Below, piece after piece: positions 1 to 64,000 of a stretch of DNA of 64,000 nt. Location: the NCBI RefSeq assembly GCF_008807415.1, contig NZ_CP043626.1:2356001-2420000 (forward strand), written 5' to 3'. The DNA comes from Pseudomonas denitrificans (nom. rej.). GTDB taxonomy: Bacteria > Pseudomonadota > Gammaproteobacteria > Pseudomonadales > Pseudomonadaceae. The position numbers and the translations under genes are program-made. How positions within the stretch are numbered: position 1 is the first letter of the stretch; the number at the start of each line of letters is the position of its first letter. Under the pieces are notes generated by a model, which saw only the letters and a list, made by a program, of their open reading frames with translations, searched no databases and was not told the DNA's origin.

Positions 1-2
1 TG

Positions 3-191
3 CTAACCGCTCTGCGTACGACTTCATTCAATAACTCAGCTGCCGCTGATCGTCTCATCTCAATATCTGTCCTGATCCCAGCTTTAAGGGATGAGCTGCG
101 AGCTATGGCACGCCAGCTTGAGCAAGACGCCGATACCCTGGAAGTCTTCGTGAAGGAGATTCATGAAGGCAGGATTGCTCGCTCACCTTGA
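3..191 (+). CDS. Small hypothetical protein, C-terminal part (5' end outside window)
   Basis: Open frame entering from the left edge and ending at TGA 189-191; 62 residues are visible. No function is recognised. The translation aligns along its length with the 70-aa product at 49960-50172: both share the stretch ALRTTSFNN near the start, ELRAMA in the middle, and EQDAD followed by a GF/VF-V-K/Q-EIHEGRI tail. They differ mainly in a short central segment and the last residues. It is therefore a paralogue of the last member of the three-gene cassette at 49.5-50.2 kb, and the two upstream partners may lie outside the window. A dispersed GGTCGGTAGCT repeat follows directly. That the frame is coding is well supported by the paralogue; function is unknown. 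Confidence 0.72.
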   Translation, partial: LTALRTTSFNNSAAADRLISISVLIPALRDELRAMARQLEQDADTLEVFVKEIHEGRIARSP

Positions 192-200
192 GGTCAGAGG

Positions 201-260
201 CTGTTTGGGGTCGGTAGCTACCCCCCGTCGCAGGCAGAAATCGGCCAGAAGCTGACCTTC
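201..260 (+). repeat. Dispersed GGGTCGGTAGCT repeat, copy A
   Basis: Core GGGGTCGGTAGCTACC followed about 15 bases later by GGCAGAAATCGGCCAGAAGC, the typical second arm of this element. Other copies lie near 5534, 36272, 43121 and 49309. All are intergenic. Confidence 0.6.
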
Positions 261-346
261 ATTGCTGCACTTGTGAATTAGAAGCCCAGCATAAGGAGGG
301 TACTTAATACTCAGCTAATCGGAGCGTCACAGCATCGGGAGTCGAT

Positions 347-363
347 GTGGCATGCCTTGCCAC
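347..363. promoter_or_regulatory. Perfect inverted repeat upstream of the lipoprotein gene
   Basis: GTGGCA, five bases, TGCCAC: a perfect 6-5-6 inverted repeat 59 bases before the lipoprotein start. It could be an operator; no regulator is identified. Confidence 0.25.
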
Positions 364-421
364 AACTACCTCAAGCCTGCAGCTGCGTAGGCCGGGCACA
401 CACCTTCGACTCGAGGTCTCG

Positions 422-619
422 ATGAAGTACTTCAAGCTGGCTCTCTTTATTCTGCCTCTAAGCCTGCTACAGGCTTGCACAACACTGCAGTCCGCAGCCG
501 AGCGTGCGAAGGCCGATCCTGTGGCCTACCAGGCGCTAGATCAGAACGCCCACTTCTATTACAACGACCCGAGCGCGAAGTTGGGCCAACAGGAAATGGA
601 GAGAATCATCGGCAACTAA
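422..619 (+). CDS. Small secreted lipoprotein, function unknown
   Basis: Encodes 65 residues. The first 20 form a lipoprotein signal peptide: a short basic start (MKYFK), a hydrophobic core and the lipobox L-L-Q-A-C, with Cys19 as the expected lipidation site, so the mature protein should be membrane-anchored. The mature part is about 45 residues, polar, with a DQNAHFYYNDPSAK stretch and no domain I recognise. ATG 422 was chosen because it places the signal sequence at the N-terminus; an in-frame upstream extension to 347 would bury it. Shine-Dalgarno complementarity is weak. It converges on the sensor kinase gene with only 4 bases between stops, so any link to the Dsb cluster is positional only. 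Confidence 0.65.
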   Translation: MKYFKLALFILPLSLLQACTTLQSAAERAKADPVAYQALDQNAHFYYNDPSAKLGQQEMERIIGN

Positions 620-623
620 AGGC

Positions 624-1946
624 TCAGCGGCGCAGCGGCAGCTCCAGGATGGCACAGAGTCCCTTGCCGGAGCTGTCGAAGCTCAGCCGCCCACGGCATC
701 GCTCTACGATGGCCTGAACAATGGCGAGCCCGAGACCGCTGCCTCCCTTACCGTCCATCCGCCAGAATCGCTCGGTCAGACGCGGCAGCAGTTCGTCGCT
801 GACGCCTGGCCCCTGGTCAATCACTCGAGCAATGAAGCAGTCCTCTGTGGTGTGAAGGTCCAGCATCACGGTGGTATCAGTCCGGGTGTGGCGCATGGCA
901 TTCTCCAATAGATTGCGCAGCGCCAGAATGGCGAGAACTGCAGGCGCTTCGAGCTGCTGCTCAACTGCAATGCCGTCGCTGACTACCTCAATTTGACCAG
1001 GTTGAGCATGCATGGCGTCCTCCACTGCATGGCGCACGACCTCCAGGATCGCGCTTGCACCTCCATCGTCGAAGGACAGACTGCCCTCGACCTTCGCTAG
1101 AACTAGCAGTTGCTCTAGCGTCCTGTGCATGCGATCCGCGCCCTGCTCTGCATAGACCAGAGCCTGCTCCGAGTCCTTTCCCTTTGTCAGCCGAGCCACC
1201 TGCAGGTGGGTCTTGATGGCGGTGAGCGGGCTGCGCAGCTCGTGGGCCGCATCGCCGGCGAATCGGCGCTCGCGTTCGATCGCATTGGCTATCCGCACGA
1301 ACAGCTGGTTTTGCGACTCCACCAGCGGACGAATCTCCGCCGGCAGCCTGTTCAGCGACAACGGTTCCAGCGAGTTCGCACCGCGCCGGGCGATGGCTTC
1401 GCGGATCCGCAGCAACGGGCTCAGTCCCTGGGTGACGCCGATCCAGAGCAACGCGAGGCTGCCCAGCAAGGCGAGCACCACGGGCAACGACGCCGAAAGC
1501 AGGATCGAGCGGTTGAGGACATCGCGCTCCTCTATCCGGTCGGCGGTGCTGACGCGCATGTCCCCCACCTGCAGGGTGAAACTGCGCCACTGCGACCCGT
1601 CGATTTCCTGGGTGTGGAATCCCTTGCCGGCATTGCCGAGGGACTTGTCCGGCGTGGCATGACTCTGCGCGAGCACCTCGCCGCGCAGGGAAACCACCTG
1701 GCACGCCAGGCCATCGGGGATTCCGAGCTGCTCGGCGGTCAGCCGGTTGGCGTCGTTCCTGCCGGGCTGCGGCCTCGGCAGTTGTTGCAACAGTCCGGCC
1801 ACCATGCGTGCGGAGGCGGCCAGGCGTTCATCCAGCGAATGCGTCACACGCTCACGCAGGTCGCAGAGCATCCACACGGCCGCCAGCGACCAGAGCAGGA
1901 GGAAGGTCGTGCCCAGGATCAGGCTCAGCCGCGCACGCAGGCTCAT
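624..1946 (-). CDS. Sensor histidine kinase, DsbS-like
   Basis: A 440-aa membrane sensor kinase. Transmembrane segments at about residues 8-28 and 149-170 flank a periplasmic sensing region of about 120 residues. A HAMP-like linker follows, then the dimerisation/phosphoacceptor H-box FAGDAAHELRSPLTAI with His235. The ATPase part shows the N-box NLLENAMRH, G1 DQGPGV and G2 GSGLGLAIV. Its start overlaps the response-regulator stop by four bases (ATGA), so the two are translated together. The pair diverges from dsbD/dsbG, matching the P. aeruginosa PA2479/PA2480 arrangement that has been linked to copper and envelope thiol stress. Kinase identity is certain; the DsbS assignment rests on context, and QseC/PmrB-type kinases look similar. 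Confidence 0.9.
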   Translation of the reverse strand: MSLRARLSLILGTTFLLLWSLAAVWMLCDLRERVTHSLDERLAASARMVAGLLQQLPRPQPGRNDANRLTAEQLGIPDGLACQVVSLRGEVLAQSHATPDKSLGNAGKGFHTQEIDGSQWRSFTLQVGDMRVSTADRIEERDVLNRSILLSASLPVVLALLGSLALLWIGVTQGLSPLLRIREAIARRGANSLEPLSLNRLPAEIRPLVESQNQLFVRIANAIERERRFAGDAAHELRSPLTAIKTHLQVARLTKGKDSEQALVYAEQGADRMHRTLEQLLVLAKVEGSLSFDDGGASAILEVVRHAVEDAMHAQPGQIEVVSDGIAVEQQLEAPAVLAILALRNLLENAMRHTRTDTTVMLDLHTTEDCFIARVIDQGPGVSDELLPRLTERFWRMDGKGGSGLGLAIVQAIVERCRGRLSFDSSGKGLCAILELPLRR

Positions 1947-2626
1947 TCACTCGCCCCGTCATCGAGTCCTGCCGGGCCCAGCCGGTAGCCAAGGCCGCGG
2001 ATGGTTTCGACGATACCGATGCCGAGCTTTCGGCGCAGGTTGTGGATGTGCACGTTCAGGGCATTGCTTTCCACGTCGTCGGTCAGACCGTAGATGCTGT
2101 CCTTGAGCTGGTCCGCGGTCAGGATGCGCCCCCGATTGTCAAGCAATGCCATCAGCAGGGCCTGCTCCCGACGCGACAGGTCAACGGACTCTCCCGCCAG
2201 AAGCGTTTCACGCGTGCTGGGATCGAAGCTCAGACAACCATGTTCGATCACGTTGATGCACCGCCCGGCGGTACGCCGTTGCAGGCTGTGCAGACGGGCG
2301 TGCAGTTCGAGCAGGTCGAATGGCTTGAGCAGGTAATCGTCGGCGCCGGCCTGCAAGCCGGCGATGCGGTCGCTTACCGCATCACGCGCAGTCAGGATCA
2401 GCACCGGCAGGTCGTCACCGCGCCGCCGCAGCCGGCGCAGCAGTTGCAGCCCATCCTGGTCGGGCAGGCCCAGGTCGAGGACCAGCACGTCGAACCGGGC
2501 GACCTGCAGCAGGGAATCGGTATCGGCGGCATTGCCCGCCCAGTCGACAGTCATCCCCTGGGCGCGAAGGCCGGAGACGATACCGGCGGCGATGAGATCG
2601 TCGTCTTCGGTCAGAAGTATGTGCAT
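1943..2626 (-). CDS. OmpR-family response regulator, DsbR-like
   Basis: A 227-aa two-domain regulator. The receiver domain has the acidic pocket (residues 7-9), phosphoacceptor Asp51 in VLVLDLGLPD, Thr79 and Lys101 in LLKPF. The C-terminal winged helix (about 130-220) carries the usual SRREQALLMALL and VHIHNLRRKLG segments. It is first in a two-gene operon with the kinase and diverges from dsbD. The divergent region holds mirrored CTTAATC-type half-sites, plausible binding sites for this protein. Known: the P. aeruginosa homologue is reported to control dsb genes in copper stress. Inferred: the same role here. Confidence 0.9.
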   Translation of the reverse strand: MHILLTEDDDLIAAGIVSGLRAQGMTVDWAGNAADTDSLLQVARFDVLVLDLGLPDQDGLQLLRRLRRRGDDLPVLILTARDAVSDRIAGLQAGADDYLLKPFDLLELHARLHSLQRRTAGRCINVIEHGCLSFDPSTRETLLAGESVDLSRREQALLMALLDNRGRILTADQLKDSIYGLTDDVESNALNVHIHNLRRKLGIGIVETIRGLGYRLGPAGLDDGASE

Positions 2627-2667
2627 GGCGGAATTCAGTTCTGAGGTCGCGGCACGCTGCCACCCGG

Positions 2668-2738
2668 GATTAAGTGAACGTTATGCGAAGCGGCCGAGAG
2701 CGTCGACCTTCTATCGATCAGCTAATGCTGACTTAATC
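2668..2738. promoter_or_regulatory. Divergent regulator/dsbD control region with mirrored CTTAATC sites
   Basis: The 157-base divergent region contains GATTAAGT at 2668-2675 and its exact reverse complement ACTTAATC at 2731-2738. Each, read toward the CTTAAT end, is preceded five bases upstream by a second TAA-containing hexamer (CATAAC-N5-CTTAAT and GCTAAT-N5-CTTAAT). Direct repeats with an 11-base period suit a PmrA/QseB-type dimer, so these are good candidate sites for the response regulator. Confidence 0.45.
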
Positions 2739-2783
2739 GGCGTTGCGGAACCTCGCCATTGATCGATCTGGCGAGATAGCCGC

Positions 2784-4532
2784 ATGCGACGCTTCCTGTT
2801 ACTCCTGATTCTACTGCTGCCCGGTATTGCCCTGGCGCAGGCTTCTGACCCGCTGTTCGGACCCGGCAAGGGCACCACGGCCGACTTCCTGCCGGTGGAG
2901 CAGGCCTTCGCCTTCGATGAGTCCCGCCTGGATGATGGGCGGATCCGGCTGCACTGGCGCATCAGCCCGGGCTATTACCTCTACCGCGACCGCCTGCGCA
3001 TCGACGGTGCCCAAGAGGCCCCCGACCTGCCGCGAGGCGAAGCGCACGAGGACGCCTACTTCGGCACATCAACTATCTACCGCGACGACCTCGACGTCAT
3101 CCTCCAGCCCGGGCCCGGCCAATCGCTCCAGGTGAGTTGGCAGGGATGCGCCGATGCCGGCCTGTGCTATCCCCCTCAGCATCGGTCCGTGGCGCTCCAC
3201 GCCGATACCTCGGTACGCTCCGCAGGCGTCGACGACGTGGCGGAGGACGAAGGGCTGGCCGCGCAACTGCAACGTTCCGGGTTCACCTCCAGCCTCGTCC
3301 TGTTCTTCTCCTTCGGCCTGCTCCTGGCGTTCACCCCGTGCTCGCTGCCCATGCTGCCGATCCTCGCGTCCGTCGTCGTCGGTAGCGGCGCGCGCACCTG
3401 GCAATCGGCCGTTCTCGCCGGCAGCTTCGTCGTGAGCATGGCCCTGGTCTACGCCGCCATGGGCACGCTCGCTGCTGCACTGGGCACCAACCTTCAGGCC
3501 TGGCTCCAGCAACCCTGGCTGATCGGCAGCTTCGCCGCCCTGTTCGTCATCCTGGCGCTGCCGATGTTCGGCCTCTTCGAGCTTCAGTTGCCCTCGGCGC
3601 TCCGCCAGCATCTGGACGCCGCCGGGCACCAGCGCAAGGGCGGCAGCGTGGGAGGAGCGGCGATCCTCGGCGTACTCTCCGGACTGATGGTCGGCCCTTG
3701 CATGACGGCGCCGCTGGCCGGCGCGTTGCTGTACATCGCCCAGTCGGGTGACCTGCTGCTGGGCGGCGCGGTGCTGTTCGCCCTCGGGCTGGGGATGGGC
3801 GTGCCTCTCATCCTGGTGGTGCTGTTCGGCCGGCGCTGGCTGCCACGACCGGGTGCCTGGATGGACGCGGTCAAGGCACTGTTCGGCTTCCTGCTGCTGG
3901 CCAGTGCCTGGGTAATACTGCGCCCCCTCCTCGACTCGACCCTCTGGGTCGCGCTGGGCGGCGTGATTCTGCTGGCCTTCGGCTGGGCGGCGCTGGAAAC
4001 GGGCCGAAGCCTGCCCGGACGACGCGCCGCGGCGGGTGCCGTGGGGCTGACCGCGATGCTCTGGGGCGCTGCCATGCTGCTGGGCGCCGCAGGCGGTGCG
4101 CAGAATCCGCTGCAACCCCTGACGGTCTACAGCGCGACGCGCTCGGCGGCGCTCCCCGCGTCGGACGCCTTCGTCACCCTTCGCACCAGCGCGGAACTCG
4201 ACACCCAGTTGCAGGAAGCGCACGCCCGGCAGCAATGGGTGGTGCTCGACTACTCGGCAGACTGGTGCGTGTCGTGCAAGGTCATCGAGCAGCAGGTGTT
4301 CAATCAGCCAGCCGTGCAGGAGGCGCTGAAGGGCACCCGTCTCCTGCGGCTCGACGTCACCGCTGACGACGCCGGCAGCCGCGCCCTGCTGCTGCGATAT
4401 CGCGTCCCCGGCCCGCCCAGCATCCTGTGGATCAGTCCCGACGGCAGCGAACGCCGCGGGCAGCGGATTACCGGAGAAATCAGCCAGGAGGACTTCCTGG
4501 CCCTGTGGCAGCGCGCCAGGGGGAATGGCTGA
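2784..4532 (+). CDS. dsbD: Thiol:disulfide interchange protein DsbD
   Basis: A 582-aa inner-membrane reductase that passes electrons from cytoplasmic thioredoxin to periplasmic thiol proteins. A signal peptide covers residues 1-19. The N-terminal alpha domain has the redox pair C-A-D-A-G-L-C. The membrane domain has the paired cysteines in FTPCSLPMLP and VGPCMTAPLAG within about eight hydrophobic segments. The C-terminal thioredoxin-like gamma domain has C495-V-S-C498. All three redox centres are present, so it should be functional. It starts a transcript with dsbG and diverges from the two-component pair. It is probably a specialised second DsbD (DsbD2-like), since most pseudomonads also have a housekeeping copy elsewhere; that cannot be checked here. 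Confidence 0.93.
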   Translation: MRRFLLLLILLLPGIALAQASDPLFGPGKGTTADFLPVEQAFAFDESRLDDGRIRLHWRISPGYYLYRDRLRIDGAQEAPDLPRGEAHEDAYFGTSTIYRDDLDVILQPGPGQSLQVSWQGCADAGLCYPPQHRSVALHADTSVRSAGVDDVAEDEGLAAQLQRSGFTSSLVLFFSFGLLLAFTPCSLPMLPILASVVVGSGARTWQSAVLAGSFVVSMALVYAAMGTLAAALGTNLQAWLQQPWLIGSFAALFVILALPMFGLFELQLPSALRQHLDAAGHQRKGGSVGGAAILGVLSGLMVGPCMTAPLAGALLYIAQSGDLLLGGAVLFALGLGMGVPLILVVLFGRRWLPRPGAWMDAVKALFGFLLLASAWVILRPLLDSTLWVALGGVILLAFGWAALETGRSLPGRRAAAGAVGLTAMLWGAAMLLGAAGGAQNPLQPLTVYSATRSAALPASDAFVTLRTSAELDTQLQEAHARQQWVVLDYSADWCVSCKVIEQQVFNQPAVQEALKGTRLLRLDVTADDAGSRALLLRYRVPGPPSILWISPDGSERRGQRITGEISQEDFLALWQRARGNG

Positions 4533-4716
4533 TGTTGCAGATTTCGGCCTTCCTCATCCCTCTGCCCCATGGGCGTAGGCACCGCGACGGTTCGTCCGCA
4601 GAACACACCGTCCAGGCGATGGACGATGCGCAGTTGCCCGCCCCTTGTTTCCCGCATCCCCAGCAGCAGGACAGCGCAGGGGATCTTGCCGATCCACACC
4701 CCACAAGAGAGCCCCA

Positions 4717-5481
4717 ATGAAACTCGGACATCACCTTCCCATCGGCCTGGCCATCGCGCTCGGACTCGGCAACGCCCAGGCAGCAGAAGACTGGCCGGCC
4801 GCGATTCGCATGGTTGAGTCCAAAGGCGCGCGCGTCGTCGGGGCGTTCGACGCCCCCGACGGCCTCCGGGGCTATGCCGCCGAATACGAAGGCCAGGCCA
4901 TGGCCCTGTACCTCACCGCAGATGGCAAGCACGTCCTGAGCGGTCGCCTGTTCGATGCGCAGGGAAACGACCTGAGCCGCGAGCCACTGGAGCGTCTGGT
5001 GTTCGCCCCGATGGCCAGGGAAATGTGGGCGAAGATGGAAAAGTCGGCCTGGATCGCGGACGGCCAGAACGACGCACCACGCACCGTCTATGTATTCACG
5101 GACCCCAACTGCCCCTACTGCACGCAGTTCTGGCAGCAGGCCCGGCCCTGGGTCGACAGCGGAAAAGTCCAGCTGCGGCACATCATGGTCGGCATGATCA
5201 AGGCGGACAGCATGGGCAAAGCGGCAACGCTGCTGGCTGACGCCGACTCGGCCAAGGCCCTGCATAGCCATGAGCTGGCTGGAAAGGCCAGCCCGCTCAA
5301 ACCGACCCGCCAGATTCCCGAGTCGATCCAGCACCAGCTGGACCAGAACATGGCGCTGGCCGAGGAAATGGGCGTCAACGCCACGCCATCGATCTTTTAC
5401 CTCAACCAGAAAGGCCGGCTGGAGCAGGTACAAGGCGCGCCAAGGCCGGAGCAACTGGACACTCTGCTCGGCGAAAAGTGA
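4717..5481 (+). CDS. dsbG: DsbG-like periplasmic disulfide isomerase
   Basis: A 254-aa DsbC/DsbG-family protein. A signal peptide ends around AQA-A (residues 20-23), followed by an N-terminal dimerisation domain and a thioredoxin fold with active-site C132-P-Y-C135 in FTDPNCPYCTQF and a cis-proline in NATPSIFY. Its partner DsbD keeps such isomerases reduced. The start at 4717 puts the signal sequence first. It lies 184 bases after dsbD. In the P. aeruginosa arrangement I recall, a thioredoxin-like gene (PA2477) sits between the two; nothing resembling it is present in the gap. Family assignment is firm; DsbG rather than DsbC follows from context and the CPYC motif. Confidence 0.88.
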   Translation: MKLGHHLPIGLAIALGLGNAQAAEDWPAAIRMVESKGARVVGAFDAPDGLRGYAAEYEGQAMALYLTADGKHVLSGRLFDAQGNDLSREPLERLVFAPMAREMWAKMEKSAWIADGQNDAPRTVYVFTDPNCPYCTQFWQQARPWVDSGKVQLRHIMVGMIKADSMGKAATLLADADSAKALHSHELAGKASPLKPTRQIPESIQHQLDQNMALAEEMGVNATPSIFYLNQKGRLEQVQGAPRPEQLDTLLGEK

Positions 5482-5533
5482 GCTTCAAATCTCCAATTTT
5501 TTCGCTCTTAGGTTTCGTCCATGGGGGCGCTGA

Positions 5534-5560
5534 GCGTCCGCTATGGGTCGGTAGCTGCCT
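5534..5560 (+). repeat. Dispersed GGGTCGGTAGCT repeat, copy B
   Basis: GCGTCCGCTATGGGTCGGTAGCTGCC in the 200-base gap between dsbG and the reductase gene. It shares its core with the copies near 201, 43121 and 49309. The rest of the gap shows no gene. Confidence 0.6.
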
Positions 5561-5681
5561 CTCACCAATGGCAGACGCACCTAACCAAGGTCAGCATTCG
5601 TCTCCCGCGGCCGGTCAGTCTCCTCGTTCCGCACTACCGCGAAAGCAAGGAAAACTGATCAGCGTTTACCAGGTCGTGGCT

Positions 5682-6557
5682 TTAGCCGGAGAAGTACGCC
5701 GAGCTGTCGAGATCGTCGATAAGGCCCGGCTGATCGGGATGCCAGCCGCATGCACGTTGCGTGAGGTCGCTGGAGGTCGGGAAGTCGCCACCGGCAAAAC
5801 GGGCGAACCAGCCGAAGTACTCCTCGGGTCGGGACTCGACGGGCAGGCCCAGGCGGCGGCCGATCACCTCGGCGATCTCGCGGAATTGCACGCCCTGTTC
5901 CGCCACCGCGTGGTAGGCAAAGCCGGGCTCGGCCGAATCGAGGATCAACCGGTAGAGGCGCCCGGCATCGAGCCGATGTACCGCCGGCCAGCGATTCGCC
6001 CCGTCACCCAGGAAAGCCGATACCCCCGTGCGTCGCGCCAGCTCGATCAGCGTCGGCACGAAGCCATGGTCGCCGGCGCCGTGCACCGTCGGTGCCAGCC
6101 GCACTACCGATACCTGTACGCCCTGCTCCTTTACCGCGAGCGCTTCGAATTCCGAGCGCCGCGGATGCCCTGTGTCGACCTGGTGCATGTCCTCGGTGAT
6201 CAGGTTGCCAGGGCTTACCACCGCCACACCGGAAGTAACGATCAGTCGCCGACCGCTGCCGGTCAGCCCCTGCCCCAGCGCGCGGATGGCGAGGCGGTCC
6301 TGCTCGGCGTTTTCGACGAAACGCGAAAAGTCGTGATTGAAGGCGGTATGGATGACCGCGTCCGATGCAGCCGCCGTTGCGGTGAGCAGCTGCAGGTCAT
6401 CCAGTGTCCCGTGGATGACCTTTGCGCCGGCTGCAACCAACTCCGCCGCCCGTGACTCGGAGCGGACCAGGCCGGACACCTGGTGACCCGCCTGGATCAG
6501 CTCGCGGACGATGACCGATCCCACCCAGCCGGTGGCGCCAGTGATGAAGACGTTCAT
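5682..6557 (-). CDS. NAD(P)-dependent epimerase/dehydratase-type reductase (atypical SDR)
   Basis: A 291-aa protein with an N-terminal Rossmann fold: the glycine motif GATGWVG at residues 7-13 binds NAD(P). This is followed by the ASDAVIHTAF segment seen in atypical short-chain dehydrogenases. Typical later elements are VTSGVAVV and VVRLAPTVHGAGDHGFV; the active-site Tyr-Lys pair of classical SDRs is not obvious. The substrate is unknown. It diverges from the MmyB-type regulator with a 105-base shared promoter holding a perfect palindrome. This regulator-beside-reductase layout is common and suggests control by the neighbour. A GAGAG lies upstream of ATG 6557. Confidence 0.85.
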   Translation of the reverse strand: MNVFITGATGWVGSVIVRELIQAGHQVSGLVRSESRAAELVAAGAKVIHGTLDDLQLLTATAAASDAVIHTAFNHDFSRFVENAEQDRLAIRALGQGLTGSGRRLIVTSGVAVVSPGNLITEDMHQVDTGHPRRSEFEALAVKEQGVQVSVVRLAPTVHGAGDHGFVPTLIELARRTGVSAFLGDGANRWPAVHRLDAGRLYRLILDSAEPGFAYHAVAEQGVQFREIAEVIGRRLGLPVESRPEEYFGWFARFAGGDFPTSSDLTQRACGWHPDQPGLIDDLDSSAYFSG

Positions 6558-6624
6558 GAAATGTGCACTCTCGCTTGAAGGAAAGGCACTTTCTCGTGAA
6601 AATTTATGCTGTTAAATGCGTGAC

Positions 6625-6640
6625 TTTATACTGGTATAAA
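6625..6640. promoter_or_regulatory. Perfect palindromic operator between the reductase and MmyB-type genes
   Basis: TTTATAC-TG-GTATAAA, a perfect 7-2-7 inverted repeat, 23 bases before the regulator start and in an AT-rich stretch where the divergent promoters must lie. It is the best candidate operator for the adjacent HTH protein. Confidence 0.55.
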
Positions 6641-6662
6641 AACTAACAGCGAGCGCGACGCC

Positions 6663-7508
6663 ATGTCCTCCGTCGATATCTCCACCCTGGGTACTTTCCT
6701 GCGTGACCGACGCAGCCGGATCGACCCCGGCGCCCTGGGTTTCACCTCGGCGCGCCGCCGTACCCCCGGCCTGCGCCGGGAGGAAGTCGCCCAGCGCGCC
6801 AACATCAGCCCGACTTGGTACACCTGGCTCGAACAGGGTCGCGGTGGCGCGCCATCAGCGGAAGTGCTGCAACGAATCTGCGATGCCTTGATGCTCACCG
6901 ACATCGAGCGCGAACACGCCTTTATCCTGGGACTGGGGCATGCACCCGAGATCAAGTACCGCCCGCAGGAAGGCATCACCCCGCGCCTGCAGCGCGTCCT
7001 CGACGCCTTCGGCGCCACGCCGGCCATGGTACGCAACGCAACCTGGGACGTCATTGCCTGGAACCGGGCGGCCACACGGGTACTGACGGACTACGACAGC
7101 CTCGCTGCGGACGAGCGCAACGTCCTGCGGCGGATGTTTCTCGACCCGGCCGCGCGCGCCGCGCAGCTCGACTGGGAGGCGGTAGCGCGCTACATGGTGG
7201 CGGTATTCCGCGCTGACGCGGCGAGAGCAGGTGCCACCGATGACATGCAGGAGCTGGCAGAAGAGCTTTGCGAGCGCAGTGCGGACTTCGCGCGAATGTG
7301 GCGGGATAACGCCGTCCAGCATCTGGGCGAAGGGTTCAAGCAGATCCGCCATCCGGTTTGTGGCGTGCTGGCCCTTGAGTATTCCACCTTCGTGGTCGAC
7401 GGCCGGTCGGATCTGGCCATGCTGGTCTATACGCCGGCAAGCGAGAAGGACGCCAAGGCCATCCAGGGGCTGCTGCAATCGAACCCGGGAAACACCAATC
7501 CGGTGTGA
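6663..7508 (+). CDS. MmyB-type helix-turn-helix transcriptional regulator
   Basis: A 281-aa protein with an N-terminal XRE-like helix-turn-helix (about residues 8-85) containing TPGLRREEVAQRANIS and WYTWLEQG, characteristic of the MmyB family. The C-terminal ligand-binding-like domain (about 105-270) includes the segment NATWDVIAWNRAA. These regulators usually control an adjacent divergent oxidoreductase. The palindrome at 6625-6640 sits in the shared promoter, so autoregulation and control of the reductase are likely. The effector is unknown. Its 3' end converges on the MFS gene of the catabolic cluster. Confidence 0.88.
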   Translation: MSSVDISTLGTFLRDRRSRIDPGALGFTSARRRTPGLRREEVAQRANISPTWYTWLEQGRGGAPSAEVLQRICDALMLTDIEREHAFILGLGHAPEIKYRPQEGITPRLQRVLDAFGATPAMVRNATWDVIAWNRAATRVLTDYDSLAADERNVLRRMFLDPAARAAQLDWEAVARYMVAVFRADAARAGATDDMQELAEELCERSADFARMWRDNAVQHLGEGFKQIRHPVCGVLALEYSTFVVDGRSDLAMLVYTPASEKDAKAIQGLLQSNPGNTNPV

Positions 7509-7653
7509 AAGGCCAGGCCCACTCTGCCCGGCGGGCAAGAGACGGGGCGGCGTCCGCTTGTGGCGGCCGCCGCCCGTCCCGCTGCGAGGAAGGACGTCGT
7601 CTGGCGCGGGTAGCACCGACGGCGGCATGTGCATCCGGCACATGGCAATGACA

Positions 7654-7677
7654 GAGCCGGAACGGCAGGTCCGGCTC
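7654..7677 (-). terminator. Hairpin between convergent genes, possible terminator
   Basis: GAGCCGGA, eight bases, TCCGGCTC: a perfect 8-bp stem just beyond the restored end of the MFS gene. The minus-strand tail (TGTCATT) is only weakly U-rich, so termination may be partial. Confidence 0.4.
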
Positions 7678-7709
7678 CATCGCGCCGACATCCTGTCGGC
7701 ACTATCTCG

Positions 7710-8952
7710 TCATGCGGCTTCTTCCCCTGCCCCACCGCCACCTTGCTGCGCAGTGGCGCCGTCTCGCGCAGCAGACAGGCGACCAGCAACCCCAGCACCA
7801 CACCACCCAAGGCCAGATAGAGGGTGTACTGGATACCCTGGTGCTGCGCGATATAGCCAGCCAGCGCCGGCGCCACCCCACCGCCGAACACCTCACCGAT
7901 CCCCACCACCAGGCCGGTCGCGGTAGACACCAGGGGCAGCGGCACGGACTCCCCGGTGAGCGGGCCGACGGTCATGCAGATCATGCTGAAGTTGAAGAAG
8001 GTGGTGAAAAACAGCAGCACGAACAGCGTCAGCGGCTCGGCCCCGTGTGCATCAGCAGCCAGATGCAGGTGCCGGTGGCGACGAAGCTGCCCAGCACCAC
8101 TGGCTTGCGCCCCAGTCGATCGGACAGCCCCGGCAGCACCAGTTGGCCGATGAAACCGCCCAGCCCGATGGCGGACATCACGAAGCCCATCTGCTGCAGC
8201 TCCAGGTGCAGGTAGTCGATGAGGTAGTTGGGCATCATCACGCTGAGCACGAACAGGCTGGTGAGCATGCAGAACATGCCCAGGATGTTCAGCGGCACAT
8301 TGCGGTAGCGCAGCGCATCCAGCCAGCGGCCCTTCTCTTCCGGTGCCGCAGCGGCGCTCGGCACACGGGTCTCGCGCAGGCTGCGGTACATGCACCAGGC
8401 CAGCAGAAAGCCTGGCAGCGAGACCACCGCGAATACCCAGCGCCAGGACGGCAATACCAGCAGTAATTGCGTCGCCAGAATCGGCGCAAGGCCCAGGCCA
8501 AGGATCGGGAAGAAGGCCTGCTGGATGCCGATGTTCAAGCCGCGCCGCGATGGGTGTGAGGACTCCGCCGTGGCGGCGATGGCCGTCGGCGTGAAGGCGC
8601 CCTCGGATACGCCCATCACCGCGCGGATCAGCAGCAGCGCCGCGACACCATTGGCCAGCCCGGACAGGCCGGCCAACAGGGAGAACAGCAGCACTGCCGG
8701 GATCAGCACCTTGCGCCGCCCGATGCGGTCGGACAGGCGCCCCATGAAGATCGAGGAAATCCCCCAGGCGATGGCGAGTACCGCCGAGATGTTACCCAGG
8801 TCCTGATAGTCCAGGTGCAGCTCGCTCATCATCACCGGGAACAGCGGCAGGATGATGAAGCGATCCAGGCCGACCAGGCCGAAGCCCAGGGCGAGCATGG
8901 CGACGGCCGTGTATTCGTAGCGCGCATTCCACTTGTTGTCGTTGTTGTGCAT
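7710..8952 (-). pseudogene. MFS transporter, aromatic acid/benzoate-type; apparent frameshifts
   Basis: A major facilitator importer of about 414 aa once two missing bases are restored. The N-terminal frame (8952 to about 8045) shows the family signatures GRLSDRIGRRK after TM2 and GLSDRLGRK in the second half. Reading breaks in the CCCC run at 8041-8044 (GGGG on the coding strand); one more G continues it as LLMHTGAEPLTLFVLLFF. A second missing G in the runs at 7724-7733 would end the protein naturally as ...VGAGEEAA at 7710; otherwise the frame runs on past the hairpin to 7427. Both losses look like sequencing error rather than decay. It ends module A and probably imports its substrate. AACAACGACAACAAG lies at the start of the coding region. 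Confidence 0.75.
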
Positions 8953-8982
8953 GGCATGGGTACTCGGGGCGGTGGCGAGGGG

Positions 8983-10334
8983 TCAGAAGTAGAGGAGCGC
9001 TTCGACCATGGTGGTGAGTTGCGTACGGTCGCGGCCGTTGCCGTAGGGGCTGTCATGGTCGCGGGCGTCGAACCAGTCGTAACGCAGCTCGGGGCGCAGC
9101 GAGAGGTTGCCTGTGACGTCCCAGCGCAGGCCGGTGGTGAGGGCGTTGAAGTCGCCGCGGGCGGTGCTGGTGGGGAACAGGATGAAACCGTCGGGATCGC
9201 TGAAATGCTCGCCCCGCACGGAGAAGGACAGGTCCGGGCGGTACTGATAGGTCAGCACCGCGTTGGCACCCCACCAGTGCGCACCATCGAAGCCGGGGCC
9301 GGTGAGCACATCCACGGTGCTGGCCTTGCCGTCGCCGGCCTGGTGGCCATAGACCGCCTCGGCGCCCATCGACCAGTGCTCATCGAACTTGTGCCAGCCA
9401 TTGAGCGAATGCTGCTGCTTGAGCTGGCCACTGTCGGCGATCAGTCGCGCGGGCGGTGCCTGCACGTCGGAGGTGCTGTCGTTCTGCTCATCGCCGACGA
9501 TGAATTCGTAGTCGACCCAGGTGTTCATGTCCGCCGTACGCCAGCGCAGCGCACCCATCACCGACTTGCCGTCGTTGTTGTCACGCAGGTTGTTCCAGCC
9601 CTGCACCACACCTAGTTCCAGGCCGAGGATGCCGGGATCGCCGTCGAGCAGGCGCACGCCCCCAGCACGCCGGAAACCGTACCCGGCTCGCTGACGAAGG
9701 CGTAGGTCTTGCTGGCGAAGGGGTTACGAGCCTGGCGGATGTTCGGCGGGATCTCATAGCCCAGCGCGGGGCCGAATACACCGGCCATGAAGTTGAAGCC
9801 CGGTCCGTAGGGCACGTACGCGGTGGCAGCGATGTTGGGGATAGCGAGGAAGCGGTCCTTGTTCTTCTGCGCCTGGGTGTTGTCGTCCTCGTTCATGTTC
9901 CAGTGCATATCCCAGCCATAGGTGCGGGCGAACTGGGCGTTGCGTCCGTAGTTGGCCTCGAAGGTGAAACCGAAGGCGAAGTCTTCCGGCTTGGGGCCTG
10001 GCAACGGAGTGATGCGAGGGACGAAGGTGCCCTTGAGCGCCTTGTCGACGAACAGGTGCAGACCGCCCCACTCCAGCCCCTCGTCGGACATGCCGGTGAG
10101 CGGCAGGTTGCTCAGCCCATCGCTGCGTTCGTCATGGGTGGAGCGGTTGTTGCGCACATAGGCGACGTCGAAAAGGCCGGAAACGGTAATGCCGTAATCG
10201 CGCTCCAGGCTGTCGCCGAAGAGTCCCTTGAACAGACTGCCCTCTCCCGGTGCCGGAGCCTCGGCTGCATTGCATTCCACGATCGCCAGGGCGGCCAGAA
10301 CCGCACCAAGCGTTTTCACCTTGATGTTGTGCAT
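8983..10334 (-). pseudogene. Outer-membrane beta-barrel protein (BBP2-like), module A; apparent frameshift
   Basis: The two frames together make a 450-aa protein highly similar over its whole length to the intact barrel at 17429-18790. Shared stretches include GFDGAHWWGANAV, RGEHFSDPDGF and RPELRYDWFDAR, and both end EALLYF with a terminal aromatic residue as outer-membrane porins do. A signal peptide covers about residues 1-22. Reading shifts at the CCCCC run 9659-9663; one extra G on the coding strand restores GVLGGVRLLDGDPG and matches the paralogue. The start ATG 10334 is preceded by AAAACAACAACAAG, a CA motif for Hfq/Crc. It probably admits the pathway substrate through the outer membrane. 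Confidence 0.78.
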
Positions 10335-10345
10335 CGATCTGTCTC

Positions 10346-10358
10346 TTGTTGTTGTTTT
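10346..10358 (-). promoter_or_regulatory. CA motif (Hfq/Crc-type) before the module A barrel gene
   Basis: The minus strand reads AAAACAACAACAAG about 12 bases before ATG 10334. It fits the AANAANAA consensus bound by Hfq with Crc during catabolite repression in Pseudomonas. Confidence 0.55.
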
Positions 10359-10411
10359 CAGAAAGGTCCGCGGGATTCCCGCGGACACGGTAGGAGCTGA
10401 TCGGGAAGGAA

Positions 10412-12043
10412 CTACAGCTGGGCCGCGAGGGGACGACGTCCCTCCCGCACTGCTCCGCCCCGGCCGGACGGCAGGTTGAGATCGCGGCTCAGAGCATCGA
10501 GCAACTGGGGCAGTTCGCTGGCATGGGTAATGCCGCCGTAGACATAGAAGTCGGGGCGAACGAGTACAGCCTGCAGGCCCGCGGCGCTGAGGAACTGGTG
10601 GTACTTGCCCGACAGATCGCGGCAGGTTCCGGGCGCGCCATCCTGGCTAAGGCGCACGACCGTCATCTGCAACCGCTCCAGCAGCGCTTTGTGTGCGCTG
10701 CTCAATGCGGCCAGCGGATCATCGGCGATGCTCAGCAGATGGAAGCCGCGACCGAAGGCGTCGTCGTAGCGCTGGCGGCGTCCGTCGTACTCGATCTCGC
10801 CGTGTACGCCGAGGCAACCGGCCGGCCCCAGGGCTCGACCATTGCGCTCGTCCTTGTGCACGACACCGTCCACCAGGCCGGGGAACGGCGGCAGCGGCGG
10901 CACCTGACCGGACAGGAAGGCAGCGTCACGCTCGGCGGCCTTCTGCGGATCGGCCACGCAGACCACCTTGCCCATTTCCACCGAAGCATCGATCACCGCG
11001 CGAATCTGCGGCTTGCGCTCCAAGGTATAGCTGTCGAGCAGGGCCTCGGAGCAGATGCCCCTGAAGATCAGGTCCAGGCGCCAGGACAGGTTCCAGGCAT
11101 CGCGAATGCCCGAGCACATACCCTGCCCCATGAACGGCGGCATCAGGTGCGCGGCATCACCGGCCAGCAGCACACGGCCGTGGCGCCAGGTTTGGGCGAT
11201 ACGCGAGCGGAACTGGTAGACGGCATGGCGCACCAGGGTCGCGGTGTCCGGCGTAACCCAGGGCGACAGCAGCTCCCAGACCTTGTCGGTACTCTGCAGG
11301 TCCTCCAGTGTCTCGTGGGGCAGGCGCATGAACTCCCAGCGCCGATAGCCGGGGCCGCCTGGAACCATGGTGGTGGGCCGCGCCGGGTTGCACCACTGGC
11401 CGATGTCCGGCACGTCCAGCTCGACGCCGGGTTTGGGCTGCAGGTCGACCACCAGCCAGTCTTCCTGGAAACCAAGGTCCTGCCAGTCGATGCCACACTC
11501 GCGGCGCACCGCGCTATTGGCACCATCGGCACCGATCACGTAGCGGGCGCGCACGGTGCGTTCGCTGTCCGCCGAAGTCTGTTCACCGCGCTGCGTACGC
11601 TGCAGGCGCAGCTCGCAGCCCTGCTCGTCCTGGCTGAGCCCGAGCATTTCCCAGCCCTGGTGCACCTCGACATTGCCGATAGCCTTGGCCCGACGGTCGA
11701 GAATGGCCTCCAGCCCAGGCTGGTTGAACAGGTAGCCGAAGGGGCCGTCGCTGATGGATTCGGCGGACCAGTCGATCTCCACCAGTACCTTCCAGTCGGC
11801 GTTGAACCACTGGTAGCAGGCGGAAGGCTGGGAAATTTCCTGGAGTTCTTCTTCCAGTCCCATCATGCGGAACACGCGACGGATCTCGTGATCGTGGAAC
11901 ACCGCGCGAGGCAGCGGATAGAGGGACTGCCAACGCTCGTAAACGGCAACGCTGTAGCCCAGGTTGCCGAGGAGGATGGCGAGGGTCTGGCCGACGGGGC
12001 CGTAGCCAACGATGGCCACGTCATGGATCTTGTTTTCGTTCAT
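10412..12043 (-). CDS. FAD-dependent aromatic hydroxylase, MhpA-like
   Basis: A 543-aa class A flavoprotein monooxygenase. FAD binding is shown by VAIVGYGPVGQTLAILL (residues 9-25), the DGANSAVR motif near 175 and the GDAAHLMPPFMGQG motif near 310. Size and order match MhpA-type 3-(3-hydroxyphenyl)propionate hydroxylases and related phenolic hydroxylases, which use NAD(P)H and O2 to add an ortho hydroxyl before ring cleavage. It lies downstream of the FAH hydrolase and extradiol dioxygenase genes on the same strand, consistent with one catabolic operon. The true substrate is not evident: no MhpC- or MhpD-type gene is adjacent. Resorcinol- or orcinol-type hydroxylases belong to the same superfamily. 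Confidence 0.88.
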   Translation of the reverse strand: MNENKIHDVAIVGYGPVGQTLAILLGNLGYSVAVYERWQSLYPLPRAVFHDHEIRRVFRMMGLEEELQEISQPSACYQWFNADWKVLVEIDWSAESISDGPFGYLFNQPGLEAILDRRAKAIGNVEVHQGWEMLGLSQDEQGCELRLQRTQRGEQTSADSERTVRARYVIGADGANSAVRRECGIDWQDLGFQEDWLVVDLQPKPGVELDVPDIGQWCNPARPTTMVPGGPGYRRWEFMRLPHETLEDLQSTDKVWELLSPWVTPDTATLVRHAVYQFRSRIAQTWRHGRVLLAGDAAHLMPPFMGQGMCSGIRDAWNLSWRLDLIFRGICSEALLDSYTLERKPQIRAVIDASVEMGKVVCVADPQKAAERDAAFLSGQVPPLPPFPGLVDGVVHKDERNGRALGPAGCLGVHGEIEYDGRRQRYDDAFGRGFHLLSIADDPLAALSSAHKALLERLQMTVVRLSQDGAPGTCRDLSGKYHQFLSAAGLQAVLVRPDFYVYGGITHASELPQLLDALSRDLNLPSGRGGAVREGRRPLAAQL

Positions 12044-12148
12044 CTGTGCTGACCTGAAACCGGGTGGGTTTTAGGCAAGCCGCTCCCCTCTTCCCGGGAA
12101 AACCTGGGAAGTGCTCGATCGCGGAGGCGGCCTGCGTCGCTGGAAGCG

Positions 12149-13069
12149 CTAGCTTTTGGCCGGCGCGCTGTCGGCCTCGGTGTTGAGGACGAAATACTCG
12201 GGGACGCTGGGGCCCCAGAGGTACAGCGAGTTCTCGGGCGGGAAGTCGCCCGCCGGCCACTGGCTGCCGGCTTCGATGAAGTCCATGTCCGCCGAGTATT
12301 CGCAGAACGAACCCCAGGGATCGCGGACATAGTGGAAGTAATTGGAGCCCAGGCAGTGCCGCCCGGTGCCCCAGCCCTCGCGATAGCCGGCGCTGGCCAT
12401 CTGCTCGGCGCCGTTGCCCACGTCATCGACGCTGTCGACTTCCCAGGCGGCGTGATGGAAGCCTTTCGCACCACTCTTGCAGAAGGCCACCAGGTGGTGG
12501 TCGCAACCGTGCGGAGCGTGGGTGAACGCGATGATGTCCTGTGAATGGTCGGACAAGCGCAGCCCCAGGGCCTGTTCGAAAAACTCGACGGCACGGGATA
12601 CGTCGGGGCTGAACAGCAGTACATGGGACAATCGCCGCGGTCGCACCTGGGGCACCGCGTCACGCGTACCGACACCCCGCACCGCAGCCTTCGCAGGCTC
12701 TGCCGGTTGCTTGTGGTCGGGCATGTGTTTGGGGCCGACCTTCACCTGCAGCAGGTTGTCGTCAGGGTCGCGGAACCAGAAGCCTTCGCCGTCATGTTCC
12801 TCGAAGCGAGCGCCGTTCGCCTCGACCTGCTGGCGCAGCGCCGAATAGTCCTCGGCAAAGCAGTTGAAGCTCAGGTAGGCAAGGCTCTTGCCCTGCCCTG
12901 GCAGTATCCGCACCCAGCAGTGGCCGTCAGCAGCCCGCAGTTCGAGACCGCTGGGGGTGTCGCTGACATCCAGGCCGAAGCTCGCGAAGAAGCGCCGCGC
13001 GTCGTCCAGCGAAGGGACGAAGAGCGCGTAATGATCGATCGAATGCACACCACGGGACGTGATAGTCAT
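12149..13069 (-). CDS. Extradiol ring-cleavage dioxygenase, two-domain VOC family
   Basis: A 306-aa protein with two vicinal-oxygen-chelate domains, as in BphC-type catechol 2,3-dioxygenases. The catalytic C-terminal domain supplies the expected Fe(II) ligands: His149 (RLSHVLLF), His205/206 (GFHHAAWEV) and Glu257 (SFCEYS). It should open a catechol ring meta to the hydroxyls. ATG 13069 is chosen over an upstream TTG because GGAGG sits five bases before it. Just upstream is AAGAACAACAA, a CA motif. It lies between the FAH hydrolase and the hydroxylase, so hydroxylation, ring opening and hydrolysis are encoded together. Confidence 0.87.
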   Translation of the reverse strand: MTITSRGVHSIDHYALFVPSLDDARRFFASFGLDVSDTPSGLELRAADGHCWVRILPGQGKSLAYLSFNCFAEDYSALRQQVEANGARFEEHDGEGFWFRDPDDNLLQVKVGPKHMPDHKQPAEPAKAAVRGVGTRDAVPQVRPRRLSHVLLFSPDVSRAVEFFEQALGLRLSDHSQDIIAFTHAPHGCDHHLVAFCKSGAKGFHHAAWEVDSVDDVGNGAEQMASAGYREGWGTGRHCLGSNYFHYVRDPWGSFCEYSADMDFIEAGSQWPAGDFPPENSLYLWGPSVPEYFVLNTEADSAPAKS

Positions 13070-13081
13070 GATCGCCTCCAA

Positions 13082-13092
13082 TTGTTGTTCTT
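13082..13092 (-). promoter_or_regulatory. CA motif before the module A dioxygenase
   Basis: The minus strand reads AAGAACAACAA immediately before the GGAGG ribosome-binding site of the dioxygenase: an extended AANAANAANAA match placed to block translation if bound by Hfq/Crc. Confidence 0.55.
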
Positions 13093-13144
13093 GTCGTCGA
13101 AGCCTCGGAGCGGGAGGCTTCGATCTGGCCGGGAATGCCCGGAG

Positions 13145-13978
13145 TCAGGCTTCGTCCACCACTGGATTGACCAGGGTGCCGATGCCTTCGATGGACACTT
13201 CCACCACGTCGCCGGCCTTCAGGTAGACCTTCGGGTCCATGCCGAAGCCGACACCGGCCGGGGTGCCGCTGACGATCACGTCCCCCGCTTCCAGGGTCAC
13301 CGCCTCGCTCAGGGTCGAGATGATGGTGGCCACGTCGAACAGCATGTCCTCGGTGTTGGCCGATTGCACTACCTTGCCGTTGACGCGGGTCTGCAGCAGC
13401 AGGCCCTTGCCGCCGGCGGGCAGTTCATCGGCAGTCACCAGGTCCGGACCGAAGGCGCCGGTGTCATCGAAGTTCTTGCCCACCGTCCACTGCGGCGACT
13501 TGAACTGGTACTCGCGCACCGAGCCTTCGTTGAACAGCGCATATCCCGCCACATGCTGCAGCGCCTGCTCCTTGGCAATGTGCCGGCCGCCGCTCTTGAG
13601 CACCACGGCCATCTCGCCCTCGTAATCCAAGGTGTCGGAGATGCGCGGACGTACCAGCGGCTGGTTGTGGCCGATGAGGCTACTGTTGAAGCGCGGGAAC
13701 AGGGTCGGATAGTCCGGCTGGGCGTAGGGCGATTCCTTGGTGTGGTCGGCGTAGTTCAGGCCGACACAGATGATCTTGCCGGGCTTCTTCATCAGCGGCA
13801 GGTAGTCCTGCTCGCCAATCTCCACCAGCGGGCCCTGCGCCTCGGCGCCAAATACGGCCAGGTCCACGCCGCGTTCCAGCAGCGACTCCAGGGTTACCTC
13901 GCCGAGAACCCTGACGCCTTCGGCAGTACGAACGCCCAGTACCGGGCGGCCTTGATGAGAAAAGCGGACATAACGCAT
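13145..13978 (-). CDS. Fumarylacetoacetate hydrolase family protein (module A)
   Basis: A 277-aa FAH-fold protein. The conserved core runs from KIICVGLNYADHTKE (about residue 69) through DYEGEMAVVL, whose acidic residues bind the catalytic metal, to DVIVSGTPAGVGFG. Family members hydrolyse C-C bonds of acylpyruvates and ring-fission products, or act as isomerases/decarboxylases. First in module A and followed by the extradiol dioxygenase and hydroxylase, it probably processes their ring-opened product to pyruvate plus a short acid. It diverges from the GntR gene across an AT-rich region. ACAACAAGAGG before the start resembles a CA motif overlapping the ribosome-binding site. Confidence 0.87.
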   Translation of the reverse strand: MRYVRFSHQGRPVLGVRTAEGVRVLGEVTLESLLERGVDLAVFGAEAQGPLVEIGEQDYLPLMKKPGKIICVGLNYADHTKESPYAQPDYPTLFPRFNSSLIGHNQPLVRPRISDTLDYEGEMAVVLKSGGRHIAKEQALQHVAGYALFNEGSVREYQFKSPQWTVGKNFDDTGAFGPDLVTADELPAGGKGLLLQTRVNGKVVQSANTEDMLFDVATIISTLSEAVTLEAGDVIVSGTPAGVGFGMDPKVYLKAGDVVEVSIEGIGTLVNPVVDEA

Positions 13979-13988
13979 GGAACTGACC

Positions 13989-13997
13989 TCTTGTTGT
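13989..13997 (-). promoter_or_regulatory. CA-like motif before the module A FAH hydrolase
   Basis: The minus strand reads ACAACAAGA next to the GAGG of the ribosome-binding site: a shorter match to the AANAANAA motif seen before neighbouring genes. Confidence 0.35.
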
Positions 13998-14065
13998 GAT
14001 TCGTGACGACCGCCAGGCAGTGCGGCATGGGTCCTAAGCTAATCCGAGGAAAATATGTCGTCAAC

Positions 14066-14095
14066 GATAAAATATATATTTTCAGAATTATCGAT
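14066..14095. promoter_or_regulatory. AT-rich palindromic control region between FAH and GntR genes
   Basis: A perfect 14-base palindrome AAAATATATATTTT (14069-14082) lies inside a second inverted repeat, CGATAA ... TTATCG. It is the most AT-rich spot in the divergent region and a likely operator/promoter for the GntR regulator and module A. Confidence 0.45.
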
Positions 14096-14149
14096 AAAAC
14101 GGCCTTCTGTGTATTATCTGTCCATCAGCAACAACACGCGGTACACCCC

Positions 14150-14854
14150 ATGAACCAAGCCGAACGCTGGTCGCAGCAGCCCGAGGCGCCGGAAAAGCGC
14201 ACCATGGCTTCGCAGCTGGAGTCCAGAGTCCGTGAAGACATCATCAATGGTCGCCTGGCGCCGGGCAGCCGCCTGCGCCTGAAGGAGCTAGCCGAGCATT
14301 ACGACGCCGGTGTCATCCCGCTGCGCGAAGCCTTGTCCCGTCTGGCCGCCAGCGGCTTCGTCAGCTCCGAGGACCAGAAGGGCTTCAGCGTCGGCCGCAT
14401 CTCCGCCGAGGAGATTCGCGACATCACCGCTACCCGTCAGCTGATCGAGTGCCAGGCACTGGCGGAATCCATCCGCAACGGCGATCTGGAATGGGAAAGC
14501 CGGTTGATCGCCACGCACCACCGCCTGGACCGCCTGCCCATCGTCGAAGGTCCGGAACGATTGATGAAGCCGGACTGGGAGCAGGCTCACGAGACGTTCC
14601 ACCAGGTACTGATCGCCAACTGCCGTTCGCCCTGGCTGTTGCGCCTGTCGCACCTGCTGCGCGACCAGACCGCGCGTTATCGCATGCTCTCGGTGCACTA
14701 CAACGACAACGGTGCTCGCGACGTTCCCGGCGAACACCGCGCGCTGCTCGATGCCGCGCTGGCTCGGGACGTCGACAAGGCCTGCGCGCTGTTGGCCGAG
14801 CACTACGAAACCACTACCCGCAGTGTGCTCGCCCATGAAGCCCTGAAGGGGTGA
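14150..14854 (+). CDS. GntR-family (FCD-type) transcriptional regulator
   Basis: A 234-aa regulator. The N-terminal winged helix (about residues 18-85) has LESRVREDIINGRLAPGSRL and GVIPLREALSRLAASGFV, the standard GntR DNA-binding signature. The C-terminal all-helical FCD domain (about 90-225) has the usual spaced acidic and histidine residues (AHETFHQVL, GEHRALLDA) that often bind a metal and organic acid. It diverges from module A, the usual position of a local repressor sensing a pathway intermediate. ATG 14150 was chosen; a later ATG at 14204 is possible. A candidate palindrome lies at 14069. Confidence 0.87.
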   Translation: MNQAERWSQQPEAPEKRTMASQLESRVREDIINGRLAPGSRLRLKELAEHYDAGVIPLREALSRLAASGFVSSEDQKGFSVGRISAEEIRDITATRQLIECQALAESIRNGDLEWESRLIATHHRLDRLPIVEGPERLMKPDWEQAHETFHQVLIANCRSPWLLRLSHLLRDQTARYRMLSVHYNDNGARDVPGEHRALLDAALARDVDKACALLAEHYETTTRSVLAHEALKG

Positions 14855-14869
14855 TCGAGGCGCGGCGGC

Positions 14870-15763
14870 TCAATCCGCCAGGGCTTGCCGCGCGATCCCC
14901 AGGAATGCGCGCACGGCGCCGCCGCCCTCCCCGTTCCGACTGACCAGCAGCAGGTCTGCCGGCTGCTGCAGATCGTCCAGATGGCGATACACCACGCCCG
15001 GAATGCGCACCTGCATCAAGGGCTCCGGCACCAGCGCGACTCCCATCCCGGCGGCGACCAGGGCCAGCACGCTGAGCGTGCTGCTGGTGCGGTGAACTTT
15101 GGGCTCTCGTCCCAACGCCCGACGCAAGCCGCCCAGCATGAATTCATCGGCTCCATGGGCGGCGTAGACGATCAGGGCCTCGGCGCCGAGCATCGACACG
15201 CGCAGCGGATCAGTGCTGGCCAGGGGGTGCGTATCCGGCATGGCAACCAGCAAGGGCCATTCGCCAATGCTCTCGAAACACAGGGCGGAATCGCTGATTT
15301 GCCCGCCGTGGCTGGGCGCATAGCCCACATCCAACTGGCCCGCCTGGATCGCCTCGACCTGGTGGTACGGGGCGAGTTCGCGCAACACCACTTCAGCCTC
15401 GGGATAGGCCGCATTGAACGCCCGCACATCGCGCATCAACCGACCACTGAACACGGCGTTGCCGGCGAAGCCGATGCGCACCGTTCCCATCTCACCGCGG
15501 ATAGCCCGCTGAACCGTGCGCTGGGCATGCTCGGCCTGGGCCAGGGTTCGCTCCGCCTCCCCGAGCAGCAACCGGCCAGCTTCGGTCAGTTCCACTCGGC
15601 GACTGGTACGCAGGAACAGCGGCCCGCCGAGCTCTTCTTCCAGTGCGCGGATCTGCATGCTCAATGCCGACTGCACGATGTGCAGGCGTTGGGCGGCGCG
15701 GCCGAAATGCCCCTCCTCGGCGACGGCCAGGAAATAACGCAGGTGACGAAGATCCATGGGCAT
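14870..15763 (-). CDS. LysR-family regulator, CatR/BenM-like
   Basis: A 297-aa LysR-type regulator. The N-terminal winged helix (about residues 1-62) begins MDLRHLRYFLAVAEEGHFGRA, the form typical of the CatR/CbnR/BenM group that controls aromatic catabolism. The effector domain occupies about 92-295. It diverges from the NTF2-fold/alpha-beta hydrolase pair, so it probably activates that pair. Direct GATCAATC repeats in the intergenic region could be part of its site. ATG 15757 has better Shine-Dalgarno spacing and may be the true start. Confidence 0.87.
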   Translation of the reverse strand: MPMDLRHLRYFLAVAEEGHFGRAAQRLHIVQSALSMQIRALEEELGGPLFLRTSRRVELTEAGRLLLGEAERTLAQAEHAQRTVQRAIRGEMGTVRIGFAGNAVFSGRLMRDVRAFNAAYPEAEVVLRELAPYHQVEAIQAGQLDVGYAPSHGGQISDSALCFESIGEWPLLVAMPDTHPLASTDPLRVSMLGAEALIVYAAHGADEFMLGGLRRALGREPKVHRTSSTLSVLALVAAGMGVALVPEPLMQVRIPGVVYRHLDDLQQPADLLLVSRNGEGGGAVRAFLGIARQALAD

Positions 15764-15779
15764 TCCAATCAGTTTCAGT

Positions 15780-15800
15780 GATCAATCCTTCAGATCAATC
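15780..15800. promoter_or_regulatory. Direct repeat in the LysR/NTF2 divergent promoter
   Basis: GATCAATC occurs at 15780-15787 and again at 15793-15800, 13 bases apart, between the divergent starts. It is a possible LysR or promoter element. Confidence 0.3.
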
Positions 15801-15863
15801 TATTTGAGTTTGACCTTATGTGGGAAGAAGCTGGAACGATTTTCCGCACACCGAGAGAACGCC

Positions 15864-16439
15864 ATGCACAGCAACCTTGAAGACCGTCAGCAAATCACCG
15901 ACCTCATGACCGGCTGGATCCACCGTGACCTCAGCCAATGGGACCGGCTGGCCGGACTCTTCCATCCCGACGGCATCATTGAAGTGACCTGGTTCGAAGG
16001 CCCCTTCACCCAGTTCATCGAAGGCTCCCGCCGCATGGGCGCATCCGACCTGCGCACCAAGCACCTGATCGGCACCCCGGTGGTGGAGTTCAACGGCAAC
16101 CGCGCCATCGTCGAGACCAACGCCGTGATCGTTGCCGAGAATGTGCGCCTGGACCTGGGCTGCAGCGTCCACAATCGCTTCTACGACCTGGCGGAAAAAC
16201 GCGATGGGCAGTGGAAGCTGCTCAAGCGCCAGAGCATCTACGACATGGGCGGCTTCACCTTCCCTTGCGGGCCGAAGGAGATCGATGGCGAGGTCCTGCA
16301 GCGCTATCCGCGCGAGTACGCCCCGCTGGCCTATCTGCTGGAAAAAAGTGGCTTCCCCCTCAGCCGGGTCTTCGCCACACGTGGTAGCGAATTGGAGCAA
16401 GCGATGCGGCAGGCCGCGCAAACCTGGCTCACTGCCTGA
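15864..16439 (+). CDS. NTF2-fold (SnoaL-like) protein
   Basis: A 191-aa protein with an N-terminal NTF2/SnoaL-like domain: LEDRQQITDLMTGWIHRDL, the WDRLAGLFHPDGIIEVTWF segment and a later HNRFYDLAEKRDGQWKLLKR strand pair. This cone-shaped fold is used by small isomerases, dehydratases and the beta subunits of ring-hydroxylating dioxygenases, but there is no alpha subunit here. It heads a two-gene plus-strand unit with the alpha/beta hydrolase and diverges from a LysR regulator, so a role on a ring-fission intermediate is plausible. The specific reaction is unknown. The start at 15864 is set by homology-like N-terminal structure; an upstream extension overlaps the LysR start. Confidence 0.8.
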   Translation: MHSNLEDRQQITDLMTGWIHRDLSQWDRLAGLFHPDGIIEVTWFEGPFTQFIEGSRRMGASDLRTKHLIGTPVVEFNGNRAIVETNAVIVAENVRLDLGCSVHNRFYDLAEKRDGQWKLLKRQSIYDMGGFTFPCGPKEIDGEVLQRYPREYAPLAYLLEKSGFPLSRVFATRGSELEQAMRQAAQTWLTA

Positions 16440-16460
16440 TAGCCGCCTTGCTCGACGCCG

Positions 16461-16478
16461 AAAACAAGAACAACAAGC
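16461..16478 (+). promoter_or_regulatory. CA motif before the alpha/beta hydrolase
   Basis: AAAACAAGAACAACAAG just before CAGGAG and ATG 16493: a long AANAANAA-type run, the only plus-strand example in the cluster. Confidence 0.55.
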
Positions 16479-16492
16479 AGGAGTGCAAACCC

Positions 16493-17371
16493 ATGTACAA
16501 ACACGACTATGTCTTCCGCGGCCTGGGACTTTCGCTGTCCGGTCGCGGGCGTATCCCGGAAGCCCCGGGGCCGGATCGCTACCCGCTGATCATCGCCGTC
16601 CATGGCGGGACCTATTCGTCCCGCTACTTCGACGTACCCGGCTATTCCCTGCTGGACAAGGCCCACGCGCAGCAACTGCCGATCTTCGCCATCGATCGTC
16701 CCGGCTACGGCCTGAGCGCGGACTTCGCCGCCAATGCGCCGAGCGTCACCGATAATGCCGAGATCCTCGACTCGGCCATCTATGACCTCTGGCACAGCTA
16801 CGCGCACAAGGCCTGCGGCGTCGTCCTGATCGGCCACTCGATCGGCGCCGCCATCTGCGTCGCACTGGCAGCGCGGCAGCCCACCTGGCCGCTGCTGGGC
16901 ATCGCCATTTCGGGTGTCGGGCTGGACCCGGTCCCCGAGTCCAAGACGAAGTGGAACTCGGTGCCGGCCGAGCAGACCCTGGTCAGCGTTCCGCCCGAGG
17001 CCATGGACGGGTTCTTCTTCGGCCCGACCGGGACCTACGATCCGGCTGTCATGCCGCAAGCCAGTCACGCGGCAGGTGCTCCGGCGCCGCGCAGCGAACT
17101 GGTCGACATCGGCATGCACTGGCCCAGGCAGGTTGCCCAGCTGGCCGCGCAAGTCCGGGTTCCCGTGCACTACCGCCAGCCCGAGTTCGAGCACCTGTGG
17201 CCGGTCGACGAAGAGATCGTGCAGCGCTTCGCCCAAGCCTTCGTCAATTGCCCGGAGATGGACGCCGCCCTGCTCAAGGACGCGGGCCACTGCATCGACT
17301 TCCACCGTGTGGGCGAGGACTTCCAGCTGCAGCAACTGGCTTTTGCCCGGCATTGCGCGGCGCGCACCTGA
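16493..17371 (+). CDS. Alpha/beta-fold hydrolase
   Basis: A 292-aa alpha/beta hydrolase. The oxyanion-hole region is LIIAVHGGTYSSRYFD (about residues 32-47), the nucleophile elbow is GHSIG with Ser116, and a late catalytic His lies in DAGHCIDFH. Such enzymes in aromatic clusters often cleave C-C bonds of meta-fission products or esters of the starting compound. It follows the NTF2-fold gene on the same strand after 53 bases and ends at a strong terminator. ATG 16493 is preceded by CAGGAG and by a long CA motif, suggesting catabolite repression like the minus-strand genes. The substrate is unknown. Confidence 0.87.
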   Translation: MYKHDYVFRGLGLSLSGRGRIPEAPGPDRYPLIIAVHGGTYSSRYFDVPGYSLLDKAHAQQLPIFAIDRPGYGLSADFAANAPSVTDNAEILDSAIYDLWHSYAHKACGVVLIGHSIGAAICVALAARQPTWPLLGIAISGVGLDPVPESKTKWNSVPAEQTLVSVPPEAMDGFFFGPTGTYDPAVMPQASHAAGAPAPRSELVDIGMHWPRQVAQLAAQVRVPVHYRQPEFEHLWPVDEEIVQRFAQAFVNCPEMDAALLKDAGHCIDFHRVGEDFQLQQLAFARHCAART

Positions 17372-17386
17372 GTCGCCCGAAAACGA

Positions 17387-17419
17387 GGCCCTGGCAGCTT
17401 GCGCTGCCAGGGCCTTTTT
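17387..17419 (+). terminator. Strong rho-independent terminator, probably bidirectional
   Basis: A perfect 12-bp stem GGCCCTGGCAGC / GCTGCCAGGGCC with a TTGC loop, followed by TTTTT. On the minus strand the tail reads TCGTTTTC, so it may also end the module B transcript converging from the other side. Confidence 0.9.
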
Positions 17420-17428
17420 CATTGATCT

Positions 17429-18790
17429 TCAGAAATACAGCAGCGCTTCCACCATCGCTGTCAGTTGGGTGCGATCACGGCCATTACCGAACGGCCGGTC
17501 GTGCTCGCGGGCATCGAACCAGTCGTAACGTAGCTCCGGCCGCAGCGACAGATGCTTGCTCACGTCGTAGCGAAAGCCGGTGGTCACTGCATTGAAGTCG
17601 CCTCGAGCCGTGGTGGTGGGAAACAGCGTGAACCCGTCCGGATCGCTGAAGTGCTCGCCGCGCAGGGAGTACGACAGGTCAGGCCGGATCTGGTAGGTCA
17701 CCACCGCATTAGCCCCCCACCAGTGCGCTCCATCAAAGCCCGGGCCGTTGAGGATATCCACGGTGGTCGGTTTGCCATCACCATCCTGACGGCCATAGAC
17801 CAGCTCCGCGCCCATCGACCAGCGTTCATCGAACTTGTGCCAGCCGTTCAGCGAATGCTGCTGCCTGAGCTGGCCATCGGGGGAGATCAGCCGGGACGTC
17901 GGCGCCTGCACGTCCTTGGCGCTTTCATTCTCCTGGTTTCCCACCATGAACTCGTAGTCCACCCAGGTATTCATGTCAGCGGTCCGCCAGCGCAGGGCGC
18001 CAAACAAGGCCTTGTCATCGTTGTTGTCACGCAGGTTGCTCCAGCCCTGGGCGACACCCAGCTCCACGCCGAGCAGCCCTTGAGGGCCGTCGAGCAGCTT
18101 GGTACTGGCCATCACCCCGCTGACCGTCACCAGGTTGCTGACGAAGGCATACGTCCGGCTGGCGAACGGGTTGCGGGCCAGGCGGATGTTCGGCGGAATC
18201 TCGTAGCCGAAGGCCGGGCCGAATATCCCGGCCATGACGGTGAAGCCTCCGCCATAGGGCACGTACGCCGTCGCGGCCAGGTTGGGCATGGAGAGGAAGT
18301 TCTGCCGGTCGCGCCGGGCCTTCTCGGTATCGTCGTCACCCGGCGAGTTGGCGTCCCAGTGCATGTCCCAGCCGAACATGCGGGAGAACTGCGCGTTGCG
18401 CCCGTACACCGCTTCGACGGTAAAACCGAAGTCCGCCGTATCGGGGGCAGGCCCGGGCAAGGGCGTGATGCGCGGGATCAGATTGGCCTTCAACGGCTTG
18501 TCGACGAACAGGTGCAGGCTGCCCAGTTCGAAGCCTTCGTCGGAGAAGCCAGTGATAGGAAGATTACTGAGGCCGTCCTGGCGCTCGTCGTGGGTAGAGC
18601 GGTTGTTGCGGGAGTAGCCGACATCGAGCAGGAACGAGGTGGTGATGCCGTAGTCGCGTTGCAGCGAATCGCCGAACAGGCTGCGGAACAGCGCGCCTTC
18701 GGCGGGCTCGTCGGCCTGATCGGCGTGACAGTCGATAATCGCGAAGGCGGCCAGCACCGCACCCAGCGCTTTCACCCGGATGTTGTTCAT
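17429..18790 (-). CDS. Outer-membrane beta-barrel protein (BBP2-like), module B
   Basis: A 453-aa secreted barrel. The N-terminal signal sequence (about residues 1-22) is followed by alternating polar/aromatic strands and a C-terminal phenylalanine (EALLYF), the BAM recognition end. It is the intact paralogue of the frameshifted gene at 8983-10334; the two match along their full length with no large gaps. Last gene of the module B transcript, it converges on the alpha/beta hydrolase at a shared terminator. The likely role is substrate uptake across the outer membrane, inferred from context. ATG 18790 puts the signal peptide first and follows an AAAACAACAACAAG CA motif. Confidence 0.83.
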   Translation of the reverse strand: MNNIRVKALGAVLAAFAIIDCHADQADEPAEGALFRSLFGDSLQRDYGITTSFLLDVGYSRNNRSTHDERQDGLSNLPITGFSDEGFELGSLHLFVDKPLKANLIPRITPLPGPAPDTADFGFTVEAVYGRNAQFSRMFGWDMHWDANSPGDDDTEKARRDRQNFLSMPNLAATAYVPYGGGFTVMAGIFGPAFGYEIPPNIRLARNPFASRTYAFVSNLVTVSGVMASTKLLDGPQGLLGVELGVAQGWSNLRDNNDDKALFGALRWRTADMNTWVDYEFMVGNQENESAKDVQAPTSRLISPDGQLRQQHSLNGWHKFDERWSMGAELVYGRQDGDGKPTTVDILNGPGFDGAHWWGANAVVTYQIRPDLSYSLRGEHFSDPDGFTLFPTTTARGDFNAVTTGFRYDVSKHLSLRPELRYDWFDAREHDRPFGNGRDRTQLTAMVEALLYF

Positions 18791-18802
18791 GGATAGGGAC
18801 TC

Positions 18803-18815
18803 TTGTTGTTGTTTT
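18803..18815 (-). promoter_or_regulatory. CA motif before the module B barrel gene
   Basis: The minus strand reads GAAAACAACAACAAG about 12 bases before ATG 18790, nearly identical in sequence and position to that before the module A barrel. Confidence 0.55.
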
Positions 18816-18884
18816 CTGTCGTTGGCGTGAGGTCCGGCTTCCCTGCCGGCGCGGGCCTTCACCGACCCGCGAAGTTGCAGGAAC

Positions 18885-19262
18885 TCAGGTGTGGGTGGCG
18901 TGGAAGGCGCACTGCCGCCAGCCGCCCTCCCCGCGTATCCAGACCTGGGTGGCGTAGGCCTTCATCAGCCGCTCTTCGCCGCTTTCGCGCAGGACGATGG
19001 ACTGTTCCAGGCGACCGCTGGCGATGGCGGTATCGCCATGCACGCGCACGCTCATGTCGGCGCGCTCAACACTGAGGAAGTCGATGTGGTGGGCGACCAT
19101 CTCCAGGTACTGCAGCTTGTCGTCCACCTTGCCGGTGGCATGGACGTGCACCAGACCCTCATCGATCAACGCCGAGAGTGCCTGGAGGTCGCGGCGGACC
19201 AGGGCGCGGCAGCGCTCGTCCTCCAAACGGAGGATTTCCCGTTCGATGGCTTCAACCCGCAT
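18885..19262 (-). CDS. NTF2-fold (DUF4440/SnoaL-like) protein
   Basis: A 125-aa small protein of the NTF2-like superfamily: IEREILRLEDERCRALVRRD, the LSALIDEGLVHVHATG strand region and a late MKAYATQVWIRGEGGWRQCAFHATHT end typical of DUF4440/SnoaL-like proteins. It overlaps the end of the upstream FAH gene by 11 bases, so it is translated with it. Such proteins in catabolic operons may act as isomerases or be binding proteins; no catalytic residues can be assigned. It is distinct from the 191-aa NTF2-fold protein at 15864. Confidence 0.8.
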   Translation of the reverse strand: MRVEAIEREILRLEDERCRALVRRDLQALSALIDEGLVHVHATGKVDDKLQYLEMVAHHIDFLSVERADMSVRVHGDTAIASGRLEQSIVLRESGEERLMKAYATQVWIRGEGGWRQCAFHATHT

Positions 19263-20136
19263 GCTCGCCTCCCGGTGCGCGCTCGGCGCGAACGACGTTC
19301 TCGATAGCGCCCAGTTGGTCGATTTCCACCCGTACCCGGTCCCCCTCGCGCAGCCAGCGCGGCGGTTTGAAGCCGCCGCCAATGCCGCCGGGGGTGCCGG
19401 TGAAGATCACGTCGCCCGGCTCTAGGGTCATCACCTTGGACAGGTGCTCGACCTGCTGGTAGCAGTCGAAGATCAGCTCGCGGGTGTTGGAGTCCTGGCG
19501 CTGCTCGCCGTTGACGAAGCAGCGGATGCCCAGTTCGTGGGGGTTGCCCACTTCATCTGGGGTGACCAGCCATGGCCCGAAGGGGGCGTGGCCGTCGAAG
19601 GACTTGCCGAGGACGAACTGCGAGGTACGCAACTGCCAGTCGCGCACGCTTACATCGTTGCCCGCGCAGTAGCCGAAGATCACCTGCGGGGCCTGTTCGC
19701 GGGTGACGTGGCGGCAACGCTTGCCGATCACGAAGACCATCTCCGCCTCGTAGTCCAGCTGCTCCGAGACCTGCGGAAGGTCGATGCTGGCGAAGGGGCC
19801 ATTGGCCGCGGTGTTCATCATGGCGAACCACAGCTGGTCGGCCGGCGTAGCCATGCCCGACTCGGCAACGTGGTCGGCGTAGTTCAGGCCGATGCCGAGG
19901 ATCTTGCCCGGACGCGGCACCGGCGCCAGCAGGGTGATTTCCTCGAGGGCGAAGTCCGCTGGTTGGATCTGCGCCAGGCGACGCAACGGTTCCTGCCAGT
20001 GCTGCCACTCGCCGATCAGCCCGGTCATGTCGCGGGGAGCGGCGGACAGGTGGTCGGCAACGCGGATGACGCCATCGCCGGTCACTATGCCGACGCCCAC
20101 CAGGCCGCCGGGGGTCTTGAAGGTACAGAGTTTCAT
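19252..20136 (-). CDS. Fumarylacetoacetate hydrolase family protein (module B)
   Basis: A 294-aa FAH-fold enzyme with KILGIGLNYADHVAESG (about residue 75), the metal-binding DYEAEMVFVIG and DVIFTGTPGGIGGGFKPP. It shares these blocks with the module A FAH protein but is otherwise clearly divergent, so the two probably act on different intermediates. Hydrolysis of an acylpyruvate or related C-C bond is the most likely reaction. GAGGA precedes ATG 20136. Its end overlaps the NTF2-fold gene and its start follows the VOC dioxygenase by 10 bases, so it is firmly within the operon. Confidence 0.87.
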   Translation of the reverse strand: MKLCTFKTPGGLVGVGIVTGDGVIRVADHLSAAPRDMTGLIGEWQHWQEPLRRLAQIQPADFALEEITLLAPVPRPGKILGIGLNYADHVAESGMATPADQLWFAMMNTAANGPFASIDLPQVSEQLDYEAEMVFVIGKRCRHVTREQAPQVIFGYCAGNDVSVRDWQLRTSQFVLGKSFDGHAPFGPWLVTPDEVGNPHELGIRCFVNGEQRQDSNTRELIFDCYQQVEHLSKVMTLEPGDVIFTGTPGGIGGGFKPPRWLREGDRVRVEIDQLGAIENVVRAERAPGGEHAG

Positions 20137-20146
20137 GCTTGCTTCC

Positions 20147-20740
20147 TCATCCCAGCAGAGTGCGAGTACCGGTACCGGCGGTGCCCAGGCGGCACAGCTC
20201 GGCTTCGTTGGCGCCAGCGAGCCACAGCTCGACCATGGCGTCCGGGTCGAACTCCAGGCCGATGGGATCGTTGGCGAAGGTTTCGCTGTGGAAGAACGCG
20301 GCGGCATCGGCGGCGTTGCTGAAGTTGTCCACCTGCAACTCGATGTCGTTGCCCTCCGGGTCGCGGAAGTACAGCGAAGTGGTCGGGCCGTGGTTGATGC
20401 ACCAGTACGGCCGGATGCCCTCTTCCTTCAAGCGCAGGTAGGTGCGCAGCAGGTCGTCGATGCGCGCGTAGCTGTAGGCGATGTGATGCACGCCGGTGAC
20501 CTCGTCGGACTTCGGCGGCAGGTGCGGCATGTTGAAGAACGCCACGCGATGGTGCTCATCGTCGTAGGTGATGAAGGTGAGGATGTCGTCTTCGAACACC
20601 AGTTCGGCCTGGAACAGCTTGCGGTACCAGTCGACCATCGCCTTGCGGTCGGCGCAGCGGAATACCAGGTGCGCCATCTTCATCGGGACCACACGCTCGC
20701 CTGCGGCGATGGTGGGATTCCGGCTCGGGGAAACACTCAT
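20147..20740 (-). CDS. Small VOC-family (glyoxalase/dioxygenase-type) protein
   Basis: A 197-aa single VOC module pair. Candidate metal ligands are the His in KMAHLVFRC, the His pair in GVHHIAYSY and the Glu in NDIELQVDNF, the H-H-E set of extradiol dioxygenases. The size is below that of two-domain BphC enzymes, as in type I one-domain extradiol dioxygenases. It may cleave the diphenol made by the upstream two-component monooxygenase. It is followed 10 bases later by the FAH gene. ACAACAACAAGAAGGAG covers its ribosome-binding region. The start could also be the internal Met at about residue 20 or 22. Confidence 0.8.
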   Translation of the reverse strand: MSVSPSRNPTIAAGERVVPMKMAHLVFRCADRKAMVDWYRKLFQAELVFEDDILTFITYDDEHHRVAFFNMPHLPPKSDEVTGVHHIAYSYARIDDLLRTYLRLKEEGIRPYWCINHGPTTSLYFRDPEGNDIELQVDNFSNAADAAAFFHSETFANDPIGLEFDPDAMVELWLAGANEAELCRLGTAGTGTRTLLG

Positions 20741-20751
20741 TTCGGTTCTCC

Positions 20752-20764
20752 TTCTTGTTGTTGT
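20752..20764 (-). promoter_or_regulatory. CA motif overlapping the ribosome-binding site of the VOC gene
   Basis: The minus strand reads ACAACAACAAGAAGGAG just before ATG 20740. The AACAACAAGAA run adjoins the AGGAG. Confidence 0.55.
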
Positions 20765-22052
20765 CAGACCAGTACCCGGCGGAAGTCGCCGAGCAGCGTC
20801 GCCAGGTAGGCGAGGAATCGTCCGGCCTCGGCCCCATCCACTGCGCGGTGATCCCAGGACAGCGACAGCGGCAGTTGCAGGCGCGGCTGGAAGGAGTTGC
20901 CATCCCAGCGCGGTTGCAAGTCCGCGCGGCCGACGCCGAGGATCGCCACCTCGGGCGCGTTGATGATCGGGGTGAAGTGCCCGCCACCGATGCCGCCCAG
21001 CGAAGAAATGGAGAAGCAGCCGCCCTGCATCTGCGCCGGCGACAGCTTGCCGGCGCGGGCCAGTTGCGAGAGCTCGGCCATCTCCTCGGCCAGCGCGGCG
21101 ATGCCCTTGCGGTCGGCATCACGGATCACCGGCACCACGAGCCCGTTGGGGGTGTCGGCGGCAAAGCCGATGTGGAAGTAGTGCTTCTGCACAACCTCAT
21201 CCCCCTCCAGGCTCACGTTGAACTGCGGGAAGCGCTGCAATGCCGCCACGCAGGCCTTGATCAGGAAGGCCAGCAGGGTGACCTTGGCCTGCCCTTCGCG
21301 GGCCTCGGCGTTGAGCTGCACGCGCAGCCCTTCGAGATCGGTGACATCGGCCTGGCTGTGGTTGGTGACATGGGGAATGCTCACCCAGTTGCGATGCAGG
21401 TTCGCCGCCGAGATACGCTTGATCCGCGACAGGTTGCGGCGCTCGATGCGGCCGAACTGGGCGAAGTCCACCTGCGGCCAGGGCAGCAGGTCGAGTCCGA
21501 CGCCCAGCTTGCCGCTCGCCGCCGGCTGTTCCCGCTGCGCCTTGACGAAGGCCAGCACGTCCTCGCGCAACACCCGGCCGCTGGGGCCGGAGGCCGGCAC
21601 CTGGTCGAGGTCCACCGCCAGCTCGCGGGCCAGCTTGCGCACCGCGGGGCCGGCCAGCGCCAGTTGCGGCTTGCGCACGTGCTCGGCGCTGAGCGCCGGA
21701 ACGGTGGCGACAGGCACGGGTGACGCGCTGGGCGGAGTCGCCAACGCTGGCGGCTCAGCCGCGACGGGAGCTACCTCGGCAACGGGAGCAACCGGCGTAT
21801 CAGCGCCCTCCCCAGCCGGTTCGATATGGGCGATCACACTGCCCGGGAGACCTTGTCACCCGGCTTGATCAGCACCTCGCGAATGGTGCAGGACAAGGTG
21901 CTGGGCACATCCATCACTGCCTTGTCGGACTCGAGGACGATCAGTGGCTGCTCCACGCTGACCACGTCACCGGCCTTGATCAGCACCTCCACCACCGGCA
22001 GGTCCTTGAAGTCGCCGATATCCGGAACCATCAGTTGTTGCATGGCATTCAC
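20764..22052 (-). pseudogene. Pyruvate/2-oxoacid dehydrogenase E2 acyltransferase; apparent frameshift
   Basis: The two frames join into a 429-aa E2. The single N-terminal lipoyl domain has the lipoylated Lys44 in ESDKAVMD. A Pro/Ala linker follows, then the peripheral subunit-binding domain with VRKLARELAVDLDQV and GPSGRVLREDV. The C-terminal catalytic domain ends with the HRxxDG motif (WDHRAVDG). Reading breaks at the CCC run 21842-21844; one extra G on the coding strand gives VSRGSVIAHIEP and rejoins the frames. It follows E1 by 3 bases. It has one lipoyl domain, as in shorter PDH E2 proteins, so it is probably a dedicated second copy. No E3 gene is nearby, so the housekeeping lipoamide dehydrogenase must be used. 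Confidence 0.83.
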
Positions 22053-22055
22053 TCC

Positions 22056-24716
22056 TCAACGGTTCCAGGGCGCAGCGACGGTGGCGTCGATGGCGTAGCG
22101 CTCGCGGGCCTGGGCATGCTTGTCGCGGTCGATGCCGGCCAGCGCCGCCAGGGCGATGTGCTGGCGGTCCACCTCGAAGAAGCGGCGCAGAGCCGGACGG
22201 GTATCGCTGCGGCCGAAACCATCGGTACCCAGTGCGGTGCAGGGGGCTTGCAGATAGGGGGCGATCAGTTGCGCATAACCGCGCACGTAGTCGCTGGCGG
22301 CCACCACCGGGACGTTGCCGGGCAGACAAGCCTGCAGGTGGCTGCGCACTTCATCTCCCGCGCCGAACAGTTGCTGGCGCTCGACTTCTCGGGCCTCGCG
22401 GGCCAGTTCCGAGAAGCTGGTGACACTCCAGATCTCGCTGGCCACGCCCCAGTCCTCGGCAAGAAGCTCCGCGGCGGCGATGACCTCGCGCAGGATCGCG
22501 CCGGAACCTAGCAGGCGAACGGCGGGAGCACCCTCCCCGCGCGTGTCGAACAGGCGCATACCTTTGATCACATCGGCATGCTGCGCGGCGTCCAGCGGAG
22601 CCTGCACATAGTTCTCGTTGTTCACCGTCAGGTAGTAGAACTCGTCGTGCTGCTCCTCGAGCATGCGCCGGCCGCCGTGATCGATGATCACCGCCGCCTC
22701 GCTGGCGAAGGCCGGGTCGTAGGCGCGGCAATTGGGCACCGTGGCGGCGATCATCTGGCTGGTGCCGTCCTGGTGTTGCAGGCCTTCGCCCGCCAGGGTG
22801 GTGCGCCCAGCAGTGGCGCCGATGAGGAAGCCGCGGGCGCGCTGGTCGGCGGCGGCCCAGATGAGATCGCCGACGCGCTGGAAGCCGAACATCGAGTAGT
22901 AGATGTAGAACGGCAGCATGGGCACGCCGTTGACGCTGTAGGAGGTGGCCGCCGCGACCCAGGAGGAAATCGCCCCGGCCTCAGTGATGCCTTCCTCCAG
23001 CAACTGGCCGTCGCGTGCCTCCTTGTAGTAGAGCATCGCGCCGGCGTCCTCGGGCTCGTAGAGCTGGCCCGCTGGCGAATAGATACCGATCTGGCGGAAC
23101 AGGTTGGCCATGCCGAAGGTGCGCGCCTCGTCGGCGACGATGGGCACGATGCGCGGGCCGAGCTGTTTGTCCTTGAGCAGGTTGGAGAACAGCCGGACCA
23201 CCGCAGTGGTGGTGGAACTCTCGCGCTCGTCCGGTTGCAGGGCGAACTGCGCGTAGCTTTCCAGCGGCGGCAGTGCCAGTGACTCGGCGCGACCGACGCG
23301 ACGCGGCAGGTAGCCGCCCAGTGCCTCGCGGCGTTCGCGCAGGTAGCGCAGTTCTGGGCTGTCCGGCGCCGGTTTGTAGAAGCGCATTTCTTCCAGGGCT
23401 TCGTCGTCCAGCGGCAGGGCGAAACGGTCGCGGAAGGCCTTGAGCGCTTCGATATCCAGCTTCTTCTGCTGGTGCGAGGTGTTGCGCGACTCGCCGGCCT
23501 GACCCATGCCGAAGCCTTTCTTGGTCTTGGCCAGGATCACCGTCGGCCGGCCATCGTGGGCTTTGGCGGCGGCGAAGGCTGCGTGCAGTTTGCGGAAGTC
23601 GTGACCGCCGCGGCGCAGGCCATCGATTTCCTCCGGGCTCATGTGCGAGACCAGCGCCTGAAGCTCCGGGTCGAGGTCGAAGAAGTGCGCTCGGTTGTAG
23701 TTGCCGTCGTTGGCGCCCAGTGTCTGGTACTGGCCGTCGACGGTATGGGCGAAGCGGCGCAACAGCACGTGGTTGCGGTCACGGGCGAAAAGCGCGTCCC
23801 AGTCCGAGCCCCAGACCACCTTGATGACGTTCCACCCGGCGCCGCTGAACAGCGCTTCGAGTTCCTGGATGATCTGGCCGTTGCCGCGTACCGGGCCGTC
23901 CAGGCGCTGCAGGTTGCAGTTGATCACGAAGGTCAGGTTGTCGAGCTTCTCCCGTGCGGCCAGGGACAGCGCGGCCAGGGACTCCGGCTCATCCATCTCG
24001 CCGTCGCCATACACACCCCAGACGTGACGCTGGGCGGTGTCGGCGATGCCGCGGTGCTCCAGGTAGCGAAGGAAGCGCGCCTGGTAGATCGCGCTGATCG
24101 GGCCGATGCCCATGGAGCCGGTGGGGAACTGCCAGAAGTCCGGCATCAGCCACGGGTGGGGGTAAGAGCACAGGCCGCCGCCGTCCACCTCCTGGCGATA
24201 GCGCTGCAACTGATCTTCGCCCAGGCGGCCTTCGAGGAAGGCACGGGCGTAGACACCTGGCGCGGAGTGAGGCTGGAAGTACACCAGGTCGCCCTTGCCG
24301 GCCTCGCTGTCGGCGCGGAAGAAGTGGTTGAAGCCGACCTCGAAGATCTCGGCGGCCGAGGCATAGCTGGCGATGTGGCCGCCCAGCTCGCCGTACGCCT
24401 TGTTGGCGCGGGCCACCATGGCCAGGGCGTTCCAGCGGATGATCGAGGTGATGCGCTCCTCCATGGCCAGGTCGCCGGGAAAGGCCGCCTGCTGCTCCAG
24501 GGGGATGCTGTTCTGGTACAGCGAATAGGGATGCGCCGAGGGGCGCACGCCCAGATGGCTGGCGTGCTCGGCGAGACGTTGCAGGAGGAAGTCGACGCGC
24601 TCGCCGCCGGCGCTACGCGCCACGGCTTCCAGGGCGTCGAGCCACTCGTGGGTTTCCTGGCGATCGCTGTCCTGTTCGCCACGCTCGCTGGGTAATTCTT
24701 GGATCTTGGCTGTCAT
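22056..24716 (-). CDS. aceE: Pyruvate dehydrogenase E1, homodimeric type
   Basis: An 886-aa homodimeric PDH E1, the usual length of AceE. The thiamine-diphosphate site shows VYGDGEMDEPESLAAL, the GDG...N motif ending at FVINCNLQRLDG. Other family blocks are GHIASYASAAEIFEVGFNHF near the N-terminus and TAGRTTLAGEGLQHQDG in the C-terminal half. It decarboxylates pyruvate and loads acetyl groups on E2, encoded immediately downstream. Its place between aromatic monooxygenase and ring-cleavage genes suggests pyruvate released by the pathway is turned to acetyl-CoA on the spot. A modified 2-oxoacid substrate is possible and not excluded by sequence. Confidence 0.93.
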   Translation of the reverse strand: MTAKIQELPSERGEQDSDRQETHEWLDALEAVARSAGGERVDFLLQRLAEHASHLGVRPSAHPYSLYQNSIPLEQQAAFPGDLAMEERITSIIRWNALAMVARANKAYGELGGHIASYASAAEIFEVGFNHFFRADSEAGKGDLVYFQPHSAPGVYARAFLEGRLGEDQLQRYRQEVDGGGLCSYPHPWLMPDFWQFPTGSMGIGPISAIYQARFLRYLEHRGIADTAQRHVWGVYGDGEMDEPESLAALSLAAREKLDNLTFVINCNLQRLDGPVRGNGQIIQELEALFSGAGWNVIKVVWGSDWDALFARDRNHVLLRRFAHTVDGQYQTLGANDGNYNRAHFFDLDPELQALVSHMSPEEIDGLRRGGHDFRKLHAAFAAAKAHDGRPTVILAKTKKGFGMGQAGESRNTSHQQKKLDIEALKAFRDRFALPLDDEALEEMRFYKPAPDSPELRYLRERREALGGYLPRRVGRAESLALPPLESYAQFALQPDERESSTTTAVVRLFSNLLKDKQLGPRIVPIVADEARTFGMANLFRQIGIYSPAGQLYEPEDAGAMLYYKEARDGQLLEEGITEAGAISSWVAAATSYSVNGVPMLPFYIYYSMFGFQRVGDLIWAAADQRARGFLIGATAGRTTLAGEGLQHQDGTSQMIAATVPNCRAYDPAFASEAAVIIDHGGRRMLEEQHDEFYYLTVNNENYVQAPLDAAQHADVIKGMRLFDTRGEGAPAVRLLGSGAILREVIAAAELLAEDWGVASEIWSVTSFSELAREAREVERQQLFGAGDEVRSHLQACLPGNVPVVAASDYVRGYAQLIAPYLQAPCTALGTDGFGRSDTRPALRRFFEVDRQHIALAALAGIDRDKHAQARERYAIDATVAAPWNR

Positions 24717-24815
24717 GCTCGTTCGCTCGATCAGTGTTCGCGGGCGCGAGTCGCCCTGCGGCGCCCCTGGTCAGGGCGCCGTGGAGTTCGCGCGGTCAAT
24801 CGTTTCGGCTGGGCT

Positions 24816-25322
24816 TCACCAGCCTTCGTGGCAAGCGCTCCATTCGGCGCCCGGCGATCGGGCATGCACCTGGTGGTAGCGACCGCTGTAGAACAACAGC
24901 GGCTTGCGCTGCTCACCGATGCGCAGGTGCTCGACTTCGCCGATGTACAGCTGGTGGTCGCCGGCCGGGTGCACATCCACCGTGCGCGCCACCAGTTGCA
25001 CCAGGCTGCCTTCCAGCAGCGGTGTGCCCAGTTGCTCGCAGAACGGCAGGTCCAGCCCTTCCTCCGGGCGCCCACCGAAATGCGCGCTCAGCGGCCTCTG
25101 GGTCTCGGCGAGGAAGTTGACGCCGTAGCGCACGCCCTCCTTCACCCACTGGTTGAAGCGCGAAGCGTTGCGCACCGAGACCAGGATCAGCGGCGGGTCC
25201 AGAGACACCGACATGAAGGCGTTGGCAGTCATGCCCGCCGGCTCGCCGTCGGCGACGTAGGTCACCACGGTGACGCCGGTGGCGAACTGGCCCATCACCG
25301 AACGCAGGAGTTTGGGGTCCAT
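24816..25322 (-). CDS. Flavin reductase, HsaB/HpaC-like
   Basis: A 168-aa flavin reductase domain protein. It starts MDPKLLRSVMGQFATGVTVV and contains GMTANAFMSVSLDPPLILV, the FMN/FAD-binding core of the HpaC/HsaB family, then GVNFLAETQ. It supplies free reduced flavin to a partner oxygenase. The partner is almost certainly the HsaA-like protein encoded 14 bases upstream in the same operon. GGAGGCGCCGCC precedes ATG 25322. Family assignment is confident; cofactor preference (FMN or FAD) cannot be told. Confidence 0.9.
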   Translation of the reverse strand: MDPKLLRSVMGQFATGVTVVTYVADGEPAGMTANAFMSVSLDPPLILVSVRNASRFNQWVKEGVRYGVNFLAETQRPLSAHFGGRPEEGLDLPFCEQLGTPLLEGSLVQLVARTVDVHPAGDHQLYIGEVEHLRIGEQRKPLLFYSGRYHQVHARSPGAEWSACHEGW

Positions 25323-25336
25323 GGCGGCGCCTCCGG

Positions 25337-26562
25337 TCAGATCAGCGGGGTCACGGTGTTGTCCAGCCCCAGCAGGGCCTTGCCGTATAGCTCCAGGCCG
25401 ATGGCCGGCAGGGCCACGGCGTGCCGCGCGCGGTATTGGAGTCGCGCCACCAGCGCTGCATCGGGCTGGCCTCGGCAAAGCTGCCGGCGCCGTGGGCAGT
25501 CAGCAGGATGTTGATCGCGTCAGTGATGTGGGTGTTGACCAGGCCGACGTCGGCACGGATGCGTGCCCGGGTGGTGGCATCCAGCCTGATACCCTGGCGC
25601 GCGGCGACATCGATCTCGTCGGCGGCACGGAAGGCGCGCAGCTCGGCGCTGTCGATCTTCAGGGCGGCCTCGGCGACCTGGGCCTGGAACAGGACCGAGT
25701 CGGTCTGCTTCTCGAAAGAGGTATAGGAGATCGCACGGCGCGGAGCGTTCTCGATCACATGCTTCAGCGCAGCACGCCCCAAGCCCAGTTGCGGGCCGTT
25801 GAGAATCAGCGCGGCAAAGGGAACGAACAGCGGGCGGTAACAGGCCTCGTCCTTGAACTCGGTAGCGTACTCGCCTTCGATGGCCGCCCCCATGTTCAGC
25901 AGGCGGTGGTCGGGAACGAATACCTCCTCGGCAACGATGCAGTTGCTGCCGGAGGCGCGCATTCCGGTGGTGAACCAGGTGTCCTCGATGCTGAACTGCG
26001 AACGAGGGATCAGCGCCAGGTACTGTGCCACCAGCGCACCATTGGCATCACGCTCCTCGGCGCCTACAGCGGCCCAGTCGGCGTGCAGGCTGCCGGAGGA
26101 GAAATACCACTTGCCGGAGATCACCAGACCACCGTCCACGCGGCGCGTATTCGGAGTTGCGTTGAACACGCCGGATACCCGGGCGTCGGGGTTCGCGCCA
26201 AATACTTCGGCCTGGGCACGCTCGCTGAACAAGCCGGTGAACCAGGCGCAGACATTGGTCAGCGCAGCGACCCAAGCGGTGCCACCGCAGCCCTCGGCGA
26301 GCGCCGCGGAAACCTCCAGGTGCGAACGCAGTGTGCCTTCATGCCCGCCAAAGCGCCGGGGCACCATCAAGCGGAACAGACCGGCATCCTGGATGGCCTG
26401 GATATTCTCTTCGCTGGCCCGGCGGTTCTTTTCCGACTCTGCGGCATTCTTGCGCAGCAGCGGTTGCAGCGCTGCGGCACGCTTGACCAGTTCCTGCAGG
26501 GAGGGTGCCTGCTCGGCCACCGGCAGCACGCTGACCTCGGAGACTTTCATCGTTTCATTCAT
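25337..26562 (-). pseudogene. HsaA-like flavin-dependent monooxygenase (acyl-CoA dehydrogenase fold); apparent frameshift
   Basis: A 408-aa group D flavoprotein monooxygenase after restoring one base. The fold is that of acyl-CoA dehydrogenases, but the pattern (GLFRLMVPRRFGGHEG, GCGGTAWVAAL, GMRASGSNCIVAEEVFVP, SPMQRWWRDSNTA) is that of HsaA/HpaH-type hydroxylases. These use reduced flavin from a separate reductase to hydroxylate a phenol. Reading breaks in the CG-rich run 25423-25433; one more base continues it as HAVALPAIGLELYGKALLGL to a TGA at 25337. Without it the frame ends at 25351 in unrelated residues. ATG 26562 has GAAGG upstream inside AAAAAGAAGG; a GTG at 26583 is also in frame. 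First gene of module B. Confidence 0.82.
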
Positions 26563-26570
26563 GGCGTCGA

Positions 26571-26580
26571 CCTTCTTTTT
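26571..26580 (-). promoter_or_regulatory. CA motif/ribosome-binding site of the HsaA-like gene
   Basis: The minus strand reads AAAAAGAAGG: AANAANAA merging with the GAAGG ribosome-binding site before ATG 26562. Confidence 0.4.
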
Positions 26581-26583
26581 CAC

Positions 26584-26601
26584 AATGACTAAAGTGTCAT
26601 T
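26584..26601. promoter_or_regulatory. Candidate TetR operator 1, at the module B promoter
   Basis: AATGAC-TAAAGT-GTCATT, a perfect 6-6-6 inverted repeat directly upstream of the HsaA-like gene. Read on the minus strand it is AATGACACTTTAGTCATT, almost the same as operator 2 by the TetR gene. Confidence 0.6.
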
Positions 26602-26750
26602 TAATTATTCTGGGCGAACGAACCCCGAACACCGTTCCCATCAGGGGTAACGGATGGCAAGGGATCGCATACGGGCGTGCGTCGTCCTCAGGACCCTGGC
26701 GGTCCTGGAAGCGCGCGGTTACCCGAATTGACTAGGGATGCGGGGAAATA

Positions 26751-26828
26751 TCAGGCGCGCGGGCGCTTATGGCGAGGCGGAGGAGGAAGCGGGCGTGACA
26801 GGCGGGGCGGCAAGGCATTGCGGATCAT
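26751..26828 (-). CDS. Possible 25-aa leader or remnant reading frame
   Basis: A short minus-strand frame, MIRNALPPRLSRPLPPPPRH followed by a basic end, preceded by AAAAACAACAGGAG with good spacing to ATG 26828. The start signal resembles those of the catabolic genes, including the CA motif, but the peptide is very short and proline-rich. It could be a leader peptide, or the start of a gene whose body was lost. The rest of the 468-base gap between the HsaA-like and TetR genes holds the two operators and no other frame I trust. Confidence 0.25.
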   Translation of the reverse strand: MIRNALPPRLSRPLPPPPRHKRPRA

Positions 26829-26995
26829 TTTTCGTCTCCTGTTGTTTTTATGACGAAACCGCCGGGCTGACGAAGTAGCTACAGATAGAACATACTTGTC
26901 ATTCCGACATTGATCAGCAATGTAGGGCAGACACCCCGCCGTTCAAGGGTGTTGATAAAATAAATGTATTCAACCGACAATCGGCATAGTTTTTC

Positions 26996-27013
26996 ACAAT
27001 GACACTTTGTCAC
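26996..27013. promoter_or_regulatory. Candidate TetR operator 2, at the TetR gene start
   Basis: ACAATGACACTTTGTCAC, containing the perfect 5-3-5 repeat TGACA-CTT-TGTCA, 18 bases before GTG 27031. It shares CACAATGAC and the ACTTT centre with operator 1, suggesting one regulator binds both. Confidence 0.6.
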
Positions 27014-27030
27014 TCCAGGAGATCGATCCC

Positions 27031-27801
27031 GTGCCCGACAGCGACCAGACTTCCAGCAGTGGACGAGCCACCACCGACCATCGTCCGAAGATGGCCGAGA
27101 AGAAGCGCCTGCTGATGCGCACCCGCCTGCTCGACGCGGCGATGCGGGTCTTTGCCGAGCCCGGCACCACCCCGCCGGTGATCGACGACGTGATTCGCGA
27201 GGCCAAGGTCTCGCGCGGCACCTTCTACCGTTACTTCGATTCGCTGGAGCAGGTGCTGGTCGCACTCGGCCAGGACCTGAGCAACCAGATGACCACCGAT
27301 ATACTGCCGCTCTACGACATCCTCGAAGAACCCTGGAAGCGGATCTCGGTGGGCTTCAGGGTGTTCCTGGTGCGCGCCCTGCTGGACCGCAAGTGGGCAG
27401 GCTTCGTCACCCGCGTCGACGTCTGGCCGCACCATGCGCTGGTGGCCGAGTACATGGCGCGCGACCTGGAAAGCGGCAGGGCCACCGGCGAGCTCGATTT
27501 CGAACGCATCGACGCTGCCACCGACTTCCTCATGGGCGCGTCGGCCCTGTGTATCCAGGCCATCCTGCAGGGTACCGAAAAGGTCAATGAGTACATGGAC
27601 GCCTGCGTCCATATGGCCATGGCCAGCGTCGGCTACGATGCGGCGACGAGTCGTCGCGGCGTAGCCTTCTCGCTGACCTACCTGCAGGCCTGGGGATCGG
27701 GGGAGCTCGATCTGCCGCGCCCGGTGTGGGCGCTGAATCTCAACTCGAGGGAAGGCCGTGCGTTTCTCGCCTATCGCCGGGAGGAACCAGCGGCAGGCTG
27801 A
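27031..27801 (+). CDS. TetR-family regulator of module B
   Basis: A 256-aa TetR/AcrR regulator. The helix-turn-helix lies at about residues 30-75 with TRLLDAAMRVFAEPG and VIDDVIREAKVSRGTFYRYFDSLEQVLVAL. The ligand domain runs to about 210, and the C-terminus is longer than usual. GTG 27031 is chosen since GGAG sits eight bases upstream; a TTG at 27007 would lie inside the operator. It faces away from the HsaA-like gene, with matching operators near both starts, so it probably represses module B and itself until a pathway compound binds. It ends 12 bases before the convergent LysR stop. Confidence 0.87.
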   Translation: MPDSDQTSSSGRATTDHRPKMAEKKRLLMRTRLLDAAMRVFAEPGTTPPVIDDVIREAKVSRGTFYRYFDSLEQVLVALGQDLSNQMTTDILPLYDILEEPWKRISVGFRVFLVRALLDRKWAGFVTRVDVWPHHALVAEYMARDLESGRATGELDFERIDAATDFLMGASALCIQAILQGTEKVNEYMDACVHMAMASVGYDAATSRRGVAFSLTYLQAWGSGELDLPRPVWALNLNSREGRAFLAYRREEPAAG

Positions 27802-27813
27802 GACAGGCACGCT

Positions 27814-28767
27814 TCAACTCCTGGCAACACGGCGCGCCCAGTAACGCGGGTCGGCCAGCACGGCCTGATCGCTGGCGAAAGCCTGGGGCAGGCGCTGCTT
27901 GAGGAAGTCGACCCAGGTGCGGATCTTGGCATCGAGGAAGCGCCGCGAAGAATAGAGCGCAAAGACCTCGCGACCGTGCAGGCGCTGCTCGGGCAAGACC
28001 CGCAGCAGGCGCCCCTCGCGCAGTGCCCTGGCCGCAACAAACCCGGGCAGCAGGCACACGCCCATGCCCGAAGCAGCCGCCAGGCTGGCCGCTTCCGGCA
28101 GGTTGACCTTGAGTACGTTCTCGAAGACGAAGGGCATTTCGCCGGATCCCTCGGCGAAATGCCAGCCCTCGGGAAACAGCGGGTCGGCCAGCATCAGGCA
28201 GCGGTGCTCCTGCAGTTCCTCCGGACTGCGCGGCACACCATGCCGGGCCAGATACGCCGGCGAGGCGCAGACCACGCTGAACACCCTCCCCAGCCGTTGG
28301 GCGACGAAGCCGGAGTCAGGCAGGCCACGGGACAACGCCACCAGTACGTCCAGACCCTCCTCCAACAGCGCCGGTGTGCCCTGGGTCAGCGACAAGTCGA
28401 TCGCAACCTCCGGGTAGCGTTCGCAGTACTCGACGATCAGTGGCGTCAAGTGCTCGATACCGAACTCCGTGGCGGCATGCACGCGCAGCCGACCACGGGC
28501 CTCCGAACGCGAACCGGCAGCCTCGGCGGCGGCATCGTCGACCTCGCCGAGGATCCCCTTGCAGCGCTTGAAATAGCGCCGGCCGATCTCGGTCACCGCC
28601 ACGCTGCGCGTGGAACGTTGCAGCAGACGGGCACTCAGTTGCTCTTCCAGTGCGGCCACCAGCCGCGACACCTTCGAGGGCGAGATTTCCAGGGCACGCG
28701 CCGCAAGGCTGAAGCTGCCGCTTTCCACCACCCGCACGAACGCTTGCATGCCTTGCAAGAGGTCCAT
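27814..28767 (-). CDS. LysR-family regulator downstream of the RND pump operon
   Basis: A 317-aa LysR regulator of the AaeR/CrgA-like subgroup: MDLLQGMQAFVRVVESGSFS, AARALEISPSKVSRLVAALE and LLQRSTRSVAVTEIG form the winged helix, with an effector domain from about 90. GGAGTCGGACC precedes ATG 28767. It begins 10 bases after the TetR stop on the same strand, so it may be the last gene of the pump-regulator transcript or be separately expressed. Possible targets are the pump or module B. Effector unknown. Confidence 0.86.
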   Translation of the reverse strand: MDLLQGMQAFVRVVESGSFSLAARALEISPSKVSRLVAALEEQLSARLLQRSTRSVAVTEIGRRYFKRCKGILGEVDDAAAEAAGSRSEARGRLRVHAATEFGIEHLTPLIVEYCERYPEVAIDLSLTQGTPALLEEGLDVLVALSRGLPDSGFVAQRLGRVFSVVCASPAYLARHGVPRSPEELQEHRCLMLADPLFPEGWHFAEGSGEMPFVFENVLKVNLPEAASLAAASGMGVCLLPGFVAARALREGRLLRVLPEQRLHGREVFALYSSRRFLDAKIRTWVDFLKQRLPQAFASDQAVLADPRYWARRVARS

Positions 28768-28777
28768 GGTCCGACTC

Positions 28778-29386
28778 CTATCCAGTGGCCTTCGGCAAGC
28801 CGAGGATGAAGTCCCTGACATCCCGGCCGACCCGCTGCGAGTCGACGGGCGCATCCAGCATCAGCGCCTCGTACAGGGCACCGAGCATGAAGGTGCTGAT
28901 GTGCCTGGCCAATTGGCTGTTGTGCGCGGCTGCAGAAACTCCAGGTTGCTCGCCCTCGATCACCGTCAGCAGATAGCGGCACAGGCGCGCCTGGATTCTC
29001 CGCAAGCGCAGCAGCGTCCGACGCCTTTGCGCTGGCGGGCCGCTCCCCTGCAGGAGGATCAGCGACACCCGTCGCAGGTGCGGGTCGGCCACGGTCAGCT
29101 TGATGCCTTCCGCCATGCCTTCCGCCAGCTCGCTGATGTCCGACACTCCATCAGCGTCTGCACGGCGCGGCAGCTCGTCCCAAGGCAAACGCGCCCTGTC
29201 GATCACCGCGCCGAGCAGGTCGGGTTTGCCGCGGAAATGCCAGTAGATGGAACCGCGGGTCAACCCGGCGAGGTCGGCGACTTCCTCCAGCGCCGCCGCG
29301 CCATAGCCCTTGTCGCTGAAAACCTGCTCGGCAGCGTCCAGCAGACGCTGACGGGTGCGGTCCGACTCGCCCTTGCACTTTCTCAT
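28778..29386 (-). CDS. TetR-family repressor, TtgR/NalC/AcrR-like
   Basis: A 202-aa TetR/AcrR repressor: TRQRLLDAAEQVFSDKGYGA, LEEVADLAGLTRGSIYWHF and KPDLLGAVIDRA are the DNA-binding signature of the AcrR/TtgR group that represses RND pumps in response to drugs and phenolic ligands. The C-terminal ligand domain has a region like TtgR (WDELPRRADADG). It lies 13 bases after the outer-membrane channel gene on the same strand, unlike ttgR/mexR, which usually diverge from the pump. It would thus be co-transcribed with what it represses. The operator may be in the promoter at 35095-35313. Confidence 0.88.
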   Translation of the reverse strand: MRKCKGESDRTRQRLLDAAEQVFSDKGYGAAALEEVADLAGLTRGSIYWHFRGKPDLLGAVIDRARLPWDELPRRADADGVSDISELAEGMAEGIKLTVADPHLRRVSLILLQGSGPPAQRRRTLLRLRRIQARLCRYLLTVIEGEQPGVSAAAHNSQLARHISTFMLGALYEALMLDAPVDSQRVGRDVRDFILGLPKATG

Positions 29387-29399
29387 CGGGACTTGTCCT

Positions 29400-30790
29400 T
29401 CATCTGTCACCCCCGCCAAGCGCCTTGTAAAGGGCGATCAGGTTCTGCTCGCGAGACAGTTCGACGGCTACCAGGTCCTGCTGCGCGGTGAACAGGCTGC
29501 GCTGCGCATCCAGTGAGTTGAGATAGCTGTCGACGCCCTGCTCGTATCGGCTGCGAGCCAGGTCGTAGGAGTGCGAGTTGGCCTTCACCAGCAGCTCCTG
29601 GGCTCGCACCCGATCCTGCAAGGTGTCTCGCGCGGCAAGCCCGTCGGCCACTTCGCGGAAGGCCACCTGGATCGCCTTCTGGTAATTGGCCACTTCGATG
29701 GACGCCTGTACCTTGGCCACCTCGAGGTTGGCGCGATTACGGCCTCCATCGAAGATCGGCAGGCTGATCGACGGCACGAAGCTCCAGGCCCCTGCCCGCC
29801 AGCGAACAGCTGGCCCAGTTCGCTACTGGCCGAGCCAGTCGAAGCAGTCAGGCTGATACGCGGAAAGAAGGCCGCACGAGCGGCACCAATGTTGGCGTTG
29901 GCGGCCTTGAGCGCGTGCTCGGCGGCGAGAATGTCCGGCCGCCGAGTCAGCACTTCCGAGGGCAGGCCCGTCGGCAAGGCCGCGTCCAGGGTTGGCGGCG
30001 CGGTCTGTCGCAGCCTCTGCTGCTCCAGTGGCGCGCCCACCAGCAGCACCAGGGCATTGCCATCCAGCTCCACCAGGCGCCGATACTGCGCCTGGCTGGC
30101 CTCAGCAGCCCACACCGTGCTTTCTGCCTGGCTCAGATCCAGCTCGGTTGCCACTTCCGCCTCATAGCTGCTGCGAATAGTGGCGTAGCTCTGCCGCTGG
30201 CTTCGCAGGGTCTGCTGGGCAATGGCCAGCGACTGCAGGTCCGCCTGTAGCTGGTAGTACGCCGTGGCCACTTCCGACACTAGTGCGATACGGGCGCTGC
30301 GTTGCGCCTCGACCGTCTGCAGGTAGGTCTCCAACGCCTGCTCGTTCAGGCTGCGCACCCGGCCGAAGAAATCCAGCTCATAGGAGGAAAAGCCTACCCC
30401 GGCGTCATAGCGGTGGGTGGTTGCCGTGCGACCGTCGCCGGACAGGTCCGCCGGTGTACGCTGGCCGCTGCCGGAGACGCCGGCGTCAACCGAAGGCAAC
30501 CTGTCCGCGCGGCTGATCTGGTACTGCGCCCTTGCCTTCTCGATGTTCAGCACTGCCACGCGCAGATCACGGTTGTTCCGCAATGCCTCTTCGATCAGGC
30601 CCTGCAAGGGCCGGTCGGCAAAGTACTCGCGCCAGGGCAGAGGGCCCTGCGTCTCACTGAAGTGGGCAGTGCTCCAGTCCCGCGCCACCGGGCTCGACGG
30701 TCGCTCATAGTGTGGCGCCAGCGAACAGCCTGCCAGCGAACCCATGGCCAGGGCGGCCCCTAATGCCGCCCGCAGTCCAGTGTGTCTCAT
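29400..30790 (-). pseudogene. RND outer-membrane channel, OprM/TtgC-like; apparent frameshift
   Basis: A 463-aa outer-membrane efflux protein after restoring one base. It has a lipoprotein signal (LAGCSLAPHYERP) at about residues 18-30 and the two outer-membrane efflux repeats, including the inter-repeat LTRRPDILAAEHALKAANANIGAARAAF-type region typical of OprM. Reading breaks at the CCCC run 29789-29792: one extra G on the coding strand turns GGQGP... into GGQGAWSFVPSISLPIFDGG and rejoins the frame ending at 29400. It is third in the pump operon, overlapping the RND gene stop (ATGA). It forms the exit duct of the tripartite pump. Confidence 0.84.
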
Positions 30791-33700
30791 GCGTGTTCTC
30801 CTTGGTCGGGGGCGATGGGGCGACTGGCCTGACGGCTGAACAGACAGGTGATGAGCACGTAGAACATCGGCACGAAGAACACCGCCAGGAAGGTAGCCGT
30901 GAGCATGCCGCCGACGACTCCAGTACCGATCGAATGCTGGCTGCCGGAGCCCGGACCGTGGGAGATAGCCAGCGGCAGCACCCCCAGGACGAAGGCCAGC
31001 GAGGTCATGATGATGGGCCGCAGACGCAGGCGCGCGGCCTCCGCGGCCGCCTTCATCAGCGGCATTCCCTGCTCGTGCAGGGCCTTGGCGAACTCCACGA
31101 TGAGGATCGCGTTTTTCGCCGACAGGCCCACGGTGGTGAGCAGCCCAACCTGGAAGAACACGTCGTTGGCCAGGCCCCGGCCGAGGGTCGCCAGCACCGC
31201 GCCGATGACACCCAGCGGCACCACCATGATCACCGCCAGCGGGACCGTCCAGCTTTCATAGAGAGCCGCAAGGCACAGGAACACAATCAGCACCGAGATG
31301 GCATACAGCGCCGGCGCCTGGGAGCCCGACAGGCGCTCCTCGTAGGAAATGCCGGTGAACTGCAGGCCAATGCCATCCGGCAGCTGGGCGACGATGCGCG
31401 CTACGGCCTGCATGGCGTCTCCCGAGCTGTAGCCTGAGGCCGGTTCACCCTGGATTTCCACCGCCGGCACACCGTTGTAGCGCTCAAGCTTGGGCGAGCC
31501 ATAGGTCCAGTAGCCGGAAGCGAAGGCGGAGAACTTGACCATCTCGCCGCGTGCGTTGCGCACGTACCACTTGGCGAAGTCCTCGGGCGAGATGCGTGAG
31601 TCGATAGCGCCTTGTACGTACACCTTCTTGACCCGTCCGCGGTCGACGAAGTCGTTAACGTAGGCCGATCCCCAGGCGGTGCTCATGGTGGCGTTGATAT
31701 CGCTGATGCTGACCTGCAGCGCGCGTGCCTTTTCCTTGTCGATGACGACCTGGTACTGAGGTTCATCGTTCATCCCGTTGGGTCGAACGTTCTTCAGCAC
31801 CGGATCGGCAGCGGCGAGTTCGAGGAACCTGTCGCGGGCCTGCATGAGCTGCTCGTGCCCCAGCCCTACACGGTCCTGGAGGAACAGGTCGAAGCCAGTG
31901 GCGTTGCCCATTTCCAGGATCGCCGGCGGAACGATGGCAATCGCGGTGCCGTCCTTGATCTGCGCGACCCGCGCCTGCAGGCGCTGGGCCAGGGCGAAGA
32001 TGCTGGTGTCATCGCGACCGCTTCGTTCCTCCCAGGACTTCAAGCCGATGAACAGCATCCCGGAGTTCTGCCCGCGACCGGCGAAGTTGAAACCATTCAC
32101 CGTGTAGGCCGAGTCGATCAGACCTGCCTCGTCATGCAGCAGGTATTCACGGATCTCGTCCAGCACTACCTGCGTACGAGCGGCACTGGAATTGCTCGGC
32201 ATCTGCACCTGCACCACCATGTTCCCCTGGTCTTCGTCGGGCAGGAAGGCGGTGGGAATCTGCGGGAACAACCACACCAGCGCAGCCACGATCAGTCCGT
32301 AGATGCCCAGGAACAGCGCCTTGCGATGGGCGATCGCACTCACGCCAGTCTTGTATCGCTCAGCGCCTCGATCAAAGGTGCGGTTGAACCAGCCGAAGAA
32401 GCCCTTCTTCTCATGATGCCCATGGGCCGCTGGCTTGAGCAGAGTGGCGCAGAGCGCCGGGGTGAAGATCATCGCTACCAGCACCGACAGGGCCATGGCC
32501 GAAACGATGGTGATGGAGAACTGCCGGTAGATGATGCCCGTCGCACCACCGAAGAACGCCATGGGCACGAACACCGCCGAGAGCACCATGGCGATACCCA
32601 CCAGTGCGCCCTGGATCTGCCCCATGGATTTGCGCGTGGCCTCTCGTGGCGACAGCCCCTCCTCTACCATCACCCGCTCGACGTTCTCGACCACCACGAT
32701 GGCATCGTCCACCAGCAGGCCGATGGCCAGAACCATGCCGAACATGGTCAGCGTGTTGATGGTGAATCCGCACGCCGCCAGCACGCCGAAGGTCCCCAGC
32801 AGCACAACCGGCACGGCCAGGGTCGGGATCAAGGTCGCCCGAAGGTTCTGCATGAACAGGTACATCACCAGGAACACGAGCAGGATGCCTTCGAACAAGG
32901 TCTTCACCACCTCGTGGATCGACGCGCTGACCACCGGAGAGGTGTCATACGGGTAGACCACCTTGAGTCCCTTGGGGAAGTAAGGTTCGAGTTCCGCCAC
33001 GGTTTCGTGGACCCGCTTCACCGTATCCAGAAGGTTGGCCCCGGTGGCCAGGCGCAGCGCAATGGCCGCCGCCGGTTTGCCGTTGTAGGTGCCGGAGATG
33101 GAGAAGTTCTCCGAGCCCAGGCCCACCTGCGCGACGTCCTTCAAGCGGACCTGCGAACCATCCGGGTTGACCTTCAGCAGGATTTCATTGAACTCCGCGG
33201 CGGTGGTCATGCGCGACATGCCCAGCACGGTCGCGTTGAGCTGCACCCCCTGGTGGGTCGGCAAGCCGCCGAGAGCACCGGAAGACACCTGGACGTTCTC
33301 CGCGCGCACGGCATCGATCACATCCTGCGGAGACAGCTGGTAGCTGAGCAGCTTCTCGGGATCGACCCAGATGCGCATGGCGTACTGCGCGCCCAGCAGC
33401 AGGAAGTCGCCGACACCCTTGGTGCGGGTGATCGGGTCCTTGAGGTTGGAAGCGATGTAGTTGCCGATGTCGAAGTCATCCATGCTGCCGTCCTCGGAAT
33501 ACAGACCGACGATGAGCATGAAGTTGATCTGGTACTTGGCAACCCGCAGCCCCTGCTTCTGAACCTCTTCGGGAAGCAGCGGGGTCGCCAGTTGCAGCTT
33601 GTTCTGCACCTGCACCTGGGCGATATCCGGGTCGGTGCCCTGGTCGAAGGTGACGATGATGTTGGTGCTGCCGTCGGCATTACTCTCCGAGGAGATGTAG

Positions 33701-33927
33701 CGCAGCCCATCCAGGTTGTTCAGTTGCTGCTCGATGGGCTGCACCACGGTGTCCTGCACCGTCTGCGCCGACGCGCCGGGATAGGTGACGGTGGTGATGA
33801 TCGCGGGAGCGGCGATGTTCGGGTACTGATTGACCGGCAGCTTCAGGATGGAAAGCCCGCCCGCCAGCATGATCACGATAGCGATCACCCAGGCGAAGAT
33901 CGGCCGGTTGATGAAGAAGGAAGCCAT
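30787..33927 (-). CDS. RND efflux transporter, MexB/TtgB-like
   Basis: A 1046-aa HAE1-type inner-membrane proton antiporter, the usual length. It opens with the AcrB-like [21 protein letters not shown], and has the TM4 proton-relay region [18 protein letters not shown] with the two adjacent aspartates and the conserved [19 protein letters not shown] segment. The two large periplasmic loops and 12 membrane segments are in place. It sits between the adaptor and channel genes, forming MexAB-OprM-type operon order. Substrates likely include toxic aromatics or solvents, given its place beside a catabolic cluster, but that is inference. Confidence 0.94.
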
Positions 33928-33966
33928 TGGGAATTACCGGGAAATTGCGGCTGAGCCGAGGACGTT

Positions 33967-35094
33967 CTACTGGCGGGAGCTGGCGAGGGACTGATCGGGC
34001 GCGACGTTCTTCGCCGCCACCGGCTTGAGCACGGCGCCGGAGCGAACACGCTGAACGCCCTCGGTGACGACGCGTTCACCAGACGCAAGGCCGGATTCCA
34101 CCAGCCACTCGTTACCCAGGGTTCGCGAGACCTTCACGTGGCGCAGCTCGGCCTTGTCGCCCTCGCCCACTACCCATGCAGTCGCCTCGCCCTTGAGGTC
34201 GCGGCTGATGCCTTGCTGCGGCACCAGCAGCGCCTGCCGACGCATGCCTTCGGCCAGGGAGCCGTGGACGAACATGCCGGGCAACAGGACGCCATCGGGG
34301 TTCGGGAAGACAGCGCGCAAAGTCACCGCTCCCGTACTGGGGTCAACCGTCACCTCGGAAAACTTCAACACTCCCGGGCGCGGGTAGTGCGAGCCGTCCT
34401 CCAGGGTCAGCTGCACCTCTACCTGGCCCGGTCCGGCCATGCTCAGCTGCCCGGAATCAAGCTCGCGACGCAGCCGCAGCATGTCGGTAGACGCCTGATT
34501 CACATCGACGTAGATCGGGTCGAGCTGGTTGATCGATGCCAGCTCCTGGGCCTGGCCCGCATTGACCAAAGCACCCTCGGTGACATTGGAGCGACTGATG
34601 CGGCCATCGATGGGCGACAACACGCGGGTGTACTCCAGGTTGATGCGAGCGGTCTTCAGTTCGGCCTCCGCCTGCTTCCAGGCCGCCTCGGCGTCGTCGA
34701 ACTGCTGCCGACTGATGGCGCGTGTCTCCAGCAGACGCTGGTAGCGCTCGGCCAGGTTTCGAGCGCTGTCGCGACTGGCCTGGGCCTTGTCGACCGCTGC
34801 CTGGTAAAGCGCCGGATCGATCTGATAGAGCTGCTGCCCCTTCTTCACCACGCCGCCTTCGCTGAACAGGCGCTTCTGGATGATCCCACTGACTTGCGGG
34901 CGCACTTCGGCAACCCGATAGGGCGCGGTCCGGCCGGGCAGGTCGCTGCTGAGCAGCACATCCCGCGATTGGAGCTCGACCACCCCTACTTCCTGCTCCG
35001 ACATCTGCGGCGGCCTTTCCGGCTCCTGGCAGGCACTCAACAACAACGAGGCGGTGAGAACACCTCCGAGGCTACGCAAAGCTCTGACTTTCAT
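33967..35094 (-). CDS. RND periplasmic adaptor, MexA/TtgA-like lipoprotein
   Basis: A 375-aa membrane-fusion protein. The lipoprotein signal has lipobox LLSAC with Cys at about residue 22. The barrel-sandwich region includes EVRPQVSGIIQKRLFSEGGVV, a coiled-coil hairpin spans about 95-165, and the second lipoyl half begins at YTRVLSPIDGRISRSNVTEG. It bridges the RND transporter and the channel. It is first in the operon, 39 bases before the RND gene. The start at 35094 gives an intact signal peptide. A divergent IclR gene shares its promoter region. Confidence 0.92.
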   Translation of the reverse strand: MKVRALRSLGGVLTASLLLSACQEPERPPQMSEQEVGVVELQSRDVLLSSDLPGRTAPYRVAEVRPQVSGIIQKRLFSEGGVVKKGQQLYQIDPALYQAAVDKAQASRDSARNLAERYQRLLETRAISRQQFDDAEAAWKQAEAELKTARINLEYTRVLSPIDGRISRSNVTEGALVNAGQAQELASINQLDPIYVDVNQASTDMLRLRRELDSGQLSMAGPGQVEVQLTLEDGSHYPRPGVLKFSEVTVDPSTGAVTLRAVFPNPDGVLLPGMFVHGSLAEGMRRQALLVPQQGISRDLKGEATAWVVGEGDKAELRHVKVSRTLGNEWLVESGLASGERVVTEGVQRVRSGAVLKPVAAKNVAPDQSLASSRQ

Positions 35095-35176
35095 GACTTC
35101 TCCTAGAAATGGATCTCCGTCGCCATGCGGCAGACGGGCATCCAAGGCGACGGGCAAGGATGCGCATCGCCGACAA

Positions 35177-35204
35177 GTATCGCATTGTGGTTATGTGTAT
35201 CGCA
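35177..35204. promoter_or_regulatory. Direct repeat in the pump/IclR promoter region
   Basis: GTATCGCA occurs at 35177-35184 and 35197-35204, exactly 20 bases apart (two helical turns), within the 219-base divergent region. It is a likely binding site for the TetR repressor or the IclR protein. Confidence 0.45.
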
Positions 35205-35313
35205 ATACGGTACGCGCTATCCAGATTAGCCTTGTGCGTTACCCGGCCGGGAGCCTGTAGACTTCGCAAGCCGTAACGACGCCCACGGCGAGGCGTCTAT
35301 CCAGAGGGAAGAG

Positions 35314-36096
35314 ATGAGCGAAGAAAAAGACAGCGCGGCAGATGAAGGACGGGCTGGCGGCATCCAGGTGATTGCCCGCGCCAGTGCCATCATGCGAGCC
35401 CTGGGCGCCCAACCGCAGGGCATGAGCCTCGCCGCCATCGCGCTGGCAGTGGAATTGCCGCGCTCGACTGTGCAACGCATCATTGGTGCGCTTGAGGTTG
35501 AGGCGCTGGTCGAAGCCATCCGTCCCGGCAGCGGCTACCGTCTTGGCCCTGCCCTGGGCCAACTGATCCACCAGGCGCACAGCGACATCATCTCCCTGGC
35601 CCGGCACTCCCTCGAGGAACTCTGCGACCATCTGCAGGAGACCGTGACGCTGTCCTGCATCCGTGGCAGGCAGACCCACGTGATCGACCGCGTGGTGGCG
35701 GAGACTGAGTTGCGGGTGGTGATCCCGATGGGCCATTCGCTGCCGATGCATGCCACGGCAGATGGCAAGGCGCTGCTTTCCACGCTCGATGATCCGACCA
35801 TCGCCGAATGGATTGGCACCACGCCTGCCCAGCTGACCCCTGCTACTCGTGACCTGCCGGCCCTGCTCGCTGACATGAAGGAGGTACGCCGCAGCGGCAT
35901 GGCGGAAGACCAGGAGGAGCACACTGCCGGCATCAGCGCGATCAGCATCCTCATCCCGACGCTCATGGGGCCGCATGCCGTCTCGGTCGTAGCGCCGACT
36001 TCGCGCTTCAAAGCCCGTAAAGGCGAGTTTCGCGAGGCCCTGGAGGTATGCAAAGCGCAGATCAGTAGCCAGGCCGGATCTGCACCGACGAAATAG
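35314..36096 (+). CDS. IclR-family transcriptional regulator
   Basis: A 260-aa IclR regulator. The N-terminal winged helix (about residues 14-75) contains GIQVIARASAIMRAL, LAAIALAVELPRSTVQRIIGAL and GSGYRLGPALGQL. The C-terminal effector domain (about 90-250) has HATADGKALLSTL, the usual ligand-pocket block. GGGAAGAG precedes ATG 35314. It diverges from the pump operon. IclR proteins near pumps (for example TtgV/TtgT) control them in response to aromatics, which is a reasonable model here. It shares the direct repeat at 35177-35204 with the pump promoter. Confidence 0.89.
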   Translation: MSEEKDSAADEGRAGGIQVIARASAIMRALGAQPQGMSLAAIALAVELPRSTVQRIIGALEVEALVEAIRPGSGYRLGPALGQLIHQAHSDIISLARHSLEELCDHLQETVTLSCIRGRQTHVIDRVVAETELRVVIPMGHSLPMHATADGKALLSTLDDPTIAEWIGTTPAQLTPATRDLPALLADMKEVRRSGMAEDQEEHTAGISAISILIPTLMGPHAVSVVAPTSRFKARKGEFREALEVCKAQISSQAGSAPTK

Positions 36097-36139
36097 GCGG
36101 CCGTTGTTGTTTCCGCTTAGGGACCGGCAGCTCAAGCAG

Positions 36140-36162
36140 GCACCGGCACGAGCCGCCGGTGC
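36140..36162 (+). terminator. Possible terminator after the IclR gene
   Basis: A perfect 8-bp stem GCACCGGC / GCCGGTGC with a 7-base loop, 43 bases past the IclR stop, followed by a moderately T-rich TCTTGCTGCTCT. Confidence 0.4.
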
Positions 36163-36271
36163 TCTTGCTGCTCTCAAAAGATCGCTACAGCCTGATTGCT
36201 AGCCGAGAACGGTGGCGCACCCAGGTCCTGGAACGGTTGACCGGCGAGAGTGACCGGGAAAGGGCATCTGC

Positions 36272-36322
36272 CGTGGGTCGATTGCCGGCTCCGGCCAAAG
36301 GCAGCTACCGGCCAGAAGCGGC
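36272..36322 (+). repeat. Dispersed repeat, variant copy E
   Basis: CCGTGGGTCGATTGCCGGC and, after a short spacer, GGCAGCTACCGGCCAGAAGC: a two-arm, imperfectly self-complementary version of the GGGTCGGTAGCT element. It lies in the 347-base gap between the IclR and NarL-type regulator genes; no gene is seen in that gap. Confidence 0.5.
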
Positions 36323-36443
36323 CCCCTCAAATCACACCTCGAACACAAGGACTTGCGACCAGATCAGCTCGCCCCCTGCCGGTGTCATGCATTGGGCTCG
36401 GTGCTTGATCCATGGATGGAAAAACGTAGCCCGGGAAAGCGCG

Positions 36444-37076
36444 CTAACTGTGGCGAAGCCGGAGCGGGTCCACCAACCCAGCCGCGATCGCCATGCCCAC
36501 CAGGTCTGACAGTGTCGCAGCCTGCATGCGCTTCATCACCCGTGCGCGGTACAGGTCGACAGTCTTCACGCTGATTTCCAGTTGCTCGGCGACTTCGCGG
36601 CTTGTGTAGCCGCGCACCAGCGGCAGGAACACGTCACGCTCGCGAGGCGTCAGCGTCGCCAGACGCACCTCCAGTTCGCCCAGGCCTGAGCGCGACGCAT
36701 GCTGACGTTCACCGGAGCTGAGCGCCTGCTGCACGCTGTCCAGCAGCAATTGCTCGTTGTAAGGCTTCTCTATGAAATCCACCGCGCCGGCCTTGAAGGT
36801 ACGGACGACGATTGGGACGTCGGCGTGGCCGCTAACGAAGATCACCGGCAGTTCCAGGCTGCGTCGGCGCATTTCTTCCTGTACCGCCAGACCACCAAGC
36901 CCAGGCATGCGCACGTCGAGCAGTACACAGGCGTGAGCATCGTTCGGGCAGGCGTCGAGGAACTCGCGGCCGCTGGTGAATGGCCGCACCTTCAGACCGA
37001 CCGACTCCAGCAACCAGACTGTCGAGTCGAGCATCCGCTGGTCGTCATCCACCACATACACCACCGCCGTATCCAT
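36444..37076 (-). CDS. FixJ/NarL-type response regulator
   Basis: A 210-aa regulator. The receiver domain starts MDTAVVYVVDDDQ, has the phosphoacceptor Asp in CVLLDVRMPGLGG (near residue 55) and the conserved Lys in DFIEKPYN. The C-terminal LuxR-type helix-turn-helix contains LTPRERDVFLPLVRGYTSREVAEQLEISVKTVDLYRARV, close to FixJ-type proteins. Its start overlaps the kinase stop by one base (TAATG), so it is co-translated with its kinase. Targets probably include the divergent acyl-CoA ligase/dehydrogenase genes. Confidence 0.9.
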   Translation of the reverse strand: MDTAVVYVVDDDQRMLDSTVWLLESVGLKVRPFTSGREFLDACPNDAHACVLLDVRMPGLGGLAVQEEMRRRSLELPVIFVSGHADVPIVVRTFKAGAVDFIEKPYNEQLLLDSVQQALSSGERQHASRSGLGELEVRLATLTPRERDVFLPLVRGYTSREVAEQLEISVKTVDLYRARVMKRMQAATLSDLVGMAIAAGLVDPLRLRHS

Positions 37077-39334
37077 TATTGACTCCGTAATTGTTCGGTT
37101 CTCCCTGCCGGCAGCCGGCATTCCAGGCGCAGACCGCCTGAGGGCGCCGCCACTGCCTCCAGCGTGCCGCCAAAGCCTTCGACGATGCCGCGACTCATGG
37201 ACAGCCCCAACCCCAGGCCTTCGGGCTTGCTGGTGAAGAACGGCGTGAACATCTGCTCCAGCGCCGCCGGGCTAGCACCCGGCCCTTCGTCATCTACCCA
37301 GACGCAGAGCTGCCCGTCACTGTGTCGACAGCTGCCGATGCGCACATTCGAGGGCTCGCCGGCATGGCGCTCGCGGTTGGCCTCGATGGCGTTGCGCAGC
37401 AGGTTGAGAAACACCTGCTCCAGCAGCACGCGGTCGGCGTAGACGGGCGCCAGATTGTCGGTGAATGCCTCGCTGATCGCCACCTCCGCGCTGGCCGCTT
37501 CCCAGGCGCACAGGCCCAGCGAAGCACGCGCCACCTGACTGAGGTCCAGTGCCTGCATGCGCCGCTGGCCCTTGCGCAGGAAGGCCCGCAAGCGACGGAT
37601 CACCTCGGAGGCATGGGCGGTGTGCTCGACGATCTGCGCCAGCCCCAAGGCTACACGCTGCACGGCGTCCGGCTGGTTGTCGAGGGATTTCAGGTAGCGC
37701 TGGCTAGCACTGGCATAGTTCATCACGGCGGCCAGCGGCTGGTTCATCTCGTGGGCAATGCCCGAGGCCAGTTCGCCCAGCGTCACCAGCCGCGCGGTGT
37801 GGGCCAGCTCGTCCTGATGCCGGCGCTGCTGGTTCTCGCGCAATTCACGCTCGGTCATGTCGCGGGCCACCAGCGAGTAATAGCGCTCGCCGCCTGCCGT
37901 GCTATGCGCCAGCAGGACCAGCGACAGCGGCGCCGCATTGCGCCCGCGCAGGCGCCCTTCGGCGCTCCACACGCCGCCGCGTCGAGCGTTCTCCCAGCCT
38001 TCTCGCTCCAGCGCCGCCAGCAGGCCGTCGTCCAGCACATCGGCAACGGACGCTGGCAGTGCCTCGCCGTCCAGCCCGAGGGCGCACCGCGCCGACGGGT
38101 TGAGATAAGTGACGCGCCCGCCCGGATCGACGAACAGCACCAGGTCGGTATTCGCCTCGACCACTTCAGCCAGCCGCCGCAAGCCTTCCTCGGCCCGCAC
38201 GCGCGCGGTGATGTCGCGTGACACGCTGACCACTTCCATCACGTGGCCGGTGTAGGTCTCGCGGATGGCGCGGCTCGCAGTCTCGAACCAGAGGTAGTGG
38301 CCATCGCGATGGCGCAGGCGGTAGGTCAGGGTCACGTAGCCGTCCTGCACCAGCGCATCGCGGGTACGCTCGAACACCCGCTGGCGATCCTGCTCGTGGA
38401 GCAGCGGCAGCAGTTCCTTGTCGCGCAGCTCTTCAGGCCAGTAGCCCAGCAGCGTCCGGGAGGCTGGCGAGACGTCGAGCAAGCGGCCGTCGAGGGTTCG
38501 TCGGGAAATCAGGTCGGTGGTGTTCTCGATGATCTGCCGGTACAGCCGGCTGGCCCTCGCGGCTTCGCGTTGTTCACGCAGCGCCACGGTGATCTCGCGG
38601 CCATGGATCAGCACTTGGCGCTCGGCAGGCATCGGCACGAAGGTCCAGAGAAATTGCCGGCCCTCGCGCTCACCGGTTACTTCGTGCACCGCGCGTCCCT
38701 GTTCCAGGCAGGTGCGCAGCAACTGCGCCCGGTTGCTGGGCAGCAGGTCACGCGGCTCGCTACCGGGGAACTCGGCCAGCAGCTGGCGCAAGGCCTGGTT
38801 GCAATCCACCAGCGTGTCCGAGTCGTCCAGCACCAGCGCCGGCTGCGGATCGGCACTGAGCAACGGCGCAGTGCGGCGCGCCTGATGAGCCAGGGCAAGC
38901 ACGTCGCCAAGCAGTTCACCGATCCAGCCCAGCCAGGCCTCGGCGTCCGCGCTTGCACTTTCCACCAGCAGCAGCCCTTGCCCTTCTGCCCGCAACGGCA
39001 GGACCAACGCCAGCCCCTGGCTCCAGCCTGCGCGGCGCAGGCGGCCGCTGAGCCAGCACGGCATGCCGAGCAGCTCCCGGAGCGGCAACCGGATCACGCC
39101 ATCCAGGCGCCCCAGCAGCGCCAGGTCATTGGCCTGCAGCGGATCGCCGCTGCCCGGCGGCAGGCGCGAGGCGCCGGCCAGGGCTTCGAAGCTCTGGCTG
39201 CGCAGTTGCCATTCGACATAGAGCGCACGCTCGACGCCGTCGCGCTCGAGACAGAGCCGCTGCAGAACGTCGGCCTGTACGACCACAGGGGCCTGCTCGC
39301 GCACCAGCCGCACCAAGGTATTCAACTCGGACAT
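37076..39334 (-). CDS. PAS-domain sensor histidine kinase (FixL/NtrB-like)
   Basis: A 752-aa cytoplasmic kinase with no clear membrane segment. The N-terminal region (about 1-160) looks GAF-like. It is followed by PAS-type domains at roughly 165-250, 265-385 (ENTTDLISRRTLDGRLLDVSP) and 390-500 (ANTDLVLFVDPGGRVTYLNP). The HisKA region has ELASGIAHEMNQPLAAVMNY with phospho-accepting His528, then N-box NLLRNAIEA, G1 DDEGPGASP and G2 GLGLGLSMSRGIVEG. This domain order is that of soluble sensors of small molecules or redox state. It forms a pair with the FixJ-type regulator and diverges from an acyl-CoA ligase/dehydrogenase unit; sensing of the corresponding acid is plausible. Confidence 0.9.
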   Translation of the reverse strand: MSELNTLVRLVREQAPVVVQADVLQRLCLERDGVERALYVEWQLRSQSFEALAGASRLPPGSGDPLQANDLALLGRLDGVIRLPLRELLGMPCWLSGRLRRAGWSQGLALVLPLRAEGQGLLLVESASADAEAWLGWIGELLGDVLALAHQARRTAPLLSADPQPALVLDDSDTLVDCNQALRQLLAEFPGSEPRDLLPSNRAQLLRTCLEQGRAVHEVTGEREGRQFLWTFVPMPAERQVLIHGREITVALREQREAARASRLYRQIIENTTDLISRRTLDGRLLDVSPASRTLLGYWPEELRDKELLPLLHEQDRQRVFERTRDALVQDGYVTLTYRLRHRDGHYLWFETASRAIRETYTGHVMEVVSVSRDITARVRAEEGLRRLAEVVEANTDLVLFVDPGGRVTYLNPSARCALGLDGEALPASVADVLDDGLLAALEREGWENARRGGVWSAEGRLRGRNAAPLSLVLLAHSTAGGERYYSLVARDMTERELRENQQRRHQDELAHTARLVTLGELASGIAHEMNQPLAAVMNYASASQRYLKSLDNQPDAVQRVALGLAQIVEHTAHASEVIRRLRAFLRKGQRRMQALDLSQVARASLGLCAWEAASAEVAISEAFTDNLAPVYADRVLLEQVFLNLLRNAIEANRERHAGEPSNVRIGSCRHSDGQLCVWVDDEGPGASPAALEQMFTPFFTSKPEGLGLGLSMSRGIVEGFGGTLEAVAAPSGGLRLECRLPAGRTEQLRSQ

Positions 39335-39360
39335 GAAAGAGGCTCGAAGGCGCTTCGGAT

Positions 39361-39370
39361 TACTATAGTA
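39361..39370. promoter_or_regulatory. Palindrome in the kinase/acyl-CoA ligase divergent promoter
   Basis: TACTATAGTA, a perfect 10-base palindrome in an AT-rich 204-base region, 27 bases before the kinase start. It is a candidate site for the FixJ-type regulator. Confidence 0.35.
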
Positions 39371-39538
39371 CTAATACCATACATCTTAGGTTTAACTTCC
39401 ATATTCAATTCGACATTGCTATAAAAAGCCGCAATGACCGGGCGACAGCTTGCCGCACCGTTCACGACCCGCCTGCCGCCAAGCGCTCCACGGGTCACAC
39501 CAGAACAATGAGCTAACAATCAGCCACAGGGTGTCCAC

Positions 39539-41160
39539 ATGTCGATCTTCGCACATGGCTTGCCGCGCGCGGCCGTCAACCACATCGCGCTGTCGCCGCT
39601 GAGCTTCATCGAACGCACCGCCCACATTTACCCCGAGCGCAACGCCATCATCCATGGCAGCCTGCGCCGCACCTGGAAGGAAACCTACCAGCGCTGCCGC
39701 CGCCTGGCCTCCGCCCTCGCCGCCCGAGGCATCGGCCGTGGCGACACCGTCGCGGTGATGCTGCCTAACACCCCGCAGATGATCGAGGCGCACTTCGGCG
39801 TGCCGATGGTCGGCGCGGTGCTCAACACTCTCAACGTGCGCCTGGACGCCGAGGCCATCGCCTTCATGCTGCAGCACGGCGAAGCCAAGGTGCTGATCAC
39901 CGACCGCGAGTTCCACGACGTGATCCACGCCGCACTCGGCATGCTCGATCACCCGCCGCTGGTGGTTGACGTGGACGATCCCGAATACGGCGAAGGCCAG
40001 GCAGTCAGCCCGCTGGACTACGAAGCGCTGCTTGCCGAGGGCGACCCGGAATTCGCCTGGCAGTGGCCGCAGGACGAATGGGACGCCATCTCCCTCAACT
40101 ACACCTCCGGCACCACCGGCAATCCCAAGGGCGTGGTCTACCACCACCGTGGCGCATACCTGAACTCGCTGGGCAACCAGATGACCTGGTCCATGGGCCA
40201 GCATCCGGTCTACCTCTGGACCCTGCCGATGTTCCACTGTAACGGCTGGTGCTATCCGTGGACCGTTACAGCGCTGGCCGGCACCCACGTCTGCCTGCGC
40301 CGGGTCGATCCGCAGAAGATCCTTACCCTGATCCGCGAACATCAGGTCACCCATATGTGCGGCGCGCCAATAGTGCTCAATGCGCTGATCAACATGCCCG
40401 CCTCGGCCAAGGCCGCCATCGACCACCCGGTGCACGCCATGGTCGCCGGCGCGGCTCCGCCGGCCAAGGTGATCGGCGCGGTGGAAGAAATGGGCATCGA
40501 AGTCACCCACGTCTACGGCCTGACCGAGGTTTACGGCCCGGTGACCGTCTGCGCCTGGCATAAGGAATGGGACGAGTTGTCGCTGGACGAACGCGCCCGC
40601 ATCAAATCGCGCCAGGGCGTGCGCTACCCGACCCTGGAAGGCGTGATGGTCGCCGACCCTAAGACTCTGGAGCCAGTGCCGCGCGACGGCCTGACCATCG
40701 GCGAGATTTTCATGCGCGGCAACACCGTAATGAAGGGCTACCTGAAGAACCCTACTGCCACCGAGGAATCCTTCGCCGGTGGCTGGTTCCATACCGGCGA
40801 CCTAGCAGTCTGGCACTCGGACGGATACGTGGAGATTCGCGACCGCCTCAAGGACATCATCATTTCCGGCGGCGAGAACATCTCCACCATTGAGGTCGAA
40901 GGTGTGCTCTACCGCCACCCGGCTGTGCTCGAGGCCGCCGTGGTGGCTCGTGCCGACGAACGCTGGGGGAGACGCCCTGCGCCTTCATCACCCTCAAAGT
41001 CGAGCACGCTGCGGTCGAGCCGCAGGACATAATGAGCTTCTGCCGCGAGCACCTGGCCGGCTTCAAGGTGCCGCGCACCGTGGTCTTCACCGACCTGCCC
41101 AAGACCTCCACCGGGAAGATCCAGAAGTTCGTCCTGCGCGACTGGGCCAACGCCCTCTGA
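39539..41160 (+). pseudogene. Acyl-CoA synthetase, DmdB-like AMP-dependent ligase; apparent frameshift
   Basis: A 540-aa adenylate-forming ligase after restoring one base. The AMP-binding P-loop YTSGTTGNPKG starts at about residue 188. Later motifs are HVYGLTEVYGP (A5), FHTGDLAVWHSDGYVEI and RLKDIIISGGENIS; the C-terminal catalytic Lys lies in STGKIQKF. Reading breaks at the GGGGG run 40965-40969: one extra G changes WGRRP... into WGETPCAFITLKVEH and runs to TGA 41160. It resembles medium/short-chain and 3-methylmercaptopropionyl-CoA ligases (DmdB group). The acyl-CoA dehydrogenase gene follows 57 bases later, giving a two-step activation and oxidation unit. Confidence 0.87.
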
Positions 41161-41217
41161 CCCGACCTTTCGCCTGCCATCGTGCGCTCCCCGCTGCGGG
41201 GAGCGCTGGAGTCCGCC

Positions 41218-42989
41218 ATGCCTGTATACAACGCTCCCCTGCGCGACATGCGCTTCCTGCTCAATGACGTGTTCGATGCCCCAGCTCTCTGGGCACGCCT
41301 GCCGGCGCTGGCTGAACGTATCGACGCCGACACCGCCGACGCCATCCTCGAAGAGGGAGCAAAGATCACCAGCGGCCTGCTCGCTCCGCTCAACCGCAGT
41401 GGTGACGAAGAAGGGGTGCAGTTCGCCGACGGCAATGTGCGCACGCCCGCCGGCTTCCGCGAGGCCTACGCGACCTACGCCGAAGGCAGCTGGGTCGGGC
41501 TGGCGGGCAACCCCGAATACGGCGGCATGGGCATGCCGAAAATGCTCTCGGTGCAGTTCGAGGAAATGATGTACGGCGCCAACGCCAGCTTCAGCCTCTA
41601 CTCCACCCTCTCCGCCGGCGCCTGCCTGGCGCTGGATGCCCACGCCAACGAATCCCTCAAGAGTACCTATCTGCCGAACATGTACGCTGGCGAATGGGCC
41701 GGCTCCATGTGCCTGACTGAACCCCATGCCGGCACCGACCTAGGGCTGATCCGCACCCGCGCCGAACCACAGACCGACGGCAGCTACGTTGTCACCGGCA
41801 CCAAGATCTTCATCACCGGCGGCGAGCAGGACCTCACCGACAACATCATCCACCTGGTGCTGGCCAAGCTGCCCGACGCACCGGCGGGCTCACGGGGCAT
41901 CTCGCTGTTTCTGGTGCCCAAGTTCCTGGTGCAGGCCGATGGCTCGCTGGGCGCGCGCAACGCCGTCTCCTGTGGTTCGATCGAGCACAAGATGGGCATC
42001 AAGGCCTCGGCTACCTGCGTGATGAACTTCGATGGCGCCACCGGTTGGCTGGTCGGCGAGCCGAATAAGGGGCTGGCAGCGATGTTCACCATGATGAACT
42101 ACGAGCGCCTGTCCATCGGCATCCAGGGTATCGGCTGCGCCGAGATGTCCTACCAGAGCGCTGTCGCCTACGCCCGCGAACGCCTGCAGAGCCGCGCCGC
42201 CGGGCCGGTGGCGAAGGACAAGGCCGCCGACCCGATCATCGTGCACCCCGACGTGCGTCGCATGCTGCTGACCATGAAAGCGCTGACCGAAGGCGGCCGC
42301 GCCTTTTCCACCTACGTCGGCCAGCAACTGGATGTCGCCAAGTACACCGCGGACACCGCCGAGCGCGACACGGCCCAGTCATTGGTGGCACTGCTGACTC
42401 CTGTCGCCAAGGCCTTTTTCACCGACACCGGACTGGAAAGCTGCATCCATGGCCAGCAGGTGTTCGGCGGCCACGGCTTCATCCGCGAATGGGGCCAAGA
42501 GCAACTAGTGCGCGATGTGCGCATCGCGCAGATCTACGAAGGCACCAACGGCATCCAGGCGCTGGACCTGCTGGACGCAAGGTAATCGCCGATGGCGGGC
42601 AGGCGCTCGCCCAGTTCGCCGGAGAAATCCGTGCTTTTGCCGGCGCAACCAACGGTGCAGCCATGGGCGCCTTCACCTCGCCGTTGCTGGAGGCGCTGGA
42701 CCTGCTCGAATGCATCACCCGCGAGTTGCGCGAGCGCGCCGCCAGCCAGCCGCAGGAGATAGGCGCCGCCTCAGTTGAGTACCTGCACCTGTTTGGCTAT
42801 ACCGCGTATGCCTATCTCTGGGCGCGCATGGCGCAGGCCAGCCTGGGCCAGGGCGACGGATTCCACTGCGGCAAGCTGGCCACCGCGCATTTCTACTTCG
42901 CCCGCCTGCTGCCGCGCACCGAGTCCCTGGCCGCATCCATACGCGCCGGCAGCGAAAGCCTGTTCGAGCTGCGCGCCGAGCACTTCTGA
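41218..42989 (+). pseudogene. Long acyl-CoA dehydrogenase, DmdC-like; apparent frameshift
   Basis: A 590-aa acyl-CoA dehydrogenase after restoring one base, matching the long DmdC/AcdA-type group that carries an extra C-terminal domain. It starts PVYNAPLRDMRFLLNDVFD, a segment typical of that group. The FAD-binding core shows CLTEPHAGTDLG and TKIFITGGEQDL; the C-terminal part has GGHGFIREWGQEQLVRD and YEGTNGIQALDLLGRK. Reading breaks at 42573-42574, where CTGCTGGAC should read CTGCTGGGAC; without it the protein stops after LLDAR. It oxidises acyl-CoA to enoyl-CoA, taking the product of the upstream ligase. A strong terminator ends the unit. Confidence 0.87.
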
Positions 42990-43008
42990 ATTTCAGTTGA
43001 GCGTGATT

Positions 43009-43043
43009 GCGTGGCCAGTCGCCAATGTTGGCCACGCTTTTTT
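43009..43043 (+). terminator. Rho-independent terminator after the acyl-CoA dehydrogenase
   Basis: A perfect 9-bp stem GCGTGGCCA / TGGCCACGC with an 11-base loop followed by TTTTTT, 20 bases past the stop. Confidence 0.92.
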
Positions 43044-43118
43044 GATGGCAGGCTTATCGGACGATGCAGACAGACTTCAAGAGCCGTATCGGTTCAGTAT
43101 CTGTCGGCCAACAATGCG

Positions 43119-43150
43119 GGACGTCCGTAATGGGTCGGTAGCTGGCGCCG
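43119..43150 (+). repeat. Dispersed GGGTCGGTAGCT repeat, copy C
   Basis: GGACGTCCGTAATGGGTCGGTAGCTGGCG in the 472-base gap 42990-43461. Apart from this and the terminator the gap holds no gene I can support; only weak frames without recognisable content occur. Confidence 0.6.
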
Positions 43151-43461
43151 GTAGCGAGTAAAGGCCCCTAAGGCACTAGGGGCCGATGAGGGCGATTCGG
43201 GCCCCGCTTTACCACTATCTACGAGGATTTCCCCTGGTTGGTTGTTGTTTCGTCGTTCGCCTGAAAACCCGTAATTACGCAGTCTCCACGCGATCGATAC
43301 GCCAACCTGGGCCATGAATTCCGCAACCGCGCTCCTTGTCTACAGCCCAGTGACTGAAACCAGCCGGAATCGGAAATTCACTTTGGTGATGGCAGCGTGC
43401 GGTGAAGCCTGGTTGCTGCAGCTCATCGCCAGATGCGCCGCGATTTTTACGTCGCAGACAC

Positions 43462-45576
43462 CTAGAACGCATACTCAGCCCCCACGCTCAGGCTGCGTCC
43501 ATTACCGCTGAGGAAGGTCGGCTGGCTGGCGTCGGCACGGTTGCGGATCACGTAGCTGCTGGCATAGGTCTTGTCTGCCAGGTTGTCGCCCTGCACATAG
43601 ACGCTCAGCCCTTCGCGCGCCTTGTAGCTGGCCTTCAGGCCCCAGAGCGCGTAGGAGTCCTGATAGTTGTTGCGGGTGTTGGCGTGGTCGGTCGGCGTGT
43701 CCTGCGGCAGCCAGCGCAGGTTCGGCCCGATGCTCCACGGCCCGCGCCGGTAGAGCAGCTCGGCCGACCACAGCTGACGCGGCACGCCGGCGATCTGGTT
43801 GCCCTGGAACTCACCACCGCGGAAGCGGAAGTCACTGAAGGTCCATGCCACCCGATAGGCCAGGTCACCGCCGATGCTCGCTGCCGTCGGCAGCATGCCG
43901 TTGATCCCGGCCTCAACGCCGCGGTGGCGGGTACGCGAGCCGTAGTTGTAGGTACCCACCTTCACCCCGTAGGCATCGCTGGTGGAGATCAGTTCGTCTT
44001 CCACGTCGCTCTGGTACAGCGTCAGGCTCCAGTCGGTCTGGGCGATTCGACCGGTGCCACCAATCTCGTACGTGGTGGCGCGCTGCACGTCGAGGTTGAC
44101 CAGCTGCGCTTGTGCCGCCGCGGGAGCCGCGGGAGAAACTTCGGCGGAAACGATTTCCCAGAATGTCGGCGCCTCGTGGCTGCGGCTGATGTTGGCGTAC
44201 CAGCGCAGGTCGGGGCTGGGCGTCCAGTTCAGGCCGATCTTCGGCGTGGCGAAGTTCCAGCCCTGGTCGAGATGACCGGCGCCATCACGCGAGTCCGCAT
44301 CACGGCGGACATCGCTCCACTTCACCTCGGTGACCAGGGTCCAGTCTGGCGCCAGGTGCCAGTCCAGGCCGAGCAGCAGATCGAGGTTGGACGCCTCCAG
44401 GTCGAAGTTGCCGAAGCGCTGCATGCGGCTGCCGTTCTGCGGGTTGTTGGCGTACAGCTCGCGGGTCATGTCGCTGTAGGCCCAGCTGACGCCCAGGCGA
44501 TAGTCGAAGAGGCGCTGCTCGCCTTCGAGCTGCCATTGCGCGCCGAGCGTGTCGCTGTCGGTCAGGGTGTGGCTGAGCGGATCGGTGAAGTCGTCCTGGG
44601 TGTTCTGCCCGTAGATTCCGAAGCTCTGCTGCCAGCCCGCGCCGCTCCACTGCGTACGGTTGGCCAGGCGCAGTTGCTGGGTGTCGCGGTGCGGGTCGCG
44701 CTTGTAGACGTTGAGCAGGCGGTCCTGCGCGGTGTTGCCGTCACCCAGCACGCTGCGTGGATCGTCCTTCAGACGCGCCTTGGTGATGACGTTGGGGATC
44801 TCGAAGGTCAGGTCGCTATAGGACAGGTAGCTGCGGTTCTGCACACCGTTGCCCAGGTCCAGGCCGAAGTTGCTCTGCACCACGGTGCGATGGGAAGCGG
44901 AGTGATGACGATAGCCGTCGTACTCGTCATGGCTGATGCTCACCCGCGCATCGTGCCCGCCTCCATCCAGCCCGGCGGCGGCCTGCAGGCCCTGGCGGCC
45001 GAAGCTGCCGGCCTCCAGTCGGACGCGTCCGGCTTCGTCGGCGCCGGTCAGTGAATTGAATTCCAGCTCGCCGCCCAGCGCGGTCGCACCGGGACTGCCG
45101 GCGTTAGCACCGCGACGCGCGCTGATCCACGAAGCGTTGCGTGGTTCCAGCAGGCCGATGATGAAGGAACCATCGGCCTCGTTGAGCGGCAGGCCGTCCT
45201 GCAGCAACAGCACGCCGCGGTTGACCGGATTGCTCTGGATGCCCGAGCCGCGAATGTTCAGGCGCGGCTGGTCGGTGCCGCCGAAGAAGTCCTGGATCAC
45301 CAGGCCGGGCTGGTAGTCCAGCGCGTCGCGCAGGGTCGCCAGCCGCGTCTCCCGCTGTGGCTCGACGAGGTTGGTGCCGCCGGGTACACGGTCCAGGCGC
45401 TGGCGTTCGGCCTGCGCCGACACGCTGACCGGCGCGGGGCTTTTCTCGCTGATCTGCATCGGCTCCAGCTCGAGGCGATCTTCCGCCACCGCCGCCAGGG
45501 GCAGCAGGCCGAGGGCCAGCAGGGGAAATGAGAGTTTCGAAGGGAAGTGGCGTTTGGGGGACAAGCAACGACTCAT
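43462..45576 (-). CDS. TonB-dependent outer-membrane receptor
   Basis: A 704-aa receptor. A signal peptide covers about residues 1-32 (ending AVA-E). The plug domain contains TLRDALDYQPGLVIQDFFGG and RLNIRGSGIQSNPVNRGVLLLQDGLPLNEADG, and the beta-barrel ends in EYAF with the terminal Phe needed for insertion. GGAG lies six bases before ATG 45576. It is the last gene of a unit with an ABC importer and a CopD-like membrane protein and presumably brings the same ligand through the outer membrane. No iron-siderophore genes are nearby, so the ligand need not be iron; a metal complex or other scarce nutrient is possible. Confidence 0.92.
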   Translation of the reverse strand: MSRCLSPKRHFPSKLSFPLLALGLLPLAAVAEDRLELEPMQISEKSPAPVSVSAQAERQRLDRVPGGTNLVEPQRETRLATLRDALDYQPGLVIQDFFGGTDQPRLNIRGSGIQSNPVNRGVLLLQDGLPLNEADGSFIIGLLEPRNASWISARRGANAGSPGATALGGELEFNSLTGADEAGRVRLEAGSFGRQGLQAAAGLDGGGHDARVSISHDEYDGYRHHSASHRTVVQSNFGLDLGNGVQNRSYLSYSDLTFEIPNVITKARLKDDPRSVLGDGNTAQDRLLNVYKRDPHRDTQQLRLANRTQWSGAGWQQSFGIYGQNTQDDFTDPLSHTLTDSDTLGAQWQLEGEQRLFDYRLGVSWAYSDMTRELYANNPQNGSRMQRFGNFDLEASNLDLLLGLDWHLAPDWTLVTEVKWSDVRRDADSRDGAGHLDQGWNFATPKIGLNWTPSPDLRWYANISRSHEAPTFWEIVSAEVSPAAPAAAQAQLVNLDVQRATTYEIGGTGRIAQTDWSLTLYQSDVEDELISTSDAYGVKVGTYNYGSRTRHRGVEAGINGMLPTAASIGGDLAYRVAWTFSDFRFRGGEFQGNQIAGVPRQLWSAELLYRRGPWSIGPNLRWLPQDTPTDHANTRNNYQDSYALWGLKASYKAREGLSVYVQGDNLADKTYASSYVIRNRADASQPTFLSGNGRSLSVGAEYAF

Positions 45577-45604
45577 GACAAGCTCCGTCTGCACGAAATC
45601 TGGC

Positions 45605-46048
45605 TTACCAGCTCAGGTAGAACATGCCCTTGGCCAGCAGCACGATGCCGACCATGTGGCTGAAGACACTCAGGTGAATCCGGCGGAAATACGTCGAGTT
45701 CATGCGCCCGCTGTAGAGCAGGAGCATGGCGGTGAAGAAGTGCCCGAGTACGCTCAGGGCAAGGAGGATCTTCAGGCTCAGCAAGGTGCCGAAGGAGGAC
45801 GCCAGCGGGTCTGCCAGCAGCGGCAGGTAGCGCGTCCAGACCATGCCCAGGCCGGCACTGAACAGCACCAGCAACACCCAGGGCATCAGCCGCCGCGCAC
45901 GCTTGCCGATGCCCTGCTCCACCTGGCGCATTACCGCAGCCGGCACGTGCTTGCGCACGCTCTCGAAGATCAGCACCTCGAAGAACACCGTGCCGATGAA
46001 CATCAGCGCGGCGAACAGGTGCAGGGTCAGCAGGATCGGATAGATCAT
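45605..46048 (-). CDS. CopD-like four-helix membrane protein
   Basis: A 147-aa inner-membrane protein with four hydrophobic segments: YPILLTLHLFAALMFIGTVF, WVLLVLFSAGLGMVW, LLSLKILLALSVLGHFF and HLSVFSHMVGIVLLAKGMFY. The spaced histidines and overall shape resemble the CopD/DUF2269-like group, some of which are tied to copper or haem. Its start overlaps the ATPase stop by four bases (ATGA) and the TonB receptor follows 28 bases later, so it belongs to the import operon. It may assist the transporter or handle the metal; function is not established. Confidence 0.75.
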   Translation of the reverse strand: MIYPILLTLHLFAALMFIGTVFFEVLIFESVRKHVPAAVMRQVEQGIGKRARRLMPWVLLVLFSAGLGMVWTRYLPLLADPLASSFGTLLSLKILLALSVLGHFFTAMLLLYSGRMNSTYFRRIHLSVFSHMVGIVLLAKGMFYLSW

Positions 46049-46734
46049 GGCGCGGGTATCTCCAGGGCCAGCAGGGTCTGATGAAGGACCGCCGCCGCTT
46101 GATCGGCGGTGTGTCCACTGAGGTCGAATGGACGAAGCGAGCCGTCGTTGACCAGCACGAAGCGCTCGACGAGGCCGACCAGCTCGCCGGGGTGGTGGCT
46201 GACGCACAGCAGCGCCGCACCAGAACTGGCCAACCAGTCGCGGCAGAGATCAAGCAGCGATTCGCGCAGCGCCGGGTCCAGCGCGCTGAATGGCTCGTCG
46301 AGCAGCAGCAGGTCCGGCTCGACCGAGAAAGCGCGCGCCAGGGCAACACGCTGGGCCATGCCGCCGGACAGCTGATTCGGCCAGGCACCCTCATGCCCGG
46401 CGAGGCCGACGCGCTCCAGCCAATGGCTGGCCAGCCGACGCGCCGTTGCACGGTCGTGGCCGATGGCGCGCAGAGGGATTTCCAGGTTCTCCGCAACCCG
46501 GCACCAGGGCAGCAGACGCGGCTCCTGGAAGGCCAGTACGGGATGGCGGAATCCGTTGTCTGCCTGCCCCCGATGGGGCCTCAGCAGGCCGGCCGCCAGG
46601 CGCAACAGGCTGCTCTTGCCGGCGCCGCTGGGCCCGAGAATGCCAACCCGCTCACCGGGTAGCAGGCGCAGGGAAGCGTCGGCGAGTACGTGCCGTTCGC
46701 CCAGCCGCAGATCGACTCCATACCACTCAAGCAT
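46045..46734 (-). CDS. ABC transporter ATP-binding protein, NitT/TauT-type
   Basis: A 229-aa nucleotide-binding subunit. Walker A is GPSGAGKSS, the Q-loop AFQEPRLLPW matches the SsuB/TauB/NrtD family, the signature is LSGGMAQR and Walker B is LLLLDEPFSALD, followed by the H-loop in CVSHHPGEL. It overlaps the permease end by eight bases. It drives import of whatever the periplasmic protein at 47490 binds. The family covers sulfonates, nitrate, thiamine precursors and other small molecules; sequence alone does not tell which. Confidence 0.92.
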   Translation of the reverse strand: MLEWYGVDLRLGERHVLADASLRLLPGERVGILGPSGAGKSSLLRLAAGLLRPHRGQADNGFRHPVLAFQEPRLLPWCRVAENLEIPLRAIGHDRATARRLASHWLERVGLAGHEGAWPNQLSGGMAQRVALARAFSVEPDLLLLDEPFSALDPALRESLLDLCRDWLASSGAALLCVSHHPGELVGLVERFVLVNDGSLRPFDLSGHTADQAAAVLHQTLLALEIPAP

Positions 46735-47488
46735 GGGCGGCCTCCTGCCAACGGCCCATGCGCCGCTGCAGCGGCTGCAGCAGGAGGAACTCCAGTGCAG
46801 CGACCAGCAGCAGGATCAGCAGCGTCCAGGCATACAGCCCGGCGCTGTCGAACGTGCTACGCGCGTTAGCCAGCGCGAAACCGGCTCCACTTTCCGCGCC
46901 AAGCACTTCAGCCATCACCACCAGACGCACACCGCCGCAGGTGGCGATCAACAGTGCCGCTCCAAGCGGCGCGGTCAGTGAAGGGATGTAGAGCCGCCGC
47001 AACTTCTGCCAGGGACTGAAGCGGTAGACCCGCGCCATCTCCAGCAGGCCACGGTCGACCATCTGCATGCCCTTGACGGTGTTCACGTACATGCCCGGCG
47101 CCAGCATGAGAACGCTGATCAGCACCACCATGGCCGAGCCGAGCCCGACCCAGAGCATCGCCAGCACCACGACCACCACTGGCGGCACCGACATCAGCAG
47201 CCAGCGCAACGGCTCCAGCAGGCCACGTACACGAGCGTCCAGCCCGGCCAGCAAGCCCAGACAGAAGCCCAGCAGGCAACCCAGGCCAACGCCCAGGACA
47301 ATGCGCAGCAGACTGGTGCCGGCATGAAGACGGAAGTCGGCCTCGAAAGGCAGGCGGGCCATGGCTTGCAGCGTCTGCCAGGGAGTTGCCATGAGCAGCG
47401 AGCCCAGGCGTATCGCCAGCAGTTGCCAGCCCACCAGCAACAGGGCGCCACCCAGCACAGCCCAGCGTCGGGAAGTCATTCGGCTCAT
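46727..47488 (-). CDS. ABC transporter permease, NitT/TauT-type
   Basis: A 253-aa permease with about six membrane helices. The EAA-type loop that contacts the ATPase is in MARVYRFSPWQKLRRLYIPSL. Other family blocks are LLEPLRWLLMSVPPVVVVVLAMLWVG and PGMYVNTVKGM. Its start lies one base after the substrate-binding protein stop and its end overlaps the ATPase start. The length is typical of SsuC/TauC-type permeases. Confidence 0.9.
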   Translation of the reverse strand: MSRMTSRRWAVLGGALLLVGWQLLAIRLGSLLMATPWQTLQAMARLPFEADFRLHAGTSLLRIVLGVGLGCLLGFCLGLLAGLDARVRGLLEPLRWLLMSVPPVVVVVLAMLWVGLGSAMVVLISVLMLAPGMYVNTVKGMQMVDRGLLEMARVYRFSPWQKLRRLYIPSLTAPLGAALLIATCGGVRLVVMAEVLGAESGAGFALANARSTFDSAGLYAWTLLILLLVAALEFLLLQPLQRRMGRWQEAAHA

Positions 47489-47489
47489 C

Positions 47490-48503
47490 TCACGGCCCAT
47501 AGAAGCTGGCAGGCGGCATGGAGCCACCGATGGCCTGCGGATGGCGTTCGGTGATCAGGCCGAACAGCGCCTCCAGTGGCCCGCGCGCGGCGCTGGCGGC
47601 AACACTGTCCAGGCGCGTGACGCGGATGGACTCCTCTACCGCCTCCACCGGCAGGTGCGGCAAGTGCCGATGCACCAGTTCCGCGCAGTCCCGCGGCTGC
47701 GCACTGCACCAGCGGGCGGACTCGGCGTAGGCAGCCTCCACAGCGCGCGCCAACTCGCCGTCCTCGGCGCGCTGCGGGCTGCTCATCAGTCCTGCCTGAG
47801 GCAGTTCAGGCTGCCGAGGGAAGGCCTGCTTCCAGGCGCTCTCCAGACTTTGCACGCGGTAGAGCGGCGCCCCACCCTCGCTGCGGTTGCGCCAAAGCAG
47901 CAGGGACACCGCCGGCTCCACCAGCAGGGCGTGATCGGCTCGACCTGCCAACAGCAGTGCCTGGGCGTCCTGGCCGTCGCGGACCGGGCGCAGCGTCAGG
48001 TCCTTGCCCGGCTCCAGGCCATCGCTGCGCAATAGCTCATCGATCAGGATCGCCGGCAGGTCGCGCTGGAAAGGCAGCACCACGTCCTTGCCGGCCAGGT
48101 CGGCGAAGCTCTTCACCTGTGGGTCGCGGCTCACCAGCCAGATGATTCCCCACACCGAGACATTGAGCAGCCGCACGGGTTGCCCTCGCCCCGCCATCAG
48201 CGCCGGCAGGTTCACCGGGGCGGCGCTGTAGTCGAGTTCGTTCTTGGCCAGCAGCACGCGCAACTGATCGGGGTTCTGCCAGAGCCGGAATTCGACGCGC
48301 TCGGCGTACTCCGCCAGGGCGTTGGTTTCCACCATGTGCAGCAGCGGGAAGCTGACCACCGCGCCGGGGCCACCCAACCGCAACACCTTTTCCCGGGCCA
48401 TGCCGCCGAGTGAAGTCAGACAGGTGCAGGCGACCAGTGCAAGTGAAAGGAAGAGGCGCGGAATCCTCCGATTGATTGATATGCGAATAAGTCTTATCTT
48501 CAT
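47490..48503 (-). CDS. ABC transporter substrate-binding protein, NMT1/NitT-like
   Basis: A 337-aa periplasmic protein. A basic N-terminus (KIRLIRISINRRIPR) precedes a hydrophobic segment LFLSLALVACTC, so it is exported and may be lipidated at the Cys after LVA. The two lobes of a type II binding protein follow: VSFPLLHMVETNALAEYAER, the hinge segment LKNEL-like NELDYSAAPVNLPAL and FADLAGKDVVLPFQRDLPAI. It is the first gene of the import operon. ATG 48503 lies within the inverted repeat shared with the Crp/Fnr gene; a GGAGG further inside the gene leaves some doubt about the start. The ligand is unknown. Confidence 0.82.
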   Translation of the reverse strand: MKIRLIRISINRRIPRLFLSLALVACTCLTSLGGMAREKVLRLGGPGAVVSFPLLHMVETNALAEYAERVEFRLWQNPDQLRVLLAKNELDYSAAPVNLPALMAGRGQPVRLLNVSVWGIIWLVSRDPQVKSFADLAGKDVVLPFQRDLPAILIDELLRSDGLEPGKDLTLRPVRDGQDAQALLLAGRADHALLVEPAVSLLLWRNRSEGGAPLYRVQSLESAWKQAFPRQPELPQAGLMSSPQRAEDGELARAVEAAYAESARWCSAQPRDCAELVHRHLPHLPVEAVEESIRVTRLDSVAASAARGPLEALFGLITERHPQAIGGSMPPASFYGP

Positions 48504-48508
48504 TCGCA
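48482..48508. promoter_or_regulatory. Nested inverted repeat in the importer/Crp-Fnr divergent region
   Basis: TGCGAAT (48482-48488) and ATTCGCA (48502-48508) form a perfect 7-13-7 repeat, with ATAAG-T-CTTAT nested at 48487-48497. It overlaps the annotated start of the binding-protein gene and lies 30 bases before the regulator gene. Likely operator. Confidence 0.5.
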
Positions 48509-48537
48509 AATCATTGCAGCCTGCACGCTCATCACGA

Positions 48538-49251
48538 ATGACAAATGTTAAGTTCGCGCCAGATCGCGGTGAATGCCAGCGGTTGCTCGGTGCCGTCCCT
48601 CAGTTCGCCGACCTGCCGGACGCCCTCATGGCCGGATTGTGTGAATCGGCGACCCTGCTACGCGCCGAGACCGGCAGGCTGCTGTTTCGCGAAGGCGATC
48701 CCGCCGAGCATTTCCTGCTGGTACGGCATGGCTGTGTGGAAATGCTGCGCTTCACCTGCGATGGCGAGGAGCGCGTCTTCCACCTGTTCCGCGAAGGCCA
48801 GTTGATCGCCGAAGCGGCGATGTTCATGCCCCACGGCCGCTACCCGATGAACGCCCGCAGCCAGGACAGCGGAGAATTCTTCCGACTGAGCCGCATCGCA
48901 CTGCGCAAGGCCTGCGAGGGCCATCCGCCGCTGGCCATGCGCATGCTGGAAAATCTCAGCCTGCGCCTCTACCGCCAGGTCAACGAGGTCGACTGGCTGA
49001 CGGCGAGTTCCGCCTCCCAGCGTCTGGCCGCCTATCTGCTCGGCCTGCACCGTCGCCAGGGCGAGTGTCTCAATCTGCCGATCAGCCAACGCCAACTCGC
49101 CACGCACCTGGGCATTCGTCCTGAATCCCTGAGTCGGCTGCTCTCCGACTGGCAGCACGCGGGGCGCATCCAGGGCCGGCTCCGGCAATGGCTGCTATGC
49201 GATCTCACTTACCTGCAGGAGTTGGCCAGCCCGGCGGTGCGTTCTTTCTGA
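48538..49251 (+). CDS. Crp/Fnr-family transcriptional regulator
   Basis: A 237-aa regulator. The cyclic-nucleotide-binding-like beta-roll (about residues 20-140) has GRLLFREGDPAEHFLLVRHGCVEML. The dimer helix follows, and the C-terminal helix-turn-helix has LPISQRQLATHLGIRPESLSRLLSDW, where the E-S-L-S-R recognition helix resembles FNR/DNR proteins. The N-terminal cysteine cluster of oxygen-sensing FNR is absent, so it is more like DNR or another non-Fe-S member. It diverges from the TonB/ABC import operon and probably controls it. Shine-Dalgarno sequence is weak before ATG 48538. Confidence 0.88.
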   Translation: MTNVKFAPDRGECQRLLGAVPQFADLPDALMAGLCESATLLRAETGRLLFREGDPAEHFLLVRHGCVEMLRFTCDGEERVFHLFREGQLIAEAAMFMPHGRYPMNARSQDSGEFFRLSRIALRKACEGHPPLAMRMLENLSLRLYRQVNEVDWLTASSASQRLAAYLLGLHRRQGECLNLPISQRQLATHLGIRPESLSRLLSDWQHAGRIQGRLRQWLLCDLTYLQELASPAVRSF

Positions 49252-49308
49252 GATGGCCGCCCATCGGCCTGCAGCAGGCATCTAGCCCTAACAACAACTT
49301 GAGACCCC

Positions 49309-49326
49309 GCTATGGGTCGGTAGCTG
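49309..49326 (+). repeat. Dispersed GGGTCGGTAGCT repeat, copy D
   Basis: CGCTATGGGTCGGTAGCTG, identical over 19 bases to the core of copy B, just before the small-gene cassette. Confidence 0.6.
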
Positions 49327-49497
49327 TCCTTGACCAGCGTAGGCAAACGGCCTTGAACAGCCAATGGGTCTGCCCATCGTTGCTTAGCAAGCCTTCCCAT
49401 ACGCCATTTCCGTCGGTGGCTTAGCAGCTTGTGAAATGGAAATGAACACCTTGATGGACTATTGCTGATATCTGGACTCGGGACGACCGGGGTTGAC

Positions 49498-49725
49498 ATG
49501 CACCTAATAACGGACAGGTCAGGCCCGATCAGCTACGTCCACCCGACAGGGGCTAAGACGCTCATTGAACTTGAGTGGGGCGCCCCTGGCGATCTAGTGC
49601 CACGCGAAGTGCAGGTGAGCGTTTCTGACCAGATTGTTTGCTCAGCCACAGGGCCATGGGAGTGCTTTGCTGATGCAAGGCGCCATGGGATCGAAATGGC
49701 GACTCACTGGTGTGAGCGCCACTAA
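49498..49725 (+). CDS. Small hypothetical protein, cassette gene 1
   Basis: A 75-aa protein, no family recognised. It begins MHLITDRSGPISYVHPTGAK and continues with a strand-rich, mildly acidic sequence ending ATHWCERH; one Cys in the middle, one near the end. ATG 49498 is the likeliest start; 12 upstream residues are in frame. It is followed after 16 bases by a second small gene with a good ribosome-binding site, so the three small genes at 49.5-50.2 kb read as one unit. Codon use is plainer (less GC-biased) than in neighbours, suggesting an accessory origin. Confidence 0.55.
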   Translation: MHLITDRSGPISYVHPTGAKTLIELEWGAPGDLVPREVQVSVSDQIVCSATGPWECFADARRHGIEMATHWCERH

Positions 49726-49741
49726 TCACGGGGAGGCTGCG

Positions 49742-49963
49742 ATGCCATTGGACTACTCTACTCAACAATTGCGGGTGACCTTCGCTGAGCTGGCGTTTCA
49801 CAGTGAATCGATCGCAATGGTTCTTGACCAGGCGATACAAGAGTTGCCGGCGGGTTACGCGGCGAATATTGCCGACGTGATAGCCCTGCTGAAGGATGAC
49901 GCCGACAAGCTCCGGACGCTGGCTGAGCGAACCCAAGGCGGCAGCATTCGGGTATTGGATTGA
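49742..49963 (+). CDS. Small hypothetical protein, cassette gene 2
   Basis: A 73-aa protein, function unknown. It looks fully helical: PLDYSTQQLRVTFAELAFHS, IAMVLDQAIQELP and ALLKDDADKLRTLAERT form amphipathic helices with a possible coiled-coil. GGGGAGG lies five bases before ATG 49742, a strong start signal. Its stop overlaps the TTG start of the next gene (TTGA), indicating coupled translation. No membrane segment. Confidence 0.65.
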   Translation: MPLDYSTQQLRVTFAELAFHSESIAMVLDQAIQELPAGYAANIADVIALLKDDADKLRTLAERTQGGSIRVLD

Positions 49964-50172
49964 ATAGCGCGGAGAAGCAGCAGATTACTGCGCTGCGCAC
50001 TACTTCATTCAACAACGCCTCGGTAGCCGATCGGTTGAATGCGCCCGCCCTTCGGGTGCCTGAGGTTAGGACTGAGTTGCGCGCAATGGCCAGTCAGCAG
50101 GAGCAAGATGCCGACCCCCTGGAGGGGTTCGTCCAGGAGATCCATGAGGGGCGGATTGTCAAGCCTCCGTAG
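49960..50172 (+). CDS. Small hypothetical protein, cassette gene 3, paralogue of the left-edge gene
   Basis: A 70-aa protein starting at TTG 49960, overlapping the previous stop by four bases. Unknown function. It matches the partial product at 3-191 along nearly its whole length (ITALRTTSFNN, ELRAMA, EQDAD, EIHEGRI). Two copies 50 kb apart, both near GGGTCGGTAGCT repeats, point to a duplicated or mobile small-gene cassette. The sequence is polar and probably helical, with no signal peptide. Confidence 0.68.
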   Translation: MNSAEKQQITALRTTSFNNASVADRLNAPALRVPEVRTELRAMASQQEQDADPLEGFVQEIHEGRIVKPP

Positions 50173-50251
50173 GGGGGGGGCCAGCCGCCAGAGACGGACA
50201 TATTACCCGCGCGGCCCTTGCCGTGGATGACTTCACGTTCTGAGCGGACAT

Positions 50252-50282
50252 GCCCGCCCGTCCGAAGTCTCGGCGGGCGGGC
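50252..50282. other. GC-rich hairpin in the 50.2-50.6 kb gap
   Basis: A perfect 9-bp stem GCCCGCCCG / CGGGCGGGC with a 13-base loop. No T-run follows, so it is more like a REP-type structure than a terminator. The gap 50173-50572 also has a run of ten G near 50172-50181 and a candidate promoter at 50406. Confidence 0.4.
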
Positions 50283-50405
50283 GCCATCCGTAACGACAGC
50301 TTTACACCTGCCTTCGATCCTGCCGGCCGTGGCAACAACAGGCCGCGCCCCAGGCGTGTGCACGCTTGGCTATTGCAGGGGGACGCCGTTATGCAGGAAT
50401 GCTCA

Positions 50406-50434
50406 TTGACAGTCGTACGCCGCTTAAGTGTGAT
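50406..50434 (+). promoter_or_regulatory. Candidate sigma-70 promoter
   Basis: TTGACA (50406-50411), a 17-base spacer and TGTGAT (50429-50434), about 140 bases before the start of the 148-aa hypothetical gene. The -35 box is perfect; the -10 box is weak. Confidence 0.4.
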
Positions 50435-50572
50435 GGCCTTTCGTTCAGGCAAATGGCATTGCTGGCCGACTGTGTGTGCGTTGTGTCCTGCAATGCCGCG
50501 ATGACGAAACTTTGGCGATCCCGACTCGCTTACGAAAGTTTTCTCGTTTCATCGACACAGGAGATGCCGGCG

Positions 50573-51019
50573 ATGTTGAACCAGGCAGCCCGGAACACCC
50601 AGGACGTCGAATTCGACGAGCAATTCCTCCTCGCCTTCGAGATCCAGGTCCTGCAGAAGGCCCTGCCGGCCTTCGAAGAGGCCTCGCGCTTCGCCCGCGA
50701 CCGAGGCCTGCGCTGTAGCGTGGAACTGATCACCAACGCTGACGGCCACCCCGAACTCAGCCTTAGCGCTACTCAGCGCGATGACCTTCCGGACAGTTGC
50801 TACCGACTGATCGCCGACCCGGCCGCCCAGGGCATAGTCCACGAGGAGTTCACCGCGGTGAACCGCCGCACGCGCCGCCAGGGCGCGCGTCTGGCGACGC
50901 TGACCTCGCGCTCGCTGGAGCTGCAGCTGGAAGCCTTCTTCATGCACGCCTTTGGCATGCGGCTGGACTACAACGTGCTGCGCCTGGACTACTCTTACGA
51001 GCATGCTTCTGGGCTATAG
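50573..51019 (+). CDS. Hypothetical protein, 148 aa
   Basis: A 148-aa soluble protein with no family I recognise. It reads DVEFDEQFLLAFEIQVLQKA, then a helical stretch to RGLRCSVELI, and ends with LQLEAFFMHAFGMRLDYNVL and a short acidic tail. ATG 50573 was chosen because AGGAG lies nine bases upstream; a nearer ATG at 50564 overlaps that signal. Codon use is typical of the genome, so it is probably a genuine, chromosomally settled gene. It lies upstream of a leader-like frame and a 59-aa gene on the same strand, perhaps in one transcript. Confidence 0.68.
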   Translation: MLNQAARNTQDVEFDEQFLLAFEIQVLQKALPAFEEASRFARDRGLRCSVELITNADGHPELSLSATQRDDLPDSCYRLIADPAAQGIVHEEFTAVNRRTRRQGARLATLTSRSLELQLEAFFMHAFGMRLDYNVLRLDYSYEHASGL

Positions 51020-51101
51020 GCCTTTTCCGACGCCGCCGGTCGTCGGTTCGGCCGGCGGCGGAACGAGCGTTCCGTCGGACAGTTCCTGCAAAGGATGATT
51101 T

Positions 51102-51188
51102 ATGGCAACGATGAACGCGTCGAAGTCGCTATTATTCGCGCCCTGTGCGCCACCTCGTGCGTGTTTCCTCGTTGTCGCTTCGCCATGA
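51102..51188 (+). CDS. Possible 28-aa leader peptide coupled to the next gene
   Basis: A short frame, MATMNASKSLLFAPCAPPRA then CFLVVASP, with AAAGGA seven bases upstream of ATG 51102. Its stop codon overlaps the start of the next frame as ATGA at 51185-51188, a sign of translational coupling. The peptide has two cysteines around a PPRA segment, the kind of sequence that could slow ribosomes. An alternative reading treats 51095-51364 as one 89-aa gene in the other frame. Too short to be certain. Confidence 0.35.
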   Translation: MATMNASKSLLFAPCAPPRACFLVVASP

Positions 51189-51364
51189 ATGAATTCCTCG
51201 TGCATTTTCAGGACGGTCACTGCCTGGGCAAGACCGTGCTGCGCTCGTTTTCCCGTCAGATGACCCTCTCCGAAGCGCGCGTGCGCCTGCAGGCCTGCTA
51301 CCCGCTGCGCGTTCCGCACCTGCTGAACATCCTGCACCTGACGCCGATGCTGCCCGGCCGCTGA
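51185..51364 (+). CDS. Small hypothetical protein, 59 aa
   Basis: A 59-aa protein, MNEFLVHFQDGHCLGKTVLR followed by MTLSEARVRLQACYPLRVPHL and a short hydrophobic-basic end. No family recognised. There is no ribosome-binding site directly upstream of ATG 51185, but the start overlaps the stop of the 28-aa frame, which would supply coupled re-initiation. The same frame stays open back to 51095, so a longer 89-aa product is possible. Cys and His residues are present but show no clear metal motif. Confidence 0.5.
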   Translation: MNEFLVHFQDGHCLGKTVLRSFSRQMTLSEARVRLQACYPLRVPHLLNILHLTPMLPGR

Positions 51365-51460
51365 TCCGCCCCTACCCGTACAGTTTTCCTGCGCCACTGT
51401 GCCTGCAACCGGGCATCGACCGTGGCTAGAGTCGTTCGTCCCGACTTCAAGGAAAGCACC

Positions 51461-51976
51461 ATGGCCGACCTGCAGATTCGCCCCGCCACCGCTGATGACG
51501 TTCCGGCCATGCTGGACCTGATCTTCGAGCACGGCCCCAACGACTGGAACTTTCTGCCCGAAGGTCCGGTTCGCGAGCACTTCCAGGGCATCGCCGCGGG
51601 GACGGTCTGGGCGCTGGTCGCAGTGGATGGCGATGAGCTGCGCGGCCTGGTGACCTTCCATGAAAGCGCTGCGTTCGGCCGCTTCCAGCACGAAGGGCGC
51701 CCGCGTCACGCCTATATCGCCGAGGCCACGGTGCATCGCGGCGAAGCCGGGCGCGGCCTGGGTACGCGCCTGCTGCGCGCGGCCATTGCCGATCTGCTCG
51801 CCCGTGGCCTGCCCGACATCTACATCGAGCGCCACGAGGAGAACCCCGGCTCCGCCGGGATGATGCGCAAGGCCGGCTTCGACGAGCTGGAAACCTTCGC
51901 CGACCCGCAGCGCCGCCCCAATGGGTCGCGGCGCACGACGATCTGTTACCTGGACGCGCGAACCGGCGCCGCCTGA
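51461..51976 (+). CDS. GNAT-family N-acetyltransferase
   Basis: A 171-aa GNAT protein. It begins MADLQIRPATADDVPAMLDL. The acetyl-CoA-binding core is AYIAEATVHRGEAGRGLGTRLL (motif A, with the R-G-x-G-x-x-L signature), and EENPGSAGMMRKAGFDELETF is the later motif B. AAGGAAAG precedes ATG 51461. The substrate (an amine, amino acid or antibiotic) is unknown; the sequence resembles phosphinothricin-type acetyltransferases. Its 3' end overlaps the convergent DUF2817 gene by 31 bases. Confidence 0.9.
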   Translation: MADLQIRPATADDVPAMLDLIFEHGPNDWNFLPEGPVREHFQGIAAGTVWALVAVDGDELRGLVTFHESAAFGRFQHEGRPRHAYIAEATVHRGEAGRGLGTRLLRAAIADLLARGLPDIYIERHEENPGSAGMMRKAGFDELETFADPQRRPNGSRRTTICYLDARTGAA

Positions 51977-53055
51977 GCTTCGCCCAGACCGGCGAGGGCT
52001 TGCCGTGCCGCTTCGCCGGCCTGCTCCAGCACCTGGCGCTTCCAGCCGTCCTCGTCCACGTAGAAGGCATCACGCAACTGGCGATGGATGCGCAGGGCTT
52101 TCTCCGCCGGTACGCCGGGGTTGTTGGCCAGCCACTGGTCCGCGCGCAGCGCCTTGAGCACCTGAAGCCCCGGCAGCGTGCCGAACTCCAGGGCGATGGC
52201 GGTCAGCTCGGCCTGCGGACACTCGCTCGCAGCGCTGAGGATCATCTGCCCCTGCAGCTGCACCGACACCGATCCCCCTTCGTGCGCCGAAGTCACCTCA
52301 TCGCTCCACCAGCGGCGCGTGCGCGCCAGCGTCTGCGGATCGTTCCCGCCCACATAGATGCGCTCGCCGTGGCCTTTGGGCCCAAGGCCGGTGTGCACGT
52401 CGATCCAGCCCAGTCGTGCGCAGTCCCGGGCGTGCTGACGCAGCACCTGGCGCACGGCCTGGTTGCTCCAGGTCGGTTTGGCGCCGATGTAGAACAGGCC
52501 GTTGGGATGGCTGTCCTGGCCGCTGGATATGGCCGCCTGCAGTTGCTTGCGGCCGTGGCGCATGGCGTAGCGCAGCAGGCGCAGGTGGCTGGCGAAGGAC
52601 GGCCAGCGGCGCGGGATCAGGATCGGGTCGAGCGCCGCGTAGGCCTGGTTGCGCTGTCGCGGCTGGGAGAAGTCGATGAAGTTGCGGTTGAGGTCGACGT
52701 TCTCGTGGGTCCAGCGCCGCCACCAGGAAAAACCGTAAGGGTTGGCCGCGTGCAGGTAGAGCACCGCGCAGTCGGCCTTGGCGCATTGCTCCAGCCAGTC
52801 GGGATCATTGAGCAGCGCAACCTGCACCGCCGAGCCGCAGAAACCTTCCACTCCATGACAGCCGCTGCTGATGATCAGCAGGTTCTGCGCATCGCGCGGA
52901 CCACTGCGTGCCACGTCCAGCGCGAGCGGTTCGCCATCGCGGCCGGCCAGCGGGTGGCGGTGGGATTCGACGACCAGGCCGGCGGACAGGCACGCGGCGA
53001 GAAACTTGCCACGCGCTTCGGCGTAGCTCTGGGAAAAACAGGCAGACGGGTTCAT
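51946..53055 (-). CDS. DUF2817-family M14-like metallopeptidase
   Basis: A 369-aa protein of the DUF2817 family, related to zinc carboxypeptidases and succinylglutamate desuccinylases. Candidate zinc ligands are His and Glu in SSGCHGVEGFCGS and the His in IDVHTGLGPKGHGE; NVDLNRNFIDF is the substrate-binding Asn-Arg block of M14 enzymes. No signal peptide, so it acts in the cytoplasm. ATG 53055 has GGAG five bases before it. It follows the MFS gene by 58 bases on the same strand, with the M20 amidohydrolase upstream, making a small transport-and-hydrolysis unit. Confidence 0.87.
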   Translation of the reverse strand: MNPSACFSQSYAEARGKFLAACLSAGLVVESHRHPLAGRDGEPLALDVARSGPRDAQNLLIISSGCHGVEGFCGSAVQVALLNDPDWLEQCAKADCAVLYLHAANPYGFSWWRRWTHENVDLNRNFIDFSQPRQRNQAYAALDPILIPRRWPSFASHLRLLRYAMRHGRKQLQAAISSGQDSHPNGLFYIGAKPTWSNQAVRQVLRQHARDCARLGWIDVHTGLGPKGHGERIYVGGNDPQTLARTRRWWSDEVTSAHEGGSVSVQLQGQMILSAASECPQAELTAIALEFGTLPGLQVLKALRADQWLANNPGVPAEKALRIHRQLRDAFYVDEDGWKRQVLEQAGEAARQALAGLGEAQAAPVRASR

Positions 53056-53083
53056 CACCGCTCCGGATGATTGGATGTTGCGA

Positions 53084-53100
53084 GGCCCGCTGGGCGGGCC
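53084..53100. other. Hairpin between the MFS and DUF2817 genes
   Basis: GGCCCGC-TGG-GCGGGCC, a perfect 7-3-7 stem without a T-run, between two genes of one transcript. It may stabilise mRNA ends or attenuate read-through. Confidence 0.3.
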
Positions 53101-53112
53101 CTTCGGGGAATA

Positions 53113-54386
53113 TCAGGCGTGGCCGACCGCACCGGGCAGCGGCGCTTCGCTGTGCGCGCCCTGCAGGGACTGGCGGGTGCGCTCGGGGCGATGATCCGGC
53201 AGCCGAGGATGGCGCCGACCACGGTGAGCACGCCGAACAGGCCAAGCGCCGTCTCGAAGCCATGGGCGATGTCACCGCCGCGCAGCTCGACCAACTGGCC
53301 GACGATCCAGGGCGCGAGCATGCCGGCGCTGGTCATGCCGCCAATGTGAATGGCCAGCATCGAACCGCGCTGGGCGCTCGGGGCGATGTAGGCGACCAGG
53401 GTGTTGCAGAAGGTCGGCAGGACGTTCACCAGGATCGCGCCCAGGGCGTAGAGCACCAGGATCGCCAGGCGATCGCCGTGCAGCAGGGTCAGCGCGCAGA
53501 AGGCAACACCGGCGACCGCTGCGAAGGCCATCGGCGGCAGCACCATGGCGCGCTGCACCGAGGCGCCGCGCTTCATCGCCCGCTGGGAGAGCGTGGAGAG
53601 CAGCAGGTTGGCAAGGATCACCCCGACCGTCACCACCATCACCGTGTAGCCCGACTGCATGGGCGTCATGCCCTGGCCCTTCTGCAGGTACACCGGCACC
53701 CAGCTGTACACCAGCGCGGTGGGCAGGTAGCTGAGGAAGCCCATCAGGGTGATCCAGATGAAACTGCGGTTGAGCAGCAGGCGGCTGTACGGCAGGCGCA
53801 GTGACGACCCCGGCCCCTCTTCCTCGGTCTGCTGGCCTTCACGGCCGAAGACCAGCCAGACCACCAGCCAGACCAGCCCGAGCAGCGCCAGCAGGAAATA
53901 CGCGGTGCGCCAGCCGAAGTGCTGGATCGCCAGCGGCAGGCTCAGCGCACCGAGCACCGCGCCGAGCATGATCGACACCTGGATCAGCGCCGAGGGCAGC
54001 ACACGCTCCTTCGGGCCGAACCACTTGAAGCAGGCGTGCTGGGTGACCGCCGTGCCCGGCCCGGTGCCGGCTCCCAGCAGCAGGCGCCCGGCGACCAGCG
54101 CGGCGAAGCCGCTGGACAGCGCCACCAGCAGTTGCGAGGCCATCCAGACCACCGACATGCCGGCGAGAATCCAGCGTGTCGGGAAGCGGTTGGCGAGGAA
54201 GCCCACCAGCACGCCGGAGATCGAATAGAGGAAGAAGAACGCGCTGCCGATGAAGCCGAACTCGGTTGGCGAGAGCTTCAGCTCGTCGATGATCTGCGCG
54301 CCAGCGAAGGCGAAGATGGTCTTGTCCAGTACGCTGATGACCATCACCAGCATCAGCAGGATGAGGACTACGGTGCGCTGTTTCAT
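53113..54386 (-). pseudogene. MFS transporter, anion:cation symporter type; apparent frameshift
   Basis: A 424-aa major facilitator after restoring one base. The start MKQRTVVLILLMLVMVISVLD and the ISGVLVGFLANRFPTRWILAGM segment (modified signature loop between TM2 and TM3) fit the ACS family (phthalate, galactarate, glucarate and related acids). Reading shifts at the GGGG run 53185-53188; one extra base restores IIAPERTRQSLQGAH and a TGA at 53113. Otherwise the frame runs into unrelated residues as far as 53055. It starts inside the M20 gene stop (ATGA), so import and cleavage of the same compound are likely coupled. Confidence 0.84.
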
Positions 54387-55591
54387 GCCTGCTCCCCTCT
54401 CGACAGCGAAGTCTCCACCAGCCGCACCCAGAGCGCCGCGCCGAAGGGAATGGCGCCGTCGTTGAAGTCGTAGCCGGGGTTGTGGACCATGCAGCCGCTG
54501 GGGCCGCTGTTGCCGTTGCCCAGGGCGATGTAGCAACCGGGACGGCGCTCCAGCATCCAGGCGAAATCCTCGCTGCCGAGGAAGCCCGAAGGGATATCGG
54601 ACTGCAGGCGCTGCGGGCCGACCAGTTCGGTCAGCACCTGGCGTGCGAGGCGGGTTTCCTCCGGCGTATTGACCAGCACCGGCACCAGCTCCTCGTACTC
54701 GTAGTGCAGTTCCATGCCGTGCACGGCGGCGACGCCACGGGTGATCTCGCCGATGCGCTGCTTGAGCAACTCACGCACTTCCGGCTTGGTGGCGCGCACG
54801 CTCAGGCGCAGGTCGGCGTGGTCGGGAATCACGTTCGCCGCCTCCCCTGCCTTGAGCATCCCCACGGTCACTACGGCCACTTCGGTGGACGGCACGTTGC
54901 GCGCCACAATGCTTTGCAGCGCCAGCACCAGCTCGGCGGCGGCGACAATCGGGTCTTTGGTCAGGTGCGGCATGGCGCCATGGCCGCCGACGCCGGTCAG
55001 GCGGATCGACACGCGATCCGAGGATGCCGTCAGCGCGCCCTCGCGGGTGAGGAAGCAGCCCACCGGCAGGCCCGGCGCGTTGTGCAGCGCGTACACCGCG
55101 TCGCAGGGGAAACGCACGAACAGGCCGTCGTCCATCATTGCCACGGCGCCACCCAGGGTTTCCTCGGCGGGCTGGAAGATCAGGTTGAGGGTGCCGTCGA
55201 AGTGGCGCTGCTCGGCCAGGTCGCGGGCGGCGCAGAGCAGGATGGCAGTGTGGCCATCGTGTCCGCAGGCGTGCATGCGGCCGGCGTGCTGGCTGGCGTA
55301 AGGTACGCCGCTGGCTTCGTCGATGGGCAATGCATCCATGTCGGCACGAATGCCGATGCTGCGCGCACTGCTGCCCTGGCGCAGCACACCGACCACGCCG
55401 GTGCCACCCACGCCTTCATGGACTTCATAGCCCCATTCGCGCAGGTAGCCGGCAACGATGGCGGCAGTGCGCGCTTCCTCGAAGCCCAGTTCGGGGTGTT
55501 GGTGAAGGTCCCGACGAATCCGGGCGAAGGCTTCCTGGGAAGCGAATAGTCTTTCGACTGTCTCGTGCTGGGTAAGGGGGTGCTGACTCAT
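54383..55591 (-). CDS. M20-family amidohydrolase (hippurate hydrolase-like)
   Basis: A 402-aa M20D metallohydrolase. Metal-binding blocks are GIRADMDALPI, HAGRMHACGHDGHTAILL (with the His-Asp-Gly-His motif) and FQPAEETLGGA; GVGGHGAMPHLTKDPI is the dimerisation/active-site His block. Such enzymes remove acyl groups from N-acyl amino acids, hippurate or indole-3-acetyl amino acids. It heads a three-gene unit with an MFS importer and the DUF2817 enzyme. The LysR gene lies just upstream on the same strand and may regulate it. Substrate unresolved. Confidence 0.92.
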   Translation of the reverse strand: MSQHPLTQHETVERLFASQEAFARIRRDLHQHPELGFEEARTAAIVAGYLREWGYEVHEGVGGTGVVGVLRQGSSARSIGIRADMDALPIDEASGVPYASQHAGRMHACGHDGHTAILLCAARDLAEQRHFDGTLNLIFQPAEETLGGAVAMMDDGLFVRFPCDAVYALHNAPGLPVGCFLTREGALTASSDRVSIRLTGVGGHGAMPHLTKDPIVAAAELVLALQSIVARNVPSTEVAVVTVGMLKAGEAANVIPDHADLRLSVRATKPEVRELLKQRIGEITRGVAAVHGMELHYEYEELVPVLVNTPEETRLARQVLTELVGPQRLQSDIPSGFLGSEDFAWMLERRPGCYIALGNGNSGPSGCMVHNPGYDFNDGAIPFGAALWVRLVETSLSRGEQA

Positions 55592-55714
55592 GCCGCATCC
55601 TGCTCATTGTTCTGATGTGGCCGGCAGGATGCCCCACGCGCGAGGCGCTGAATAATGACCTTCGCGCATGCTTATCAAGGCTGGTTATCGAGACGGGCTT
55701 TCATCCAGCCAGGA

Positions 55715-56620
55715 TCAGTCGGCCTTGCGCAGGTGCGGACCCTTGAAGGCGTAGACCAGCTCGTCCACCAGGGTCTGCGCCTCGCGGGTCATCAGCTCCG
55801 GCGGACGGCAGACCAGGGAAATGTCGGTGCCCGGCACCGTCTCGGCGATGTCCAGCGCGTCCAGGGTACCGGAGACGATAGGCAGGTCGAACACCCGTCG
55901 CGACCAGAAGCTCACCGCGTCGGTGTTGGCCGCCAGCTCCGCGTAGAGCACCACCGAGGCGCACTCGATGACGCGCTCGGGGTGGCGCACCTGGTACTGC
56001 TCGAACATCTGCCCGGCGAGGGACACATCCAGCGAATCGGGCACCAGCCACTCCTCGTCGAGCAGCTCGTGCAGCGAGCGCGCGTTGCGCAGCGGATGGC
56101 CCTTGCGTACCGCCAGCGTAGTGGGCTGGGCGTAGAGTTCCTGCCAATGGAAGCCGTCGACGTTGCGTGACGAGGGCTGCGAGGTCAGCACCAGGTCCAG
56201 CTGGCCTTCGCGCAGTCCTTCGAGCAGCTTGGCCGGGCGCAGTTCGCTGATCTGCAGTTGCACCTTGGGGTAGCGCTTGCGGTAACGCAGCAGGCAACTG
56301 GCGAACTGCTGACTGGGCGTCACCGGTGACACCCCGATGGCCACGCGGCCATCCATGGCGCCCTTCAGCGTCTCGATCTCGTCCCGCGCGCGGCGCACTT
56401 CCTCGACCACCAGGCGGGCACGGCGCACCAGCCGCTCGCCGTATTCGGTGGCGGTGATGCCACGGTTGGAACGCACCAGCAGCGGCACGCCCAGCTCGGC
56501 CTCCAGCTCCTTGATGCTCTTGGACAGGGCGGGCTGGGAGATGTGCAGCAGGCGCGAAGCTTCCTGGATACTGCCGCTTTCGCAGATGGCGACGATGGCG
56601 CGGAGTTGATGCAACTTCAT
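55715..56620 (-). CDS. LysR-family regulator of the amidohydrolase cluster
   Basis: A 301-aa LysR regulator: MKLHQLRAIVAICESGSIQEA, LHISQPALSKSIKELEAELG and VRSNRGITATEYGERL form the winged helix, and the effector domain runs from about 90. The form resembles the TsaR/CysB-like group active in catabolism. ATG 56620 is chosen as the point where the canonical N-terminus begins. It reads in the same direction as the M20/MFS/DUF2817 genes, 123 bases upstream of them. Possible operators would be in 55592-55714, where I saw no strong palindrome. Confidence 0.88.
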   Translation of the reverse strand: MKLHQLRAIVAICESGSIQEASRLLHISQPALSKSIKELEAELGVPLLVRSNRGITATEYGERLVRRARLVVEEVRRARDEIETLKGAMDGRVAIGVSPVTPSQQFASCLLRYRKRYPKVQLQISELRPAKLLEGLREGQLDLVLTSQPSSRNVDGFHWQELYAQPTTLAVRKGHPLRNARSLHELLDEEWLVPDSLDVSLAGQMFEQYQVRHPERVIECASVVLYAELAANTDAVSFWSRRVFDLPIVSGTLDALDIAETVPGTDISLVCRPPELMTREAQTLVDELVYAFKGPHLRKAD

Positions 56621-56855
56621 GGAGTGGTCGTCGGCTCGGGGATCGGTAACAGGTCGGAACATAAAGCAAAATCGAGGCCGGCGTGAGTAACGGTTGGCAA
56701 ACGCGGGTGGACTGGTGGGTCGCGGGGGTGTTTTTGCCGGCTGATTCAGGCGGTGGGCATCTCTGGGAGTTTCGTGCATCGCCAGCATGGGCACCGCTGC
56801 GCTCCACGCCATCCTACGACGAGGTTTTCCTGTTGCCACTGTGCGGGTGGGTGGA

Positions 56856-56882
56856 TTCGCGGGCATGGCCCGCTCCTACAGG
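56856..56882. repeat. REP-type element, copy 1
   Basis: TTCGCGGGCATGGCCCGCTCCTACAGG, with the small hairpin GCGGGCATGGCCCGC, a form often seen between Pseudomonas genes. It recurs at 63365-63390. It lies in the 346-base gap between the LysR and DUF1329 genes; apart from it and a terminator I see nothing in that gap. Confidence 0.75.
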
Positions 56883-56898
56883 TGATTGCGCGAGCCAC

Positions 56899-56922
56899 AA
56901 AAAAAGCGGCCCGAAGGCCGCT
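56899..56922 (-). terminator. Rho-independent terminator of the DUF1302/DUF1329 unit
   Basis: On the minus strand a perfect 7-bp stem AGCGGCC / GGCCGCT with a TTCG tetraloop followed by TTTTTTT, 44 bases beyond the DUF1329 stop. Confidence 0.93.
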
Positions 56923-56966
56923 GATAAACACATCGGAGCGCCGGTGAGCGCCAGTCAAGCCCGCCG

Positions 56967-58325
56967 TCAGCGGATGCCGGTGGCGCGCAAGGCGTTGGGG
57001 GTGAAGTCGTTGCTGCTGGCCTTCACCGCAAAGTCGTAACTGCTCTTCTCCTCGTTGCGCAGACCGGACACCGTGTAGCGGCCGGACAGCACGTCATAGT
57101 GGGTCTCCGCCGTCAGCCAGGTGAACTGCTGGTCGTAGAACGGCCGCGCATGGCCCTCGGACACCCGCCAGAGGCTGCCACGGCCGTCGTAGGCGTCAGC
57201 CTCGGCGATCTGCCAGCTGTCCTCGTCGATGTACAGGTCACGCTTGCTGTAGATGTGCCGCTGACCCGGCTTCAGGGTCGCCACCACGTGCCACACGCGG
57301 TGCAGTTCGTAGCGGGTGTGGTCCGGGTTCAGGTGGCCGGGCTTGACGATGTCGTCGTACTTCAGCGCAGGCGAGTCGAGCGCGAAGCTGTTGTAGGGGA
57401 TGTACAGCTCCTTCTTGCCCACCAGCTTCCAGTCGTAACGATCCGGTGCGCCGTTGAACATGTCGAAGTCGTCGTAGGTCCGCATGCCTTCCGCGCCGGG
57501 GCTGTCGTAGCCCACCTGCGGGGCTCGGCGCACGCGGCGCTGGCCGGCGTTGTACATCCACGCCATGCGCGGTTCCTTGACCTGGTCGATGGTCTCCAGC
57601 ACCAGCATCACGCTGCCTGCGCGGCGCGGCGGCGAGAGAATTTCCTGGCGGAAGTAGTAGAGGATGTTGTCCATCTTCGCCGGGTCGTAGTCCTTGAGCC
57701 CGAACGGGAAGGCGAACTGCTCCTTCATGTAGCTGATGGTGTAGGCGCCGTTGGTTTGCGGGTTCATCTGCGCGGTGGTGCGCAGCATCGCGTTGCCCCG
57801 GTAACGGGTGACGTGATTCCAGATGACTTCCAGGCCGTTCTGCGGGATCGGGAACGGGATGGTCATGCTGAAGTTGGTCAGGCCGTTGCCGCCTTCGGCC
57901 AGGGAGGTCGCCGTGGCATTCTTCTTCGCCGCGTCGATCACCGCCTGCGGGTAGCTCGCACTACGGTGGCTGGGGTAGACCGGAATGCGGTAGGTCTCGG
58001 GGAAGCGCTGGAACATCGCCAGCTGCCCCGGCGTGAGCTTGTCCTGGTACTGGCTGGCGTTCTGCGCAGTGATGGTGAACAGCGGCTTGTCCGCGGCATA
58101 GGGGTCGGCGAGGAAGCCGCCAGCGTCGACCGTGCCAGCGTTCAGCGCCAGGCCACCGGTCCAGGCCGGGATGCTGCCGTCGGCGTTGCCCGCTTTCTCG
58201 GCGCCAATCGGGGTGAGTTCATTGCCCAGGCGCGCGGCCTGGTCGGCGCCGACTGCGGCCATGACCTGCCCGGCGAGCAGGCTCAGCGTCAGGCAGCCGG
58301 CCTGCAACCATTGTTTGTTGTTCAT
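56967..58325 (-). CDS. DUF1329-family outer-membrane lipid-associated protein
   Basis: A 452-aa exported protein of the DUF1329 family. A signal peptide spans about residues 1-23 (LSLLAGQVMA-AVG). The body begins ARLGNELTPIGAEKAGN, a hallmark N-terminal block, and includes GSIPAWTGG and LNPDHTRYELHRVWHVVATL. DUF1329 proteins share the fold of LolB/LolA-like lipoprotein carriers and occur with DUF1302 barrels. Their shared role is not settled; links to steroid, terpene, ester or hydrophobic-substrate metabolism have been proposed. It follows DUF1302 by 27 bases and precedes a strong terminator. Confidence 0.9.
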   Translation of the reverse strand: MNNKQWLQAGCLTLSLLAGQVMAAVGADQAARLGNELTPIGAEKAGNADGSIPAWTGGLALNAGTVDAGGFLADPYAADKPLFTITAQNASQYQDKLTPGQLAMFQRFPETYRIPVYPSHRSASYPQAVIDAAKKNATATSLAEGGNGLTNFSMTIPFPIPQNGLEVIWNHVTRYRGNAMLRTTAQMNPQTNGAYTISYMKEQFAFPFGLKDYDPAKMDNILYYFRQEILSPPRRAGSVMLVLETIDQVKEPRMAWMYNAGQRRVRRAPQVGYDSPGAEGMRTYDDFDMFNGAPDRYDWKLVGKKELYIPYNSFALDSPALKYDDIVKPGHLNPDHTRYELHRVWHVVATLKPGQRHIYSKRDLYIDEDSWQIAEADAYDGRGSLWRVSEGHARPFYDQQFTWLTAETHYDVLSGRYTVSGLRNEEKSSYDFAVKASSNDFTPNALRATGIR

Positions 58326-58352
58326 GCTTTTACCTCAGGGGGCTGGCGGGCA

Positions 58353-60206
58353 TCAGAAGCTGACGCCCATGCTGACGGCGAGGAAATCGCGGTCGGTGTT
58401 GACGTTGTAATCACCGCCGAAGTAGTCGGTGTAACTGATGCTGGCGGTGTAGCGGCTCAGGTACTCGGCATCGACGCCGACGCTGACCGACTTGTCGCCC
58501 TCGTTGAAGGTCGGGCCGTAGCCCTGCACGTCGTGGGAGAACGCCAGGTTCGGGCGCAGCGAAACGCCACCGAGCAGGTCGTTGTATTCCAGGCCCGCGC
58601 GCACGCGGTAACCCCAGGAGTTCTGGGTGTAGAAGCCCTTGTCATCGCACTGGCCGGGGTTGGCGGTGTTCACCACCTTCTGGCAGATCGCATTGCCCGA
58701 CAGCCCCAGCAGCGCCGAGGTGCCGGCACTGGCCAGCTCACCGTTGCCGTATACGCTGCTGCGGCCGAAGCGCAGGTCGGAGCCGTCGGTGGAGCCCAGG
58801 TCGGCGATGTGGCTGAAGCCGATCTCCCCCACCAGGGTCAGGCGCTCGGCGCCGATCAGTTCGATCTGGTCGAAGGTGTTGGTGAAGGTCATCTGCGCCT
58901 GGGTGAACGGCTTGCGCTCGTAACCCTGGATCAGCGAACCGTAGGCCGAGTCTGCCCAACCGCTGGAGAAGATCGGCAGGCCACCGTTGACCAGCGGGCT
59001 GGTCGCCGCCGAGCCGAGGGTGGCGGCGCCGGAGACGTCGCTGGAGTTGATGCCCAGCGGCATGTTCGGCCGGTAGCTGATCTCGCCCTGCACCGCGGTG
59101 CTGCCCCAGGTGGTGTTGAAGCCCAGGCCGTAAAGGCGGATGTCCTCGGGGTAGTCCAGGTACCAGCGCGCGGTGCTCACGCCGCCCTGCCCGATCAGCC
59201 CGCCGACCGGGTCGGCCAGCGCGCCCTTGCCCACCACCCAGTTACTGGTCGGCGTGCGGCTGTGGTAGTTCATCGCATAGGCGGAGAACTCGGTGTCGTT
59301 ATACATCCAGCGCAGCGCCACGCCGAACTGGCCGCCGTCGCGGGCGTCGTGGTCCTTGCCGCGCGGCACATAGCCGTAGCCGCCACGGATGCCGGTGCCA
59401 TCGATGTCACGGTCGAAGTCGCTGCCGTTCACCGCCATGTTGATGTCGCAGCCCTTGGCGGCCACGTCGCTGCCGAAGAAGGTACCGCAGTTATCCGGCA
59501 CGGTCTTCTCCCACTCGAGCTGGTAGAAGGCCTCCATGGACAGGGTGTCGGTGAGCCCCTGGTTGAAATACAGCATGCTCACCGGGATCAGCGCTTCCTT
59601 CACCTCGGAACCGGGTCGACGCAGCGCGGCGACGTCCGCCGGGTTGATCGAGTTGATGCCGTTCTGGATGAAGGTGCTCTCGCCCCAGCTCACCACCTGG
59701 CGGCCCACGCGCACGGTACCCGGCCGGTCCTGCAGTTCGTAGTTGTGGTAGAGGAAGGCGTCGAGCAGCTCGGCGCCGGAAGACTGGGCGGCGGTATCGC
59801 GGCCGCTGTCGTCGATGTCATAGAGCGGACGGTGTTCGTCCTTCAGTTCGAAGTCGTACCAGTACTTGCCACGCAGGAACAGGCCACTGTCGCCGTACTT
59901 CAGCTCCAGGTCGTGCAGGCCCTTGAAGATCTTGGAGAAGGTCTCGCCGCGCTTGAAGTTCAGCCGGCCGTCATCGGAGGTCTGGCTGGACGCCGTGCCG
60001 CCGTTGCGGGTGCCGATGAATTTCTTGTCCGGGCTGTCCATCGCCCAGCTTGCGCCAATGGACAGGGTCGAGTCGAAGCGACCCTCGATTTCCCCCACGT
60101 TGAAGCTCACTGCCTGAGCCGAAGATGCCCCGCCAAGGGCCATGCTGGTAGCCAGCGCCAGCGCGTGCGGCTTGAAGCCTGCGGCGCCGGTTATTGTTTT
60201 TTTCAT
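58353..60206 (-). CDS. DUF1302-family outer-membrane beta-barrel protein
   Basis: A 617-aa secreted protein. A signal peptide spans about residues 1-33 (ATSMALGGASSAQA). The long mature part is rich in alternating aromatic/polar strands and ends FLAVSMGVSF with a terminal Phe, as outer-membrane barrels do. SFNVGEIEGRFDSTLSIGASW near the mature start is typical of DUF1302. ATG 60206 is preferred over an upstream in-frame Met because GGAGAG sits just upstream and the signal sequence then starts the protein. It forms a two-gene unit with DUF1329. Likely role: uptake or export of a hydrophobic compound, unproven. Confidence 0.9.
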   Translation of the reverse strand: MKKTITGAAGFKPHALALATSMALGGASSAQAVSFNVGEIEGRFDSTLSIGASWAMDSPDKKFIGTRNGGTASSQTSDDGRLNFKRGETFSKIFKGLHDLELKYGDSGLFLRGKYWYDFELKDEHRPLYDIDDSGRDTAAQSSGAELLDAFLYHNYELQDRPGTVRVGRQVVSWGESTFIQNGINSINPADVAALRRPGSEVKEALIPVSMLYFNQGLTDTLSMEAFYQLEWEKTVPDNCGTFFGSDVAAKGCDINMAVNGSDFDRDIDGTGIRGGYGYVPRGKDHDARDGGQFGVALRWMYNDTEFSAYAMNYHSRTPTSNWVVGKGALADPVGGLIGQGGVSTARWYLDYPEDIRLYGLGFNTTWGSTAVQGEISYRPNMPLGINSSDVSGAATLGSAATSPLVNGGLPIFSSGWADSAYGSLIQGYERKPFTQAQMTFTNTFDQIELIGAERLTLVGEIGFSHIADLGSTDGSDLRFGRSSVYGNGELASAGTSALLGLSGNAICQKVVNTANPGQCDDKGFYTQNSWGYRVRAGLEYNDLLGGVSLRPNLAFSHDVQGYGPTFNEGDKSVSVGVDAEYLSRYTASISYTDYFGGDYNVNTDRDFLAVSMGVSF

Positions 60207-60233
60207 GCTGCTCTCCGCCTGGATCGTGCTGGT

Positions 60234-60247
60234 CACGGCAAGCCGTG
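60234..60247. promoter_or_regulatory. Palindrome upstream of the DUF1302 gene
   Basis: CACGGC-AA-GCCGTG, a perfect 6-2-6 inverted repeat 28 bases before ATG 60206. Candidate operator. The rest of the 296-base divergent region shows no gene. Confidence 0.35.
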
Positions 60248-60502
60248 CCACCCCTGCTCCGCGGCTCTTGGGCCGGGAGGCGAGCGCAGGTTAGAGCGCT
60301 GTCACAACGCTGACTTCTGAAAAAAAGTGATGCCCATAGCCAGAATGAAAACGCCGCCGTCTCGCAGCGCGCGAGGCTTTGCGGGTGCGGCTCTGCGGGT
60401 GATAACCGACGGCTATCGCGATACCCAGGATTCAGCCGACCCGGGCCGCACATTGCCCTAAAGTCCGCCGCCATCAGCGACTCCCCGACCCTGAGGTGGA
60501 CC

Positions 60503-61825
60503 ATGAAGATTGCGTTGACCGGCGACAGCATCCTGCAGCGCCGCCTGAACAGCCGCGAAGACCAAACCTTGCTCCCGCTGTTCGACCTGCTGCGCGGCGC
60601 CGACGTCAGCTTCACCAACCTGGAAGTGCTGCCCAACGACTTCCAGGGCGACGCCGTGCTGGAAAGCGGCGGCTCGCACTTCGGTGCGCCGTCGTGGGTG
60701 CTCGACGAGCTGGTGGAGGGCGGCTTCGACCTGTTCTCCACCGCCAACAACCACAGCCTGGACTACGGCATCGCCGGTCTGCAGGCCGCCCACGCACAGC
60801 TGGACAAGCGCGAGCTGCTGTTCGCCGGCACCGGCCGCAACCTCGAGGAAGCCCGCCGCCCGGTGTACTGCACCAAGCCTGCCGGCACCGTCTCGCTGCT
60901 GGCCTGCACCTCCACCTTTGGCAAAGGCCAGGAAGCCAGCGAGCAGACCCGTGACATGCCCGGCCGCCCCGGTCTCAACCCACTGCGCTACGACACAGTG
61001 CACCAGCTCGACGGCGCACAGATGGAAGCCATGCGGGGCATCATCGCCAGCCTCGGCCTCGACCGCCTGTATCAGGGCGCGGTGGACCTGGGCTTCGCCC
61101 ACCCGATCCCCGATCCATCGCTGGCGGTGTTCGGCCCCTTCACCCCGCTGCTGTTCCGCCAGGGCGAGAGCGCGCGCCTGCGTACCCTGCCGCGCAAGAA
61201 GGACATGGACGACATCCTGCGCTGGGTCGAGGAAGCACGGACGCTGTCCGACGTGGTGGTGCTGAGCATCCACGCCCACGAACTGGGCCACGACGCCAAG
61301 GGTGAGTGGGACCTGGAAGTGGCTGCCGAATTCATCCAGCCGGTAGCCCGGCGCATGATCGACGCCGGCGTCGATATCGTGGTCGGCCACGGCCCGCACC
61401 TGTTGCGTGGCATGGAGATCTACAACGGCAAGCCGATCTTCTACAGCCTGGGCAACTTCATCGGCCAGAACGAGCTGGTGGAGCGCCTGCCGGCGGACAG
61501 CTACGAGCAATTCCGCGTGGACCGCAACCAGACGCCTTCGAAGGTGTTCCTGCAGCGCACCCAGAACGACACCCGCAGCTTCCCCTCCGATGCGCGCTTC
61601 TGGGAGAGCCTGGTGCCGGTCTGCCAGTTCGACGGCCGCCGTCTCACCGGCATCGAGCTGCACCCGGTGAGCCTGGGCCTGGGCGAGGCGGTACACCGCC
61701 GCGGCCGCCCGCGCCTGGCTGAAGGCGAACACGCACAAGCGATCCTGCAGCGCTTCGCCGCGCTGTCGGAACCCTACGGTACTCGGCTGTCGGTAGACGG
61801 CTCGATTGCGCGCGTCACACTCTGA
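60503..61825 (+). CDS. CapA-like metallophosphatase-fold protein
   Basis: A 440-aa protein of the bacterial capsule synthesis CapA family, a calcineurin-like metallophosphatase fold. Blocks: LTGDSILQRRL at the N-terminus (metal Asp), SFTNLEVLPND, FDLFSTANNHSLDYG (Asn-His pair), SIHAHELGHD, VVGHGPHLLRGMEIY and IFYSLGNFIGQNELV. No signal peptide, so it is probably cytoplasmic. Family members act in poly-gamma-glutamate systems, but no PgsB/PgsC genes are here and many CapA proteins are unrelated to capsule. GAGGTGG precedes ATG 60503. Function unknown; possibly a catabolic hydrolase. Confidence 0.88.
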   Translation: MKIALTGDSILQRRLNSREDQTLLPLFDLLRGADVSFTNLEVLPNDFQGDAVLESGGSHFGAPSWVLDELVEGGFDLFSTANNHSLDYGIAGLQAAHAQLDKRELLFAGTGRNLEEARRPVYCTKPAGTVSLLACTSTFGKGQEASEQTRDMPGRPGLNPLRYDTVHQLDGAQMEAMRGIIASLGLDRLYQGAVDLGFAHPIPDPSLAVFGPFTPLLFRQGESARLRTLPRKKDMDDILRWVEEARTLSDVVVLSIHAHELGHDAKGEWDLEVAAEFIQPVARRMIDAGVDIVVGHGPHLLRGMEIYNGKPIFYSLGNFIGQNELVERLPADSYEQFRVDRNQTPSKVFLQRTQNDTRSFPSDARFWESLVPVCQFDGRRLTGIELHPVSLGLGEAVHRRGRPRLAEGEHAQAILQRFAALSEPYGTRLSVDGSIARVTL

Positions 61826-61879
61826 TGCCGCAGCGCCGGGCGGCCACAAGCTGCCCGGCGCCCTCTTCTTCCCATCCCC

Positions 61880-62560
61880 ATGACCACAGCCCGCATTCTC
61901 ATCGTCGAGGACGACCTGCGCCTCGCCGCCCTCACCCGCGACTTCCTCGAACACCATGGCCTGACCGCCGGCATCGAGTCCGATGGCGCACGCGCCGCCG
62001 ACCGGGTGCTGGACGAGCGCCCGGACCTGGTGATCCTCGACCGTATGCTGCCCGGCGAGGATGGCCTTTCCATCTGCCGTCGCCTCCGTCCGCGCTACCA
62101 GGGCGCGATCCTCATGCTCAGCGCGCGCTCCGAAGACACCGAGCAGATCGACGGTCTGGAAAACGGCGCGGACGACTACGTCTGCAAACCGGTGCGCCCG
62201 AGCCTGCTGCTGGCCCGCGTGCGGACCCTGTTGCGACGGCCACGAAACGTACCCGAGCCGACTGACCGCCTGGAGCGCTCCGGACTGGTGCTCGATGCCC
62301 GCCAGCGCGAAGTGCGGCGCAACGGCTCGCGCATCGACCTGACCGGCGCCGAGTTCGACCTGCTCTGGCAACTCGTCGCCCACGCCGGCCAGACCCTCAG
62401 CCGCGACGACCTGCTCCTGGCGCTGCGCGGCATCACCTGGGACGGCCTGGACCGCTCGGTGGACGTACGCGTCGCCCATCTGCGCGCCAAGCTGGACCAG
62501 GACCCGCCAAGTCCGCTGATCGTCACGGTACGCGGCAAGGGCTATCGCTTCGTCGGCTGA
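61880..62560 (+). CDS. OmpR-family response regulator (orphan here)
   Basis: A 226-aa regulator. The receiver has the acidic residues at 10-12, phosphoacceptor Asp54 in LVILDRMLPGEDG and the conserved Lys in DDYVCKPV. The C-terminal winged helix has TGAEFDLLWQLVAHAGQTLS and DVRVAHLRAKLDQD, resembling RstA/TctD-like proteins. No kinase gene is adjacent, so its partner lies elsewhere. It sits 54 bases after the CapA-like gene on the same strand and before the PL7-like gene; both might be co-expressed with it or under its control. Confidence 0.9.
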   Translation: MTTARILIVEDDLRLAALTRDFLEHHGLTAGIESDGARAADRVLDERPDLVILDRMLPGEDGLSICRRLRPRYQGAILMLSARSEDTEQIDGLENGADDYVCKPVRPSLLLARVRTLLRRPRNVPEPTDRLERSGLVLDARQREVRRNGSRIDLTGAEFDLLWQLVAHAGQTLSRDDLLLALRGITWDGLDRSVDVRVAHLRAKLDQDPPSPLIVTVRGKGYRFVG

Positions 62561-62658
62561 CAGCGCTTAGTCCGCATGACCGCCCGGCCGAAAATTCGTC
62601 GCGCGGGGAACTCCGTCCAGTCAAACCAGGCACCCTCACCGCCGCAGGAGTGCCCGGC

Positions 62659-63333
62659 ATGACCGTCAGCATCGACAACCTCAATATCGCCCTGCCCGTG
62701 GGCAAGACCCCGACCGACACCGTCTCCATCGAGATTCCCGGCCCGCAGGCGCTGGCGCAGTATCCGAACCTGGTCACCCGCCTGCCCGACGGCAGCCTGC
62801 AACTCACCGCGCCGACCAAGGGCGTGGCGAGCAAGAGCGTCCACCGCACCCGCTGCGAATGGAAGGAACCGATCTACTGGGCCCTGAGCGGCGCCACCGA
62901 GCATGTGAACCACCAATTGATGAAGGTCACCCAGGTGAACTCGGCACAGAAGGTAGTGGTGGCGCAGATGCACGTGAAGGACGACGACAGCCCGCTGCTC
63001 AAAGTGTTCTGGCAGAAGGGCAAGCTGACCATGGGCTTCCGCCAGAACTTCAACCAGACCACGCCGGTGAACAGCACCGTGCTGGACAACGTGCCGCTGG
63101 GTGCGGAGTTCGACATCCTGATCCTCGCCACGTCCAGCCTGATGCTGACGGTGCAGGCCAGCTGCAACGGGCGTAATTCGGCGCTGCCTTCGATGCCGCT
63201 GGATGTCAGCTGGGCAGCACGGGTTTTCGATTTCCACGGCGGGGTCTACAACCAGATCGATTTCACCGACACGACCCTGGCGAGCGATGCGTCGGTGTGC
63301 GTGATCAAGGACCTGCAGATCAGGCATGCGTGA
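62659..63333 (+). CDS. Polysaccharide lyase family 7 (alginate lyase-like) protein
   Basis: A 224-aa beta-jelly-roll protein of the PL7/alginate_lyase2 type. The three family blocks appear in modified form: HRTRCEWKE (usual R-T/S-E), VVAQMHVKDD (usual Q-I/V-H, here Q-M-H) and VFDFHGGVYNQI (usual YFKAGVYNQ). The catalytic Gln-His and Tyr regions are thus mostly kept; the lysine of the last block is replaced. No signal peptide is seen, so it is a cytoplasmic or non-classically exported lyase. ATG 62659 has GCAGGAG eight bases upstream; GTG 62650 is also in frame. Likely acts on alginate-like uronates. Confidence 0.85.
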   Translation: MTVSIDNLNIALPVGKTPTDTVSIEIPGPQALAQYPNLVTRLPDGSLQLTAPTKGVASKSVHRTRCEWKEPIYWALSGATEHVNHQLMKVTQVNSAQKVVVAQMHVKDDDSPLLKVFWQKGKLTMGFRQNFNQTTPVNSTVLDNVPLGAEFDILILATSSLMLTVQASCNGRNSALPSMPLDVSWAARVFDFHGGVYNQIDFTDTTLASDASVCVIKDLQIRHA

Positions 63334-63364
63334 GCGTGCGGAAAGCGGCGCCTTACAGGCGCTG

Positions 63365-63390
63365 TTCGCGCGCATGGCCCGCTCCTACAG
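63365..63390. repeat. REP-type element, copy 2
   Basis: TTCGCGCGCATGGCCCGCTCCTACAG, matching copy 1 at 56856-56882 at 24 of 26 bases or better. Intergenic. Confidence 0.7.
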
Positions 63391-63444
63391 AAAAGCGCTG
63401 GCATCCGGTAGGCTGTGGAATCGTCGCACCCAGAGCCCATCCGT

Positions 63445-64000
63445 ATGCCCGCCCTCACCTGCCCCCACCTGACAGGCCAGCACGTCGAACTCCTGCCGCT
63501 GCGTGCAGAACATGCGCCGGCATTGCTGGAGGCCGCCGCCGATGGCGAACTGTGGAACCTCAAGGTCACGGTGGTGCCCGGCCCGGATACCGTCGCGGGC
63601 TATATCGCCAAGGCCGAAAAGGGCCTGGAGGAAGGCAGTGTCCTGCCCTTCGCCATCCTCGACCGGCGCACCGGCAGGGTCGTCGGCAGCACCCGTTTCT
63701 GGAAGGTCGACCGCGCCAACCGCAAGCTGGAAATCGGCCACACCTGGCTCGCGCTGTCGGCGCAGCGCACGCCGATCAACAGCGAGGCCAAGCTCCTGCT
63801 GCTCACCTACGCCTTCGAGGAACTCGACTGCGTGCGCGTGCAGTTCACCACCGACGAGCTGAACGAGAAGTCCCGCGCCGCCATCCTGCGCCTGGGCGCG
63901 GTGCAGGAAGGCATCGTCCGCCACGAGCGCATCATGCCCGACGGCCGCAAGCGCAACTCGGTGCGCTTCAGCATCATCGACAGCGAGTGGCCGGAGGTGA
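63445..64000 (+). CDS. GNAT-family N-acetyltransferase, RimJ/RimL-like (3' end at window edge)
   Basis: 185 codons are visible before the window ends, one base into the next codon. The protein starts MPALTCPHLTGQHVELLPLR, then has LPFAILDRRTGRVVGSTRF and KLEIGHTWLALSAQRTPINS, the W-L motif region of the GNAT acetyltransferase_3 group (RimJ/RimL/YjdJ-like). The acetyl-CoA segment follows with SEAKLLLLTYAFEELDCVRV. The final visible residues DSEWPEV are probably near the natural C-terminus. The substrate is likely a protein N-terminus or a small amine; unproven. No stop codon is within the window. Confidence 0.85.
   Translation, partial: MPALTCPHLTGQHVELLPLRAEHAPALLEAAADGELWNLKVTVVPGPDTVAGYIAKAEKGLEEGSVLPFAILDRRTGRVVGSTRFWKVDRANRKLEIGHTWLALSAQRTPINSEAKLLLLTYAFEELDCVRVQFTTDELNEKSRAAILRLGAVQEGIVRHERIMPDGRKRNSVRFSIIDSEWPEV

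Follow-up and report, generated by a model that had tools for sequence, protein, structure and literature searches.

Why an operon for aromatic degradation should carry its own 2-oxoacid dehydrogenase, and on which 2-oxo acid this enzyme would act, is the question raised by a run of genes in Pseudomonas denitrificans (nom. rej.), within a 64,000-nucleotide stretch of contig NZ_CP043626.1 that was analyzed as a whole and is called here the window. Such an enzyme reports which 2-oxo acid its pathway makes and, should this be 2-oxobutyrate, the ring substitution of the growth substrate can be predicted from the operon. The original prediction described one minus-strand unit with an HsaA-like monooxygenase and a pyruvate dehydrogenase E1 and E2. 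ORF calls confirmed a real operon-like run of eight genes with small gaps from 26583 to 17429 on the minus strand, with all genes in the predicted place, but the E1 does not appear to be a pyruvate dehydrogenase, the E2 is split and the oxygenase, HsaA-like only, has a broken frame. The features of the region are the following:

25351..26583, minus: flavin-dependent oxygenase of HsaA/XiaF-like type, read as 410 aa, with a C-terminal frame break that puts the tail in another frame (Acyl-CoA_dh_2 5.5e-20)
24816..25322, minus: flavin reductase, oxygenase partner, 168 aa, start taken from the sequence (Flavin_Reduct 1.1e-36)
22056..24716, minus: MdeB-type homodimeric 2-oxoacid dehydrogenase E1, predicted 2-oxobutyrate dehydrogenase, 886 aa (TIGR03186 score, tree, active-site columns)
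21834..22043, minus: E2, lipoyl-domain part, where the frame ends in the assembly (Biotin_lipoyl 6e-16)
20764..21837, minus: E2, E3-binding and acyltransferase domains (2-oxoacid_dh 3.9e-78, E3_binding 8.5e-15)
20147..20740, minus: VOC enzyme of one domain and 197 aa, a predicted extradiol dioxygenase for ring cleavage (Glyoxalase/dioxygenase 5.9e-15)
19252..20136, minus: FAH-family hydrolase, acylpyruvate-hydrolase type (FAA_hydrolase 7.2e-71; 8gsr 2.6e-50)
18885..19262, minus: DUF4440/NTF2-fold protein, 125 aa (DUF4440 5.7e-17)
17429..18862, minus: BBP2 outer-membrane beta-barrel, probable uptake channel (BBP2 1.3e-42)
17385..17416, no strand assigned: 14-pair hairpin, possible two-way terminator where the operon and the alpha/beta hydrolase gene converge (terminator scan)
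27007..27801, plus: regulator of TetR type, transcribed away from the operon (top NCBIfam hits, none reaching its cut-off, are to TetR-type regulators)
16448..17371, plus: alpha/beta hydrolase, candidate second C-C hydrolase (Abhydrolase_6)
15756..16439, plus: SnoaL_4 protein adjoining the alpha/beta hydrolase (domain match; kept in L012-L014 and L016)
14870..15763, minus: LysR-type regulator (kept in L012-L014 and L016)

By ORF ends, the gaps are 99 bp between reductase and E1, 12 bp between E1 and E2, 23 bp between E2 and VOC and 10 bp between VOC and FAH, the FAH and NTF2 genes overlap by 11 bp, and 22 bp separate NTF2 from the barrel; this spacing, together with the conserved gene order, suggests co-transcription of the eight genes. 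The hairpin at 17385-17416 lies just beyond the last operon stop and was scored as a plus-strand terminator, that is, for the convergent hydrolase gene, with just four T after it on the minus-strand side; thus, it may serve the ends of both genes. The scan of 9.9 kb gave 3 terminator-like sites against 5.6 expected by chance, and the sole one on the minus strand (18450) is within the porin gene. L012-L016 and L021 have an ortholog of the TetR gene upstream in divergent orientation, L058 and L059 have one in the vicinity, and the alpha/beta hydrolase is kept in L012-L014 and L016, with a 48% version in L058.

The E2 is not a single ORF in the assembly, as its two parts (22043-21834 and 21837-20764) lie in different frames, and the oxygenase ORF also breaks near its C-terminus. 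In the relatives, among them P. delhiensis RLD-1 and P. citronellolis LMG 18378, each of these genes is one intact frame, and further frames are broken in the window (an outer-membrane factor near 29585 and a second porin near 9650). For these reasons a programmed frameshift or decay of the E2 is not favored, and an indel-prone assembly is the more likely explanation.

The E1 scored 1513.3 bits against the NCBIfam model TIGR03186 (cut-off 1408.3) vs. 1393.6 bits against the aceE model TIGR00759, whose own cut-off of 859.9 bits it also clears. A 34-row tree built by maximum likelihood groups the operon E1s in a single clade (14 rows, 100/100) nested in the MdeB family (24 rows, 100/99), with the 8 AceE rows outside. 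This family includes L076, on a long branch, whose gene immediately follows that of a methionine gamma-lyase (NCBIfam equivalog) and whose product is 69% identical to the operon E1; no E2 match was found in the 1.5 kb after this E1. The operon E1 is full length and retains the catalytic residues in the alignment columns, but neither tree nor columns place it in the AceE clade with Val192, Gly141 and Pro520 as in AceE: Val192 (8/8 AceE rows) is replaced by Gly in 24/24 MdeB family rows, and by Ala in both rows of another E1 lineage. A genome search found no other MdeB but two further E1 genes, each of AceE type and next to an aceF. The operon E1 is thus by family an MdeB-type enzyme and not an AceE pyruvate dehydrogenase, so that the name given to it originally falls; nor is this E1/E2 the only such complex in the genome, which would have been fatal to the idea of a dedicated one. 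The name of TIGR03186, alpha-ketoglutarate dehydrogenase, was not followed for the substrate because its characterized member is reported to use alpha-ketobutyrate. For the MdeB encoded in the mde operon of Pseudomonas putida, 2-oxobutyrate is the reported substrate (Inoue 1997), and there mdeB reportedly follows methionine gamma-lyase without an E2. The alternative first raised, that the E1/E2 acts on a 2-oxoacid other than pyruvate, gains support from this family membership, with 2-oxobutyrate as the likely substrate. Automatic names such as 'pyruvate' or 'alpha-ketoglutarate' dehydrogenase seem to mask the role of such enzymes.

The neighborhoods of MdeB outside the operon, sampled in 13 annotated (plasmid) loci, are mostly silent on the substrate: a 2-oxobutyrate-making neighbor was found in only one (ACC deaminase, which makes 2-oxobutyrate, before MdeB) and a propionyl-CoA consumer in one (MdeB preceding propionyl-CoA carboxylase). 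VOC and FAH genes were present in two, from Martelella and Aminobacter.

The gene-order search proposed at the outset recovered E1(-E2)-VOC-FAH-NTF2 in 13/13 loci compared (the window, 10 genomes and 2 plasmids, from Pseudomonas, Burkholderia, Paraburkholderia, Caballeronia and Cupriavidus), across two classes and including plasmids. The operon E1 shares with the methionine gamma-lyase-linked MdeB its clade and active-site replacements; unlike in mde, an aromatic oxygenase pair comes before it in most loci, a dedicated E2 accompanies it in 11/13 operons (absent in L017 and L020), and ring-cleavage genes come after it. A tblastn screen of distant VOC loci with named queries placed an FAH near the VOC in 21/36, and no E1 or IOR match was found in any of the 36 within the stretch examined, so that VOC-FAH looks, from these comparisons, like a wider pair to which E1 was added in one part of the family. 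The VOC branch with all 17 E1-linked rows is weakly supported (81/85) and contains 4 unlinked rows; from L112-L139, 14 of 28 loci (L112-L125) were examined. VOC and E1 recur together in G191/G043 in another gene order, and in G232/G158 a related VOC (48%) is paired with an E1 of a different lineage.

The enzymes around the E1 are consistent with ring cleavage. Since the oxygenase reached 255.6 bits against the NCBIfam HsaA model (cut-off 450; the query frame is broken at the C-terminus), it can be called HsaA-like only. Its best PDB match is XiaF (5lvu), and family and partner reductase are common to the operon pair and the HsaAB/HpaC-type two-component phenol hydroxylases and XiaF; unlike the HsaAB/HpaC types, the pair falls below all NCBIfam equivalog cut-offs. 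In the VOC enzyme H24, H64, H86, H117, Y124 and E134 are invariant in 47 aligned rows and make up the type I extradiol set, with two His and one Glu ligands (H24, H86, E134) and the catalytic His/Tyr (H64, H117, Y124), roles which we take to be those of the corresponding BphC residues; it is therefore a predicted extradiol dioxygenase cleaving a catechol. The FAH protein has the FAA_hydrolase fold of acylpyruvate-type enzymes, whose relatives cleave 2,4-dioxo acids; it has a structural relative in L-2,4-diketo-3-deoxyrhamnonate hydrolase (8gsr, 2.6e-50), and it scored 209.2 bits against the NCBIfam 2,4-didehydro-3-deoxy-L-rhamnonate hydrolase model, below the cut-off of 500.

Taken together, we propose, with a probability of about 0.58, an operon for the breakdown of a C-methylated phenol in which the FAH enzyme releases 2-oxobutyrate and the E1/E2 converts it to propionyl-CoA. 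The BBP2 barrel would import the substrate, and the flavin oxygenase with its reductase would add a hydroxyl to give a catechol-type, trihydroxylated ring. Extradiol cleavage by the VOC enzyme, in keeping with its catalytic residues, would yield a 2,4,6-trioxo acid with a methyl on C3, which the FAH would cut at the C3-C4 bond in the acylpyruvate-hydrolase manner to 2-oxobutyrate and a 3-oxo acid; the C3 methyl is the reason for 2-oxobutyrate instead of pyruvate. The MdeB-type E1 and the E2, with a housekeeping E3, would then form propionyl-CoA, judging the substrate by family, and this could enter the methylcitrate route (a PrpD-family protein is encoded in the same genome). A C3-methylated intermediate requires a ring methyl with a hydroxyl on either side; candidate substrates deduced in this way, and named by no gene, are thymol/carvacrol via hydroxythymoquinol or beta-orcinol-type lichen phenols.

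The oxygenase is also 69% identical to P0180, a protein named indole oxygenase, a likeness that the methylphenol reading leaves unexplained and that counts against it. Also weighing against this reading are the mostly silent MdeB neighborhoods, the two operons that lack an E2, the weak VOC branch with its unlinked rows and the missing FAH match in G232/G158. Every third of the 120 listed oxygenase relatives (40 in all) went into a quick tree, together with P0180, the oxygenase of the window and 9 operon-locus frames, one of which is a second, distant oxygenase of L021.

Other readings of the E1/E2 have to be weighed. It might act directly on the ring-fission product, which is a 2-oxo acid too, and decarboxylate it to an acyl-CoA, as is supposed of the IOR-type EdcC in estrogen degradation; in a mutant deleted for edcC a metabolite builds up that may be pyridinestrone acid, a by-product formed from the meta-cleavage product (PMC7793797). 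The edc cluster likewise joins an extradiol dioxygenase to a 2-oxoacid-oxidizing enzyme, but EdcC is an IOR and the operon has a homodimeric E1, an E2 and an FAH (PMC7793797); the operon E1 matches PDH_E1_M and transketolase domains and not an IOR protein. Streptomyces L071, with VOC, flavin monooxygenase and indolepyruvate ferredoxin oxidoreductase in a row, and G232/G158, with VOC, E1 and E2 and no FAH match within 19.5 kb, also fit direct action; this reading is nevertheless unlikely, as it leaves the FAH, kept in 13/13 loci, without a task and sits poorly with 69% identity to an MdeB adjoining methionine gamma-lyase, maker of a four-carbon 2-oxo acid.

A private pyruvate dehydrogenase, as first suggested for abundant pyruvate, would burn pyruvate freed by the FAH, whose relatives split 2,4-dioxo acids with release of pyruvate; the full-length E1 with AceE catalytic residues agrees with this, as does the MdeB locus L107, whose sugar-acid neighbors could point to pyruvate as substrate. 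It was rejected as the best reading on two grounds: AceE-type E1s with aceF occur twice elsewhere in the genome, and the operon E1 groups with MdeB; the distant VOC loci, 21 of which have an FAH and none an E1 match, also make it rather improbable. That the complex is a general propionyl-CoA feeder for methionine, threonine and ACC catabolism, in the operon by chance, is the least credible idea. An Lrp-type regulator is immediately beside MdeB in 8/13 non-operon loci (in a ninth it flanks the pair of ACC deaminase and mdeB), an Lrp-type gene also lies ~3 kb upstream of E1 in L021, and this MdeB is the only one of its genome. On the other hand, 11/13 operon loci gave no Lrp match and most have a TetR gene upstream instead, the E1-VOC-FAH-NTF2 order is constant in two classes and on plasmids, and the closest methionine gamma-lyase relative in the genome is only 47% identical.

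Thymol degradation reportedly proceeds (Chamberlain and Dagley 1968) by fission of hydroxythymoquinol to acetate, isobutyrate and 2-oxobutyrate, and to our knowledge no genes have been reported for this route. If the product here is 2-oxobutyrate, the operon, tied to that route by deduction, would offer candidate genes for a pathway known for decades without them, as far as we could search. A literature search, mostly of open-licence papers, gave no description of the gene combination, in line with the initial remark that it looks undescribed. It is possible, at somewhat less than even odds, that this is the first gene set for aromatic ring fission ending in 2-oxobutyrate and not pyruvate. In this scenario an MdeB of amino-acid catabolism, once controlled by Lrp, would have been recruited to aromatic operons, where it completes the breakdown of C-methylated phenols of the thymol/carvacrol or beta-orcinol type, and other Pseudomonadales would have built a similar pairing with an E1 of a different lineage.

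Among plant-phenol pathways, the ifc isoflavone cluster of Variovorax V35 and the fde naringenin cluster of Herbaspirillum resemble the operon in that a ring-cleavage enzyme of glyoxalase type (IfcB/FdeC) comes after a flavin monooxygenase, and differ in that the available part of the source mentions no E1/E2 and their oxygenase is of the group A FAD type, not HsaA-like (PMC11069340). The likeness is one of description and does not equate the nine Variovorax VOC loci with ifc clusters; the VOC enzymes of these loci are 41-46% identical to that of the window, with an FAH beside the VOC in 9/9.

All eight gene types that the original prediction had placed on one minus-strand unit are present in the window, which belongs to a genome of 6.88 Mb on a single contig (C1:2356001-2420000):

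26583 to 17429, minus strand: operon of eight genes (open reading frames with Pfam matches)

The order is flavin oxygenase, flavin reductase, E1, E2, VOC (a one-domain putative extradiol dioxygenase), FAH (an acylpyruvate-hydrolase-type hydrolase), DUF4440/NTF2 and BBP2 porin, with spacings from reductase–E1 onward of 99, 12, 23 and 10 bp, then an overlap of 11 bp and finally 22 bp. A terminator scan of the operon region found 3 terminator-like sites against 5.6 expected by chance, and the single minus-strand site lies within the porin gene. A 14-pair hairpin, scored on the plus strand and followed by four T when taken on the minus strand, separates the last operon stop from a convergent alpha/beta hydrolase gene and may act as a two-way terminator. 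In this assembly the E2 frame is broken after the lipoyl domain and the oxygenase frame close to its end, and broken frames in the window are seen at 8983-10388, around 21835, around 25430 and at 29400-30790. Since relatives have an unbroken E2 (called at 425–452 aa in 9 loci and at 500 aa in the plasmid locus L059) and an unbroken oxygenase (408–456 aa in 8 loci), these breaks suggest an indel-prone assembly.

The operon E1 had been labelled a pyruvate dehydrogenase, a label that family score, phylogeny and residues all replace with MdeB. Its NCBIfam score is higher for TIGR03186 (1513.3 bits, cut-off 1408.3) than for aceE (1393.6 bits, cut-off 859.9). In an IQ-TREE phylogeny of 34 rows, the operon E1s form one clade of 14 rows (100/100) nested in a family of 24 rows (100/99), with the eight AceE rows set apart (100/99); L076 and L078 have long branches. 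This family includes L076, where E1 lies directly 3' of a methionine gamma-lyase gene (782.6 bits, cut-off 666). By E. coli AceE numbering, taken from a phmmer alignment, the operon E1 retains His106, His142, Tyr177, His407, Lys410, Glu571, Tyr599 and His640, which we take to be the catalytic residues of AceE, whereas Val192, Gly141 and Pro520 of all eight AceE rows are replaced by Gly, Pro and Ala in 24/24 MdeB-family rows; in AceE, residue 192 contacts the aminopyrimidine of the cofactor. A further check of 18 E1 loci (14 of 28 additional loci and 4 from a Pseudomonadaceae search, 5 of the 18 already in the earlier residue comparison) gave Pro/Gly at positions 141/192 in 16 and Gly/Val in 2. 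On sequence grounds, membership of the operon E1 in the MdeB family is solid, and 2-oxobutyrate is probably its substrate. The possibility that the operon pair might be the sole pyruvate dehydrogenase of the genome falls away, as two further E1 genes (58% and 56% identical to the operon E1) bring the homodimeric E1s to three, each of the two being followed by a lipoyl-containing E2, with two aceF-type E2s located with them.

Elsewhere, MdeB of P. putida reportedly acts on alpha-ketobutyrate from methionine gamma-lyase (Inoue 1997). The NCBI automatic name of MdeB-type E1s (e.g., at L058 and L102-L110), 'alpha-ketoglutarate dehydrogenase', gene mdeB, looks like a slip, given this reported activity. 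Among 13 annotated non-operon loci sampled on plasmids, one (L109) has the MdeB gene after an ACC deaminase gene (551.8 bits, cut-off 392), an enzyme whose product is 2-oxobutyrate, and another (L102) has it before propionyl-CoA carboxylase-type subunits. VOC and FAH genes lie within 9 kb of mdeB in two (L106 and L061), a FAD monooxygenase or VOC gene is close to it in L105 and L108, and ilvB (L110) or sugar-acid genes (L107) share the locus; neighbours at the remaining loci give no clear hint to the substrate. A Lrp/AsnC gene directly adjoins mdeB in 8 of the 13, and in L109 adjoins the ACC deaminase–mdeB pair, whereas a single Lrp query found no match in 11 of 13 operon loci; of the other two, L021 has a Lrp-type gene ~3 kb upstream of E1, on the far side of a TetR gene, and in L059 the only match is weak, partial and downstream. 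The usual MdeB thus looks like an amino-acid-type gene under a Lrp regulator, a setting that most operon versions have left.

A role for such an enzyme after ring cleavage can be proposed. Extradiol fission of a 1,2,4-trihydroxy ring would yield a 2,4,6-trioxo acid, which an acylpyruvate hydrolase would split into a 2-oxo acid and a 3-oxo acid. If C3 bears hydrogen, the former would be pyruvate and a special dehydrogenase superfluous; a methyl there would make it 2-oxobutyrate, so that MdeB in the operon would make sense. By chemical deduction, thymol/carvacrol would be the best-known case of the operon's aromatic substrate, a route reportedly described by Chamberlain and Dagley (1968). The genome encodes a PrpD-family gene, possibly for propionyl-CoA use, and no close methionine gamma-lyase was found in it (best match 47% identity). 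Among the partner enzymes, VOC has all six residues that a one-domain extradiol dioxygenase should have (H24, H64, H86, H117, Y124 and E134, with roles assigned by BphC numbering), and they are retained across 47 aligned rows. The FAH falls in the same group as L-2,4-diketo-3-deoxyrhamnonate hydrolase (8gsr). The closest solved structure to the oxygenase is XiaF; it is 69% identical to P0180, a protein named indole oxygenase, which groups with the Burkholderiales operon oxygenases in one large group of a quick tree (branch supports left aside). Going by their published description, IfcB and FdeC, glyoxalase-type enzymes cleaving the flavonoid A-ring, have a role comparable to that of the operon VOC (PMC11069340).

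Alternatively, E1/E2 might decarboxylate the ring-fission product directly. This explanation is kept alive by estrogen degradation, where a VOC-type dioxygenase occurs with an indolepyruvate ferredoxin oxidoreductase (IOR), EdcC, which is proposed to take the ring-fission product directly as its substrate (PMC7793797). It applies most of all to genomes G232 and G158, where the neighbours of VOC are E1-E2, an HsaA-like oxygenase, flavin reductase and flavin monooxygenase, and 19.5 kb contain no match to FAH. The E1s of these two genomes form a lineage of their own (100/100) and have Ala at position 192. In the VOC tree a weak branch (81/85) groups all 17 E1-linked rows, along with 4 unlinked ones: the ring-cleavage enzymes are related, the dehydrogenases different. 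G191 has the order E1-VOC-flavin monooxygenase-E2-FAH, and G043 E1-VOC-monooxygenase up to the contig end. On a Streptomyces plasmid (L071, NBC_00984, 9992-16001) VOC, FAD monooxygenase and IOR are consecutive, IOR being two genes after VOC and a FAH-type gene lying on the other side of VOC; no gene within the 20 kb shown is named as steroid-related.

The existence of the operon is solid, as is its conservation. When GTDB species genomes were scanned with VOC, 46 loci emerged, ten of which (L012-L021) had at least 62% identity, all with E1. Of the other 36 (at most 54%; L051 and L052 are one strain), 21 have a FAH match close to VOC, which in three is weak (29–39% identity); one E2-like match (L055) and neither E1 nor IOR turned up in the 36, several short stretches limiting these absences. 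Closer VOC relatives, metagenomic or of other origin, also exist outside the set of loci compared. The ten, two plasmid loci reached through E1 and the window were compared by tblastn. E1, VOC, FAH and DUF4440 are found in 13/13 in the same order (DUF4440 cut by a contig end in L018, E1 split over two frames in L020), E2 in 11 (no match in L017 and L020), flavin reductase in 11 (partial in L020) and the HsaA-like oxygenase in 10 (two frames in L017; no match in L018, L019 and L020), its place being taken in L018 and L019 by an upstream PRK06126-type flavin monooxygenase. Two of the 13 operons are plasmid-borne (Paraburkholderia D15, from a lichen, and Cupriavidus P-10). E1 at 90% identity or more occurs in 3/148 Pseudomonadaceae genomes (its own, G420 and G350, the latter two identical to the L014 and L016 E1s and so counted once), and the operon is accessory in this family; its closest relatives in the E1 tree are in Pseudomonas delhiensis and P. 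citronellolis. In the open-licence literature no description of such an operon was found.

In the Burkholderiales loci L017 and L058, genes for an iron-containing alcohol dehydrogenase and for Amidohydro_2 proteins, the family to which resorcylate-type decarboxylases belong, lie in the flanks of the operon. At L066 and L067 a 416-aa gene adjoins VOC, the L066 copy matching the isopropylmalate/homocitrate synthase family, which would be unexpected in aromatic catabolism. Nearby in the window, a predicted second ring-cleavage module is found:

8983-13978, minus strand: FAH, two-domain VOC, MhpA-like FAD monooxygenase, two-frame BBP2 porin, then MFS transporter

L014 and L059 likewise carry the FAH-VOC-MhpA set next to their copy of the main operon, and in Aminobacter (L061) a set similar to this module lies near mdeB.
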